In this document: one piece after another, positions 1 through 64,000 of the stretch
How positions within the stretch are numbered: the stretch's first letter is position 1
How the letters are laid out: every line of letters starts with the position of its first letter
NCBI RefSeq assembly: GCF_009730915.1
Contig: NC_052475.1
Span: 32,549,016 to 32,613,015 of the forward strand
DNA: 64,000 nucleotides
From: Dioscorea cayenensis subsp. rotundata
Taxonomy: Eukaryota; Streptophyta; Magnoliopsida; Dioscoreales; Dioscoreaceae
Direction of reading: 5' to 3'
Program-made: the position numbers and the translations under genes
The notes under the pieces: generated by a model
Told to the model about the DNA's origin: nothing
Database searches by the model: none
What the model saw: the letters and a program-made list of their open reading frames with translations, nothing else

Positions 1-3000
1 CATCCTGCCTGTACTATTTCATCAGATATATATACACGCAAGGAGGCAATGATTCCTGTACACGTGGTAAAAATGTGAAATGGAAGGACAGAATTCCAAT
101 CAATCGAACAAACAAGTTGAAATTCGAATCTAATTATATAAACAGATATATGTCCATTTGGCGGGATGCTACTTTTGTTGTTTTCCTACCGGAAAACGGT
201 TGAAAGCGACAAAACTCATCAAGAATTAAATCATTTCTTAAGAAACCAGTGAAACAACAGGTCAATCTATCTTGTTCACCTAGTTGGACTCTTGCAGCAA
301 CTTTTGTCCTCACAAAGTCCACAGCTCTTGGCCTCACAAAGCCACATGAGGGAAATCCCCAAGTAATTAAGATAGGCTCTTATAGGTTGAATTAATTCTG
401 ATTTCTCAATCACATAGCTCAATATCATAACGTTAAGACAGTTAATTCATATGAGCTACAGACAGAGGAAAGCTATTGCATGTTCTGGCTACTGCCACAA
501 ATATCATACCTTCCCACTGTTTAATGTCTTCCAAACAACCTCCTCTAACTTCTCCGTTGAAACGTCTTCACCAAATTCTTTCGCAATGGATTTGACCCAT
601 AGCAGGGCTTCCTGAAATGCATGCCGTAGACAAACATAGATGCATAGCTTAACGGATGAATTTTATGTAGATCACTTCCGTTACAATAGACGAACTGTGT
701 GCATGTCTACAAGCATAATTTCAACTTAATGTAAACTCAGAATACAAGTAAATTGGACACAACTATATGCCATATTGAGTATGCTACTTGTTCACATCAG
801 TAAATATCAAAGCACAAACCTCAGAGATCTGCACAATGACAGCCAATGGAAAGAGGAGATTTGCAAAAATGAATGGTATGAGAAAAGTTAAATATCCAGT
901 AAAAGTTCAGCCAAGGGTTTTGTTGAGTGTTTATTGCTAGTGGGGAAATAGCTAAATTAGCAGTCTAATCGGAAAGCAAAAGGGAGATTAGCCAGACGGT
1001 TGAATAATAATACACGCATATCTAGCTGTTTATAATTACTAGCGAGAGAAATGAAATGAAACAACAACATTACCTGAGTTGCCAAGCCATGAAGCGGCCC
1101 AGCTAAACCATTCATGGCAGCTGCATATGCACGATACGAATCTGCGAGAGCACTGGCAACCTGAAAATTAATCCACAGTCAATGACAACATAAAAATTAA
1201 TTTATCATGTTTGGTAAACACAAACAGTGTCTTAATACTAGCATAATAATGTTCTATAAAATTGAATTAACATGCAAACCATATGAACAGACTGTATTTT
1301 ACTGTTTTTTACCACATGACTAGCATGACCAGAAACGTTGCCCCCTTCATGATCACTAAAAGAAGATATCCAAATCAAAATGTCAGCACATAAGCTAAAT
1401 TTACAGAATGAGCAAATTATTTAGGAAATAAATAAATTTAACATGGAATAGTAACCTGTGGACAAGGAGGAAAAGCCTCACTGACTCCAGCATTTTTGGA
1501 TCATCAAACCCAAGCATGTGAGAAAAGTTTGCAGCATGATCCAGAGAATTATCAGCTGGTATCGCTCTCCCATATAAAGCCTTCAGAGCACAATAAATAA
1601 GCAACTAATCAACATACCGAGTACAAACATAAATTACTCATCTTATAAACAAAAGAAAATTTATCAATTCATGACCAGTATGCACACATTAAATAGAAGT
1701 ATAACTACTCAGAAAGTTATAATAGAGCAGCCATCCAATTCTACAAAAACTAGTTCAAAAGACAAATATTAAAGGCATATTAGCGATGATTACAGACCAT
1801 GAATTGGAAAAATACAAGGGAAAAATCCATCTCTAAAAAACTAACTCAGAAACCCAAGGATTATGAATTCTGGAGCACTACTAACAATCAAACTTCATGG
1901 GGAAACGTGAGAGGCAGCCTTAGTCACTTACCTTCGATAGACATAAGCAGCCACTGCTGGAACTCGTGCAATCAAGTTCATGCAGTCCTCATATGTTGGT
2001 TCCCAGAGCCTACAAATAATGGCAATTTTACCATTATGGTGAGCACAACCCAGTATTTTGCATATATAATTATGCATATCATAGGACTTACTTTGACTTT
2101 GGCATCCCTTGTTCATAAGCCTTCTGAAACTCACTTTTCAACCTGAAATAATCACATGGGAAAATTAACTAGAGAATAGTCAAATCTAACCATTAAAAAA
2201 AAAAATTTGAGAACTAATTTTCTCTGTTCAAACTATGAGTTTCTATCATCTTTTGGGACGTGGGAAACATTGTATTTTGTGCAAATTTTCACTCAAGAAT
2301 TTCATAGAAATATCTGCTAACAATCATGGTGAAGAATAATGACCAACTGCACAACGGGAGGGGCCAAATTGCTAGATAAACTAGATAAATTGTACTCATA
2401 CAGTCATAATCTTCACATAATTCAGCTAGCCGGAATATATGCTCAATTAAAGAAAATCCAACACCTATTTTGATGGTCAGATTTGAGGATTCCAAATGCA
2501 ATGTATAAGAAGAAGAAGAAGCAAGTATTTGCTCAAATCTTTCAGCAATTACATTCTCTGCACTACTATATGAATACTTGCTTCCTCTTCGTCATCATTT
2601 TCTGACTCTCATAATAGTTTTTGCATCCAAAACCACATTGACACAAGAATTACCATGTTACTCAAATGTGTGAAAAAAAGGACAACCACCAGCTTTAACA
2701 AATAAGTGTAGAAAATCAGTTAGCAGATCAGAAGAAAAGGAAATCACAGGACAGTTTCAGGCATCTCACTAAGGGCTATATAAATTAGACCATGTTTCAC
2801 AAGGCAGATACTTGTTATTTCTCCCAGACTATCCTGACCACTAACTGAACCATAAGACATGTAGTAGTTAACAACCAAATTGCATCCACATGATATGACA
2901 GAGTTGAGACAAGTATTTCATGCAGAATGACAAACACAATTGGACGCTGAAAATATGGACAAATCACAGAAGTTGCCAATCTATTTAACTATAACATAAC

Positions 3001-3060
3001 TTGAGAAAGCTAAGAAAGCGTTTTAAAACATTTTAGCATTGTCATGCATGTACCGTGTGT

Positions 3061-3222
3061 TCTAACAACAGAGCAAAATAATGCAAACGTCAAAGCTGAT
3101 ACATCAGAACTTAAGGCCAACTAGAGGAAGATTTAATCATTTCTAACAACAAAGCAAAATGATGCAAACGTCAAAGTTGATACATCAGAACTAAAGGCCA
3201 ACTAGAGGAAGATTTAATCATT
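3061..3222. repeat. Tandem duplication, about 81-bp unit, in pseudogene intron
   Basis: Two adjacent near-identical copies, each starting TCTAACAACA and containing GCAAACGTCAAAG and AGAGGAAGATTTAATCA. The homologous intron of the intact copy (near 34.81-34.89 kb) has a single unit, so the duplication arose in this copy only. Confidence 0.85.
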
Positions 3223-4389
3223 TTCATCCAATAGGCAGTTATCATATAGATATCTGACAATAGGCATTGCTTCCATAGAAATGTCTAGAAAATTTTCAGT
3301 TTAAACATACATCAACAATGATCCCCATCCAATATAATAAAATATGGCCACATAAACAAACCTGCAGTGCCATTACTCCAGTTACAAACTGTGTCATCGG
3401 ATGAGCTGTGACAGGAAGAGAATCGATTCCTTTGTACACATGATCTGCATCCAATCCAGAAGCAAAGATTTACTTAATTGTTGTTGATTGATGAAGGGAA
3501 AAAAAGTTTGTAAGAAGAGTTTGTTCAGAAGTATGTCTGAAATGATTAACAAGGTAATCCACTGCAAAGAAAAGGTCCAAAAATTTGAGGAACCGAATTG
3601 CTATTTAGGGATAATTGAAAGCAGTATGTCACATTAAGTTACATTTAATAGAAAGACAATGGCAATAGGTTACTCAGATAAGCTAAATAACCATAAAGGG
3701 ACTCTAATCCGATCAGCAATTTTGATCTGTGAAGGGTTTAAGAAAAACTATGAAATGAAATTGCTAGTTCAGAATATGAATTGGACGATGAAAACAAACT
3801 TTAGTGTTCCAGACTGACTTAAGATTTGTGAAGTAATTGGCAGGATGTCCATGTAAATGAGTTATCTGAATAAGTTAATCCACAGGTACATGAGCAATTT
3901 CAATCAAAGATTCAGAAATTAACAGAAAATTGTGCAATAGTAAAACCTGGAACTGCAGAACGGCTTTGTAGTTCCTTAGATAATGCCACAGCTTGCTCTT
4001 TACTCGGTACCTGTGATGGATAAAAAATAAACTTATGCTCGGAGTCATTACACGCTATTAAAAATGATGCTTATTAGAGATAGAGCTGCTGCAACAAACT
4101 CCAACCGAACAACCATGTATGAACTAGGTATTCAAGATATTTGAAGAATAAGCGCATTGATTACCTTTCCAGTCACAAGGAGCCAAAGAAGGCCCTGAGT
4201 GTCATTAAAAATAACCAGTAACTCCCTTCAGATTCTCATTTAAGGCATAGTTCTCACAGATGGCCCAAAGAACATCATCACAGTTTAACATCATTTAAAA
4301 AGAAAAGCTTTGTTATCTGTGAAATACAAAACACAAGAAGAGAAGTGATCCTATCTACATGATGCATAAGATTAAGTTTCGAAACAAAC

Positions 4390-4795
4390 TGTAATGCACA
4401 CAAGTGGAGGGGAGAGCGGACCCCAAAACACCGGCCTAGTAGGGAAGGTCGCCCCCCACTTATATGCACACATGGACTTCATCTCCTAGCCGATGTGGGA
4501 CTAAATGGGATCTATTACAATACCCCACCGATCAAAGACTGACGCCCCCGTCAGTCCGGGTAATCTGGGGCCGGACTCTGGGACCCACCAGGGTTTTCAC
4601 CCGCTCCGCGCACCCGCCCGAACTGACGTACCGTGCCCCACACCGGCTCTCAACGAAAGCACCAATGTAATGCACACAAGTGGAGGGGAGAGCGGACCCC
4701 AAAAGACCGGCCTAGTAGGAAAAGTTGCCCCCCACTTATATGCACACATGGACTCCATCTCCTAGCCGATTTGGGACTGAAAGGGATCTATTACA
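4390..4795 (-). mobile_element. TRIM-like miniature LTR retrotransposon
   Basis: Two 130-bp direct terminal repeats (4390-4519 and 4666-4795) start TG and end CA, and flank a 146-bp internal region with no coding capacity. The element is bordered by a perfect 5-bp target duplication CAAAC (4385-4389, 4796-4800). Read on the minus strand, the sequence just inside the 5' LTR starts TTGGTGCTTTCGTTGAGAGC, in the primer-binding-site position. The purine-rich GATCGGTGGGGTAT lies just before the 3' LTR. The LTR carries TCCCACATCGGC and a CATATAAGTGG TATA-like box, as in many plant LTRs. The LTRs differ at a few positions, so the insertion is not brand new. It lies five bases inside an intron of the citrate synthase pseudogene. 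Confidence 0.88.
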
Positions 4796-5319
4796 CAAAC
4801 TCCTCCTCTGGATCAACTAACGATGATTCCCACAGCAATCTTGTAATTCCTCTCATTCCACCAAGTACCTACAAATCCCCCAGATAATGATTGATTGGTT
4901 AGAAGTTGCTCCTTAATATCTGAAACCTATGGATGCTTGTAAAACAATCCCTAGCATACATAAATACAAGACAGAACTACGAATATAAAAAATTCGTACC
5001 ATATCAACAGTGATGTTACCAAACTGAACTTTTCCATATTCTGATTTTATTTTCTTCAAGCGCTCCTGTAACATGATAAAGCCAGCAAATGAAAAATTTT
5101 ACAAACAATAATCAAATGCTCGGAATTTCAAGAAACAACACCAAATGAAGACCACTTACAAGGCGAGATCGGAGATTCGACAGTGCCGTGATTCCGCGAA
5201 GAAAACCCATCGTCTATCTGCAAAAGCAATCATGACAACACAAACATAATAAATCAAGCCTGCTGCTGCTGCTGCATATCCAACAAATATTTAGAAGTAA
5301 ATTCCGAGCATTATATACT

Positions 5320-6595
5320 AAAAAAGTTTATTTGGTAACTATAAATTAAATCACAAGTGAAATTACGAATGAGTGAAATGGTGCATTGATTTACTGTAAT
5401 TGAAAATAATGCATTCACAATTCTATTATTGGGTTTTATTTATAAGGGATATAATAATCACGAATGTTGAAATTTAACTTTTTAGCACTAATTATGCAAA
5501 ATAAATTTTATAAAAATTTATTTGATAGAAAACAATTGACCAAATAGATTTCCACCATCCATTCATGTACGGTGGTTAACAGTATTTAACGTGTAATAAC
5601 ACAATAACAACTGATAGTAAATTCTATACAGAACTTTTACGACTATTAATTGTTATATCATATGATTTAATGACCGCAAGACTTAATCAATGCCATCAAA
5701 TGTAAGTATATACCCACTTAATGAATGCTATTAAATGTAAGTATATACCCTGAAAATATGTACTTTTATATTAATTAACCAAATATATCTGTGGGCTCCT
5801 TTCTTTCCACCCGGCCTTTAATTGGGATTGACCGGTTGAAAAGCATGGATCACAAATCAAAATTTAATTTTTTTATATTTCGGATGATTGCGGGGTTCAG
5901 TGACTCTCATGAGGGGCAAGCCCCTAATATTAATTACAGAACAATGTCACTGGGAACCTCCGATTAAGAAACAAGTGTGAATGAGGAAATCGCGAGTAAA
6001 CATGATAAATTTTTATATTTTATTTCAAAGATGCATGCGAATACATGATCATGAGACAAGAATACAAAAAGAAGAAAGCTATTCTCTAAGAGAGCTTAAC
6101 AAGAGATTTTTTAGAAAGAGCTATTTTTTATCATGCTCTTCAAAAATTTATTTTTTTAGTGGCGCTCTTAGCTCCCTATACTAAAAAGTGTGTCGGAAGA
6201 TCCTTTTAGCTTTGTGGATGTAGCTCTCCTCGATTTCTTTTTATGTGGGTTTGTGTCTTGAAAGCATAGCTTAGTCCAAGTCGCGGCCACTCTACATTTA
6301 CGAGTTGCCTCCTTGGCCTCTTTTTGCTTCTTTTTATCACTCGAAGACTTTGGCTCTTTTCGCTTGTAAAATCTCCACTCCTTGACTTGTGAAACTCCCT
6401 CAAGTTTTTTTGGCTTCTGGTGTCTTAAAACTTGAGTTGCATTTGTCGCTTTACATGATGCATTTAGGTCTTAGCTCTTCAATGCTTTTGAGCCTTGACC
6501 ATTTGATTTTAAGTCGTGACCTTTAGCATGGTTAGGTCATTAACTTGATAATTTTGACTTGACTTTAAAATGAACCTCAAACTCATTTTTTTTGA
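5320..6595. other. Inserted AT-rich sequence inside the pseudogene leader intron
   Basis: The intact copy has about 200 bp between its start codon and its leader exon. Here similarity to that intron stops near 5320 (GAGCATTATATACTAA) and resumes near 10757 (CTAAGAAAATGAAAC). No gene is recognised in 5320-6595. A short direct repeat lies at about 5680-5750 (AAATGTAAGTATATACCC twice). Short open frames here have low complexity and no family match. Confidence 0.6.
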
Positions 6596-7032
6596 GACCT
6601 CATAATGAGCTTAGGGAAAATCTTTGCTCAAACTCAACTTTTTTCAATGAGTGTTGACGAGAAAACATTTTTTTCTTCTTTTTTTATGAAAATTTTTTCA
6701 TTCATTTTTTTATTATCCATCATCATTTTTTTCTCTCGTGAAATTTTTCATTTTTTTACTCTTCATTTTCATTTCAAGAAAAGATGTACTTTTTCATTGC
6801 ACCTCTTTTCACTCCAACGAGTATCAAAAAGACCTCCAAGTGAGCTTCAAGAAATCTTTGTTAACTTTTTCTCTTTTTTTATAAGTGTTGATGAGAGATA
6901 TTTTTTTGTGAACTCTTTCATTTTTTTATATTTTTTTATCACTTCAAGAAATTTTTATTCTCCTTTTCATTTCACTTTTTTTACTCTAATGAGTGTCAAA
7001 AGACCTCAAGGTGAGCTTGCAGAAAGGGTTTG
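6595..7032. repeat. Degenerate T-rich tandem repeat
   Basis: Roughly three diverged units, each with GTGTTGATGAGA or GAGTGTCAAAAGACCTC, then a GAGCTT(C/G)CAAGAAA-like segment and long T tracts. A 142-codon open frame across it is rich in Phe and Ser and reflects T-rich composition rather than a gene. Confidence 0.6.
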
Positions 7033-7039
7033 ATTTTTT

Positions 7040-7830
7040 TATGGAAAAATTTCTCTTTTACCCCAAGAGTGTCAAGACTCCAAGGTAGAATTAAAGAAAT
7101 TATATTTCTCGATTACCCCTAGAAAATCGAGACTTCGAGGTGGAATGAGAGAAATTTATAGAAAAATTTCTCGATTACCCCAAGAAGTCAAGACTCCAGG
7201 TGGAATGAGAGAAATTTATAGAAAATTTCTCGATTCTCCGAGAAAGTGAAGACTCCAGGCGGAATGAGAGAAATTTATAGAAAAATTTCTCGATTACCCC
7301 AGAAAAGCCAAGGCTTCGAGGTGGAATGAGAGAAATTTATAGAAAATTTCTCGTTACCCCAAGGAAGTCAAGACTCAGAGGTGGAATGAGAGAAATTTAT
7401 AGAAAATTTCTCGTTACCCACCCAAAGACCCAAGGCTTCAGGTGGAATGAGAGAAATTTATAGAAAATTTCTCGTTCCCCAGGAAGTCAAGACTCAGGTG
7501 GAATGAGAGAAATTTATAGAAAATTTCTCGTTACTCCCAGAAGTCGAAGACTCGAGGTGGAATGAGAGAAATTTCATGAAAAAAATTTCTCGTTACCCCA
7601 AGAAAGTCAAGACTCCAGGTGGAATGAGAGAAATTTCATGAAAAAAATTTCTCGTTACTCCCAAAAGCCAAGGCTTCAGGTGGAATGAGAGAAATTTATA
7701 GAAAATTTCTCGTTACTCCAGAAGTCGAAGACTTGAGGTGGAATGAGAGAAATTTCATAGAAATTCTCGTTCTCAAGAAAAAGCCAAAGGCTTCGTGGTG
7801 GAATGAGAGAAATTTCATAAGATTTTTCCC
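7040..7830. repeat. Hairpin-forming minisatellite, about 13 units of 58-62 bp
   Basis: Each unit reads approximately: AGGTGGAATGAGA, then GAGAAATTT, a 4-6 base loop, AAATTTCTC, then a G/C-richer spacer with CGTTACCCCAAGAAAGTC and AAGACTC. The arms GAGAAATTT and AAATTTCTC are perfect inverted repeats and are the best-conserved part. Spacers vary more, and CAAGGCTTC alternates with CAAGACTCC. This is not CRISPR: the repeats are plant-intergenic and the spacers are near-identical. Confidence 0.9.
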
Positions 7831-7849
7831 ATAGGAGGCCTTACAAAAA

Positions 7850-8290
7850 AATGAAATTACCAAAATACCCCCACTCAAATTCATCCTTTACTTTTTTTCT
7901 CATTTTTTACTCTCTGTTTTTTTTTAACCCATCTTTTCATTTTCCCCATATTTTTTTCTTTTCTTCTCTCATTTTTACTCACCCTCCCATTTTTCCATAT
8001 TTTTTCTCTCTTTTTTCCAACTCACCCTTCCATTTTTCCATATTTTTTTCCTTCTCTCTTTTTTTTAAATTCACCCTTCATCTTTTCCATATCTTTCCTT
8101 CTCTCTCTTTTTTTTAAAATTCACCCCTTCATTTTTTCCATATTTTTTTTTCTCTTTTTTTCTCACCTTTCATCATTTTATTATTTTTCTCTTTTTCTCT
8201 CATTTTTACTCTCCCTTCATTTTTACGTCTTTAATTTCTTTCATCATTTTACCAAAAATGCCCCTCACCAATAAACTCTCCCTCTATTTT
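7850..8290. repeat. Polypyrimidine-rich low-complexity tract
   Basis: Imperfect repeats built on TTCATTTTTCCATATTTTTT and CTCTCTTTTTTT run through the whole segment on the plus strand. There is no coding signal, and the open frame over it is Phe/Ser low complexity. Confidence 0.75.
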
Positions 8291-8689
8291 TTTAAGACAA
8301 AGGAAACTTTTTAAAAGCACCTTACTGACATTGGCATGGCTGAAGATAAGCACTCCTCAAAAAATGCTCTCCAATAGCAAAGGCAATGTCTCCGAAGCTT
8401 GAGAAAGTAGGAGGTTTAATAGACTGATGAAGCTATAAAATTCTGAATCAAGATACTCATAACAAGTGGGACTTGATGGTTCTGTGTCACAGGCGTTTTG
8501 CATTTATCCTTGCCTCTGAAGCTGGATCCTTTGCGGAATTTCTCCAATGATATCTCACGGTGTCAACTCCATTCACAAGCTCAGCCCCATGATCTATGCT
8601 TGTATTCACCTGTCCTTGCATATCCTTCCCATTCAAACCTGCAGAGCAAGCAGTCACATTCTTGGCATGGCTACCTTCTCAAACCTAAC

Positions 8690-9050
8690 AGCTACCATAG
8701 GTTCGCCATCTGCTATATCAGTATTCACATTATAACCCTTCCCAGCCTCATCCGCGGCCACAGAGGCAATCATTGGGATATGACCGTCGGCGAGAATCGA
8801 GTGGAGCACAGAGGGATCAACACGCGAAACCTGATCATTAACAATCCCGGAGACGGTGGACTCAGGAAGACATTATTCTTGCTCGGAATCGCAAAAGCGC
8901 CATGCCGATGCCACCAAGTTGATCTCGACGACGAGTCTCTTTGTTGATCTTCCTAGCAAGAACCATCTTCACAGCTTTCCTAGTATGAGCATTGATAACA
9001 TAAAGGCCGTTGTAGAGCTTGGGTTCGTGGCCGGTTGGGTACAAAGGCGG
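8690..9050 (-). pseudogene. Acetylglutamate kinase (NAGK) relic
   Basis: The minus strand encodes two fragments in the order expected for plant plastid N-acetyl-L-glutamate kinase, the arginine-pathway enzyme that phosphorylates acetylglutamate. At about 8920-9030 it reads EPKLYNGLYVINAHTRKAV then KMVLARKINKE, corresponding to the family's EPxFxxGLRVTDxxTMExVxMVLxGKVNK block. At about 8720-8850 it reads VSRVDPSVLHSILADGHIP then MIASVAADEAGKGYNVN, corresponding to the substrate-binding VARVDP...IPVIASVAADxxGxxYNINAD block. The blocks are in different frames with stops between them. The N-terminal nucleotide-binding region and the C-terminus are not found. It is a short decayed copy inside the sequence inserted in the citrate synthase pseudogene leader. 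Sequence below 8690 is possibly its decayed continuation but is not recognisable. Confidence 0.7.
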
Positions 9051-9224
9051 CGGCAGACAACATGCCCTGCAACGGAGGACTCGGTGCGGCCGGAAAGGTA
9101 GCCCGTAGAGACCAGTGAATTAGAAACTCTCTCACGGTATTTGATAAAAATGGGAGAGAAAGAGAACGAACCAGAGAGAAGGAAAGAAATGCATGCTATT
9201 AATCATGGATACATGCACGTGCAT

Positions 9225-9480
9225 GTGTTTTCTTTCTTCTTTTTTAAATGCATGAGAATCACAAAGTGGCGGGACCCACTGCCATTTTCTCTTTTGTACA
9301 TGAGAGATGGGTCAAGGGCAGCATATGCATGCATGACATGCATTCGATTTTTTTTTAAAATATCATTAAAAAGATGGGACCCATTGCGTTTTTTCTTCCT
9401 TAATGCATGTGAAAAGTATCATGGCCATGGAATGACATGCATTTGATAAAAATATCAATTTTTAAAGATGGGGACCCATG
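9225..9480. repeat. Diverged direct repeats around GGGACCCA(C/T)TGC
   Basis: Three occurrences of GGGACCCA(C/T) with flanking ATGCATG(A/T)GA, GACATGCATT(C/T)GAT and AAAAATATCA-type sequence suggest two to three diverged units of about 110 bp. No gene is seen. Confidence 0.5.
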
Positions 9481-9834
9481 TATCTAAAAGGCATGGACTA
9501 TGGAGCATCATATTCATAAAAAACATAAAATGCAGTACTCTTCGTTTTGCAGATCAACCTCCTCTCACCTCTTTGGCCTCTTCTTCTCCTTCTTTCTTCT
9601 CACTCGTCTTTTTTTAAAAAATTCTCTCCTCCTTCCTTTACGCCTCTCTTCTCTGCATCTATCTCTTTCTTCGCCTCCCATGAAAATCCTCAGCACCCGA
9701 AGAATATTCAACTCCAGGGAGAGATTTTTTTAAAAACTTTGAATTCAAAAATTCCCATCCCTATCCATAATCTCTCTTCTTTTTATTTATTTATGAATTT
9801 CCCTCTCCTTTTTTATTATTATTCACATATATAT

Positions 9835-9875
<41 letters not shown>

Positions 9876-10012
9876 TGAAATTTCAAACGAATATAGATAT
9901 ATATATATATATGCATATATATCTTCAAATATATTTAATTTCAAACGAATATATATATATATATATGCATATATATCTTCAAATATATAAATATATATAT
10001 ATATATATATTC
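9835..10012. repeat. TA microsatellite with about 60-bp tandem duplication
   Basis: Long TA runs. Between them TTTCAAACGAATATA...GCATATATATCTTCAAATATA occurs twice in tandem, at about 9881 and 9940. Open frames across it are Tyr/Ile repeats and are not genes. Confidence 0.9.
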
Positions 10013-10582
10013 TCTTTCCTCTTCTTTATTATTATTTTTTCATTTACACCCCTACTTTTATTTGGAATAGGATAATCCTTATCTCCCCTTTTTTTTTTCT
10101 TTTCTATTTGAAGTAGGAGAATATAATTCATCATCACTATTTTTATTTATCCCCCCTTTTTTTGTTTGATTTTAATTCGAAGTAGAATGCCAAATTCCTA
10201 ATGAGATTAGGAATGAAAATTTTTATATAAATAATATCTTTACCAGAAATTCTAACTAATTAAATAAAAACTTATTTTTAGGTAATCAATTCAAAATAAT
10301 AATTGATATTTGATCTCGAATCCAAGCCGTCCATCTTCCCATCTTGAGGCCACCCTTCTCTACATTGCCCCTGACATCATCAACACCACTCCATTGAATC
10401 CATGTCTTTTTCCTCTCCATCACTTCCCAGCATCATCATCATCATTTCTCTCTCTACCAGCAGCTAGCCTCCCCACTGAATCTATAACTTCGGCTCCGAT
10501 CTCATCATCAACACCCAGCGCCAGCGGGAATGCCGTTCCTTCTCCTGTGACACTCTTTCCTCTGCCCAGTCCTTGTATGTAT

Positions 10583-10757
10583 GCAGTGGTTTATTTTACA
10601 GCATTTCAACTTTTTACAGCCACATTAAATATAACTCTTTTTAACTGCAAGTTGAAATACCGTAAAAACTTGAGATCAAATGCAACTCTTTTTTTGCGTG
10701 TAAAAAAAGAGTTATTTACAGCGAACTAAATGTATAAATTTGCACATCAAACAGCCA
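10583..10757. other. Palindrome-rich, MITE-like segment
   Basis: Contains an almost perfect hairpin at 10683-10712 (arms AACTCTTTTTTT and AAAAAAAGAGTT, loop GCGTGT) and several repeats of TTTACAGC and AACTCTTTTT on both strands. It lies next to the point where similarity to the citrate synthase leader resumes. The real element ends are not identified. Confidence 0.4.
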
Positions 10758-10849
10758 ATCTAAGAAAATGAAACATGCTTCCCAAAACCCAGACAAAAAA
10801 AAAAAATTTAAAAACTAGAGGGAAAAAAAAAGCAAAAAAGAGTACAATC

Positions 10850-11104
10850 GATTCAAAGAGTAGTTCACCTTCTTCTCTGAAATGTCGCTGTGTTTCTATA
10901 TGGTTGACTTTCAACGGGTTTCAGATTGCTTTCCTCTTTATCTTTCTTTTCACTTTTCGCTTGTTTCTCGTTATTCTCGTTTTTGATGAGGATAATGATT
11001 CTCTTATTCCAGTGTTTATTGTATTTTTCCTCAGTATTTTATTACTTTCGGTTCTTTCTTTTTAATAAATTTGTGATTTATTCACTTTATTTAAAAAAAA
11101 AAAG
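10850..11104 (+). mobile_element. LINE 3' tail fragment (5'-truncated)
   Basis: It ends in AATAAATTTGTGATTTATTC, ACTTTATTT and poly(A), the same tail type as the LINE fragments at 41.8-45.6 kb. It is bracketed by an 8-bp direct repeat GTACAATC (10842-10849, 11105-11112), the expected target duplication. It interrupts sequence that aligns with the leader of the intact citrate synthase gene. Confidence 0.6.
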
Positions 11105-11112
11105 GTACAATC

Positions 11113-11500
11113 AGACAAATCGAAAACAAAGAAAAATCATATGAAAAAATAGTACCTGGTGTAAGGAAAGAATAGAAATCCGATCCTGATGGGTGGAGAA
11201 GAAAATAAAGATGAAGAAAAAACTAGAAAGTGAAGGAGGCTGCTGCAGCTGCTGTGCTATTTTATAGTAATGTTAATGTCTAATGTTTATGTCTAAGCTT
11301 GTAATTTGGGCGCGTCCTCTAATATTAGTAAAATGCCCAATCTTCCAGATCTCCTTTTGCTAGATATTCTGATCCAACGGCTGAGAGAAATTGGATAAAT
11401 ACTTGTTTATAAAGTTTTTTTTTTAATTCTCTATTATTTTCATGAATGCATGTTTTATGATTTTTGTTTTATTAAAAAATTGAATGGACAGGTAATTTGT
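11113..11500 (-). promoter_or_regulatory. Displaced leader and promoter of the citrate synthase pseudogene
   Basis: It aligns with 38130-38540 upstream of the intact gene. Shared features are ACAAATCGAAAACAAAGAAA, the leader splice donor (minus-strand CACCAG then GTACTA), GAAATCCGATC, and the promoter block GATATTCTGATCCAACGGCT. Similarity ends near 11495, which marks one boundary of the duplicated unit. If still transcribed, the first intron would be about 5.9 kb long. Confidence 0.75.
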
Positions 11501-11598
11501 GTTTTTTTTTAAAACAAAAAACAGTACCGTGCATAAGCCTTGGAGCAAAGTAGGAATAGAACTGTGCACACGTGCATTGGTGGATGCACCCCCTTGCA

Positions 11599-11603
<5 letters not shown>

Positions 11604-11636
<33 letters not shown>

Positions 11637-11654
11637 TAATTATATATATAATTA
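11604..11654. repeat. AT microsatellite
   Basis: About 30 bp of TA repeats followed by more AT-rich sequence, immediately left of the MULE target duplication. Confidence 0.9.
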
Positions 11655-11660
11655 AAATAT

Positions 11661-11880
11661 GTGAAAATTGACAAAAACCCTACTAACTTGCTAAATTGCC
11701 AAACAAACCCCATAGTTTTGAATCTCCAAAAACCCCTTCCTTTTCAACTCCATGATTTTTGAAACCCCAAAGTACGTACTTGAGCATTAAAGCTGAGTGT
11801 ATTTTAAAATTTTATGGACGAAAATGCCTTGCACGGGAAGTCGTGGGTGCACCCGTTTCGGTGTGAGAGGAAGTGGGTGG
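11661..11880. repeat. Left terminal inverted repeat of MULE
   Basis: Pairs with 17640-17826 in inverted orientation. Matching stretches include the outer (G)AAAATT, CCAAAAACCC, and GCACGGG..AAGT..GTGGGT.CAC near the inner end. Heavily diverged, with indels. Confidence 0.6.
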
Positions 11881-12559
11881 GTTTTTTTCTTAAGCATTCA
11901 CAAATGCTTGTCTTCTCTCAACTCGCGACTCTAGCTCAACTCGCGTCTCCAGCTCTTCTCTCCCAGCGAACTCTTCCCTTTCCACGGCGTCTCGAAGAAG
12001 AAGTCCCGTCCAAGTATTCGACATTTTCGTCACTGCGATCTAAGGTATTCATTATGGTTTTTTGTTAACTATTCTGTTACGAAGAGACATTTTTCGGTTT
12101 TGGTTTGTGATTTTGTTTTTGTTGGAAGACATTGAAGCTTTCAGAGGGATTAATCGGCTGGGGTTTTGTTAGTCTGCAGGGGAGATGTCTCTGGCTAGGG
12201 TTTTTGCTTTTGTTTTACATTTTTGCTCTATGTATACGATCGAAATGGTTTTCCGATTGTTGTGCTTTTGTGTAATGTTTATAATCTACGTTTACCCTTT
12301 CGATTTGATAGTCAGTTGCGATTGTAAAAATGAGGTCTCCGTTTAAACAATGAGCTACTGCTAAGTTAGTTCGTCTCCGCTTTAATTATTTGTATCTCCG
12401 TTTTAATAGTATCGTCATCGCTTAAAAATGATATCGGTGTTTAAGAACCGAGTGTTTACTGGTTTAACAAATTACATTTCCGCTTAACAATGTGTTGTTA
12501 TTGTCGCGAGCTTGTGATTATGGCGGTCAATCTAGTTAATGGGCGATGCTACTTGACAC

Positions 12560-15500
12560 CCGGTGAGTGGAGACCGTGGTGAATTGAAAGTTCACATGAT
12601 CCCTCGACACTCGGAGATCATCCGAGGACACCGCTCACGAGCATTCTTGAGTTGGAAGTCGATACCAAGAGCGGGTCCTCTCGACTCTCTGTCGAGAGAT
12701 ACGATAACCCGCACTAATAAATTCGGGATCGGGAAAGCATCTCGACTTTTCGAGCCCGCAAGATGTGGCAATCGTTCTCGCTCGCGTTGCGATGGGGAGG
12801 CGATCGTGTTTCGTAAGAAGAAAACACGGTCGACTTTCGAGAGAGGTATTTGCTCGAGACGTCACGAGAGACAGCAGAGACTCCGTCGGAGCACTCTTCA
12901 AAGAACTCGTTGGACGGAGGGAGAAGAGGAGAATTTTGCCAAAACCATCGATGGTGTACCTCCCGGTACAATCCTCTTCCCAAATACCTCCCGCTCGGTT
13001 CCTAAGCGGATCGGGTAATTATGTCGATGATTTACGGAATGGGGCGCTACGGCGTGGGCAAGCGACTTGCAAGTGGCTTTCATGGAGGACATACCACAAG
13101 CCGCTACCCGAGTTCAATCTAGATCGCTGGAAAGAAGACCAACACCGGGTATGTTAAGGGTTGCAGCTGTAGCGCTTAACATCCGGTTTTACTGAGTGAC
13201 CGAGCCGGAAAGAAAGTCCGTTCTGCGAAGATCCCGAGGATCGTCAGCTACGGTGAAAAATACTTTACCGGAAGCAAGCGTACGATAGAGACGAGTTTGT
13301 CATCTCTCGAAGGAAAAGAGGTAATAATTCAAAAATATTTTGTTTAATCGTAGGCGTTAACGTTTAACCATATCATTTACCGCTTAATTTTTATTCATCT
13401 ATCGCTTTAACATTATAACTTACCGCTTAACTTTGTTCAACTACCGCTTAAACTTTTTAGTTTAATGTTTAATTTGTTTGTTCTACTGTTTAACACAATA
13501 GGTTATAACGCTTTAAATATACGAGTTACATGTGTAAATATAGTTTTTAATTGTTTAAACTAAATAATTTCGCTAAGATTGTTTGTTTTACACATGCTAG
13601 TTTCTGAAATGGTTCGCTGAATCGTCGACGAAAGAAGTATTTGTTCTGGCCAACCATCGATTGGGCGATGTTATTGCTCCCGAACCGCTTGCTCAAAGGC
13701 AAGATGAGAGGGCAACCTCTTCCTCGTACTGGACGCCTGCTCTCCCGCTTCGAGCCAAAACGCATCTCGTCGAGGCCGGAGAAGCCCTCCCCACCCCGCC
13801 CGACCGCTGGCTTCCCCGACCGTGTTAGCTCTCGAACGTGGCGCCTCGCCGCCAATAGGCGAGGATGTCACTGCAACTCTCATGCGAGCTTGCGTGATTT
13901 GATGATCGAGTTCCCTCGACATCGCTCGGGTGGAGGTATCGAAGGCTCGGTCACGACCACAATCGACCGCGCCTTCCCTTCAAACAAATGAAGCACCGGG
14001 GACGGATACGCTGCGTCGGAGTTCGACGACGAGGACATCATCGGGGTGGCCCTTCAAAAAGACGGCCTCATTCGAGAAGCTTGCAAAAAGAGGAAAACAA
14101 TAACGCCTCCGTCTCCACCGCGTCGTACCGACGATGAAATAATAGCAGCGACCATCGGCAGCAGCGACCATCGGCGGTACGATGTTGATACGTTGATGAC
14201 ATACGCCCATCACGGTGGAGGAGATCGAAGATGGCGACCGAGTTTGCACGCAGTGGAAAAAGATCGTCGACTCGTTGTTGACGACATCACGACATCGTGC
14301 TGGAACCGGCAGCGACGACATGCAGCGATCAAAGATGGACACAATCCATGAAGAAGAACAACCGGACAACGCTGTGTCTCCCATTGATGCTTCGCTGCCG
14401 TGGAACTCACGGTTGAGAAGGTCGTTGAGTCTATCCTCAACGAGTGAATTCACTGTGGAACCAACGGTCGATCGCGCCGCGATCGGCGCGACACAATCCC
14501 ACAAGAACAAGAAGCATGTAAGGAAGTGTCTCCCGCTGATGCCTTTGCCGTCGTGCCCCCATTAAAGAAAGTCAATAAAAAGTAGAAGAACTTGGAAAGT
14601 CTTCATTCGAAGATACGCTGCTAATCGCTCTCGATAAGTACTGAGCGAGGGAGTTGATAAGGATCTTCCCTCAACCGCCCCTATGGACAAGTAAGTTCGA
14701 AGTTTTTTATGATATTGTTTAAACTGCTTTTAGTTACCATTTAAGTAGGAGTGTTAACGCTTTAAAATTCTGATGCATAACATTTAACTTATAAGTGATA
14801 CCCTTTTAAATATTACCATTACCGCTTAAACATTCAATATAGAATTTAAAGTTTATACTTTAACGCTTAATTTTTATACTTACAACATTGTTTACATGTC
14901 TTTGTTCCGCTCAACCACGATGATCGTCGGTGGAAGAAACGACTCGTCGAGACCACACGGGCCAATCTATTCGACCGCTCGAGGGGAAGGAGATGGTCAG
15001 CGAGCGATGTGATGGGACGCGATCCGTATGTATCTTGCAAAAAGACGATGAGCGTAGTGCCATATCGCTATAAGAGGCGCGCCTCCATCACACGGCCACC
15101 GGGCCTTGTTCATGTCAAAGCAGGCGACGACGCATACGAATCCACGATGGCTATGATTGGAGATGCCGATGCGCAACTTGCATGAAGTGGGCATCGCCAT
15201 CCTTCCGATAACTATGAGTGGCCACTTCCACGTCAGTCGCCCTCGACAATGAAAAACAAGAATACTGAGCATTATTCTTCACGCCAAAGCTGAAGAATAC
15301 GATAAAAACGCGCTAGAAATGGTAAGTGCTTTAATAATTTGTGTTTGTGTAATAGTGTTCGGTAAATAATCGGCATTCTAATATGAACTTGTATATCTCG
15401 GCAGTCGGAACCTATTCGACCTCGTAGACGACATGGAGTTAGGCGAGTCGGCGATCGCAGTACCCGCTTGTTCACGCTAATCGAAGCCCCACGACGTAAA

Positions 15501-15620
15501 AAGGAAGTGTCGATCGCAGCTGCCTATGTCATGCGGTTTATCGAGCGCTACTCGCCGGTGAGAAGCTACGGCTACGCATGACCGACGTCCCCTTATCTCG
15601 CGATTAAGGTATGTTTCCCG
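12560..15620 (+). pseudogene. Ulp1-like protease (DUF1985 + C48) gene carried by the MULE, decayed
   Basis: The block 12560-13330 is GC-rich and translates in shifting frames to a DUF1985-like profile. It includes NYVDDL (about 13016-13033), then in a second frame EWGATAWASDLQVAFMEDI, and at 13204 AGKKVRSAKIPRIVSY followed by GEKYFT. This is the spacing of VDDL...WG...IP+I seen in that family. The middle blocks (13.6-14.6 kb) are hydrophilic and unrecognised. The last block holds ILPITMSGHFHV (about 15200-15235), which fits the HW/HFxV strand of Ulp1 proteases. It also holds AAYVMRFIERY (about 15516-15548), which fits the CGxYVMxFIE helix with the catalytic Cys apparently lost. Stops and frameshifts are throughout. 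Ulp1 enzymes cleave SUMO; the role in MULEs is not known. Family placement rests on motif memory, not a search. Confidence 0.55.
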
Positions 15621-16549
15621 CATACTTAGGGAGGAGGCGTACGGCAGATCACGCCCAGAGGAGTCTTCGCAGCGGGTTCTTAGTCATTCTTTCTATATTT
15701 GTATACACGATTCTTTCTTTAATAATCCGTATTCATTTGTTTAACATACACTTTCGGTGTTTAAGTATATAGTTCATTGTGTAAATATCAACGTAATTGT
15801 TTAAACTCCGCTTTCATCGCGTAAAAACGAACCGTAGGGGAGTGTACGCAAGCGTGGTCATAGTCATCAGATAGGTGTAAATATCATTTTTGTTTCGCTT
15901 TTGAGGTTCTCGTTCTTGTTGGATGATATTGTAGTCCGCAGGGATACATTATCGTAGTGGTTCTGCTTTCATTTTCATTTTCATTATCGGCTAATATCAA
16001 CATTCATTTTAATCAGTATAATGATAACTTTTCGCCTCTTTAACTTTCGTTTCACTGCTTTAAGTTTAGGTTTCTCGCTTTAAATTTAATATTTTTCTGC
16101 TTTAAAATATCCTTATTATTTAATAATATCAATGTAATTACAACAAAAATATACTTAATATTTTCCGCTTAAAATATCCTTATTACTTAATAATCTCTTA
16201 TAGAGTGTAATGTAATGTTCGATTTTTATGTCGCGACGGAGTGGAAACGGCTGGGGAACCGAAAGCAGTATTAATTACGCTGGGGAACCGCAAGCACCAT
16301 CCCGTCAGTACATTTTTAAGCGGATACAAATTTATTTTTAAACGATAAAAATAATAGCTTAAACGGGAGAATAAAATATTTAAAAGCGTAAGAGATATAT
16401 TTAAATATAAAGTTCAATATTTAAACAATAATAAGAAGTATATACATAACGCCTAGCTCGAATGTGATTCATTCCACGATCCGCGATCGCGACCGAAAAC
16501 GCTGGCAATGGCTACTAACGCAATCTCTCGGACCTCTGGACGCCACGAC

Positions 16550-16830
16550 TCGATCCTCTTTCATCTAGGACACCCTAGTGTTGCCTTCTCGTCAAAGTGA
16601 TCGCAAAACGCAGTCACGATTTTCATCCATCGGCACTCGCTATTGTCCCGGTATGGGGAATATAGCTTCCTTTATACGCCATTTTTGAAGTCGAGCTTCC
16701 TTCCACGAAATCACCCGGGTGTTTCTCGCTCTTCAAGAATTTGAAGTCAAAATTCCTTTTGATTGCAAAATTCCTGAGTGCGCCTCGAAATGTTCAACGC
16801 CTTCAAAACATCATGTCAACATCCAACGAC
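16550..16830 (-). pseudogene. MuDR/MURA transposase fragment (DNA-binding domain)
   Basis: The minus strand at 16733-16790 reads LRNFAIKRNFDFKFLKSEK, matching the plant Mutator transposase N-terminal zinc-finger/DNA-binding block (family consensus approximates FxxALRxFAIxxxFDFKxxKS). A shifted continuation toward 16560 has CDHFDEKATLGC, similar to the F..xHTC segment that follows. The catalytic DDE region and SWIM finger are not seen, so only the N-terminal piece survives. It is convergent with the Ulp1-like gene in the same element. Confidence 0.65.
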
Positions 16831-17520
16831 AACACTTCGACTGATCGGATGAGGGAAGGAAGGCACGCCACACCCCTCGAGGCTCGCCACGATGTGGAAA
16901 TGTAGGCGATGCTGGGATTCGAATTCTCGCCAACACTTTTAGTTTTAAACGAACACGATCAATATTTAAACAGAGACACAAAATATTTAAACGATAAACA
17001 TAAATCTTAAACGTTAAAACAAAAAGTTAAATAATAAGTTAATAAGTTAATCGGAGACAATAGTGTTTAAATGGAAACTTGATAAATGTAAACAATGACA
17101 CGGATAATAAACAATAATTAACTTCTACAACTATATAAACATAAAGCGAGAAGAAACTTACAACGAGAAGAACTCGCTTTCGGTGAGGATACGATGCCAC
17201 ATCCTCGCTCTCAACAACAAGATCAACAACGTAACATTTGAAGATGGAGTCGACGTGACACATGCTGCTTTTGGAAGTCAACCTCGCTTTTATATGAGAC
17301 ATACTGCTTTTACGTCCATCGGGTGCTGATAAACTTCACCCTCGACACGGAAATATCGAGACCCCATCGCTCACATATTTCACCTAACACTCGATTCCCC
17401 AAGAAGTCGGGCAGTGAACATTAGCACTGTCCCTCCCCGTCAGATCTAGCAATAGTACAAAAAAACTCTCCATAATTTAATCCAAGAGCTAAAAATTGAA
17501 TACACCAAATGAGAAGAAAG

Positions 17521-17556
17521 AAAAGAAGAAGAAGAAGAAGAAGAAGAAGAAGAAGA
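17521..17556. repeat. GAA microsatellite
   Basis: About eleven AAG/GAA triplets in a row, just inside the right end of the MULE. Confidence 0.95.
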
Positions 17557-17639
17557 ACAAGATATGAGCCTTCTAAACTTTGTTTCGAGAAAAAGCAAAG
17601 CGTGAGGCAAAAAAATCAAAAACTATGATAAAGAAAAGT

Positions 17640-17826
17640 TATGATCGAGGCTCATTTTTTTCCCACCTTTTCGCAGGCAAAAAGGAATTTCATATCGTGG
17701 ACCCACTTCAACTTACCCGTGCGGGGGTTAAAAAGGAATGTAAAATATAGCGGAGTATCCGTGTGCAAAAGTTGGAGGGTTTTTGGGAAGTTTTGAAAAT
17801 TACGATGGGTGAACAGTAATTTTCCC
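17640..17826. repeat. Right terminal inverted repeat of MULE
   Basis: Its reverse complement begins GGGAAAATTACTGTTCACCC, a common plant MULE end, and aligns with the left end at 11661. Confidence 0.6.
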
Positions 17827-17835
17827 TTAAAATAT

Positions 17836-20800
17836 TAATCATTATAATTTATATGAAAAATGCTATTTTTATTTTTCTAAAAATTCTACCTCATATTATT
17901 TAAAATGAATTAAATAAAAATAATAAAATTATTATATTAAATAAATTTGATAGTGAGTCATAGTAAATAATATGGCTAGCCAAACATAAATCCTCAAATA
18001 TTTTTGTTTTTAAACTTTATATATAGATATTGAACTTATCAATATATAATTATCAATATTTAGGATATAAATATAAAATAAAAATAAAATTTAAAAATAC
18101 AATTGCTTTCCTCATAGAAATCTCTAAAAATAAAAAACATCAGATCTCATGATGGTTGAAGTCTTTCGATCAATTATCTCCAAGTTTACGTTTTATTTTT
18201 CATTGATAGGGATTTATCATTTTTCTTTTCCTGCTTTGTTTTTATATCTAATATATATTTTTTTATTTTGTGTGATTATTTGTTATGTAAAAGTATTTAT
18301 ATTTGTTGAATGATTGTTAGATATTTGTTAAATATTTGTTTCATTATGAAAATTATTGTGAAAAAATGTTATATACTTGTGAGTAATTGTTATGAAAATT
18401 TTAATTATTCATTAGATTATTTGTTGAATAATTGTTGTATTTAATAATCAAATTATATATGAATTTGTTTAAAGTTGTTTTTTAATTGCAGTATTTGTTA
18501 ATTTAGTGTTTAACTAATCGCTAATTATGTAGATATGATAAATGTTTTGCACATAAACCAAATTTTTTTTAGATAGGTATATATTTTATATTTTTAAAAT
18601 ATTGATTATTATACTCTCTTGTTTGAATTAATAAAATTATTTAATATTTAAAAAAAACAAGTTAAAATTTAAATTCAGCACACGTGGACGTTATGGCCAT
18701 ATGTACATAATCATTACTCACTCCTTCAGATATATATCTTCATCCGTGATTTGAATTCTCATTATAAATAAAAAATTTTTATTGAAGACTTAAATACTAA
18801 TATACCCCTTCATCGTTAGTGAAAAAAAAAAACATGAGAACACATCCAACTCATTCATTAAACATGAGAGATGAACTTCCGAAAGTACAAATAAATGATA
18901 AAAAAAACCCATAAGATAACATTATCGGAAGTCAATTTATAATTTTATATATGATAAAAGAAATACACCATAAATGTAAATAATATACTCTATAGATAGC
19001 ATAAATCAAAATTTCATTAAAAACATGAATCACATTGATGATGATGGTGATGATGCTGATTGATGGTAGGTGCATGAAGTAGGTTAGTGTATCGGTATAT
19101 ATATGCGTGGTGAAATTAAGCGCAATAATTGGGCATGAGCTGGCAATAAATAAAAAGACCACATACCTGTAGACAACTTGGGCTATAAAAAACAGACTAC
19201 CTGCACACGTGAGACATGACAGAGACAAAGGGCTGCTTGTCTCTACTGCTTCAGGTTGTTGTCACACTATTGAGTTTTTAACTTTTGAGACCTTTTCCCT
19301 ACTTTAATCTTGTCTCCCACTGGTCTATGTATATATGATGAGTGAGGGATAACACTTTGAACCTACATTTGAAAAACTTGATTTGGCATTTGTTTGGATT
19401 CTCAACTTTATCATCTTCTTATTGAACTAAAGGAAGGGGGTGATGTTTGAAACTATTGGCGTTTGCTTTGGAGTTCGGACGATTGCTGAATGTTGATGAA
19501 CACACTACCATTCTTTTTAGCCTGAATTGTTCAACAGAATGTGTTGAAATTGATCTATCAAAACATTTAAAATGTGGTTGTCGACAGTGTGGATTAGTAG
19601 TGACGACAGAGTCATCAGGGGCAAAAATGCACGCACCCAAGATCTTCACACCATATTTCTTTTTCTTTTAACTTGCAGAAGTAATATCTTCTTTCTGTTT
19701 AAGAGGTGTTCACGAGAGAAATTTAGTGGAGAAGTCATTAGACTGAACTGACTTACTCCCACTTTAATATTTTTTCTATTTAATGCGAAATTTTATTAGT
19801 CAACTTTTTCTCAATTTTCTCCGCTCTAGAATTTTTTTCACCTTTTTGCAAAATAAAGCACGAAATTATTTGAAATGATATTAACTTTATTTTTTCCCAT
19901 TTTAGAATTTTTTTTTCTTTTTTTGCAAAATGATCATCGGAATTATTGAAAGTAATATTAACTATAATTTCTCTCACTTTAATTTTTTTTTCACTTTTTA
20001 CAAAATAGACACAGTAAATTTTTTTCTTCATAAATTAACCAAAGTCCCATGCATATTCACATCATCTTAAAAAAACTTGAACAAATTATTCAACACAAAA
20101 AAGAAAGTTTCACAGATTAATGTGTGTAGCGCAAGAAAATTAAATATACAGGAGGTTGAAATTACAAGTTAATATACATTGTTTTTAATTTAAGGCAATC
20201 CAAAGGATTAGTTATTGTGAATAGACAATAACACTCACATATACATTCATAGCCAGAAGCCACATAGAAGAGAAAATGGCCATTAGATATAGTATTTAGT
20301 TTATGTTATTATATAATTTTGAATATATTTGCACTTTGAATTTTTTTTTTTTTGCCCCCATCTATGATTTATGACTCTGTCACTGTTCACAACGAAGGAG
20401 AATTTTGTTTAAAAACCAATAAAACAAAAGAATTATAAATTCATGAAAGTTGATGAAACCCTATATTCACAAATTCAAATTACAGCACAACCAAATAATC
20501 AAATTATGGTCACTTAAACAATGCATTTATAATGCACAAAATGATCTCAAATTCATTATCTTTATATAATAACATTATTTTCCCCCAACACTGCACAATA
20601 TTTGACCAAAAAAGAATGCCAGCGTTGGGTATCACCTAAGGCTTCATTCATGCCTCTCTGTCTCGGAGTTGTAGTGGTGCTGCTTCTCAACTACAGCTGC
20701 CTTTAATTTATTCATCTGTGATTTGTGCCTCTTCCTCCTATATTGTTTTAGTTGAAAATAACTCCTATAATTTCGCTCCTCCAACATCATCTCCAACGAG

Positions 20801-20870
20801 TACTTTCAGAGAGAGCAACAACTTCTATAGATATACTAGGAAGAGAAGAAGGGAGCAGCTTTATGTGCCT
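17836..20870. other. AT-rich intergenic sequence, no gene recognised
   Basis: Long AT-rich tracts with only short open frames. Two overlapping 74-76 codon frames on opposite strands at 19419-19671 have no recognisable family. The 20720-20870 frame is interrupted by the hAT insertion and is not recognised either. A T-rich tandem repeat lies at 19790-20010. Confidence 0.6.
19790..20010. repeat. T-rich tandem repeat, about 3 units of 80-90 bp
   Basis: Each unit has (T)AGAATTTTTTT or TTTAATTTTTTTTT, then CACTTTTTGCAAAAT or similar, then GAAATTATTTGAA and ATATTAACT-type sequence. The units are diverged. Confidence 0.6.
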
Positions 20871-22009
20871 CTTCCTCCTAGAGGTGGGCACGGGCCGTCC
20901 GGTAACCCGGCCCGGAACCGGCCCGCCGGGTCATTGACCCGGAGGGCCGGTTCGTTGACCCGTAACTGAGCCCGTACTGTGAGACGGGCCGGTTACAGGG
21001 TCGAGCTTCTTCCAACCCGTGGCCCTGGCGGGTTGGCCCGCCGGTTCAACCGCCGGGCCCGGCCCCTAACTAAAAACCGGGTTGCAACCCGGCGGGTTGC
21101 AACCGAGTTCCCCAACCCGCCGAGTCAACTCGGCGGGTTGGGCCCGTTGAAGCCCAACTGGGCTTCAACGGCTATGAATTCAAAAAGAATTCATAGCCGT
21201 TGGCTATTTTTTTTTAATTTCAATTTTTAAATTTTCAGAAATTTAATTTTTTTTTTTTTAAATTCTTATAAATTTCTATATATCCTCCATCCCCACTATT
21301 ATTTACTTTTTTTACTAATTATTACTCTTTCCCAACCCTCTACTCTCATGCTCTCTTAATCTCCTACTTTCATTCTCTCATAATCTCACTCTCTCGAGGG
21401 CTTATTATTTGGATTCTTGGAGTTTAATTATCGAGCTAATATTACAAGTTGGAATCTTGGATACTTGGAGTGGTTCAACTTTGGTTTTTCTCTTATTTTT
21501 TTAAGATTTTCGGAAGTTCTTAATTAACAAGGTTGGTGATGATTTATTTATTTTTATGTTTAGTTATAGTTTCCTAGGCTTGTCTTAATTTAATCATGCA
21601 AGTATTAGTTGTATTCTTTATATGTTTATTTTTAATTATTAGTTTAGACTTGTGGACATATTAAAAATGCATGAAATTATTATTTGTAGTTTTTGACCTT
21701 TGGTTGATTTTTATAAATATTTGGACGAAATGTATTATTATAGACATGAATAAAAAGTATTTGTTGAAAATTGTTGATATTTATTTTAATTATTATTTTA
21801 GACTTGTGGACGTATATAAAATGCATGAAATTATTATTTGTAGTTTCTATAGAGTTGTTTTTAAATAATTGTATGAATGATTTTTTGTAGACTTGAACAA
21901 AAATTATTATTTATATTCTTCATATTTATTTTTTATTATTAGAATGGATATGTGTTTTTTTAAAAAGTACATGAAATTAGTATTTCAGTTTTTGTAGACT
22001 TTGGTTTTC

Positions 22010-23340
22010 TTTTAATATTTGCATGAAATTATTTTTTGTAGAATTGAATGATGCATTTATGATATTAATTTTTTATTATTAGTTTAGAGTTGTGTTTTTA
22101 AAAAATGCATGAATGTATTTTATGGACTTGTATGAAATTATTTTTTTAACTCATGGGAGTTTTTAAAAAGTAGACTTGGTTTTCTTTAATATTTGCATGA
22201 AATTATTTTTTTGTGAATGAATGTTCTTTGCATTTACGATATTTATTTTTATTATTCGTTTAGAGTTGTCGTTTTTTTTTTTTAAAATGCATGAATTTAT
22301 TTTTTACGGACTTCTATGAAATTATTTTTTAAAGCTTGTGGGAGTTTTAAAAAAGTACATGAAATTAATATTTCTAGTTTTTGTAGACTTGGTTTTTTTA
22401 ATATTTGCATGAAATTATTTTTTTGTAGAATTGAATGATTTTTTCTGCATTTATGATATTAATTTTTTTATTATTAGTTTAGAGTTGTGGTTTTTTAAAA
22501 ATGCATGAATGTATTTTTTTATGAACTGATGTAAATTATTTTTTAACTTGTGGGAGTTTTAAAAAGTAGACTTGGTTTTCTTTAATATTTGCATGAAATT
22601 ATTTTTGTGAATGAATCGTTCTTTGCATTTATGATATTAATTTTTTTATTATTAGTTTTAGAGTTGTGTTTTTTTAAAAATGCATGAATGTATTTTTTTA
22701 TGGACTTGTTTGAAATTATTTTTACCTGCATGGTAGTTTTTAAAAAGTAGACTTGGTTTTCTTTTAATATTTGCATGAAATTATTTTTGTGAATGAATTT
22801 TTGTTCTTTGCATTTATGATATTAATTTTTATTATTAGTTTAGAGTTGTGTTTTTTTAAAAAAAATGTATGAATGTATTTTTTATGTATTTGTATGAAAT
22901 TATTTTTACCTTGTGGGAGTTTTTAAAAAGTAGACTTGGTTTTCTTTAATATTTGCATGAAAATTATTTTTTGTGAATGATGTTCTTTGCATTTATGATA
23001 TTAATTTTTTTATTATTAGTTTAGAGTTGTGGTTTTTTAAAAATGCATGAGATGTGTTTTATGGACTTGATGTAAAATTATTTTTTTAACTTGTGGGTGT
23101 TTTTAAAAAGTACATAAAATTAATATTTCAGTTTTTGTAGACTTGGTTTTTAATATTTGCATGGAATTATTTTTTTGTAGAATTGAATGATGCATTTATG
23201 ATATTAATTTTTATTACTAGTTTAGAGTTGTGGTTTTTAAAAAATGCATGAATGTATTTTTATGTATTTGTATGAAATTATTTTTTAAACTTGTGGGAGT
23301 TTTAAAAAGTACATGAAATTAATATTTAGTTTTTGTAGAC
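22010..23340. repeat. Tandem array inside hAT, about seven units of 180-200 bp
   Basis: Units start at about 22017, 22191, 22406, 22588, 22770, 22953 and 23155. Each holds TTTGCATGAAATTATTTTT, TGCATTTATGATATTAATTT, TTATTAGTTTAGAGTTGTG, AAAAATGCATGAATGTATTT and CTTGTGGGAGTTTTAAAAAG. Related single units occur upstream from 21650. There is no coding potential. Confidence 0.88.
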
Positions 23341-23684
23341 TTGGATTTGCATGAATGTATTTTTTTATTGATTTGCATGAAATTATTATGTGTAATTTTT
23401 TGTATACTTATAAATATTTGCATGAAATTATTTTTGTAGACTTGAATGAAATTATTTGTAGTATTCTTAGATATTTAATTTCATTATTAGTTTTAGACTT
23501 AGTGTATGCATTTTTAATATTTGCATAAAATTATTTTTTGTTGAGCTTGAATGAAATTATTTGTAATATTATTAGATATTTAATTCAATTATTAGTTTTA
23601 GACTTGTTTTGGTAAATACTTGTTAGATATTATTTGTTGTAAAACTTGAATGAAATTAGTGGTTGTATTCTTAGATATTAAAAC

Positions 23685-24360
23685 ATGGCTTCACAGGGTG
23701 GATCCTCTCGAGGAAAAAGCGTTGTTGGATCGGGCTTCACTCCCACACCACCTACTCAAGAAAGCAATCCATTTTAAGATTTTGAGAGCCCAATAGAAGT
23801 CAACGGCATTGTGGATGTCAATGAAATTGTTGTTGATACTAGGAGTCAACTTGTTGAATTATATGATAGCTATTGTATTAGATATAGTCATATAGTTCCC
23901 ACGGGGTTGTCTGACGGAGGCGATAGGGACAATCTAGTAGTGGTGGAGGAGAATCATTCACGTGAGACAAGCAAAGAAGAAACCAAGGGGATCACAATAT
24001 ACTGAGCTCGACTTGTACTTAAACACGACTTTCCGGGTTCTCGGGAAGAAATCAACACGAGACTGACTTTCAACGTCCCTCGACTGGTGGCAAGGTAATG
24101 AAAATCAGTACCCCCATTCTTTCGCTCAATGGTAAAGGATATTTTTGCATGTCCTATGTCTGACGTAGCTTACGAGCGAACTTTTAGCGCAGTGGAAACA
24201 TGTTGGATTCGACCACGTTCGCAATTGACCCCATAAAAATATTGAAATTCAAGTTTGCACGGATGACTGGAAGCGTGCTCAAGTTCGCCCGACAAGAAGC
24301 GGATGAAGAAAGTCCGGATGCTAGTGATTTCTTCTACACGAGATAACAGTGATGAGCACA
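23685..24360 (+). pseudogene. hAT transposase remnant (N-terminus fused to C-terminal dimerisation domain)
   Basis: ATG at 23685 opens MASQGGSSRGKSVVGSGF and hits a stop after about 30 codons. Further on LVELYDSYCIRYSH is seen. At 24000-24290 it reads ELDLYLNTTFRVL, then WWQGNENQYPHSFAQWVKDI and FACPMSDVAYERTFSAVE. This is the hAT C-terminal dimerisation motif (LDxYL...WW...N..YP.L...A.DIL.IP.S.V..E..FS). The BED zinc finger and most of the RNase H-like catalytic core are absent, and at least two frame breaks exist. The two ends are joined by an internal deletion of several hundred codons. Confidence 0.85.
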
Positions 24361-25050
24361 CCCTGGCTCGGCGATCATTTGAGTCCCGACCAGACCTAGA
24401 TGGTACTGGAATTAAGTAAGTGGGTGACGATTATAATGTGTAATAGAACTCACGTGAGCTTTGATTCCTCTTACACCTGGGAGGATCACGTAAAGCAACT
24501 TAATTCGGCATGTAAAACGATTAAGTCCAAGTCATTTATTTCCAAATTTAATGTAATTTCGATTTTTAGTGAAATTTAGTGTAATCGATTGAGACGTCTC
24601 TTATTACTTGGAAACTTGTGGTCTTCATTTTTTGGGGTCTTAATTAATTCATTTTTTTATATGAAATTTTTCTGAATTTTTTTCTTGAATTTTTCACAAA
24701 TTTTTCTCATGAATTTTTTCTGAATTTTTCTGTAATTTCTTTAAATTTTTATTTAAAAAAATTGAGGTGGGCCACGACCAGCCCGCCGGGCCCCAGATGC
24801 GGGCCAACCCCGGGCAACCCGGCGGGTTGGCCCGCCGAGTTATCCCGGCCCGCTGGGCTAACTTGGGAGCCGGGCCGGTTCGGGCTCGGCTTCATGTGAC
24901 CCGGACCCGGCGGGTCCGACGGGCCAACCCGGCCCGCCGGGTTCTAGACCCAGCCGGGCCGGGTCCGGGTCAGTGGGCCGGTGAACCGGACCCGGCGGGT
25001 CGGGCCCGTCGGGCCCGGTTACCCGGCCCGTGCCCACCTCTACTTCCTCC

Positions 25051-28000
25051 TATTATTATGCAGTACTAGGAGTACACCTTTGAATACCATCAAGTATCCT
25101 TGTACTTATCCAATTTTAATTAAGTTCTTATATATATATATATATATATATTATATTATGAGGATGCATTCTCTATCAACATTCGTAAATTTGAAATTTA
25201 TGAACGGTGCTATCAACCATTGGATTTTGATCCAACGGTTAAACACTATTTCATAAACAATATTACTGTGTTTATAAATAGTAGAATAATAAAAAATGAG
25301 ATATACCATAATTTAATCTACGAACGTCCACAGATAACATTTTCTATATATATATGTGTATGTGTGGTGGGTTTTAGCCCAGTATTTGGGCTAGAAAAAA
25401 TAAGTTGGGCTTTGAAAATAAAAAGAAAAAATAAAGCTATGTTAATTAATGGAATACCAAGGGTAAAAGGGTTATTTTATGTGAATGCCCCATTTGACTA
25501 AAAGTCTCATTCTTGGGATGATGAGAGATGAGAGGAAAGGAGGCTAGGGCAAGACAGTGAGAAAGAAATTGGAAGAGAAGAAGAAAGAGAGTGTGAAAAG
25601 AAAGGGCTCAAGGAGAAGGAGATTAGGGCATACAAGGCAACAAGATCCTCGGCAATCGGTGCTGGACCTCATCACATTTGTGAGAAGGGCATCCTTGCTA
25701 GTAAGACATCTAATCTTTTGGGTTGATTCCCATTTTATCTTTTCTTGGAGTTCTTATTTCCATCTTATGTGAAGATGATGATGAATGTGTGTTACTATAT
25801 TCTCTTGTTGAACTCTCATGTCTTTGAGCTTGTATACCTCTAGTTAGTTAGAAAGATCATTGTAAACTCCATTAATTGATATAGTGGAAGCATTGTAAGA
25901 GATTCTAAGGTGTCCCATGATTTTTCCCTCGATTTGAAGGGTGCCCACGTTAAAATTAGTGTCTTGTATTGTATGTTTGCATTTTTCGTCGTCTTTACCT
26001 ATTTCTAAATTACAAAGAGGGGTTGTAATTGCATCATTGAGGGTTGCATTTGACCTAGGAGGGTCCTAAGCATGTATATAAACCATTTGGAGTTATTTTG
26101 TAGTCATATGGGGTCCACCACATAGAGGTTGGTATAGAAATTTCCGAGAGATTGAACTAGGCCATACGGGTCCATACGGCCATATGGGAGTCGGCATGAA
26201 TTTTTTAAAAAGTTTTCACTAAGTCATGCGGTCGGCATTGAGGCCGTATATATAAATAATAACTGCTATATTAAATTATTACAGTAATTTTTTTACAATA
26301 ACTTTCACATAATTTTTCCACTGTTTCAGCACAAGTAACCTACAAAATATATATATATATATATATCAGCACTGATCTTCATGGCTGCTTAATTTCACTT
26401 TCAGAAGAAAGTTTCTCCGATCATTCATGAATTTCAAGGGAGATGATGTCAACATGAACCATTATTACTTGGAAGGCACACTGTACGTCCTACCTTAATT
26501 GCCATATATGTTAGGCCAGGGCCAGGTCCAGGTCCTGATGCATGTGCCTGATCATATATATCTTCAAGTGCAATGTTTAATTTGCTCTCAAGAGTGTACT
26601 AATGCTCAAGCTTAATTTTGGTGGATGTATATATATTATATATATATGGGTTCGTTCACACTGCAAATCTGGCAAACCATAGAGGAACAGCATGCAGCTG
26701 TAGCAAAGCTCAAGGAAAAGCCAATAATAATTATGAGCTCTCAAGGAAATGAAAACAGCGCAAAATTATTCAAGGCTGTGAACAAGAACAAGAAGAAAGT
26801 TGATGCATGATGATGATGATGATTACCACCATGACGACGATGACGGCGATGATGATGATGATGACGACAATGATTAGTGTTCGTGTGAGGAGGAGACTTT
26901 AGCTTTGATTCATATTATATATATACATATATATATGTGTACTAATATCTGCGCTGCTTCTTGAAATAATAATTGGAATAAGTATTATAAATGGATTTGG
27001 TCAAGTTTTTTTAAAAAAAATATATAGTTAAATTTGTTTTCTTTCTTTTAGTATGATTTGTTTAGTAATTGCATGTGCTTGTTTATAAGTTATTGCTCTC
27101 ATATGTACTAATTAAAAAAAGTGTATTAGCTACCATGGCAACAACCTAAAGGTTAAATTAATTACTTAATTTTTGTGCGAGAGGTTGAGAATTAGACTCC
27201 TCATAATGTATGACTTTTAATAGTAAAAAGTATGTATATTTAAGATGATTTGTCTATATAATTAAAAAAATATACTTTAATACGGTAATGCATAATGAGT
27301 GAAAATTTAGAAAATATATAAAATAACCTCCTAACAAAAATTAATTATTCCACACTTCTGGCTTTTACATTTAAATTTCTTTGATATAAAAATATAAATA
27401 TAACAAACAAAAAACAAAGTATACTTATCATAGTTCTAGTCATCTAAAAGAGTAAATAATAAGTTGTTTCTAACATTAGAATCTTTTATTCAAAAATATT
27501 AAATTGTTGATTTTTTTAAAATAAATCTTAATCGTGTTTAAAGTGATCATAATTATTTTAACCAAAAAAACCCTGAAATAATTAAGGGACATGCGTGAAG
27601 TTAATGTTTTGTATACTCTCACTTTAGATTAATGGAGTTTGTATGGGGTCCAAACTCCCAAAAAAATAATTTTTCTATTTATGATTTGAACTTTTTTGGC
27701 ACCTTTCACCTCCTTGAAAAGATATGAAATTAGTGTTATAAATCATCCGGATTAAGCATTGGCTTTAGCCGTGATCATAAAATTTTATTTATCTTAGATG
27801 GCATTTGTGCAAAGGTTTAAATTGATCTTTAAAATATTAACGAAGATCTGTATAAATTATTACAAAATTATAGATTTTGATGTGTAATAAATAAATACCC
27901 TTTTGGCTCATAAACAACTAATATCCAATTAAAAGCTAAATATATGAGAAAAGGAAGTAATATTCTTTATTAAAAAAAAGTAATATTCTTTAATCTCATT

Positions 28001-28298
28001 TTACTTTGATAATTATCTCCTATCCAAACACTCGGCTAAAATCAAACGACAAATAATTTTCATGTTATATTAATTAAATCAAATTAAATTAAAATTTTAT
28101 TTTTGGCTACAGAAAACAAAAAAAAACAAAAAAAAAGAAGAAAGAACAAAGACTTATCCAATTCCTGGCTACCAAACTCCCTTCTTTTTGCAAACACTTG
28201 TATAACACAAGATAGAGCAGGTATGCATGGTTCTCATCTCTAACTTTATGGCTCCACACCCTGGCTCTGCCACCTGTCCTTCATCTTCTTCTTCTTCT

Positions 28299-28329
<31 letters not shown>

Positions 28330-28770
28330 AACCCTAAAAAGTAACTCACAAGCATCCAAAATTCAATATGTATATATATATATAGGTTGCAATTATCTCC
28401 TTGCATATGCTGCATGCATGCATGCAGCGCTTAATGTTGTTTCTGCAGCAAATTAAGAACACCCAAGTGCCAGAAAAACTTAGATAGATGCTCACCCTCC
28501 CTCCTCCGCACACCGTTACAAAGCAAGACCTGAGTTTCATCTCACCGCTCACAAGTAAAACTGCAACTTGGAAAGTATATATGCATCAACAATAGGTTAA
28601 GTTAGGGTTTAGTATCTATCTATATATATATATATAATATTTGATATTTCAGTTCATATACTTATATATACAATGAAAATCTCTATGAAAAACTCCAAAA
28701 ACAACAAAAAAGGAAAGCAAAGAACTCACGCCATCTGGCCACCATCCAGTACCACCACCCCCCTTCTTTG
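25051..28770. other. Intergenic region with decayed repeats; no confirmed gene
   Basis: 25120-25150 is a TA microsatellite. 25500-26010 has a leader-like purine-rich stretch, then GGTGTCCCATGATTTTTCCC and GTGCCCACGTTAAAATTAGT, which resemble the end of a plant Copia LTR, but no paired LTR was found. 26100-26250 has CATACGG/CATATGG repeats. 26806-26880 is an ATG/GAT microsatellite. The remainder to 28770 is AT-rich, with a CTT/TC microsatellite at 28283-28325. Confidence 0.5.
26625..26810 (+). CDS. Small unrecognised open frame
   Basis: 61 codons ending FKAVNKNKKKVDA, preceded by a possible upstream exon near 26397-26480 (FRRKFLRSFMNFKGDD). The segment IWQTIEEQHAAVAKLKEK looks amphipathic and helical and is not low complexity, unlike most frames nearby. 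I do not recognise the family. It could be a small lysine-rich plant protein or a chance frame. It ends directly in a GAT microsatellite. Confidence 0.25.
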   Translation: MYIYYIYMGSFTLQIWQTIEEQHAAVAKLKEKPIIIMSSQGNENSAKLFKAVNKNKKKVDA

Positions 28771-28778
28771 TCTACATG

Positions 28779-28786
28779 TATATAAG
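28779..28786 (+). promoter_or_regulatory. Probable TATA box of the proline-rich gene
   Basis: TATATAAG lies 60 bp before the ATG at 28846, leaving room for a short pyrimidine-rich leader (CTTCTCCTTCATC). Confidence 0.55.
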
Positions 28787-28845
28787 AACACATTAATTAG
28801 GTCTTCTCCTTCATCTTCTTCTCCTGCTTTCCCTTGTGATTCACC

Positions 28846-29152
28846 ATGAAAACCTCACCGTCCTCACCGGATCAGGAAGCTCCTTCAGAAGTGCCGGCTT
28901 CGTCCTCAGGCACAGAACCAATCATCAGCACCTCCTTCTGCTCCTCCTCTGCCTGTGATTCCTGCGCCTCCTGCTCCTTCTGCTCCTTCTGCTCCTCTGC
29001 CTGTGTTGCATGCTCCTGCTCCTTCTGCTCCTCTGCCTGTGATGCATGCTCCTGCTCCTTCTGCTCCTCTGCCTGTGATTCCTGCTCCTGCTCCTCCTGC
29101 TCCTCTTCCTGTGATGCATGCTCCTGCTCCTCCTGTTCCTAGGTCTCCTCCT

Positions 29153-29183
<31 letters not shown>

Positions 29184-29647
29184 AGAGAGTCCATAGGAAC
29201 ATGAGGAGGACTACTCCATTTAGGAACAGCACTAGTCCTTATGGAGGGAGACAAGGGTATTTACAGATGATGCAGCAGCCTGCAGTAACATATGGATCAG
29301 GGATTGCTTATTATCAGATCATGGTTCCTGTGCAGGTCATCAACAATGGAGTGCTGAGTTATGATTATATGGGGTGGAATTATTGCTGGAATGTTGCTCA
29401 ATCATGGACTCTTACTGTTAGCCCTACTTCTCCTCCAGTCGGAATGCCCAATTATGTTCCTTATCAGCATCCCATTAATCCTGCTCCTTTCTACAACCAA
29501 ACCGCTCTTCCTCCCCTTTCTGCTTTGCCTGTTCATGAGAACAGCCCTGCTGCTCCTCCGCCTGCTCTTCCTGTTCTTCCTGTCCCTGAGAACAGCCATG
29601 CAGCTCTGCCTGCTCCTTCTGATCAGCCTGATCAACCTGCACCTTGA
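28846..29647 (+). CDS. Proline/alanine-rich repeat protein, probable frameshift near the N-terminus
   Basis: The ATG at 28846, in good context behind a TATA box, reads MKTSPSSPDQEAPSEVPASS. In that frame it continues as a Cys/Ser-rich repeat to 29142. The neighbouring frame, open from 28850 with an internal ATG at 28955, reads APLPVMHAPAPS-type repeats. It then has an Ala run coded by a CTG-type triplet repeat (about 29157-29183), and then a non-repetitive region of about 150 residues with RQGYLQMMQQPAVTYGS and SYDYMGWNYCWNVAQSW. It ends in a Pro-rich tail at 29647. The second frame has the more protein-like C-terminus, so the natural protein probably joins the first frame to it by a lost or gained base, or starts at 28955. 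The repeat unit is 36 bp. I do not recognise the family. A role as a proline-rich or scaffold-like protein is only a guess. Confidence 0.5.
28930..29150 (+). repeat. 36-bp coding minisatellite
   Basis: About six units of GCTCCTGCTCCTTCTGCTCC followed by TCTGCCTGTGATGCAT. The length is a multiple of three, so copy-number changes keep the frame. Confidence 0.85.
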
Positions 29648-29699
29648 CTTATCACTGCACCTCTAGTTTTCTTAATTATACTATCTAATAAGTAATAAG

Positions 29700-30400
29700 T
29701 CCCTTTGAGCCTGTGTGTACTTTCTATATATATATATCATAGCGCTTATAGTTTTATAATGTATTGTGTAGTAGTTAAACTTCTATATTATAAAATGTAG
29801 ACCTTTTCTAGTTTTTAATGCGTGTGCACGTGTGTTCCCAATGATGGTAGCAGTGCTTCTAGGCTTTGCAATAACTTGCAAGCACTTCTGCTTTGCATCT
29901 AGCTTTGAATGATTATGTAAATAGGAATTGAATTTTTAAATTTAATTGTTCAAATGAATGTTAACACAAAGAAAAAACAATAGCTGAACAGAATAAAGAA
30001 TGGACACGAGTACTTAACTGGATCACTTACATCAAAACGTTAAGAGTTTTTTAAAAACTAAAATTAAAGAATAACATTGAACCAGTAAAATTACGGCTTT
30101 AGATAAATACACATACAACATTATCGGTAAAGATTATCATTCAACCATATGATTTCTCAGAACATATATATCATGAAAATTAATCCCAAATTTTTCTGAA
30201 ACTGTGCATCAATAACAGACAACAATGCACTTATTTAGATTAAAATTTGTAAAAATTTAACAAAAATGGACCAAGTTGCCGTGATGATTCTGGAAGATCA
30301 TCTTTAAACTTACAGCGAAAGTTACATAACCTTTTCAAAAAAATGTTTAGCGAGATGTGTTAAAATGTAAATACTTTCTGGCAGAAAAAACACTTGCAGG
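29700..30400. other. Convergent intergenic region
   Basis: Lies between the 3' ends of the proline-rich gene (plus) and citrate synthase (minus). It is AT-rich and presumably holds both 3' UTRs and polyadenylation signals. No gene is seen. Confidence 0.6.
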
Positions 30401-30402
30401 CA

Positions 30403-33400
30403 TTAAGCAGATTTCTTGCAGTGGCTTTCAAGCCAGTCCATGGTCACACTCTTGGGCCTCTCAAGAGGCAACCCTAGAGCTCTATCCCAAATCAGCTGCA
30501 TAATAATTTTGTTTTAGAAAACAAATGGGATAGTTCTTTACAAAAATCATGTGAAGAACATAGTGACATAGAGCGAAGACAAACCTGAGAGCATATTCCT
30601 AAGCTCCGGGAAACACCAAACAGAACAGTATAGTATCTGCAGAAATCAATCAAATTTTGTCATTGCAAGATCCGTTTATAAAGGACAGGAGACTGTGCCT
30701 AGTGATGAGGTCTCACCTAGCTTCAGTTAAACCGAAATGGTTCAGCAGTGCTCCACTGTGAGCATCAACATTGGGCCAAGGGTTCTTAACCTGGAAAGGG
30801 ATACAGAATTTCAGCAGGGAATAACCTCAGAAGATTTTATACAGAGATATACAATTCTAATGAATAAAGATATATGACATCCAAGAGATGCTAGAATACC
30901 TTGCCCAGATCCGTGAGAATCGGAGGCACAACTTCATACAGTTTTGAAACCTGCAGGCGTAGGCAGTGTGGACATTAGAGTTTTCAATTAGTACATTACA
31001 GGATTCAGTATACCAATAATCCGTAAGGGGGAAAAACAGAATGAGATGGTTTGAAGAGCACCAACCAGCTGGAAAAGTGGATCATCAGGTAAGTGTTTCA
31101 ATGCAAATTCTCTTTGGCAAGTGTATCTAGGATCAGTTTTACGAAGAACTCCATGCCCAAATCCAGGGACGACCTGTTTACGAGAATTGAAAACTTGATA
31201 AAGACATGCTACATTCAAAATACAATGCCATTTTATAGCTATAAAATAAATAGAAAACTTAATACTGGCAATTAAACCATAGGCTTCAGTACATCAATCA
31301 ATCAATCATTAGGCACAGTCAGACTTAATAATTATGCACTCTGCAACTCCAGCACATCAAACACACGTTACATGACATACTGTACTACGTGATCAGGGTT
31401 AAGTAAATGCATATATATATATATATATATTCATAACTGAATCGAATATATAAATTGGATTTTTGCCACGAGCACAAGTCCATGCAGCTAATATTCCAGG
31501 ATATCTCAGCGTGAGATAAGGTGACGACACTAAAAGCTACCAGGAGGACAAAAATTATCATAAAGTACCTCAGCAACAAAAAAAAACGTACACAAGAATC
31601 CATGATTCCGGTCTGCATGGTATAAAAAGTGAAACGCAAGGACAAATTTCTAATCAATCACCACAGACAAGTTGAAATTCGTATCTAATAATATAAACAG
31701 CTATCCATTTGGCGGGATACGACCTTGTTTTTTCCTACCGGAAAACGGTGGTAAGCAACAACCTCACCCAGAATCAGATCAATCCTTAAAAACACAAGCG
31801 AACAGGTCAAACTGTCTTGTTCGCCTAGTTGGACGATAGCTGAACTTTTGTCCTCGCAAAATCCACAGCTCTTGGTCTCACAAAAGCCACGTGAGGAAAA
31901 TCCCCCAGTAAGAAAGGCTTATAGGTGGAAACCGTGGAATTCTACATTCTCAACTCCATAACGTGATATCATAAAGCACGAAAAAACATTAAGACAGTAA
32001 ATTCTTATGAACTAATGACGCAAGAAAGCCATTGTTCTGGCTACTGGCACAAATATCCTACCTTCCCACTGTTTAATGTCTTCCATACATACTCCTTTAA
32101 CTGTTCAGTTGTTATGTTTTCACCGCATTCTTTTACAACAGATTTGATCCATAGCAGGACTTCCTGAAATGAAGTCATAGAAAAGGAAATAAAACAAGGC
32201 TTAGCTATGCACAGTGTATTACGGAACATAGATGCATAGATTAATGGAAGAATTTTATGCAGAAAACTTCTATTAAAATAAATAAAGTGTGTGTGTGTGT
32301 CTAGAAGCACTTAATGTAAAGAGGGTCACAAGGAGAGCCATTAGATATAAACTTAGAAAACAAATAAAGTAAATTGACCAATGAGACAACCTAAAACATC
32401 AGGGCACATAATTAACTAGGCTCAGAAGAGGAAGCCGAACAGAATCATATGCCATGTTGAGTATACTCCTTGTTCACATCAGTAAACATCAAAGCACAAA
32501 CCCCAGAGATAAGCACAATGACAACCAAATGGAAGAGGGGACTTGCAGAAATGAATGGTATGTAGAAGTTACATACACAGTTAAAGTTCAGCCAAGGAAG
32601 AGGAGACTCGCAAAAATGAATGGTGTGTAAAAGTTACATATACGGTTAAGTTCAGCTAAGGGCTTTATCAACTGTTTATTGGTTGGGCAGAAATAGCATA
32701 AACCAGAAGCCTTGAGCAGAAAGCACAAAGGAGACCTGCCAGATGGTTGAGCTGCTCAACTAAGTCCAATTTATAGTGTAATCCTGTTATTGCTAAGAAA
32801 GTCAACCATAATATGCAGGTATCTAGCTGTTTACAATTACTAGAGAGAAAAACAAACCAACAGCGTTACCTGATTTGCCAACCCATGAAGTGGCCCAGCT
32901 AAACCATTGAGGGCAGCTGCAAATGAAAGATAAGGATCGGAAAGTGCACTGGCAACCTGAAAATTAATCCACCATGTATTTGATAAAAACCATAAAAATT
33001 AATCCATCATGTTCGGTAAACACAGGCAGTGTCTTAACACTAGTATAATTTTACTGTTTTTTTACCAGATGACCAGTATGAGCGCTAACATTGCCCCCCT
33101 CATGATCACTGAAAGAAGATATGTAAATCAAAATGTCAGCAAATAGCTAGATTTACATAATGAGCAAATTATTTAGAAAATAAAGAAATTTAACATGGAA
33201 TAGTAACCTGTGGATTGTAACATAAAGCCTCATCAGCTCCAGCATTTTTGGATCATCAAACCCAAGCATGTGAGAAAAGTTTGCACCATAATCCAGAGAT
33301 TTATCAGTGGATATAACTCTCCCGTCCTTATAAACCCTTCAGAGCACAATAAATAAGCTACTAATCAATGTACAAAATACTAACATAAGTTACTGATCAA

Positions 33401-36400
33401 ATAGACAAAAGAAACATTTATCAATTCTTGACAGCATTTTATCACTTCAACAAAATTATGTGTTAATGTACTGAAAATCCAGTCAAAGAACTACGTTACA
33501 TAAAAGAATATTCAATAGCATAGTGATTGCATATTTCTGAAATGATTGTATTTAGAATACAGAAAATACAATGTATGCACACATTAAGAGCAGCCATCCA
33601 GTTCTACAAAAACTAGTTCCAAACAAAACTATTAAAAGCATACAGGTGATGTTTACAAATCATGAATTAGAGATATACAAGGAAGAATCCATCCATAAGA
33701 ACTAACTCAGATATTAGCAATCAAATTACCATAAGGGGTGACCTTAATCACTTACCTTCGATAGACATAAGCAGCCACTACTGGAACTCGTGCAATCAAG
33801 TTCATGGAGTCCTCATATGTTGGTTCCCAGAACCTATGAATAATAGCCATTTTACCATTATGGTGAGTACAGCCCAGCATTTTGCAATTATAATCATGAA
33901 CATCATATGACTTACTTTGACTTTGGTATCCCTTGATCATATGCCTTCTGAAACTCACTTTCGACCTGAAATAATCACAAGGGAAAATTAACTAGAGAAC
34001 AGGCAAATCTAACCAAAAAATTGAGAACTAATTATCTCTGGCCATCTTTTGGGATGTGGGAAACATTGTGTTGTACGCAAATGTTCACTCAAGAATTTCA
34101 TACCAACTCTGACAATCATGCCTAAGAATACTGACCAACTACACAACTGGCGGGGCCAAATTGCTAGATAACAGGTACTCATACAGTCAAAATCTTCCCA
34201 TATCATTCAGCTAGCCTGTATGTATGCTCAATTAAAGAAAATCTAACACCTAGTTAGATGGTCAGATCTAAGCATTCCAAAATAGAAGAAGAAGAAGAAG
34301 CAGAGGCAAGTATCTGTTCAAATCTATCAGCAATTCCATTCACTGTAGTGCTACTATGTGAATACTTGCTTCCTCTTCTTCTCCATTTTCTGATTCTCAG
34401 TCTCTCATAATAGTTTTTGCATCAAAAACCACAATGACACAATAACACCATGTTACTCAAATGAGAGGGAAAAAGGAAAAGCAGCAGTTCTAACAAAGAA
34501 GTGTAGAAAATGATCTGAAGAAATGGAAATCATCAAACAATTTCAGGTGTCACTGAAGACCATGTTTCACAAGGCACACACTTGTTATTGATTCCAGACT
34601 ATCTTTGTTACTAACTGAACTACAAAACATGTAGTAGTTAACCACCAATTTGCTTCTACATGATACGGTGAGTTGAAACAAGTATTTCATGAAGAATGAC
34701 AAACAAAATCCAACACTGAAAGTTGTCAATCTATTTAACTATAACATTACATGAGGAAGCTAAGAAAGCATTTTAAAACATTTTAGTTTATCATACATTT
34801 ACCGCATATTCTATCAGCAGAGCATAAAGATACAAATGTCGAAGCTGACACATCGGAACTAAAGGCCTACTAGAGGAAGATTTAATTGTTTCTCCATCAG
34901 GAAGTTCTCATATAGATATCTGACAATAGGCATAGCTTCCATATATATAAATATCTAGAAATTTTTTAGTTCAGACATCAACAATGATCCCCAATCCAAT
35001 ATAATAAAATATAGCCACATAAATTAACCTGCAGTGCCATAACACCAGTTGCAAACTGTGTCATTGGATGAGCTGTGACAGGAAAAGCATCGATCGCTTT
35101 GTACACATGATCTGCATCCAATCCCAAAGAAAAAATTCACTTAATTGTTAATTGATGAAGGAAAATAAGTTTGTTAAAAGAGATTGTTAAGTATGTCTAA
35201 AGTGATTAACAGCATATCCCACTAGAAAGAAGAGGGCTAAAGATTTGAGGAGCCGATTTTTTTATGAATGGTTAGGAATAATTGAAAGCTGTCACATTAA
35301 GTTACACTTAGAAGGAAGATCATGTAAATCCGTTACTTAGATAAGCTAAATAACCATATAGGTACGCTTATTCCCAAGTATTATAAACAACTTCACTCTT
35401 TGAAGGATTAAAAAAAAAGAACTGAAAAACAAAATTGTAAGTTCAGAATATGAATTGGATGACAAAATCAATCAAAAGACTCAGATATTAACAGAAAATT
35501 GTGTGATAGAAAAACCTGGAACTGCAGAGCGGCTTTGCAGTTCCTTGGATAATGCATCAACCTGCTCTTTACTTGGTACCTGTGATGCATAAAAATTAAA
35601 CTTATGCTCGAAGTCATTAAGCACTATTAAAAATGACGTTAATTAGAGTCAGAGCCACTGCATCAAACTCCAACTGAACAACCAAGTATGAATCAGGTAT
35701 TCGAGATATTTGAAGAATAAAACCGCTGATTACCTTCCCAGTCAAAAGTAGCCAAAGAAGGCCCTCAGGCAAGGGTTCCCCCCCAGGGATTGCAGCAGGT
35801 AATAGCTTCTGGCATTCTGGAATAGAGAGCCCCCTAAAGCGGATTCCCTGAGTGCCATCAAAACTATTCAGTAACTGCTGTTGGATTAGCTATTAAGACC
35901 TAGTTCTCAAATGGCCCAAAGAACATCATCACAGTTTAACAGTATTTGGAAAGAAAATCTTGTTATCCTTGAAATACAAAACACACAGACCCACCCCAAA
36001 AATTTAAAAAAAAAAGTGATCCTATCTGCATGATGCATAAGATTTAAGTAACGGAACAAACCTCATCTGGGTCGAGTAATGATGTTTCCCACAGCAATCC
36101 GGTCATTCCTCGCATTCCACCAATTACCTATGAACCCACAGGTAACGAGTGATTGGTTAGAAGTTGCTCCTTAATATCTGAAACCTATAGATGCTCGTAA
36201 AAGAATCACTAACACACATAAATACAAGACAAAACTATGAATATAAAAAATTCGTACCATATCAACGGTGATGTTGCCAAGCTGAAATTTTCCACTATCT
36301 GATTTTATTTTCTTCAAGCGCTCCTGTAACATGATAAAGCAAACATTCAGCTTAATGTGAAACCATAGGATGAAATTCCAAGCATATTTGCTATGTTACG

Positions 36401-37975
36401 AAATAAATTAAACCTACAAATGTAAGTTACATAATGTTTGCTGTACAGAGTGATTCAACGTTACTTTATAGATTGAATAGCTATGAAACATGAACACATA
36501 GGAAACCGAATTAAACATTTATATATTTGCAAAAAAAAAAAAATGTACAAAATGTAGAAGGTAGTGAAAGAAATGAATAACCTGTTGTTCGGGAATTTGA
36601 TCCTTCAATTGAGAACGAAGGTCCTGCATGATGAATGACAAAATATTTCAGATCTACAAAATATCCACCAGCACAATCCACTTATCTAGAGGCTTATAAA
36701 TCAAATAAAAAGAATAGGAATAACATAAGTTCAAAAGGAATGCATAACAGCAAATACGCAGAGTCAAACTAGGTGAAGCAATTCACACTAGCAGGTAGTT
36801 AAGTTGTCAGAGTGTGCCCGAAGGTATTAGGGAGATGGGTCCGACACAAACACTAGCACTAAAGTACAAAATAATCATGCCAAAATTCTAAAAACCAACA
36901 TGACACTTTTAATAAATACCTTCATACAACACAACAAGAACAACTCATTTTATAAATAGGTAGTTCATACTTTAACAAGACATAACACAAACAAACATTA
37001 ACACTATACATGCACATGAATAATTTGTCAAAGAGATTTCTTTAATACAACTGTTAAAATTATCTGATTGAATTGTCTAAGTTATAAAGAGTCACAGACT
37101 GAACTATAAACCCAATCAATCAAACACATTAATGCATGTCAATATCATGTCAAGGGGATTAACCCAATTATTACATGATAATTCTCATGTCATAATCAGG
37201 TTCATATGACTATAAAAACCCAGCCCAGCTAAACCATGAGTTCCATAAAAATTGGCATCCAATGTCAATCTATAACAGCACAACTCATAAAACATTTCCA
37301 AACCACAAAATTGTGGAAAGTAGTCGAAAGACAGAATGCAGCAATCATCTTGATCATGTTAAATTGTCACCTGCTAGAGCAAATAACATCTCGCAACAAT
37401 TTATACCATCCACTTCACCCAACAGTTAATTCACTCCCTTGTGGCAACACGAAAAAGTAATCGCACAACCTGAAAACTAATATAACACAGATCTAATTGC
37501 ACAATTAAGCTAGTTTCAGAACCCTAACATGCAAACATCCATTATTTTGACTATTTACCCACCACCTTAGTACGGATCACAAACTTCACATGCATCCTCC
37601 CGGCATTCTAACTAATGTATCTATTACAATACACAAATCTGAGCTCTGGAATAAAGTACACTAACCAGATTGACTACAAAAAGGAATCATCATCTAAAAC
37701 CAATATTTAGATATACACACACACACAAAGGATTCAAACTTACCAGATCAGAAGCGCTCTGGATTTGCAGCCACCGGACTGAACCTAGCTGAGTAGTTTG
37801 CTGGCCCTGGATTATCAAATCCCAACAATTAATCGTCCATTTTCCACCCAAAAAAAAAAAAATATATAAACAACAATCAAACGCTCGGAATTTCGAGGAA
37901 AAGCACCAAATGAAGATCACTTACAAGGCGAGATCGGAGCTTCGACAGTGCCGTGATTCCGCGAAGAAAACCCAT
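30403..37975 (-). CDS. CSY4: Citrate synthase, mitochondrial (19 coding exons)
   Basis: Condenses acetyl-CoA with oxaloacetate to citrate, the entry step of the TCA cycle in the mitochondrial matrix. Exons (minus): 37925-37975, 37744-37806, 36582-36623, 36258-36323, 36062-36127, 35734-35847, 35516-35579, 35029-35111, 33916-33965, 33756-33833, 33208-33336, 33066-33108, 32870-32956, 32062-32163, 31066-31173, 30900-30950, 30717-30790, 30585-30636, 30403-30495. They total 1416 bp (471 aa), the usual plant length, all with GT..AG borders and matching phases. The N-terminus [17 protein letters not shown] and the arginine/serine-rich stretch after it fit a mitochondrial presequence. Catalytic motifs are present: [20 protein letters not shown] (active-site His) and [14 protein letters not shown] (catalytic Asp). 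The end [14 protein letters not shown] is typical. A further leader intron lies upstream. The decayed paralogue is at 1-5210. The symbol follows the Arabidopsis mitochondrial enzyme. Confidence 0.97.
32525..32660. repeat. Intronic tandem duplication, about 65-bp unit
   Basis: GAAGAGG(G)GA(C/G)T(T)CGCA(G/A)AAATGAATGG...AGTTACAT(A)TACGGTTAA..TTCAGC occurs twice in tandem. The equivalent place in the pseudogene copy (about 850-920) has one unit. Confidence 0.75.
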
Positions 37976-37987
37976 CGTATATCTGCA

Positions 37988-38560
37988 AAAACAATCAAGT
38001 CAACAGAAACGTGATAAATCAAGCCAGCATAGATATATTCACAAAAATTACAACAAAAATTAATAAATAAATTCAGATTACGGAGCATCATTCACTAAGA
38101 AAATGAACAAAACAGCAAGAAAACTCCGATTGGACAGATCGAAAACAAAGAAAAATTATGCGAAAATGAATAAAAAATTAGTACCTCGTGGAACGAAACG
38201 AGAGAAATCCGATCGGAGTCGAAGGAGGAGAAGGAGAAGAAGAAGAAGAAAGAAGACGATGGTGAAGAAGGTGCACGAGGCCGCTGCTATTTTAGAATGT
38301 TTATGACTAAGCGGGTGCTCTTATTCCCAAAATGCCCCTCTACGGGTTTTTTTCCTTCCCGGAATGCTTAAATTTTCTTAAAAATGACCTTTCCAAAATG
38401 CCCTTTTGGAAGATATTCTGATCCAACGGCTGAGATAGATCCAATAATTAATCTTCTGCAAAGTTTTTAAAATTCTCTATTATTTTAACGGATGAGTATT
38501 TTTTATGATTTATTTTATTAAAAAAATTGGGTGGGTGGGTAATTTGGGGATTTCAGAAGC
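37988..38560 (-). promoter_or_regulatory. Citrate synthase leader intron, leader exon and promoter
   Basis: On the minus strand, a leader exon ends CACGAG at about 38185 followed by GTACTAAT. An intron of about 200 bp ends TTTTTGCAG just before ATATACGATGGG. The leader is rich in CTT/CTC repeats (38220-38262). The block GATATTCTGATCCAACGGCT near 38412 is conserved with the pseudogene copy at about 11362, and may be a shared promoter element or simply shared ancestry. Similarity between copies ends near 38540. Confidence 0.65.
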
Positions 38561-39881
38561 GCAAATTCGCGTTTGAACGGCGAGTCTGAAGGCTACGCTG
38601 ACAGGTGACACCGCATCCGGCGTTTCCATCAACCACGGTAGACGAACTCTGGAATGAAACAGTAAATGTCAGAAATGCCCTTCAGCACTATTTATATTTA
38701 TATATAATTCGTGTATTTTTTTAGAAATTATTGTATCGATAATAATTTATTTTTGAGAAAAATAAAATTAAAAAAAACTAGATTTGTAAAATAAAGAGTG
38801 AGGTTTTTTTTTTCCGATTTTATATTGTGTGGTTTGTCAGATTTACGAAAAAAAGGAAAAATCGTCAATGATGTTAACTTTGTCAATTTTTTATATTAGT
38901 AAAATTGTTTATTCATATATTTGTATAAAAAAAATATGATTTTTCAACATGATTTTGTTTGATTTTTTGGAATTTAAATTTTTTAATTTAGTAGAATTTT
39001 TTAAAAGATATTATATAAATTAATTTAAAAATGAAATAACGATTTTACTCATTTGAGTTAACACCACTGATAGCTTGGTCAGAGTTTTTTTTATAAATCT
39101 AAAAAATTACACATTATAAAATTTTTAAAAAAACTCATTCTTTATTTTGTAAATCTCAGAAATTACTATGGTCTTTTTATTATTATTTTTTTAATTTTCT
39201 CTTGATTTTTTTTAAAGTTATTGTGTTGTGATATTATTGGAAGGGATTTTATAATTTTATTTATAATATAAACTATATCATCATTTAAAAAAATATATAT
39301 ATATATAATAAATAAAATATAACAATTATAACTGCAAATAATATAATAGTTAACACAAATCAAATTGGCTCTTGCATTCTAGATGATGATTGACGGTAGG
39401 TGGACCAACTAGGTTAAAGCTGACCAAAGCTGGGTTGAGCTTAATTTAAATTTATCATGGTCCAACTCAAATTAAATTTTAATAAGATAAATCAAATTTT
39501 TTTATTGTTTTTTTTGTTGAAACATATGGATGGATTCGTGCTAAACAACGTGACTTTAAATCTTTATGCACACTCGAGGCTTATTGGTTGGATTGACCAT
39601 AGTTAAATTACTATGTTTTTTTTATGAGAAAGGTGTTGATAAACTATGAATTTATTAAGAAAAGAAACAAATACAGATGTAGAATATAACTGAACAAGTT
39701 CTTTAATAAATTCATGATTTATTTATTTTTGATATTATATAAACTGAACAAGCGTCCACTTGATACGGAAGCAAACAAACAAAAAACTGAAGCACAGAGA
39801 GCAACAAAGAACCAAAACAAAACTATATAACAACCCCAAAACATAAGGGCGGGATCTCGATCCAGGCATGAGAGACACTAA
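38560..39881. other. AT-rich intergenic sequence
   Basis: No gene recognised. There are T/A-rich tracts and a short TA microsatellite near 39290. Open frames are Ile/Tyr/Lys low complexity. Confidence 0.65.
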
Positions 39882-40582
39882 GCTTTGTTTGGTTCAGTAG
39901 GGAAGGGGGGAGGGGAGGGGTGAGGGGGAGTATGGAGGATTTGAAAAAAAATTTTATGTTTGATTCAATGGAGGGGTGTGGAGGGGTAATCTATTTTTTT
40001 TGTTTAGTTAGAAGAAGGGGTAAGGAGGAGTGAGGAGAGATCTGATGTGTATTTTACTAATTTATCCTTTTATATAAAATTGATCATAATACTTTTTTAT
40101 ACATATCTAAAAGATTATTTTGTACAAACTTTGTTAATATTAAAATTAAGATTAATATTAGTAATAATATTATTGGTATAACTCAATTTTTTATATTTGT
40201 TTATCATTCTTATATTATTATTATTATTATTATTATTATTTAAGAAAATATTATTATTAATCTTCAATTGACATATTAAAAAATAAGACAAACAATAATA
40301 ATAATTATTATTATTATGAAATTATATTTAAAAAGAATACTATCGTAATTTCTCAAATTTATAAAGGATACTTTGGTCTTTTCATAAAGATTTAAACATT
40401 AAAATTTGTTTTAATAATCCCACCCCTCCAAAAGACCCCGATTTGGAGGGGTGGGATATTAGGAGTTTGGAGTGAAATATCCCTCCAAACTCCTCCTCCT
40501 CCTCCTCACTCCCCCAACCAAACAACCTTTACCCCTACTAAGTCCCCCTCACCCCTCCAAAAATCTCCAACCAAACAAGGGG
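39882..40582. mobile_element. PIF/Harbinger (Tourist-like) MITE
   Basis: Left end GCTTTGTTTGGTT and right end (reverse complement) CCCCTTGTTTGGTT form inverted repeats, flanked by TAA on both sides (39879-39881 and 40583-40585). Beyond the tips, subterminal G-rich (GGGGAGGGGTGAGGGGGAG) and C-rich stretches also pair loosely. No coding capacity. Confidence 0.7.
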
Positions 40583-40984
40583 TAAAGAGTTATATGCTGA
40601 CAGTCGAGTTTGGATGGGAGTCACGGGCACACTCTTAATGTGTGAAAGACCTTGAAAACTATATTTTTTTTTCTTCACAGCTTCATCAAGTGCTTTTTTT
40701 CTGTCTTTTAACTATAGAACATGAAAAAAAAATATAAGAGAAATATGTGATTGATTTTTCTAATAATTGGAACATTAAAACATATTTTACAATTGAGGAT
40801 GCAATCATTTGTCATAAATCAAATATGCTACATAATTGCTTTGACTTAAAACTCCCAAAAGGCTGTTTTTGGGAGAGTTTTGCTGCCAAAGCCAAATGCC
40901 TTAGGGACCCTCTAGAAACTTGTGGAGTTTGGGGTGCCAAAGGATCTGAGTTAAGTGCCTCCAAATGAACATTGTGAAGGGATA

Positions 40985-41200
40985 TATGATAAAGAGATGG
41001 TCTGTAGTTTCAATGGCCGCATGGCAGAGGGCATAGATAACTGTTGAGAGCTTGTTGCATCTCCCGACAAAAAAGATTTTTCAAGTGTAAGAATTTTGTT
41101 GTTTTATGCCAACCAGTTGAAAGAGGTTGATCTTTCAGGGGCAACTAGTCTTTAGCAGGGTGCTTGTGACTAGGCATCAAGTCCCCAGTCAATAAGAAAG
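40985..41200 (-). mobile_element. LINE fragment D (zf-RVT region), decayed
   Basis: The minus strand reads KINLFQLVGIKQQNSYT, then RCNKLSTVIYALCHAAIE and TTDHLF. This lines up with the RNase-side zinc-knuckle region of LINE fragment A. It contains stops and its ends are not determined. Confidence 0.65.
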
Positions 41201-41764
41201 CCATAAAAGGAACACATGGTGAATTTTTTGTTCAGCGATAGGTTCTAGATCATGCTATCTTATTTATGAGTGTTGAGAGACACAATTTGATCACAGTAAA
41301 CCTATTTGTTATTTTCTAACAAGAAAAAATAGAATGAGGTTGTTGACCGATCCTGAGGGTGATGGGATCGCCAAAAATGCCCGACCAAAGGTTCTTTGGA
41401 GCTCACCCTAGGTACCAATTTATTCATATATAATATTTTCCCCTTAGTTTGAATATTTTAAAGTTTCAAGGATTTTGAATATCTTTGAGAGAGGCATGAA
41501 TAAAATAATGTTTTAATTAATATATTATTTCCAAAACATAAAATTCGTATATATAATTTAAAACAAAATATACAACATAAGTTAACATGTAAAATGTGTG
41601 TATATGTATGTATCAGCTATTTTTGTATTATTACTTAAAAACATAACTAATCAAGTGAAATATATATATATATATATAACAAAATAATAGCACCACATTT
41701 TCTGTAAGGGAATAAAAGATTGTTGATTGATACGGATGTAAGGAATGAGAAAAAAATAACTTTT
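41201..41764. other. AT-rich spacer between LINE fragments
   Basis: No gene. It contains a TA microsatellite at about 41661-41680 and one side of the LINE A target duplication (about 41747-41764). Confidence 0.6.
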
Positions 41765-42792
41765 GAAAAAAAGTGGATAAACCTCGTTCATTAAGAAAGA
41801 AACACCAAAAGGAGCAGAGGCTCATACAAAATAAACCACCAGAAGTGGTTGAGAAAACAACAGACAAAACAAAAGCCAGAGAGAAAGAAGGGGAAAACAC
41901 CTAAAGGAAGGGAAGCTCCTTTAGGGATACAAGTAAAAAGACTAAATCTCGCCCGGGGAAGAAGGTCTCGATGACGGGGCATCCTGCACCACATCTCTGG
42001 AACTCAGGAAATCCAGACTCCTATTTATCTTTGACACAGGTTCCTCAAGTTTCGCCTTTTTAGCTTCAGGGGCTGCATCGAACCATGAAATTATCATGCA
42101 AATAATCTTTAAAATAATTGCAACAGTCGACAGGCAATTGGAATTAAAGATACGAGCATTTCTTTTCAAGCCAGATATTCCAATTAATAGCTCTCGCAAG
42201 CAAATCCCAAAACGGGATTAGATTTTTAGACAGATTGCTTCTCCAGTTTCCCCAAAGGTCCGAGAGGGATCTAGGGGAAGGGAAGATCCCAAAAAGTTGC
42301 CCAAAAAAATTCCAGATATGCGAGGCGAAGGAGCAATGGAGAAGGAGATGATCATCCGTTTCAATTGCCGCGTGACACATCACACAAGTAGCAGAATGAA
42401 GGAAATTGCATCGACGCAAAGCTAAGTTATCCAGTGTCAAGATCTTGTAATCCCAAGCAAGCCAGTTGAACAGATTAATTTTTTTCGGGCATATGCTTTT
42501 CAAGATAATAGGTGACTTGGAACACCTCAACCCGTTTTCATTCAAAAAATTGTAGAACGATTTGACTGAGAAATTACCATTGGCCGTGAGGGACCAACGT
42601 TTTTCATCATGCTCCAGAGGAAAGCTCAATGGCTCTATTGATGAGAGTGCTCCACTCAGGGGAGTTGCTCAAAGGAGACACCGAATTGCTGCTCAAATAA
42701 TCCCGAACCGTGATCTCCCTAAGAGTGGAAGGTTGGAACAAATGAGGCCAGATGTCCGCAGGAGCACACCCATCCACCCAAATGCTTCGAAG
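41765..42792 (-). mobile_element. LINE fragment A (L1-type, 5'-truncated)
   Basis: ORF2 C-terminus is open at 42144-42629: WSLTANGNFSVKSFYNFL, KKINLFNWLAWDYKILTLDN and CVMCHAAIETDDHLLLHC, the zf-RVT block of plant L1 LINEs. An upstream frame (WVDGCAPADIWPHLFQPS) extends to about 42800. The 3' tail has GGTTTATCCACTTTTT. Direct repeats GAGAAAAA(AA)TAACTTT at about 41748-41763 and 42791-42806 are the target duplication. Confidence 0.88.
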
Positions 42793-42907
42793 AGAAAAAT
42801 AACTTTAGCATAGCCATCTTTGCATGCTTTAATTATATCAATGAAAATTAGGAATTTTCATATATATGGCCAAATCATAAACACTCAAGCAAAAATTTAA
42901 ATCCTCA

Positions 42908-43633
42908 CTCTTTTCTGCTGGCTTGTTGGGGAGGACAAAATCCTCCTTCTAGCAAATCTTTTCAATAAAGGTTACAACTTTCAAAACTCCACCGATACCT
43001 GTGTCCTTTGCCACAGTGCCTCTGAGAATCTTCAACATCTTTTCATCGACTGTGTTTTCTCCAAACGCATCTGGGCATTTTTTTCTCAAATTTTAGAATT
43101 ACACTCTCTTCCACAAAGAATTCCCTTACTGTGGACCAATTGGATACCATCCTTAGCCCCTCAACACCGAATCCTCTGGGATCTCACTTCCCGTGCAATA
43201 TTGTGGAATGTCTGGCTCGAAAGAAACAATCGCATATTTCATTTGACTGCATCATCGCATCTCAATATTATTTATACAACTGCTAATATGCTTCTCTCTT
43301 GGCTCTCTACAGCTGCTGATAGGTATCAACAAAATCTCAATGAAGCATTACAGAAAATCAAGAGCTCACTCAACTTCTATAGCGCCAGAACCTCTAATCC
43401 TACTAGCGACTCCGACCATAATGCAGCCCAGGAGTAGTTACTCCTTCTACATTTCTAGACAGGCCTGAGATGCCAGACGATGTCTTCCGCATGCTTAGAC
43501 TCTTATTTACTTTATGCTTCCCTGTTTTTTAGCTGTACTCTATTCCCTCACTTCTGGTGAGAGGACTTAACTATTTGTACTCTTATCTTTTCTTTCAATA
43601 AATCAGTGGTTTATCCACTTTTTTTTTTTTAAA
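42908..43633 (+). mobile_element. LINE fragment B (L1-type, 5'-truncated)
   Basis: Encodes LFNKGYNFQNSTDTCVLCHS, QHLFIDCVFSKRIWAFF and ILWNVWLERNNRIFH, the end of an L1 ORF2, to about 43437. A 3' UTR then ends AATAAATCAGTGGTTTATCC, ACTTTTT and poly(A). The target duplication AAATTTAAATCCTCA occurs at about 42894-42908 and 43632-43648. It is in opposite orientation to fragments A and C. Confidence 0.88.
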
Positions 43634-43884
43634 AAAAAAAAAATTTAAATCCTCAACTTTAAACTTGCGAGAAAAATAAGATCACGGCTACAAACCATAA
43701 TATTAATTTCACACATAATTTCATCACAATTGTTTTTTTAATCAAAATGAACAAATCATAAATACAACATGTAAGAGCTTTCTAAATATTCTATGTGCCT
43801 TAAACCTGCAATAGTTATTTGGCCCCATGTTCGGCTGCACATTAAAGATTAGTCTAATAGGCTATGAATACCGATGGCCAATTA

Positions 43885-45600
43885 ATTACTTTTTGATAAA
43901 GTGGATAAACCACAATTTATTAAAATCAAAAGAGTAGTACAGAACTGGAAAAACAAACCAAGAAGACTACAAGCAAGTAGTGCAACGGCAAAAAATGCCG
44001 AACAAAGTCCAAGCAACACAAGCAAAAACAAAGTCCACTAGAAGTGGAAGGAACCAAAAGAAGGAACAACTCCAAGGGAAAAGAACACCCCTGGAAGCAA
44101 CCCAAGAACATTAGGGGCTGCTGATCTCTTCCCTCCTGGACTCAAGAAACTCCAGACTCCTCTTGACTGTATGAGAAGACTCTTCCGACCTTTTGCCTTT
44201 TTCTCGCTCGGGAGCTACGAAACCCAATTTAAAAAAACATATGAGAAACTTTAATGATCACGAGATAAACAATTAATAAAACAATCATAAAAAATTCTCC
44301 TATTACGCTCGAGCCAAATATTCCAAATTAAGGCCCTAGATAAGATATCCCGGGTTATCTTGTTGTCCCCCATCGAGCTTGCTCCGCCATCGACCCAACA
44401 AGTCAATTAGGGATGACGGGAGGTCGATTAGAGCAAAAAAATCGCCTAAAAGTGTTCCCAAATTTGAACCGCAAAAGGGCAGTTGAATAAAAAAAGATGC
44501 TCCGTAGTTTCAATGTCTCAGTAAAAGCGAGCAAGCAAGTAGCAGTAGGGAGTTTATTACATTTTCGCTTTGCCAGATTATCGAGGGTAAGAATTTTGTT
44601 ATCCCAAGCTAGCCAAGTAAATGCCTGCACCTTTCTCGGGCAAAACCCCTTCCAAATGATTTTGGACATTTTACTTCTTACGCCTCCATCAATCAAAAAA
44701 TGATAGAAGGACTTGACCGAGAAAGTACCATTCGTAGTACGATTCCAACTTTTACGGTCCTTAGAATCACCAACGAGATTGATTAAAAGATTATCAATGT
44801 AAGGATCAATCTCCCTCAACAAATTCATGAGGGTAGGTGCTAAGGCATTCACAGTCCCCTCAGGAGTTGTAGATACAGCAAAAACATCTGGCCACAAATC
44901 AATTGGGGCTCGTCCTCCCAACCAGCTATCTAGCCAGAAGAGAGTGGACTTACCATCATGAATAATGTGAGTCAAACATTTCCTAAAGGCTGGTAGGCAG
45001 TTTAAGATACCTCCCCAAAAGTAAGATTTAGGTTTAGACTGAATATTGAAGAGGTTCCAGTGTTGGTGATGCTGGTAGAAGTATGTGAATTTAGTCACAT
45101 TCGCACCACACCAATTTGAATCAGTAATTATCTTCCACCACCACTTACCCAGTAAGGCTAGATTAAATTCCACGATGTTTAGCACACCCCAACCTCCAAA
45201 TTCGCGAGGTCTACAAATACGTTTCCAATTGACAAGTCTACATCCGGCTTTGTCAATATCAGGTCCCTTCCACAAGAAGTCACGGCGAATACGATCAATA
45301 GCTTTAACTACCCAAGCGGGAAGTTTGTAAATGGACATCCAATAAGTGGGAATGGAGGTGAGAACAGTGTTCAATAGAGTAAGTCTACCTCCGAGGGACA
45401 GCATCCTAGAGTTCCAAGAAAACAATCTTGAACGAATCCTAGAGATAAGGCATTCCCAGTCCTGGCGATTGGGGCGCCTGCCTGAGATTGGGATACCCAG
45501 GTAGGTCAGAGGAAGTAATCTTGCAGAACAGTTTAAGGTGCTCGAGAGTGACTGGTCTAGCATTGAAGTCGAACAGACGAGATCAGGTGTTCAAATTCCG
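43885..45600 (-). mobile_element. LINE fragment C (L1-type, 5'-truncated)
   Basis: A 386-codon frame (44403-45563) covers the region after the reverse transcriptase palm: LLPLTYLGIPISGRRPNRQD, FLWKGPDIDKAGCRLVNWKR and FGGWGVLNIVEFNLALLGKW, then the zf-RVT block NGTFSVKSFYHFL and FTWLAWDNKILTLDNLAKRK. It then shifts frame. The 3' tail near 43890 reads GGTTTATCCACTTTATC in minus orientation. The endonuclease and most of the RT are missing. No clear target duplication was found. Confidence 0.9.
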
Positions 45601-45739
45601 TCACAACCATGATGAATGGTGTCGATAGCGTTGTTTGTCAGCTTTGTAATACAAATGATAATTTTTTACCAAACATTCAAGAAAACAAAAATCATGACAA
45701 TTATTATTTTTTTTTTTATCAAGTTTTCATGTTTTTCTT

Positions 45740-48290
45740 TTATGAACATCTTGAAAATAACTTGGAGAAATCACTGGAAGGGTTCGGAGGAGCAGGAACA
45801 GCAACAACACCATCCAAAACTTGATTAACGGTCCTCATCGTTGGCCTATTTGAGGGATCCTCTTGAACACACCAAATGGCTAGCATCAGAAATCTCTTAA
45901 ATTGCTCAATGTCAGGCATGGCATCATCATCATCATCATCATCACCAATCAACAACTCCACCTTCCCATCTATATAACAATCATATGCCCAATAAACAAG
46001 CACTTCCTTTTCCTCACAACTATTCTCAAGCTCCAAATTTCTCCGGCAACATATAATCTCCAAAAGTATCACTCCAAAACTATAGACATCAACCATGTTG
46101 GTAATGGGCATGCTATTGAACCACTCCGGTGCAATATACCCTTTAGTCCCTCTAATCCCTGTCAGAGTCCCTGTTTGATCTGATCTAAGTAACTTAGCTA
46201 ACCCAAAATCAGAGATTCTAACATTAAGATCATCATCCAAGAGTATGTTCTGTGGTTTGATGTCACAGTGAATGATTGAAGAGCTACACTCTTCATGCAA
46301 GTATAGAACACCTCTGGCAATCCCCATGGCAATCTCTACTCTCTTGTTCCATGCCCGCTTAACAGTACCTTGCTCGAATAGAAAACTTGTCAATGAACCA
46401 TTGCTCATAAATTCATATACCAAGAGACGGTTGCTGCCTTCATTGCAGTAACCATACAATTGAACCAAGTTCTTATGATGTGTCCGGCCGATGGACTGCA
46501 ATTCTGCAATGAATTCCTTTTCTATCTCTCGAAAGTTCTTGTCCAGTTTTTTCACTGCTATACGTAACTGAAACACTATTCCTTCATAAACAATGCCGGA
46601 CGATCCTCTGCCGAGCTCTTTGGTGAAGCCACTGGTGGCTTCTTCGAGCTCTCTGAATGTGAAACATCTCAGAGTATCTGACTCAGAGACGCTGGAGTTG
46701 TTGCCATGACCAAATCTTCTTCTTCTTCTTCTTCTTCTTGCTTTTGTGATGAAGTTGGCAAAGCAGACAAACAAGATGAGCAGAGATAAAGACAGAGCCA
46801 ATGGGCCAACAACAATCCAAACTTTATGGTCTTTGTTGGTAATGTGATTATCAGGACCAAAATATTGTGGAGTCTGATCAATGGAAGGCGAAGGAGGAGG
46901 AGAAGAAGTGGTAGTAAAATTAGTTTTTGCTACCTTTAATAGTGTTGTTCCCATGATATCAGTGCCAGACCTCCCATTGGATAAAGGATACCTCTTCTTG
47001 TAACAACCATTACCCAAGCCACTGAAAAGTGCAGCCACACAGAAGCAATCCTTCAAACAGTTGTCTCGGCATTGATCCTCATCAAAAGACACATAATTCT
47101 CGTAATCACCGTACACCCAATCAGTGTTTGCCACCACTTTCATCTCGAACATCCCTTCTTGCTCGCCGCTGTTGGCTAGCTGGCTACAGCTCGGGAGCGC
47201 AAAGTCTGGTTTGCAGCCTAAGAATGGGTTGTCCGGGTTAACAAAAGAGTACGATGTAGGACATTCACAACTCCGGCGATGGTTCTTATCAATCAAACAG
47301 TAGCTATTGAACCCACAAGCTCCGGATCCGATGCGACTGCCGAAGCTCATGCAGATGTCTGACGGCTCATAGTCAACGACCGTCCAATTACCTGCATCCG
47401 ACCATGACTTTGATGATGTCTTGGTCTTGGTCTTGTTTTTTGGATAGACATAGTGCCGGAGAACACCATCTGGGTCCAGTGTGACTCGTTGATAGAACTC
47501 GGTTGTGGAAACCGAGCTGCTTGTTATTTTCATCAGAGTCTTGTTTGTGAACTCGAGGTAGAGATCGCCGGAGCTGTTGAAGATGATCTGGTTCCCGACC
47601 CCAGCTGTCGAGGAGGCCCAGTATGACTCGTAAAGGGAATTAGTGGGGAGAGCTAAAGGGGACATGACAACGTCCCCGTCAGCCCTGCATTTGAAGGACA
47701 AAACGACCACCGGAGAAGTCATCGTCATTGAGGTGAGACCGTAGCTGGCTCTTCAACGGGAGAGTTTGAGTGGGTAAGAGAGTATCTTGAGGGTGATCAA
47801 AGCTCTGCCATGTTACAGTGTTGTCACTGTCGGCGAGGATGAGGTTGCCGGTGTTAAGCAAGGCGGCGTAGGAGACACTGCCGGAGGCGTTGGAAGTCCA
47901 TATGGAGTTGCCATTATTGTCAGAAAGGATGAGTACACCGTATGTTACAAGCTTTAGTCTGGAGCCATTGGGAACTGGAGAGTCACCATTGGCGTACCAG
48001 ACTATGGTACTGTTGTTGGTTTTGGTGAACCAGATGGCGAGGAGGAAGAGGGAGGTGTCAGTTGGGAGAGGGAGGAAACCAAAGGCAAAGTCGCCGGAGG
48101 GAGAGAGCCATGCAGTGTTGTTGCCGGTAGTGGTGAGACTGCTGCCTAAACTTATGTTTTGATATGTACTTGTTGTTTGAGCTGACACTACTGCAGGGTG
48201 TTGATGAAAGAGTAGGAGGATTAAGTTAATTATGAACATCATGAACATAATAAACATGAAATCTGCAGGATAATTAGTAGTAGTGATCAT
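45740..48290 (-). CDS. G-type lectin S-receptor-like Ser/Thr kinase (RLK1/LECRK type), single-base frameshift
   Basis: Intronless, about 850 codons in two overlapping frames (48290-47679 and 47728-45740). Order: signal peptide with hydrophobic FMFIMFMMFIINLILLLF; bulb-lectin domain (SPSGDFAFGFLPL, IVWYANGDSPV, WQSFDHPQDTLLPTQ); S-locus-like region; EGF/PAN-like Cys-rich part (CSQLANSG, DQCRDNCLKDCFCVAALF); TM segment VWIVVGPLALSLSLLILF; and kinase domain (LGRGSSGIVYEG, IAVKKLD, HCDIKPQNILLDD, DFGLAKLL, GTKGYIAPEW). Cys before the catalytic Asp makes it a non-RD kinase, typical of immune-type receptors. An Asp run (IGDDDDDDD) comes from a CAT microsatellite. The break is one extra G near 47683-47685 between the lectin and S-locus parts; without it the frame is continuous. 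It is either a recent pseudogene or a sequencing error. Likely a plasma-membrane receptor. Confidence 0.88.
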
Positions 48291-48299
48291 ATCGATCGA

Positions 48300-48840
48300 T
48301 CTTCTTGCAATTAAGTAGCTTGTTTCTGGTATTTATTTCATCGTATATATATATATATATATAATAGCGATTGATTGAGGACTGAGGAGGTGTATGAATG
48401 CATGAACTCACAACTCTGAGGTAATGTGGCGTGTTGACTGGAACCAAATGATGCATGAGGGCCGCTGAACAGTTTGAACACGTGAGGTATTCATGTATGA
48501 GCAGAGACTAACGAAGTTACCGTACACCTTGGGACATATATATTTTTTTTCCATGTATTTCTTTTTGTTGAGATATAATATGAGCCTCTAAATTATATAT
48601 TTCATAAATTAATAATAAAATTTTGAAGATGCCTCAAGTCTGGAAGACATCGTTAGTCAAATATTTGTCATAGATTAATATAATTTTTAAAACTAAAAAG
48701 TAAGACTAAAAGACTCAATTATAATAGTAAATAACAACTTGGAGTTTTTGTGACACCTACTAATTTAGGTGAGCTTGTATAGCACATTAACATTTAATTT
48801 TTTTTACTTAAATGTTCTAGGATCTACTTATATATATATA
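48300..48840. other. Upstream region of the receptor kinase, AT-rich
   Basis: A TA microsatellite lies at 48343-48365, within the likely promoter of the minus-strand kinase. No gene is seen. Confidence 0.55.
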
Positions 48841-49062
48841 TATATATATATATATTTTAATAGACGACAAGCGCTATGAATATAAACAGTACTAAACAGT
48901 ACTGGAACCCGAATGTACAGTATATGTATAGTATGAAAATAATATAGTAATCCCGGATGAACAGTGTATGAACAGTACGGAGAACAGTACTGTTGGGGGA
49001 GAGATTTGAACCCATGACCTCCCCCTTACACTTTGATGTCATACCATTGGGCTATCCAATGG
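48840..49062 (-). mobile_element. tRNA-derived SINE
   Basis: The minus strand begins AACCATTGGATAGCCCAATG, with an A-box-like TAGCCCAATGGT. About 40 bp later it has a B-box-like GGTTCAAATCTC, the internal RNA polymerase III promoter layout of a tRNA-type SINE head. The body has repeated ACAGTACTG/GTACTGTT motifs and ends in a TA repeat tail (48829-48854). The flanks (C/T)TACTTATATAT at about 48824 and 49068 look like a target duplication. It is not a working tRNA: no cloverleaf and no intact anticodon arm. Confidence 0.65.
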
Positions 49063-49244
49063 TTGACATTTACTTATATATTGTGTTCTAGCATTTTATT
49101 ATTTTATTGTACATGTTTCTTCTATTTTTTGTTTGTCAGACTCTATTTCTAGTGGATTATTGTTATTGTATTTATTTTAATATAGTTGTATACCTTATGT
49201 ATTTTTATTTTTGAATCAATGTAGTTTATTTTTTATATTTTATT

Positions 49245-49460
49245 TAAAAATAGTCAGTAAAGGAAAAAAATTGACAAAATGATTGCCATTTGCATTTGAA
49301 CGGAAAAAATTAATAGGCAAGTTAGGCAAAAGCGAGGGGGCCATTTAAAAAATATATATATATAGTCAGTGAAGAAATAAATTGGCAAAAGGTTGCCAAT
49401 TGCATTTGAAGAGAAAAAATAAATAGGCAAGTTGGGCAAAGCGAGGGGTCCATTACCGGT
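49245..49460. repeat. Tandem duplication, about 115-bp unit
   Basis: Two units of TAGTCAGT(A/G)AA..TTGGCAAA, then TTGCCA(T/A)TTGCATTTGAA, then AATAGGCAAGTT(A/G)GGCAAA.GCGAGGG. They are separated by a TA microsatellite. Confidence 0.85.
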
Positions 49461-49956
49461 AGAATCCTACCAGTTCTACTTTAAAGGAAAATAATAAATT
49501 GGCAAGTCCTCTTAACCGAGTGGAGACTGGCTAGTCTAACAGCCATCATTCAGGACTGAATCAAAGGGCTAGTCCAATTATTTTACTTGAATATCATTAC
49601 TTTTATTCCACCATCTAACTAACAACTTGTTCTATATTTTGGAAGTATAATCCAACAATCAACTGGAGTTGAATCATTCATTAAATCCAAAAACAAGTTT
49701 TAAAGATTTTTATATAGCAATTAATCAAAACACAAAAATTCATATTATGGAGTGAAGAGAAATATATGCTTTATCTCTTGCATGTTTCAGTGCTCACCTT
49801 ATCATTCCTGCTATCATTCATTTCCGAATTCCGAAGAAGAATTATTATTACTTCAAGCCCGTTCCTCCTCATCTCCGACAACCTCAAATCGTTGAGTTAA
49901 TATATATATAATTAAACTTCAACGAAATCTAAATCTGGGGAATCTCAGTAGAGGGA

Positions 49957-52322
49957 GGGGTAAATTTTTCATGTAATCACTGTGTTATGACTGATTTTCA
50001 TTTTGGTCATTGTGTTTCAATTTATTTCTTTTTGGTCATTAGATATTAATTTATTTTCACCGGTTTGTCACTTGGGGTTTCCGGTCAAATTTAGATGACG
50101 TGAGACTGGAAATGCCACGTCACTATCTCTCTCATCCCTAGTCGGAGAGAGATGCCGACTCACTCAAAATATAAAAAAAAAGAGTGATGTGGTATTTCCG
50201 GCCGCTACGTCATTTAAATTTGGACGGAAAATTCTAAGTGATTAACTCGTGAATACAAATTGTTAGTTCCACGGTGTGATTTGTGAGTTTTAGGGAACAC
50301 TCAAGCACTCATAGATCTCACACAAATCATCAAAGAAAGTTCACACAAACAAAACAAGAAGGAGACACAAAAAATTGGTAACCCAATTCGGCGTCCACTC
50401 GCCTACGTCTGGGGGGCCAAGCCCGGAGATAAACAATCAACTAAAAAGAGGTAAAAATAAATGAGTATAAATACTTGTTACTCACACTCTCAATGAAGAT
50501 CACTATCTCTCTAGATTGTCTAGTGCTCGCCCACTCTCCTTCAAGAGACAACTAAGAGTCACCCTTATAATCTACGAGCAAGGTAGCTTATATAGACTCC
50601 TCAACGTCCCAAATATAGCACATACCTCTTTTATAATCTCCGCGGCTACTAATTTAAAAACCTTCCGAAATTAGTCACTGAACTCCCTATCAGTAACATA
50701 AGTTTCAACCAATGTTGTCGACCTGGGACCGCCCTACGGTTCAACCGGAAAAACCGGGAACCCGACCATGTGGCCCTGCCCGGGATATCCCCATCGAACC
50801 GGGTATGGAAAAACTCGGTAGTTAATCCCGGTGACCCGCAGGGTTCAATCGGGAACCTGCTGACCCCGACGGTCAATCGAGCCACAATATTAGAGTTTTT
50901 TTACAATATTTAATAATTTATTATTATTTTTCTAATTAGAAACTACAAAATCATGTATATTTATTAATATTATTTTTTTAAATTTATAATCAATAAATGG
51001 AATTACAATATATATATATATATCATAAACATACCAACAAAAAAATTAGCATTTAAAAATAAAATTTATTAATATGTTATGTAAAGACTAAATACTTTCT
51101 AAAATTTAATGTATTAAAAAAATAAAACAATAAATGAGTGAATTTTATTATAAAATATAAAAATAAAATATTCTAACTAAATAAAAAATATAAGAAAATT
51201 TAAAACAAAATAAAATCTCAATTGAAATTGGGTAAGTTACATAATTTATTGATAAAATGTATCATCCATATAAAATATAAAAATTAGTAAATTAAATTTC
51301 TTATATATTCTGACAAAATCAACCAATAAACAAACAAATAAATAAAAAACTCCGAGAGAAGTTCAATAATTATATATTAATATATTAAATTTGTAAATGT
51401 TTAAAAAAATTTTAAAATAAATGACATAATTAGAAAACACTAGTGCATATAAGGTCATTTATCAATTTAAATATCAAATTTGAGTAATTTTTTATATTAT
51501 AATTATAGTTTTAATATTATATTTGTTCAATATTAATTATTATAATATTTTTTTATATTTTATTATCGACCCTTTGCGTTCGACCCGTTTGCCGAACCCA
51601 TTGACCCTTGACCCATGGCCTTAACCGGGTCAATGCCCGGGCCGAGTTTGACAACCTTGGTTGCAACATGGCCCCTGACTCACGACTGATCGAGTTCCTG
51701 TTACGTCATGGACGACCTCAAGACCCTATTAACCTCCCTGGGTCATGCTTAGTCCGAGTCGATGCAACCAAATCTCCCGATCCCGATCGCCGAATCTAGC
51801 CTACCTCCTCAGTTTCTCATCACGCAGTCCCCTCGCAAGAGGCGCACGTCCTTGTGCGTCTTCCATGAAACTTGCCAAACTTAGTCTTCAATCTTCCAAG
51901 TTTGGTCTTCAATGATTCCCAATAATAGATCTCCAATCAATCAATTCAATGATTCTAAATATGGTCTTGATATGATCTTGTCTTCATATTTCCAAGAATA
52001 ATTCCACCAAGAACTTCAAGATAATTTCCTCCAAGTTATAGACATACTAAAAATAGCTCCACCAAGATCTTCAAGATAATTTGCCTTGCAAGCCAAGTCT
52101 CTATGCCATGTCACCATGCTCTCCATGTCATCAATTTTGCCTTGTCACCGTGGTTGCCACATCATCTTGCCTTGGTGTCAAATCATGGCAATTAAATAGT
52201 GCGATTGCACTAACACAAATTATTGAAATTAATATCTAATGACCAAAAAAGAAACAAACTGAAACACAATGACCAAAATGGAAATTAGCCATAACACAGT
52301 GACCACATGAAAAATTTACTCG
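49957..52322. mobile_element. MULE-like non-autonomous element with nested insertion
   Basis: About 100-bp terminal inverted repeats. The left end reads GGGGTAAATTTTTCATG(T), CACTGTGTTATG, CATTTTGGTCATTGTGTTTC and TTGGTCATTAGATATTAATT; the right end reads the same inverted (52220-52322). Flanks GTAGAGGGA and GCGGAGGGA suggest an imperfect 9-bp target duplication. The interior has no transposase. Near 50340-50430 a stretch GTAACCCAATTCGGCGTCC and GGGGGGCCAAGCCC resembles a fragment of a plant LTR element. The ends could also be those of another TIR superfamily. Confidence 0.7.
50710..51659. mobile_element. Nested hAT-type non-autonomous element
   Basis: The left end starts CAATGTTGTCGACC and the right end (reverse complement) CAAGGTTGTCAAACTC. 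They are flanked by 8-bp direct repeats GTTTCAAC (50702-50709) and GTTGCAAC (51660-51667), one mismatch. Both ends have subterminal GC-rich sequence with CCGGG, CCCG and GACCC motifs, like the larger hAT at 20.9 kb, around an AT-rich core with no gene. Confidence 0.72.
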
Positions 52323-52554
52323 CGGAGGGAGTTTAATGGTTATATAATCTTTGAGTATGAATTTCTGATATAGTTTGCTTGTTGTACTTGCATATATACT
52401 GAGTTGTGCTTTTGTGCTTGTTAGCTTCAAATGTAAATCACTTTGGTGATTATAATATGAGAAATAAAGTTTGAAATTAATGGATGTATGTGCAAGTTTC
52501 ATGCTTTCTGTTTAAAAAGAAGTTATTGGACAATTTAATTCGAGAATGACTTAA
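52323..52554. other. Short AT-rich spacer between MULE-like element and MITE
   Basis: No gene and no repeat identified. Confidence 0.5.
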
Positions 52555-52939
52555 GGGGCCGTTTGGTTTGTGGTAATGACATATTACCACGTAATGAGAT
52601 TACCGTGATAATATGAGTGAGAATGTTATATGGTTGGGAATATTGCGATAATTTAATATAACCATGTTTGGTTTGGAACTCTTATTGCCGGGAATAGTTC
52701 ATTACCATGTTTGGTTGTCATGGTAATCAATTTTTTAAAATATAAAAAGTTATAAGATTACCATGGTAATCCAAGATAGACACCAAATTTGGTGGTAATA
52801 GAATTACCACTTTTCTTGATAATATTTATAAGTTGGTAATGTGATATTACCATCCACATTACCACCGGTGCAATGCCAAACGTGGTAATACCACGTGCAC
52901 GTGGTAATCTTTCTACATTACCGCAAACCAAATGGCCCC
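52555..52939. mobile_element. PIF/Harbinger (Tourist-like) MITE
   Basis: Inverted ends GGGGCCGTTTGGTTTG and GGGGCCATTTGGTTTG are flanked by TAA on each side (52552-52554, 52940-52942). The whole 385-bp element is full of paired GGTAAT/ATTACC motifs that would fold on themselves. Confidence 0.85.
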
Positions 52940-53371
52940 TAAGTCAAGTTAGATAGATGTAGTTAGTATAGTTCATCATTAAATATTGTGACATGTGTCC
53001 CAAAAATATTATAACTTTCCTATAATGTTCTCACTTTTTTAAATTACTCATCTTATGCCACGTGTCAAACATCCAATGGTGAATTATACTAACTACACCT
53101 AAGTTATTCCCATTTAAGTACATGTGTCTGTTACTCTGTTACAAAGTTTAGAACTTGAGCAGCCATGATTTGCGCACCAGCATCGGATAACTACCTCTTT
53201 AATTATAACAAGAACAGACGCCTCTCTCTTCTCTTGCAATTAAATTAGTTTTTATTTTTTAACTTTTATAAAGAATAGAAAGTTTCAACCCATCTCATTC
53301 ACCTTCTCCCGTGTCAACTCCTGCATGCACCAAGTTCAGCGCAGAACACTGAGCAAGCAATCACATACATG

Positions 53372-53440
53372 CACGTGTCCTTTCCATGATACTACGTGTC
53401 ATGGCCATAGCCCCTCCTTTTTGCATTACTTTGTTTATAA
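53372..53440 (+). promoter_or_regulatory. ABRE pair and TATA box of the LEA gene
   Basis: CACGTGTC (53372-53379) and TACGTGTC (53393-53400) are ACGTG-core ABA-responsive elements 21 bp apart. TTTATAA at 53434-53440 lies about 50 bp before the ATG. The pair suggests ABA, drought or seed-maturation control, which fits the encoded protein. Confidence 0.6.
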
Positions 53441-53489
53441 CTTCATTTCAGTCACAATCACACATGCACACAACAACAACAACAACAAG

Positions 53490-53951
53490 ATGCAAGCAGG
53501 AAAGAACGCAATGGCATCAGTGAAGGAAACAGCAGCCAATATTGGAGCTTCAGCCAAGTCCGGCATGGAAAAAACCAAGGCCACCATGCAAGAAAAGGTA
53601 CATCTATATATGTAAATATAAATACAAGATTAATTAATTTGGTTGGTATCTAAATTACATATGAGCTAGAGATATATTATTGTTTCAATTTCAAAGATGG
53701 AGAAGATGACAGCCCACAGTGAACTAGAAAAGGAAGAGGCAGAGAGGAAGAAGCAGGAGAGAATTCGGGAAGCAGAAACAGAAAAGCTGGAGGCAAAACA
53801 ACAGAATGCAATGGCACGTGAACAAGTACGAGCAGGACACGGTCATTCCGACGATCACCGGCGCTCGTCGGCAGCCGAGCATGTCGAGCCTGCTGTGATC
53901 AGCTCTCGTCCGATTGATCTCGAAACTGGCACTGGCCGACCTTCTTGCTAG
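53490..53951 (+). CDS. Late embryogenesis abundant protein, LEA_1 family (group 4/D-113 type)
   Basis: Two exons, 53490-53597 (36 codons, MQAGKNAMASVKETAANIGA...) and 53697-53951, joined by a 99-bp GT..AG intron at a phase-0 site, give about 120 aa. The N-terminal part (ASAKSGMEKTKATMQEKMEK) is the Lys/Ala-rich amphipathic helix typical of LEA_1. The middle is highly charged (EEAERKKQERIREAETEKLE). The C-terminal tail is His/Gly-containing and disordered (GHGHSDDHRRSS). No Trp and very few hydrophobics. LEA_1 proteins protect membranes and enzymes during drying. The start is chosen because it follows a CAA-repeat leader and the family normally starts MQ(A/S). A LINE tail forms the 3' UTR. Confidence 0.88.
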
Positions 53952-53984
53952 TGATCACCTTGAATTTCACGGCACTAAGGGATC

Positions 53985-54150
53985 AGACGGTGTCTTTCGT
54001 CTTCTTAGCTACTTCTCTTCATGTGTTTTATTTTTTATTGTTTTTAGTTCCTCTCTTCAGTTTTTGGTAAGGGTTTTTCTTGTTCACTGTTTTTTTTTAT
54101 TCAATGAAAAATGAATAAAACCTGTGATTTATTTACATTTATTTAAAAAA
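53985..54150 (+). mobile_element. LINE 3' tail fragment in the LEA 3' UTR
   Basis: CAGACGGTGTCTTTCG resembles CAGACGATGTCTTCCG in LINE fragment B. The end AATAAAACCTGTGATTTATT, TACATTTATTT and poly(A) resembles the other LINE tails here. It may supply the LEA polyadenylation signal. Confidence 0.5.
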
Positions 54151-54355
54151 AATATAATAAATATATTTTTTTTAATTTTGTATTTTGAGACTGGTTTTCG
54201 ATGAATTTTTTTTAAATCTATTTTCATGAATATAAATGTATTTATGAAATGATGGGATCCGAAAAATATTAACTAATGTTAGGGGGTAATATGTAAAAAT
54301 AAAGCTTCACGGTATAACTTTTGACTTCGTCTGCTGACGCTTCATCGAAGTGAGA

Positions 54356-57226
54356 ATGATCGTTGTGGATGGAGTTCTGATCTCTGTCTCGCCTGAGGGA
54401 AAGAGTTCTCCGCTTGGAAGAGAAATCCTAGCTTCTTTGCTGGAGCTTCCTGCGTTGATCTCGGCCGCCGAGCGGCTTAAAGCCACTCCACAGTGGAAGT
54501 TTTCCGTCTCGGATGAGCAATCTCCGCCATTAAAGCTCGTTTATGTCTTCCAGCACGAGTATGCCACTGTGGATCCCAATCTTGTGCATGTATGTCTTGT
54601 TTTCTCCTTGCTTTTGTCACTAATTCATCTTGCAAAGCATCAAAATGGATACTTATCCCTATGTATTCCGTCCTTCCTATGTTTTCCCATTCCATTGTTT
54701 CTGCTGTTGAATTTCTGAATGCTATGTAATTGTTTCTTTTGTTTGATTACTACCCAATTATTTGATTATCATCAAAACTGGGTTTTTTAAATCCTGTTTT
54801 TGGATTGAGAAATGAAGCGATTGTATGATGAAGTTACCTTTCTTTTCTGTACTTTACTTTTACCCTATTTGCTCTCGAGTACAAACATGTTTTTGTTGCA
54901 TTTTTTTGATAAAAAAAGTTGAAGGCTTGGTATCATGTATTGTTGTGATCCTTATGTTTTATTTGGAAATGTTGTGACCATTCAAGACCAAATGCCTGAT
55001 TCTACTTGTTTATAACTGCTTGAAGCTTGTGGGCACGGATGAGGCTACGACATGTGTGGGCCTTGTGATCCGGAATCCTAGAAATGGAATGTGAGTGGAC
55101 ATGGATTATAATGTTCTGCTTGCGTTCATCTTCTGATCAGTGTGTGATTTTAAATAATGGTTGCAGGGTCTCTGTTGCACACATGGATTTTGTTGGAGTT
55201 GTTGATATGGGACTCAGACAAATGCTAAGCATGATTGTTGAAGATGATGAAAATCCTATATTGGATGTTTGTGTTTCTTTCTTCTTATGAGCCTATTGAA
55301 CTGTTACACTGGTTACCATAAAATTTGATGCGGGTATCTCACTTGTTTAGAGAAATTAGATACTCAAACAATTTACATATGAACTGCAGGTTCATCTTAT
55401 TGGTGGCTTTGAGGATGCACCCAGTGGAGTTAAGGATTGAGATCCTACCTTTTGGCTGTCATATAACATGGTACTTATCTTTTTTCTTGGTTTGTGCAGT
55501 TTGTTGACAATGATACCGGATCAAAATACCACAAGCACCCTGATGGCTATTCAATGCCATTGTGCTCTAAAATCTTGGAAGCTTTACATTGTCGTCCTGA
55601 GAGATTTCAAGTCCAAACACTATGTGTCCTTGGGCATAACACCAAGAAAGATCAAAATGGAAATGCGTACCCCGTTATTGGTGGATTTCTGGTTAGCGCA
55701 GACCAAATTCTTTACCTTTTATTGCATTGCATGAAATACGATCCTTGAGTTCAACAATAAATAGCCTCTCTTTCCTGAGGAAATAAAGACATCATCTTTT
55801 ATCTTTTGAGATTTACATTCAAAGAAAATATGATGTTTATGCTTCAGGTTCTTCTTTTTCTGCATTTCTTATGCATTCATGTGTCAAACAGAGTTCTTTG
55901 AATTGTTGTCCTTTCCTTTTAGCAGTCAGAGTTTGTGGATTTAGTTGGATTGTAAGTTCATATAATTGAATGATCAAGCAAGTGCAGAATGATATAACGG
56001 AAAACGTATTAGTCTTATGCAAAGCGGTTTCATTTATATTTAATTGCTCATGATGGATTGGCAAAGAAATTTAATGGAATGGTGGAAAATTTTCAATAAT
56101 AAATGCAATCTCCATAAGTCTTTCATCATGGTTTTATGCCGAGTAGTTTTGTAAGTGTTGAAACTGTGAAGATGCTCAAACTATTCCACACATTGTTTTT
56201 TCTGATGTGTACTGTTATGTGCAGCTAGATACTTCATCTGGATCAGTTTTTCCTGCTTCATTTGACAGTACATCAAGAGTTCCAGATGAAATTGTCAGGA
56301 GGGTGAGGGTTACTGTTTGTTCTATGGATTCTAGCTGGGAGGGGAAATTACTTGAAACATATGATACAAAGCAAGATAGATTTCAGATTGCATCTTGCTC
56401 TTGGTATGTAAATCTCCTATCTTGTTCCTCTTGTGCATATATTTTTTTATTCGAACGCATATCAGACAGCTTGTGGTTTAGAAGTGTGTACAACTGATGC
56501 TCAGCCATCCGCCTCAAATTTACACTTAGCAAAAGAATGAGAAGAGAAAAGGATCAGTTGGCATTTTAGTTGGTTGAGTGCATTCTTGTTGTCTACTGTT
56601 TTGATATAAAACAACAGTCATTTCTTCTGACATAGGTCTTCAGGGTGGAGGCAATATGTTCTTTCACTTCAGCAACTCTCTGATTCTGAAATCCTGTCCC
56701 AATGTTCTACATCACCTGCAGCAGAACCCCCTGATTTTGTGGAAAATGAAAGAAGGTTAGCAAATGATCGTTGCATCACTACTTTGTTTTATAAAACTTT
56801 TTAATCTCCCAAGTTCTGTACATATAGAAGTCAGAATTTATCTGAGTCTCTTATCAGAAACTTTTGCTATTTCATGATGTTTACTGTTTCATTAATCAAA
56901 GAGCATAGTTTCTTGATTGTTGTTTTCATTGAACATCAATAAAGAGATGGAATAAGAAAGAGGATATCCATGGAGTTATCCCGGAAAAGTTTGAAGGCTA
57001 TAACAATTATTTAGTTTTCAATTAATTAAGTAAAATTATTTATTTTTATTTTTTTTTAAAAAAAGATTACTGATGATTTTTCATAATAATTCTAATGCCT
57101 GTTCTTCAAAAGATAATGACAAGAATTTATTTGATTTTCATCTTATTATGCAGAAAATGGGCCTATATGATCGAGTATGCAGATTGGGACGCAAACCTTT
57201 CCCGGAAGGAGACCTCGGATATTTGA
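54356..57226 (+). CDS. NTAN1: Protein N-terminal asparagine amidohydrolase, frameshifted end
   Basis: Deamidates N-terminal Asn to Asp on proteins, feeding them into the Arg/N-degron pathway. Exons: 54356-54589, 55026-55090, 55167-55266, 55390-55428, 55500-55691, 56225-56403, 56636-56755, 57154-57226. Recognisable family blocks: VYVFQHEYATVDP, GTDEATTCVGLVIRNPRNGM (with the conserved Cys), SVAHMDFVGVVDMGL, HPDGYSMPLCSKILEAL, LGHNTKKDQNGNAYP, PASFDSTSRVPDEIVRRVRV and LLETYDTKQDRFQIA. In the last exon the expected ending QTFPGRRPRIFERTSDGKW lies one frame over, from 57192 to a TAA at 57261-57263. The present frame instead reads ANLSRKETSDI and stops at 57226. So the last ~22 residues are altered by one extra base, real or an artefact. 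The intron after 55428 uses GTTAAG, the least certain border. Confidence 0.9.
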
Positions 57227-57263
57227 GAGGACCAGTGATGGAAAATGGATGAGATGCACATAA

Positions 57264-58290
57264 AATTCATCTTTTTATGTACTTAATTCTTCACAAGAGT
57301 TAACACAGTTGTCATGTGTAAACTATACAACATTTTTTTCTATTACCAATGAAACATATGATGTCAAATGTTTTTTATTTTATTTTATTTTATTTTTGAC
57401 ATCAAGAGTTAACACAGTTGTCATGTGTAAACTATACAACATTTGTTTTTTAATGTCAAATGTTTGTCATCCCATGAGAAATTAATATTTTTTATTTTTT
57501 TAATAATATTTTTTAATGAAAATATAAATAAACCACATAGAGTTGTATAAATATAAATTTGAGTTAACTTCTTAAGGTATAAATAACTAGTTAATCTTTT
57601 TAACATATGCATTTTTTTTTATTGTGAATTAAAGTTTGAATTTATTTTTTTGATATGAGTGTTTTTTTTACATGAATTAAGATTTTAATCTTTTTTTCAA
57701 GTAATATAATGAATATTTTATATAGGATAACAAATCTCATTGGATTTGGTGTTATGTGATACGTATTTTTTTTAATAAAATTTGAATATGTATTTTTTTT
57801 AACATAAATTAAGGTTTGAATCTATTTTGAATATGTTTATTCAATATATTTTTTAACGTAAATTAAGGTTTGAATCTATCTTTTTCAATAAAAATATTTT
57901 ATGTAAAACTCAGTATTAATAGTGCAAGATACATTAATAATTTATGTGGGACTCAGTTCTAGTAGCCCAAGATAACCTCTATATTTTGTTTTAAAAAAAA
58001 AACACAATTTTTTGATTAAAAAAACAAAAAAACACAATTCTGTAATCCTTTATGTTTTTATTTGATTTTTTTTTTTTTAAAAAAAGGGAGCTTTACTATA
58101 AAATAAGATAACTAACGTGTCACTTGATGGCTTTGCTGTCAAACTCCAATGGCCAGATCACCCTCCGTTCGCGTTCGTCATGCTGGCCACCATCATCATG
58201 CGGTTAAGAATGCTTTGAGATCAACATTTTTGTCTAGAGATATACACACTGAGATTATAGTGGCCATCAGTGCTCTCACAAACTTCACGG
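57264..58290. other. AT-rich intergenic sequence with local repeats
   Basis: AGAGTTAACACAGTTGTCAT followed by GTGTAAACTATACAACATTT occurs at about 57296 and again at 57411. TTAAGGTTTGAATCTAT recurs at 57810 and 57862, with diverged relatives upstream. Presumably 3' UTR of NTAN1 and promoter of the next gene. No other gene is seen. Confidence 0.65.
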
Positions 58291-59048
58291 CCTCTTCCAT
58301 TTTGAAAACAGAGTTCCAAAACCGAAAACCTAGATAGGGTTTCGAGCTCGAGCTCCTCGATCTCTCCGAAGGAAGCAGCAATCCCTTGAATTCAATCAGC
58401 TCCCTTTTTAGTTTCCCTGCTTTCTTTACTGTTTTGTTCTAGCTTGGAGGTTGTCTATAAATTCAGTTCCTTTGAGGAGGTGTGTACAATCCAGTTTTGT
58501 TGTGATTCATGATAAGAAAAGGAAAATATGTTTCTTTTAGTGCTTATTTCTTGGTTTGTTGTCAGTTGAAATTGTTTAACTGGAAATGCTGCTTGATTTG
58601 GCTTTTGTTTGTATCTCTCTCTTGAATTTCTTATTTTCTGAATTCTGCTGATATTAAGCCTGTCTCTTTTTAGTAGAGAAAATTCGGCTTTGAATTGTTT
58701 ATTATAGGCCTTTCAATGATAAAAAGGGTAACTTCCGGTGATGAATTCATTTCCCATTTGGCCTGTGCAGTTCTTTACATTTTGAATTTCGGTCCCTTGT
58801 GAGCTCTTTCATTGCCTGGAATGTTTGCGTTTTGAATTTCCAAGTTTTAGTTTTGGAGTTTCAATGATATTTACCTCCTCTGGCCATTGTAATTCTTCTG
58901 AAATATATTAGTAAATGTTTCAGTCTTGTTTATTTTTAGCTCCACAGGGCATCCTTTCATGTATTATGAGATGTGGCGGCATCTTTGTCTGATTATTTTT
59001 AATGGTAGTTCCTCGCAGTGGTGCATTGGGGAATCAGTCTGGTGAAAG

Positions 59049-61688
59049 ATGGTGGCAATGGTGGCTGCAGGATTACAAATGGTGGCAGCTAGACCCTACA
59101 TCTCTTCTTCTCGGATGGTTTTGGCATCAGGGATGGCGGTTTCAGGGTTCAATAAAAGAGTGTCTACTTGTGCAAATAAGTTGAAGAGCTCTTTGCATAT
59201 TTCCTCTGCCCAGCCTTTAGCATTAAGTCGCACTTCAGTTTCATTGAAATTCAACAGCCTTGTGACAAGGGCTATGTCTACAGAAAACGAGAAAAGTGGT
59301 GCCCCTGGACTGCCTATTGATTTAAGAGGTAATCATCTTATTGACATCCTTTTGCTTTCCCTGTTCTTTCATTCTCATGACTGTCTGCTGATTCTAGTTT
59401 ACCTTCTCTTTTACAAAATGTTATGGAGCACTTCTTCTCCAGCATATTTAATTTGTCAGCATATTTTCATTTATATTTAATTTATATCTTCCTTAATGTG
59501 TTTCTGTGCAATCATAAACAACTTTAAAACTAAGCCGGGCTTCTACTTACACATGTACTTAAATTTCTCAGGCAAGAGAGCTTTTATTGCTGGAGTAGCT
59601 GATGACAATGGTTATGGGTGGGCGATTGCCAAGGCTCTTGCCGCTGCTGGAGCTGAAATTCTTGTTGGCACTTGGGTTCCTGTATGTATATCTGATCTTA
59701 CTATTTTTTGGCAATGAATGTAGTTTATGAGCTCATCTGATTATTCTCGTGTATCATTACACAGGCATTGAATATTTTTGAGACTAGCTTAAGACGTGGG
59801 AAGTTTGATGAGTCCCGATTGTATGTTCTTCTGAAGCAACTTTTGTGCTGTTCCCCTTGTTTAATAATTGGAGGATGTTTCTTCATTTAGTGGTAGCAGC
59901 ATTAATTATAATTGTATAGATCTGAGAAAGCAATGCTTTGAGTTTTGTAGGTTGCCAAATGGTTCTCTTATGGAAATTGTGAAAGTATATCCATTGGATG
60001 CAGTTTATGATGCTCCAGAGGATGTACCTGAAGATGTATGATGCAAAGCCAATAAGTCCTTCTCCCTTATGCTTCTATCAGTTTTGGTTGTTGTAGGAGA
60101 GGTCAATGACAATGTATCACTAATACTGATCAAATTTCTCTAGGTTAAATCAAACAAGCGCTATGCTGGAGCTTCAAATTGGACTGTTACGGTGAGAGTA
60201 CATATGTTTATATCTTTTCTCTAGAATAGTAGTTATTGAATAATAGATTTAATGATAGGACATTTCTTGATCAAATGATAAAGCTTTTCTACTCAGTCAC
60301 ACCTATATCATTGATGCCCTTTACCCAATCTTGTGCACCTTCTAATTGTTCAGCCATTTTTCGCCCATGTAGGAAGTAGCTGAATCTGTAAAGAAGGATT
60401 TTGGAAGCATTGACATCCTTGTGCATTCTCTTGCTAATGGACCAGAGGTATGGTTTCCCCTTCCTCTTTTGTTTCTTTGGTTCAGTTTGATTATATGATT
60501 ATGTGATTATGTTCTTGTGCAGGTCACCAAACCCCTCCTGGAGACATCTAGAAAAGGATACCTTGCTGCAATTTCAGCATCAAGTTATTCATTTGTTTCT
60601 TTGCTCAAGCACTTCCTTCCAATAATGAATCCAGGTATCTTCACCACTACAAATATATAAACTTCTCCCTACTTAACTGCTCTGTGTATACTGGGATTTA
60701 ATCTAACTTTCTGCTCACAGTTGCGGAGGCATGCAATCACAATAATTTCTTTGCTTGATTTTAAATTTGAGCATGAGTGGAACCTGATTTTGCCTACTGC
60801 AGGTGGGGCCTCAATCTCTTTGACTTACATCGCTTCTGAAAGGACCATTCCAGGGTACACTATCTCTGGCTCAATCCATATAGAATTATTAGCTTGCTTC
60901 ATTGTAGATGTATTACTCTAGTGCGCATTACGTCTCAGGTATGGTGGAGGCATGAGTTCGGCAAAAGCAGCGTTGGAGAGTGATACCAGAGTAGGTTCTA
61001 TATTCCCTGCAGCATCAAAATTTGCTCCTTTGTTTCATCATGTTGAATTCATTGAATCCTATCTTTGCTTATGCAGGTACTGGCATTTGAAGCTGCAAGA
61101 AAAGCCAAAATCAGAGTCAATACAATCTCTGCAGGTACTTATAATTTCTTATACACTCCAAATTAGTGATTTAGTGTAGTAATTCGGGGCTTCTCAAATT
61201 TGATGATAAATTTGTTGATAATAAATCACATCAGAATAATGTCTATATTATTATTATAACAAAGTGAATATAATGAGGCAATGTGATTATTAACCTTCCA
61301 GTTTTTATCAGTAAAAACCCTAACTTTCATGACACGCCAGGTCCATTGGGTAGCCGAGCAGCCAAAGCAATTGGATTCATTGAAAAGATGATTGACTATT
61401 CATATGCCAATGCTCCTTTGCAAAAGGAGCTCCTTGCAGGTAATCTAAAATCTGCTTCTCAGTGTTTGTCAATTTATCTTCCCCCTACAATTCAGATATA
61501 AGTTTCTATAATATCCTAATAAACATTTGACTGACAAGTAGCCAAAATTTGTTGCAGATGAGGTCGGGAATGTAGCTGCATTCTTGGTGTCTCCGTTGGC
61601 TTCTGCCGTGACAGGCTCTATGGTTTATGTTGACAACGGGCTTAATACAATGGGACTAGCACTTGACAGTCCAACTCTTGCAATATAA
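59049..61688 (+). CDS. MOD1: Enoyl-[acyl-carrier-protein] reductase (NADH), chloroplastic
   Basis: Last reduction step of each cycle of plastid type II fatty-acid synthesis. Exons: 59049-59328, 59572-59681, 59765-59820, 59951-60035, 60144-60191, 60373-60447, 60523-60634, 60803-60854, 60939-60990, 61077-61134, 61341-61439, 61558-61688. The first exon encodes a Ser/Ala-rich plastid transit peptide ([11 protein letters not shown]...[19 protein letters not shown]). Next come the Rossmann fold [80 protein letters not shown] (Tyr/Lys catalytic region with [11 protein letters not shown]), [19 protein letters not shown] and the end [20 protein letters not shown]. All phases match. A leader exon ending at about 58479 (GAGGAG/GTGTGT) and an intron of about 0.5 kb precede the start. 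The chosen ATG is the first in the transit-peptide frame. Confidence 0.95.
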
Positions 61689-62193
61689 ACCACCAAGGCT
61701 CATGGATATTCACATCTTGTTTCAGAGTATTACCCTCCAGTTTTCTTCACTTAGCGGCTATTATCCATCCGTAAATGAGCTAAAGAGTTACCCTATAACT
61801 CCTGTAGATGCATTGAGCTATTATGCTCATCCTTTTGCTGTAGCTTGTTTGAAATAATTTTGTATCAGAACAATGTGAATCTTTTGTTTGAATTATTGAA
61901 ACAACTTTGTACTTTGGAATGCGAATGCTTTAACATTATCATTTTAAACTGAAAACTTTAGAGCTTGGAATGAAAAACTAGTCTACAAATCAGAGCAATG
62001 CTACTTCCATATATGATATTGAATAATATACTGTTCCTGTTTACAGGAGATTTGAATTAACATTTAGCAGAAGGGCTCACATCTCATTCACTGCTAAAAT
62101 ATGGAAAATAACAAAAACCACATTAACTTGCAACAGTGATGCCAGAAACATACCCCAAAACAAACACTTCCCTGCATTTTGCATACTTACAAA

Positions 62194-62226
<33 letters not shown>

Positions 62227-62321
62227 AAAGCATGAGACCAGTTCTTCATTAACTAATAAGAAGCCTCCTCCTTCAGTATGTCAAACTGTTGTCTAACAAT
62301 GCAAGACACTGCTGCGCTAGG
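61689..62321. other. Convergent 3' region between MOD1 and NSE4
   Basis: MOD1 3' UTR runs to roughly 61920. A CA microsatellite (about 62206-62226) and the NSE4 3' UTR follow. No other gene. Confidence 0.7.
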
Positions 62322-64000
62322 TTATCCTGTTTGGAAATTTCTGTGAGGCATCACATCCTCGCCATCCTTAACAATGTTAATCATCAACTGCACACAATGT
62401 GATATACTTGAAATCACCACAAACTTTCGAGCAAACATCACTGAAATACTAGAAACGGTTGTTTAATTGCATACCTTCCAGTCATTAAAATCCAAGCGAA
62501 ATATGAACTGGTTGTAAGAGGCATCCCCGGAGGTTATTGATGTTGCAGCAGGAGCATTCTTCGGAGCTGGTCGAAAATTTACAAGAAATTAATTAAGTTC
62601 AATCTCAAAGAAAGATGAACACAGCTTGTTCATGAGAGAAAAAAAAAGACTCTTACAGACTATGTGATGTTCATTCATGTTAACAGTAATGGAAACTCTT
62701 CCATCTTTTACCAAAAATGACAACGTGAATAGGTTCTCTACTGTCTGTGCAAAAGAAGTACGATTCAAAACCAGATTCTCAAGCCGAATACTTTTGTTCT
62801 TTCTCAAGATATCAAACATGGTTATCATGTTCATATCAGTATCAACTTTCTTTTCTCCTTCAGTGTCTGTAAGCTGCCACAAATTGCATGCAATTTAATC
62901 AACATACACACTCTTTAGCATATATGTTTCACCAATTATTTCCTATGAAACGAACTAATGCTACTGTACTAACCTCTTTAGCATAAGCTCGTCCAGCAGG
63001 CCTTGTTCGTTGCCCACGAGCACTAGTCTTGCGCTGTTTTACATCAGTATTCATAGGGCCAACCCTGATATAAAACCAAAGTTTCAAGTAAATTAAACTT
63101 ACCAATAAAACAAAAATTGAATATGAGAATCAAGGACACTTGAAATCACAGAATAGTGAATAAAGAGAACATTCATCATGCATACATGGTGTGAAATGCA
63201 GGGGATATCCTGAGGATAGGAGCAACAATAAGGCCAACATCTACCCAAATCTTTGTATTTGGAACGTTTTCAAGAAGTGATCCTCCATATATTTTCCCAG
63301 AGTTCTTTATCAATGAAGTCAAAAAATCAGATGGGGTGAGTTCTCCATTGGTCTGAGATCTCACTGAGGTAACCAAAGTGTTAGCAATATCAAGTAGTGC
63401 AACCGCATCGGCAACTTGTTCTCTGGGTTTGTTAACTGTAAAAACCAACAAGTTGGTGAATTAGATAACTTTTGTCTGATTAATAGAGGAAACTCAGCTT
63501 TCAGCTTATTCCAAACAGAACAAGAACAACTAAAAAAAAAAAAGAAGCAAAATACAATAGAAAAATAAGCAAAACTGTCAAGAAAACCCCAGGAGATGAT
63601 TTGGTTTAGAAAGTTGTGATTTTTTACATTAGTTTTGCTTGTTTTGTAATTAGAGAAATCAAGTAAAATTAACATTTCATACCAATCATACAAGAGAGAG
63701 AGAGAGAGAGAGAGAGCAGTCACAAGGAAGTTACAAGAATGAGTGAAGGAAATTAATACCCATTTTATGAAGACTGTCCACATGAGTCATGATAGGCCAG
63801 AACTTCTCCAAACTCCCTTTCATGATATCTTCTCCTTCTTCTACAAACCATAATCAAAACAAAGACAAAAACAAAAAAGCAAAAGAAAAATGAATCTATA
63901 AACAGTACCATTGATGAATTTTTGTATGGCAATGTAACGAGAGCGCAGGACACGGCGCTCTTCTACACCAAGAGCATCCGGTTGGTCCCGAAACGGCTGC
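62322..64000 (-). CDS. NSE4A: Non-SMC element 4 homologue (SMC5/6 complex kleisin), 3' part
   Basis: NSE4 bridges the SMC5 and SMC6 heads in the nuclear SMC5/6 complex that acts in DNA repair and chromosome segregation. Exons on the minus strand: 63909-64000 (continues off the window), 63760-63840, 63186-63435, 62974-63064, 62657-62873, 62475-62566, 62322-62387. Recognisable blocks: [57 protein letters not shown]; and the C-terminal winged-helix [20 protein letters not shown] then [15 protein letters not shown], followed by [11 protein letters not shown]. The end reads [12 protein letters not shown]. All introns are GT..AG with consistent phase. The N-terminal kleisin helix is beyond the window edge. 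A or B paralogue not distinguishable with certainty. Confidence 0.92.
63689..63717. repeat. GA microsatellite in an NSE4 intron
   Basis: Thirteen or so AG dinucleotides in the intron between exons 63186-63435 and 63760-63840. Confidence 0.9.

Follow-up and report, generated by a model that had tools for sequence, protein, structure and literature searches.

What is a short motif doing in the non-coding parts of a plant transposable element, where it is repeated at a near-constant interval and reversed where the coding strand changes? The question is raised by a Mutator-like element (MULE) in a 64,000-nucleotide stretch of the Dioscorea cayenensis subsp. rotundata genome (‘the window’; Table 1). 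The original prediction knew of no feature class that explains the series, but the motif arrays recognized by VANC proteins in Arabidopsis elements, as described in the available part of PMC5735166, do fit it. By this analogy, the arrays are quite probably target sites of the element's own VANC/KIU-type anti-silencing protein, a known kind of system, to which a lattice of two DNA turns and an orientation linked to transcription may add new detail.

Table 1. Features of the element, with positions numbered from the first letter of the window.
Feature	Positions	Strand	Remarks
Mutator-like element, 6,166 bp	11661-17826		Ends match aligned copies
9-bp target-site duplication TTAAAATAT	11652-11660 and 17827-17835		
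Motif array 1	12340-12488	+	Predicted first (5'-UTR) intron, about 12045-12507; donor GT in 15/15 rows
VANC/KIU-type gene, putative plant mobile domain/DUF1985 exon	12520-13320	+	304-aa open frame in copy L056
Motif array 2, most regular	13341-13577	+	Predicted intron 13321-13600; donor and acceptor in 15/15 rows
Variable exon, repeated peptide segments	13601-14690	+	53-nt repeat at 14338 and 14490
Motif array 3, sparse	14716-14871	+	Predicted intron from about 14691; donor in 15/15 rows
Ulp1-like (C48) exon, start approximate	14871-15321	+	Homology over 14871-15290
Last exon of VANC/KIU-type gene	15405-15683	+	Putative stop near 15683, located by eye
Motif array 4	15738-15805	+	3' of putative stop
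Motif array 5, final plus units	16056-16173	+	Between convergent genes
Motif array 6, first minus units	16316-16427	-	3' of transposase remnant
Transposase remnant: fused C-terminal piece and MuDR DNA-binding domain	16446-16924	-	Core seen in L059 missing
Motif array 7	16945-17022	-	Predicted transposase intron (about 16925-17161); donor in 14/15 rows, deleted in L016

The motif series and its strand switch

The non-coding gaps of the element contain 37 gene-sense matches to the strict motif YGYTT(T)AA (a pattern set after the arrays had been seen) and three on the opposite strand: 28 plus and 2 minus matches in the parts on the plus-gene side (1,614 bp), and 1 plus and 9 minus on the transposase side (384 bp; Fisher test for orientation, p = 1.9e-6). 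The coding-like blocks hold a single plus match in 3,358 bp and no minus match, the outer ends of the element 0 plus and 1 minus in 751 bp, and the rest of the window (57,834 bp) 23 plus and 19 minus. When the whole window was searched for regular chains (at least three units at intervals of 18-24 bp, with one absent unit tolerated), 29 units were recovered, all within the element, in four plus and two minus chains; local dinucleotide shuffling of the element, repeated 200 times, yielded a mean of 0.00 chained units and a maximum of 0. The strand-aware series of the original prediction is thus real, as is the near-absence of the motif from coding-like blocks.

Neighbouring units are mostly separated by 19-22 bp, with a best period of 20.75, rather than by the 20-35 bp first claimed, and Tandem Repeats Finder reports diverged arrays with periods of 20-22 and 43. 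Nor is the motif dense in every gap, as had been supposed: positions 15320-15405 contain one unit, and per-gap shuffles give weak results for 15320-15400 (p = 0.41 strict, 0.57 loose) and 15660-15900 (p = 0.028 strict, 0.14 loose). The motif-bearing gaps are predicted introns and the sequence that separates two convergent genes. Contrary to the description of the gaps as intron-like, arrays 4 and 5 do not lie in introns between coding exons, since both are beyond the putative stop.

The strand switch, placed at about 16.3 kb by the original prediction, falls in the window copy between the last plus unit (16166) and the first minus unit (16322), with a single plus match (17064) on the minus side; GTTTAAAC, being a palindrome, gives no strand information. 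The switch is present in all 15 aligned rows, made up of the window and 14 copies whose relatedness means that they do not count as independent; these 14 are from 20 fetched copies, the other six (L020, L023, L029, L031, L033, L035) having been omitted for internal deletions or rearrangement. It is also found in the more distant family represented by L060, where, as in the window family, one motif is common to the non-coding parts of both genes; the transposase side of L059 is too sparse to tell. A lack of the switch in related copies, which the original prediction named as a refutation, is therefore not what the aligned family shows.

Gene identity and related loci

By its sequence, the plus-strand gene is of the VANC/KIU type, with a DUF1985/plant mobile domain and an Ulp1-like exon. 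In copy L056 the plant mobile domain scores 55.2 bits, and DUF1985 scores 35.4 bits in the genome search and 33.4 in hmmscan (below the 35.1 cut-off). DUF1985 exceeds its cut-off in the relative L059 (38.5), the corresponding exon of copy L030 gives weak matches, and the window's own broken frames in this exon give no Pfam match. The Ulp1 call of the original prediction is upheld by a chain of homology, from the window to the L056 exon (51%) and from that exon to L060 (45%), whose exon reaches 22.5 bits for C48 (cut-off 20.7); the family's own Ulp1-like exon (L056, L021) has no direct Pfam match. The variable region carries tandem peptide motifs, seen as the 53-nt repeat in the window and, by eye, as segments recurring within the frames of L056 and L059. 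The MULE call likewise stands: DBD_Tnp_Mut scores 26.3 bits in copy L021 (cut-off 25) and 19.5, below the cut-off, in the window, whose copy lacks the transposase catalytic core present in L059. Compared with PDB sequences, the DUF1985 frame has no relative (two matches at E = 1.9 are meaningless); a literature search on a VANC21 crystal structure returned a meeting report mentioning an unpublished structure.

Fourteen distinct DUF1985 loci were compared: L046-L055, the best 10 of 150 scored out of 455 candidates, and L056-L060, hand-picked as family copy, known hit or for long open frames (L049 overlaps L057). Across these loci, motif class goes with protein clade on a midpoint-rooted tree built partly from frames in pieces, with different motifs at the same places and a common 20-21-bp pitch. 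GTTTAA-type motifs occur in five (L048, L052, L053, L056, L059), RCTTAA in one (L060) and TGTGTA in three (L047, L049, L055), and no array was found in five (L046, L050, L051, L054, L058), four of them covered over ~3.4 kb. The 7 kb of locus L057, which belongs to the TGTGTA class, gave no C48 match. In a de novo series test, run with 60 shuffles per locus, L056 and L057 have simple repeats (GAARAA, TATAYA) as their top series, and the motif evidence for these two comes from other tests. The YGYTT(T)AA-type array is absent from 10 control MULE loci selected by transposase domain, one of which (L041) has a GC-rich series of ~20 bp.

Explanations for the arrays

The reading of the arrays as VANC/KIU targets is supported by the presence of a DUF1985/plant mobile domain frame and an Ulp1-like exon in one element, and by the absence of the array from the MULE controls. 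It also draws on the array statistics and the strand switch, on the single motif common to the non-coding parts of both genes, and on the agreement of motif class with clade at a common pitch. The five DUF1985 loci with no array, the hmmscan score of L056, the missing C48 match in L057 and the ~20-bp series of L041 weigh against it. An intact family member would supply the protein, which would bind YGYTTAAY sites in trans, throughout the introns and the intergenic stretch; the sites are spaced two helical turns apart, so that all would lie on one face of the DNA. Binding, we infer, would remove silencing marks from the element, with loss of methylation, even from copies without a transposase core such as that in the window. 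The arrays would grow and turn over as tandem repeats, the core and pitch being retained, and their orientation probably follows transcription, a T-rich strand being well suited to serve as the sense strand in plant introns. More tentatively, and as a possibility we would not call probable, the pitch of two DNA turns may be what is conserved while the letters change by clade: VANC/KIU proteins would sit side by side on one face, with specificity given by register rather than by a single site, and the sense orientation would be kept because the arrays double as U-rich intron filler for splicing.

The periods found by Tandem Repeats Finder would suit a neutral minisatellite, in which a unit of ~21 bp was tandemly duplicated within introns and no protein binds, and plain descent alone would give the same tracking of clade by motif class. 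We consider this unlikely: a single pitch is common to different motifs at corresponding places, and arrays lie in both genes and between them. Within units, moreover, the core is retained whereas the remaining half is close to background, a measure biased by the choice of units by their core, and in introns 1 and 2 the cores agree better between families (0.88-0.93 versus 0.76-0.86), in alignments biased by being anchored on those cores.

A signal acting in RNA to secure splicing, such as U-rich elements or a series of sequences resembling branch points (TTAAC, CTAAG), would account for the gene-sense orientation, for the sense-strand composition (T 0.41 versus A 0.29), and for the final unit some 25-30 bases upstream of the acceptor in introns 1 and 2. 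It is nevertheless very unlikely, given that arrays 4, 5 and 6 lie past the putative coding ends (where untranslated introns are possible), that intron 4 (predicted at 15322-15404) has a single unit, close to its donor, and that the MULE controls have no such array. Arrays of directional sites are compatible with many DNA-binding proteins, and a MuDR DNA-binding domain is encoded by the element too. Binding by the transposase, or by a host factor acting in an enhancer-like manner, is nevertheless highly unlikely: transposase sites would be expected at the element ends, which are nearly free of the motif; the 10 loci selected by transposase domain lack the array; and sister families would have little reason to carry different motifs for a host factor. 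Of the suggestions first made for the series, a diverged tandem repeat and protein-binding sites are both retained, whereas the presence of arrays between the genes makes a splicing signal less likely.

Three further candidates were rejected. Promoter or polyadenylation signals would not be expected as a series of 37, with outer ends almost free of the motif; a coding repeat is incompatible with units that contain TAA; and introner-like intron creation does not suit arrays that have little in common apart from the unit (alignment of intron 2 between the window and L059 gives 0.79, versus a mean of 0.74 and a maximum of 0.78 for shuffled sequence and 0.83 for the DUF1985 exon).

Comparison with known anti-silencing systems

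If the VANC/KIU reading is right, one plant genome contains three natural classes of anti-silencing target (GTTTAA, RCTTAA and TGTGTA) on a common lattice of ~20 bp, beside DUF1985 clades with no visible array. Such targets could then be called from DNA alone, and in any DUF1985 element if the proposed conservation of pitch also holds.

Arabidopsis VANC proteins, according to the available part of PMC5735166, bind short motif arrays of uniform orientation in the non-coding parts of their own elements, and strip DNA methylation from those elements. VANDAL21 of Arabidopsis thaliana, with VANC21, resembles the window element in combining a MULE with a DUF1985 gene, and its motif YAGTATTAY, like ours, forms dense same-orientation tandem arrays in introns and intergenic sequence and is rare in exons and elsewhere. 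By eye, YGYTTAAY and TGTGTA resemble YAGTATTAY, a likeness too short to weigh. The window element differs in its motif and its added Ulp1-like exon. Its strict pitch of 20-21 bp and the change of strand between its convergent genes are likewise not mentioned for VANDAL21 in that part of the paper; binding, demonstrated for VANC21, is predicted for the window family. VANDAL6/8 are paired with a related protein, VANC6, that has a distinct motif (AGTTGTCC/AGTTGTAC), comparable to the TGTGTA and RCTTAA classes here; the motif letters differ from those of the yam element, and the same text mentions no Ulp1 domain (PMC5735166).

Captured C48 domains like that of the window element are carried by Ulp1 MULEs of grapevine, melon and rice, for which, unlike the window element, the available part of PMC13317346 mentions no motif array. 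The same source describes KIU (Kaonashi) genes, VANC genes with an Ulp1 domain that have the same make-up as the window gene and are said to recognise motifs in the non-coding regions of related elements (PMC13317346, citing Sasaki et al. 2022). Compared by description, the window family matches the VANC21 and VANC6 systems, as presented in the accessible part of PMC5735166, in the location, uniform orientation and density of the motifs, in their tandem repetition, and in the use of differing motifs.

Oriented motif arrays in the element and its copies

The Mutator-like element (MULE) in the window, which harbors a plus-strand VANC/KIU-type gene and a convergent minus-strand transposase remnant, contains directional arrays of the motif YGYTT(T)AA. 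Searched with the strict pattern, non-coding sequence of the window copy yields 28 plus-strand against 2 minus-strand matches on the plus-gene side (1,614 bp); the corresponding figures for the transposase side (384 bp) are 1 and 9. Counts are 1 and 0 in the coding-like blocks (3,358 bp), 0 and 1 in the outer ends of the element (751 bp), and 23 and 19 in the rest of the window outside it (57,834 bp). Motif orientation is associated with side of the element (Fisher p = 1.9e-6). Regular chains (at least three units spaced 18-24 bp) comprise 29 units, none of them outside the element, and no such chain arose in 200 shuffled versions of it (local dinucleotide shuffling). The original prediction of a motif series (C-CGCTT(T)AA or GTTTAA(A)C) in the gaps at 12300-17110 is upheld, with 37 gene-sense matches in these gaps, as is a strand flip near 16.3 kb: the plus series ends with the unit at 16166 and the minus series opens at 16322, a plus match at 17064 being the one exception on the minus side. 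The motif had been described as recurring about every 20-35 bp in every gap, which does not hold for gap 15320-15405 with its single unit, and the two sparse gaps are weak in per-gap shuffles; GTTTAAAC is palindromic and says nothing about strand.

The 584 Mb genome yielded 873 first-look candidates for the intron-2 array, 40 of which were scored (93-100% identity, the window itself among them). Twenty copies were fetched, and 14 were aligned with the window. The strand switch is present in all 15 aligned rows, which are related rather than independent, with 21-31 plus and 2-3 minus matches per row on the plus-gene side, and 0-1 plus and 7-10 minus on the transposase side. In the family majority, distances between units cluster at 19-22, 39-44 and 59-65 bp (with single outliers, e.g. 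8 and 28), and the best period is 20.75 bp. Most copies carry ∼97 bp at 15878-15880 that are missing from the window copy, and seemingly from L016, whose alignment to it runs unbroken here. Four of the 20 fetched copies (L020, L023, L031, L035) share a different, shorter transposase side, where the match stops at 16593 and restarts at 17417, and retain the plus-strand arrays.

Alignment of 39 majority units, in which the core is fixed by construction, revealed a moderate preference at positions -4 to -1 (0.33-0.61 bits) and near-background values at +8 to +15 (0.03-0.21 bits). Between families, agreement in introns 1 and 2 is 0.88-0.93 for core columns vs. 0.76-0.86 for other columns, and in intron 3 differs little (0.83 vs. 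0.77), a contrast biased upwards because cores anchor these alignments; non-core columns agree at about the shuffled level, save in the close relative L053.

Element anatomy and probable consensus errors

Features of the element (window coordinates; introns predicted from DNA)
Feature	Position	Strand	Remarks
Mutator-like element	11661-17826		flanked both sides by TTAAAATAT
Intron donors, GT-like	∼12045, 13321, 14691	plus	kept in 15/15 rows
Intron donor, GT-like	∼15322	plus	changed in a few rows
Intron donor, GT-like	∼17161	minus	kept in 14/15 rows
Arrays between coding ends of both genes	15738-15805, 16056-16173, 16316-16427		based on putative end near 15683
Scrambled patches, CAG/CTG signal	11661-17826 and aligned copies; window bins 4001-8000, 12001-28000		

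The intron 2 acceptor is kept in 15/15 rows, and the remaining acceptors are blurred. In L056, a family copy with an open frame, the first coding exon holds a 304-aa open frame containing a plant mobile domain (55.2 bits) and DUF1985 (33.4 bits vs. a cut-off of 35.1; 35.4 bits in the genome search). The second exon encodes repeated peptide segments, while the third is Ulp1-like through a chain of homology: the exons of the window and L056 share 51% identity, those of L056 and the relative L060 45%, and L060 scores above the cut-off for C48 (the Pfam family of Ulp1); the family's own Ulp1-like exon matched no Pfam family. The putative coding end, read by eye, would place three arrays and the strand switch between the coding ends of the two genes. 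Two copies of CTGGGGAACCG lie at the switch (16250-16290), the sole GC-richer stretch between the convergent genes. The minus-strand MuDR DNA-binding domain scores above cut-off in copy L021 and below it in the window copy. Since a ∼1.6 kb transposase core retained in the relative L059 (4574-6154) is missing at 16685-16701, the window family looks like a non-autonomous, amplified derivative.

Coding-like blocks contain many copy-specific scrambled patches centred on CAG/CTG. Across 13 copies and the window, difference from L056 at 121 CAG/CTG sites is 0.65 at the centre and 0.05 ten bases off, compared with 0.25 at CG and 0.02 at TTTAA; in 16 sequences, CAG/CTG occurs at 0.56-0.87 and CG at 1.15-1.41 of expectation. 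Judged from sequence, the patches look like long-read consensus errors at CHG-methylated cytosines in unpolishable repeats, which would blur CAG acceptors too. Such probable errors render frameshifts in this assembly's repeats suspect, and its broken frames and block divergence should not be read as signs of age or decay. Little of this touches the AT-rich arrays.

Arrays in related loci of the genome

The motif array is missing from ten MULE loci selected for their transposase domain, where matches number 0-4 on each strand and a single pair, in L039, is spaced 18-24 bp. One of these controls, L041, contains a GC-rich directional ∼20-bp series (YGGGAG / AGCGGC) at ∼2915-3285, unlike the other nine; this contrast comes from two comparisons, one of which took in 7/10 controls. 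The genome carries a very high MULE load, with 3,312 first-look candidates for the transposase domain (150 scored); DUF1985 has 455 (150 scored).

Among 14 distinct DUF1985 loci, five have GTTTAA-type arrays (L048, L052, L053, L056, L059), one has RCTTAA arrays (L060), and three have TGTGTA arrays in gene sense (L047, L049, L055), all three classes sharing a pitch of 20-21 bp. No array was found in the other five (L046, L050, L051, L054, L058), four of which were searched over ∼3.4 kb only. The array-less loci, where ∼20-bp series were sought, represent two DUF1985 clades (L046, L050 and L054; L051 and L058); in L058 a 27-bp repeat instead occurs three times at 623-697. In the midpoint-rooted DUF1985 tree, motif classes occupy separate clades, L060 adjoining the GTTTAA clade (local support 0.967). 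L060 exhibits an equal strand switch between its two genes; L059, whose transposase side is sparse, was left out of the switch count. No C48 match was found in 7 kb each of L057 (a TGTGTA-class locus overlapping L049) and L058, so the presence of arrays does not strictly depend on Ulp1.

Candidate targets of a VANC/KIU protein

The arrays had been thought to fit no feature class, but they best fit VANC/KIU target arrays, an already known kind of system. Arabidopsis VANC21 is described as occupying non-coding parts of VANDAL21 and binding YAGTATTAY, where motifs are many, same-oriented and densely packed, within tandem repeats of fast turnover; VANC6 motifs differ from those of VANC21, and VANC expression leads to loss of methylation from its own elements (PMC5735166; PMC10398659). 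KIU genes, VANC genes with an Ulp1 domain, reportedly act similarly (PMC13317346).

Given that the window element combines the gene type and the array type of these systems, its arrays are probably targeted by the element's own VANC/KIU protein. The pitch suggests that VANC/KIU molecules might lie side by side on one DNA face, and the sense-strand composition of array regions (T 0.41, A 0.29) that array orientation may reflect the need of plant introns for a U-rich sense strand. The strict pitch, the transcription-linked orientation switch and the three motif classes in one genome may be new detail, none having been met in the passages of literature covered.
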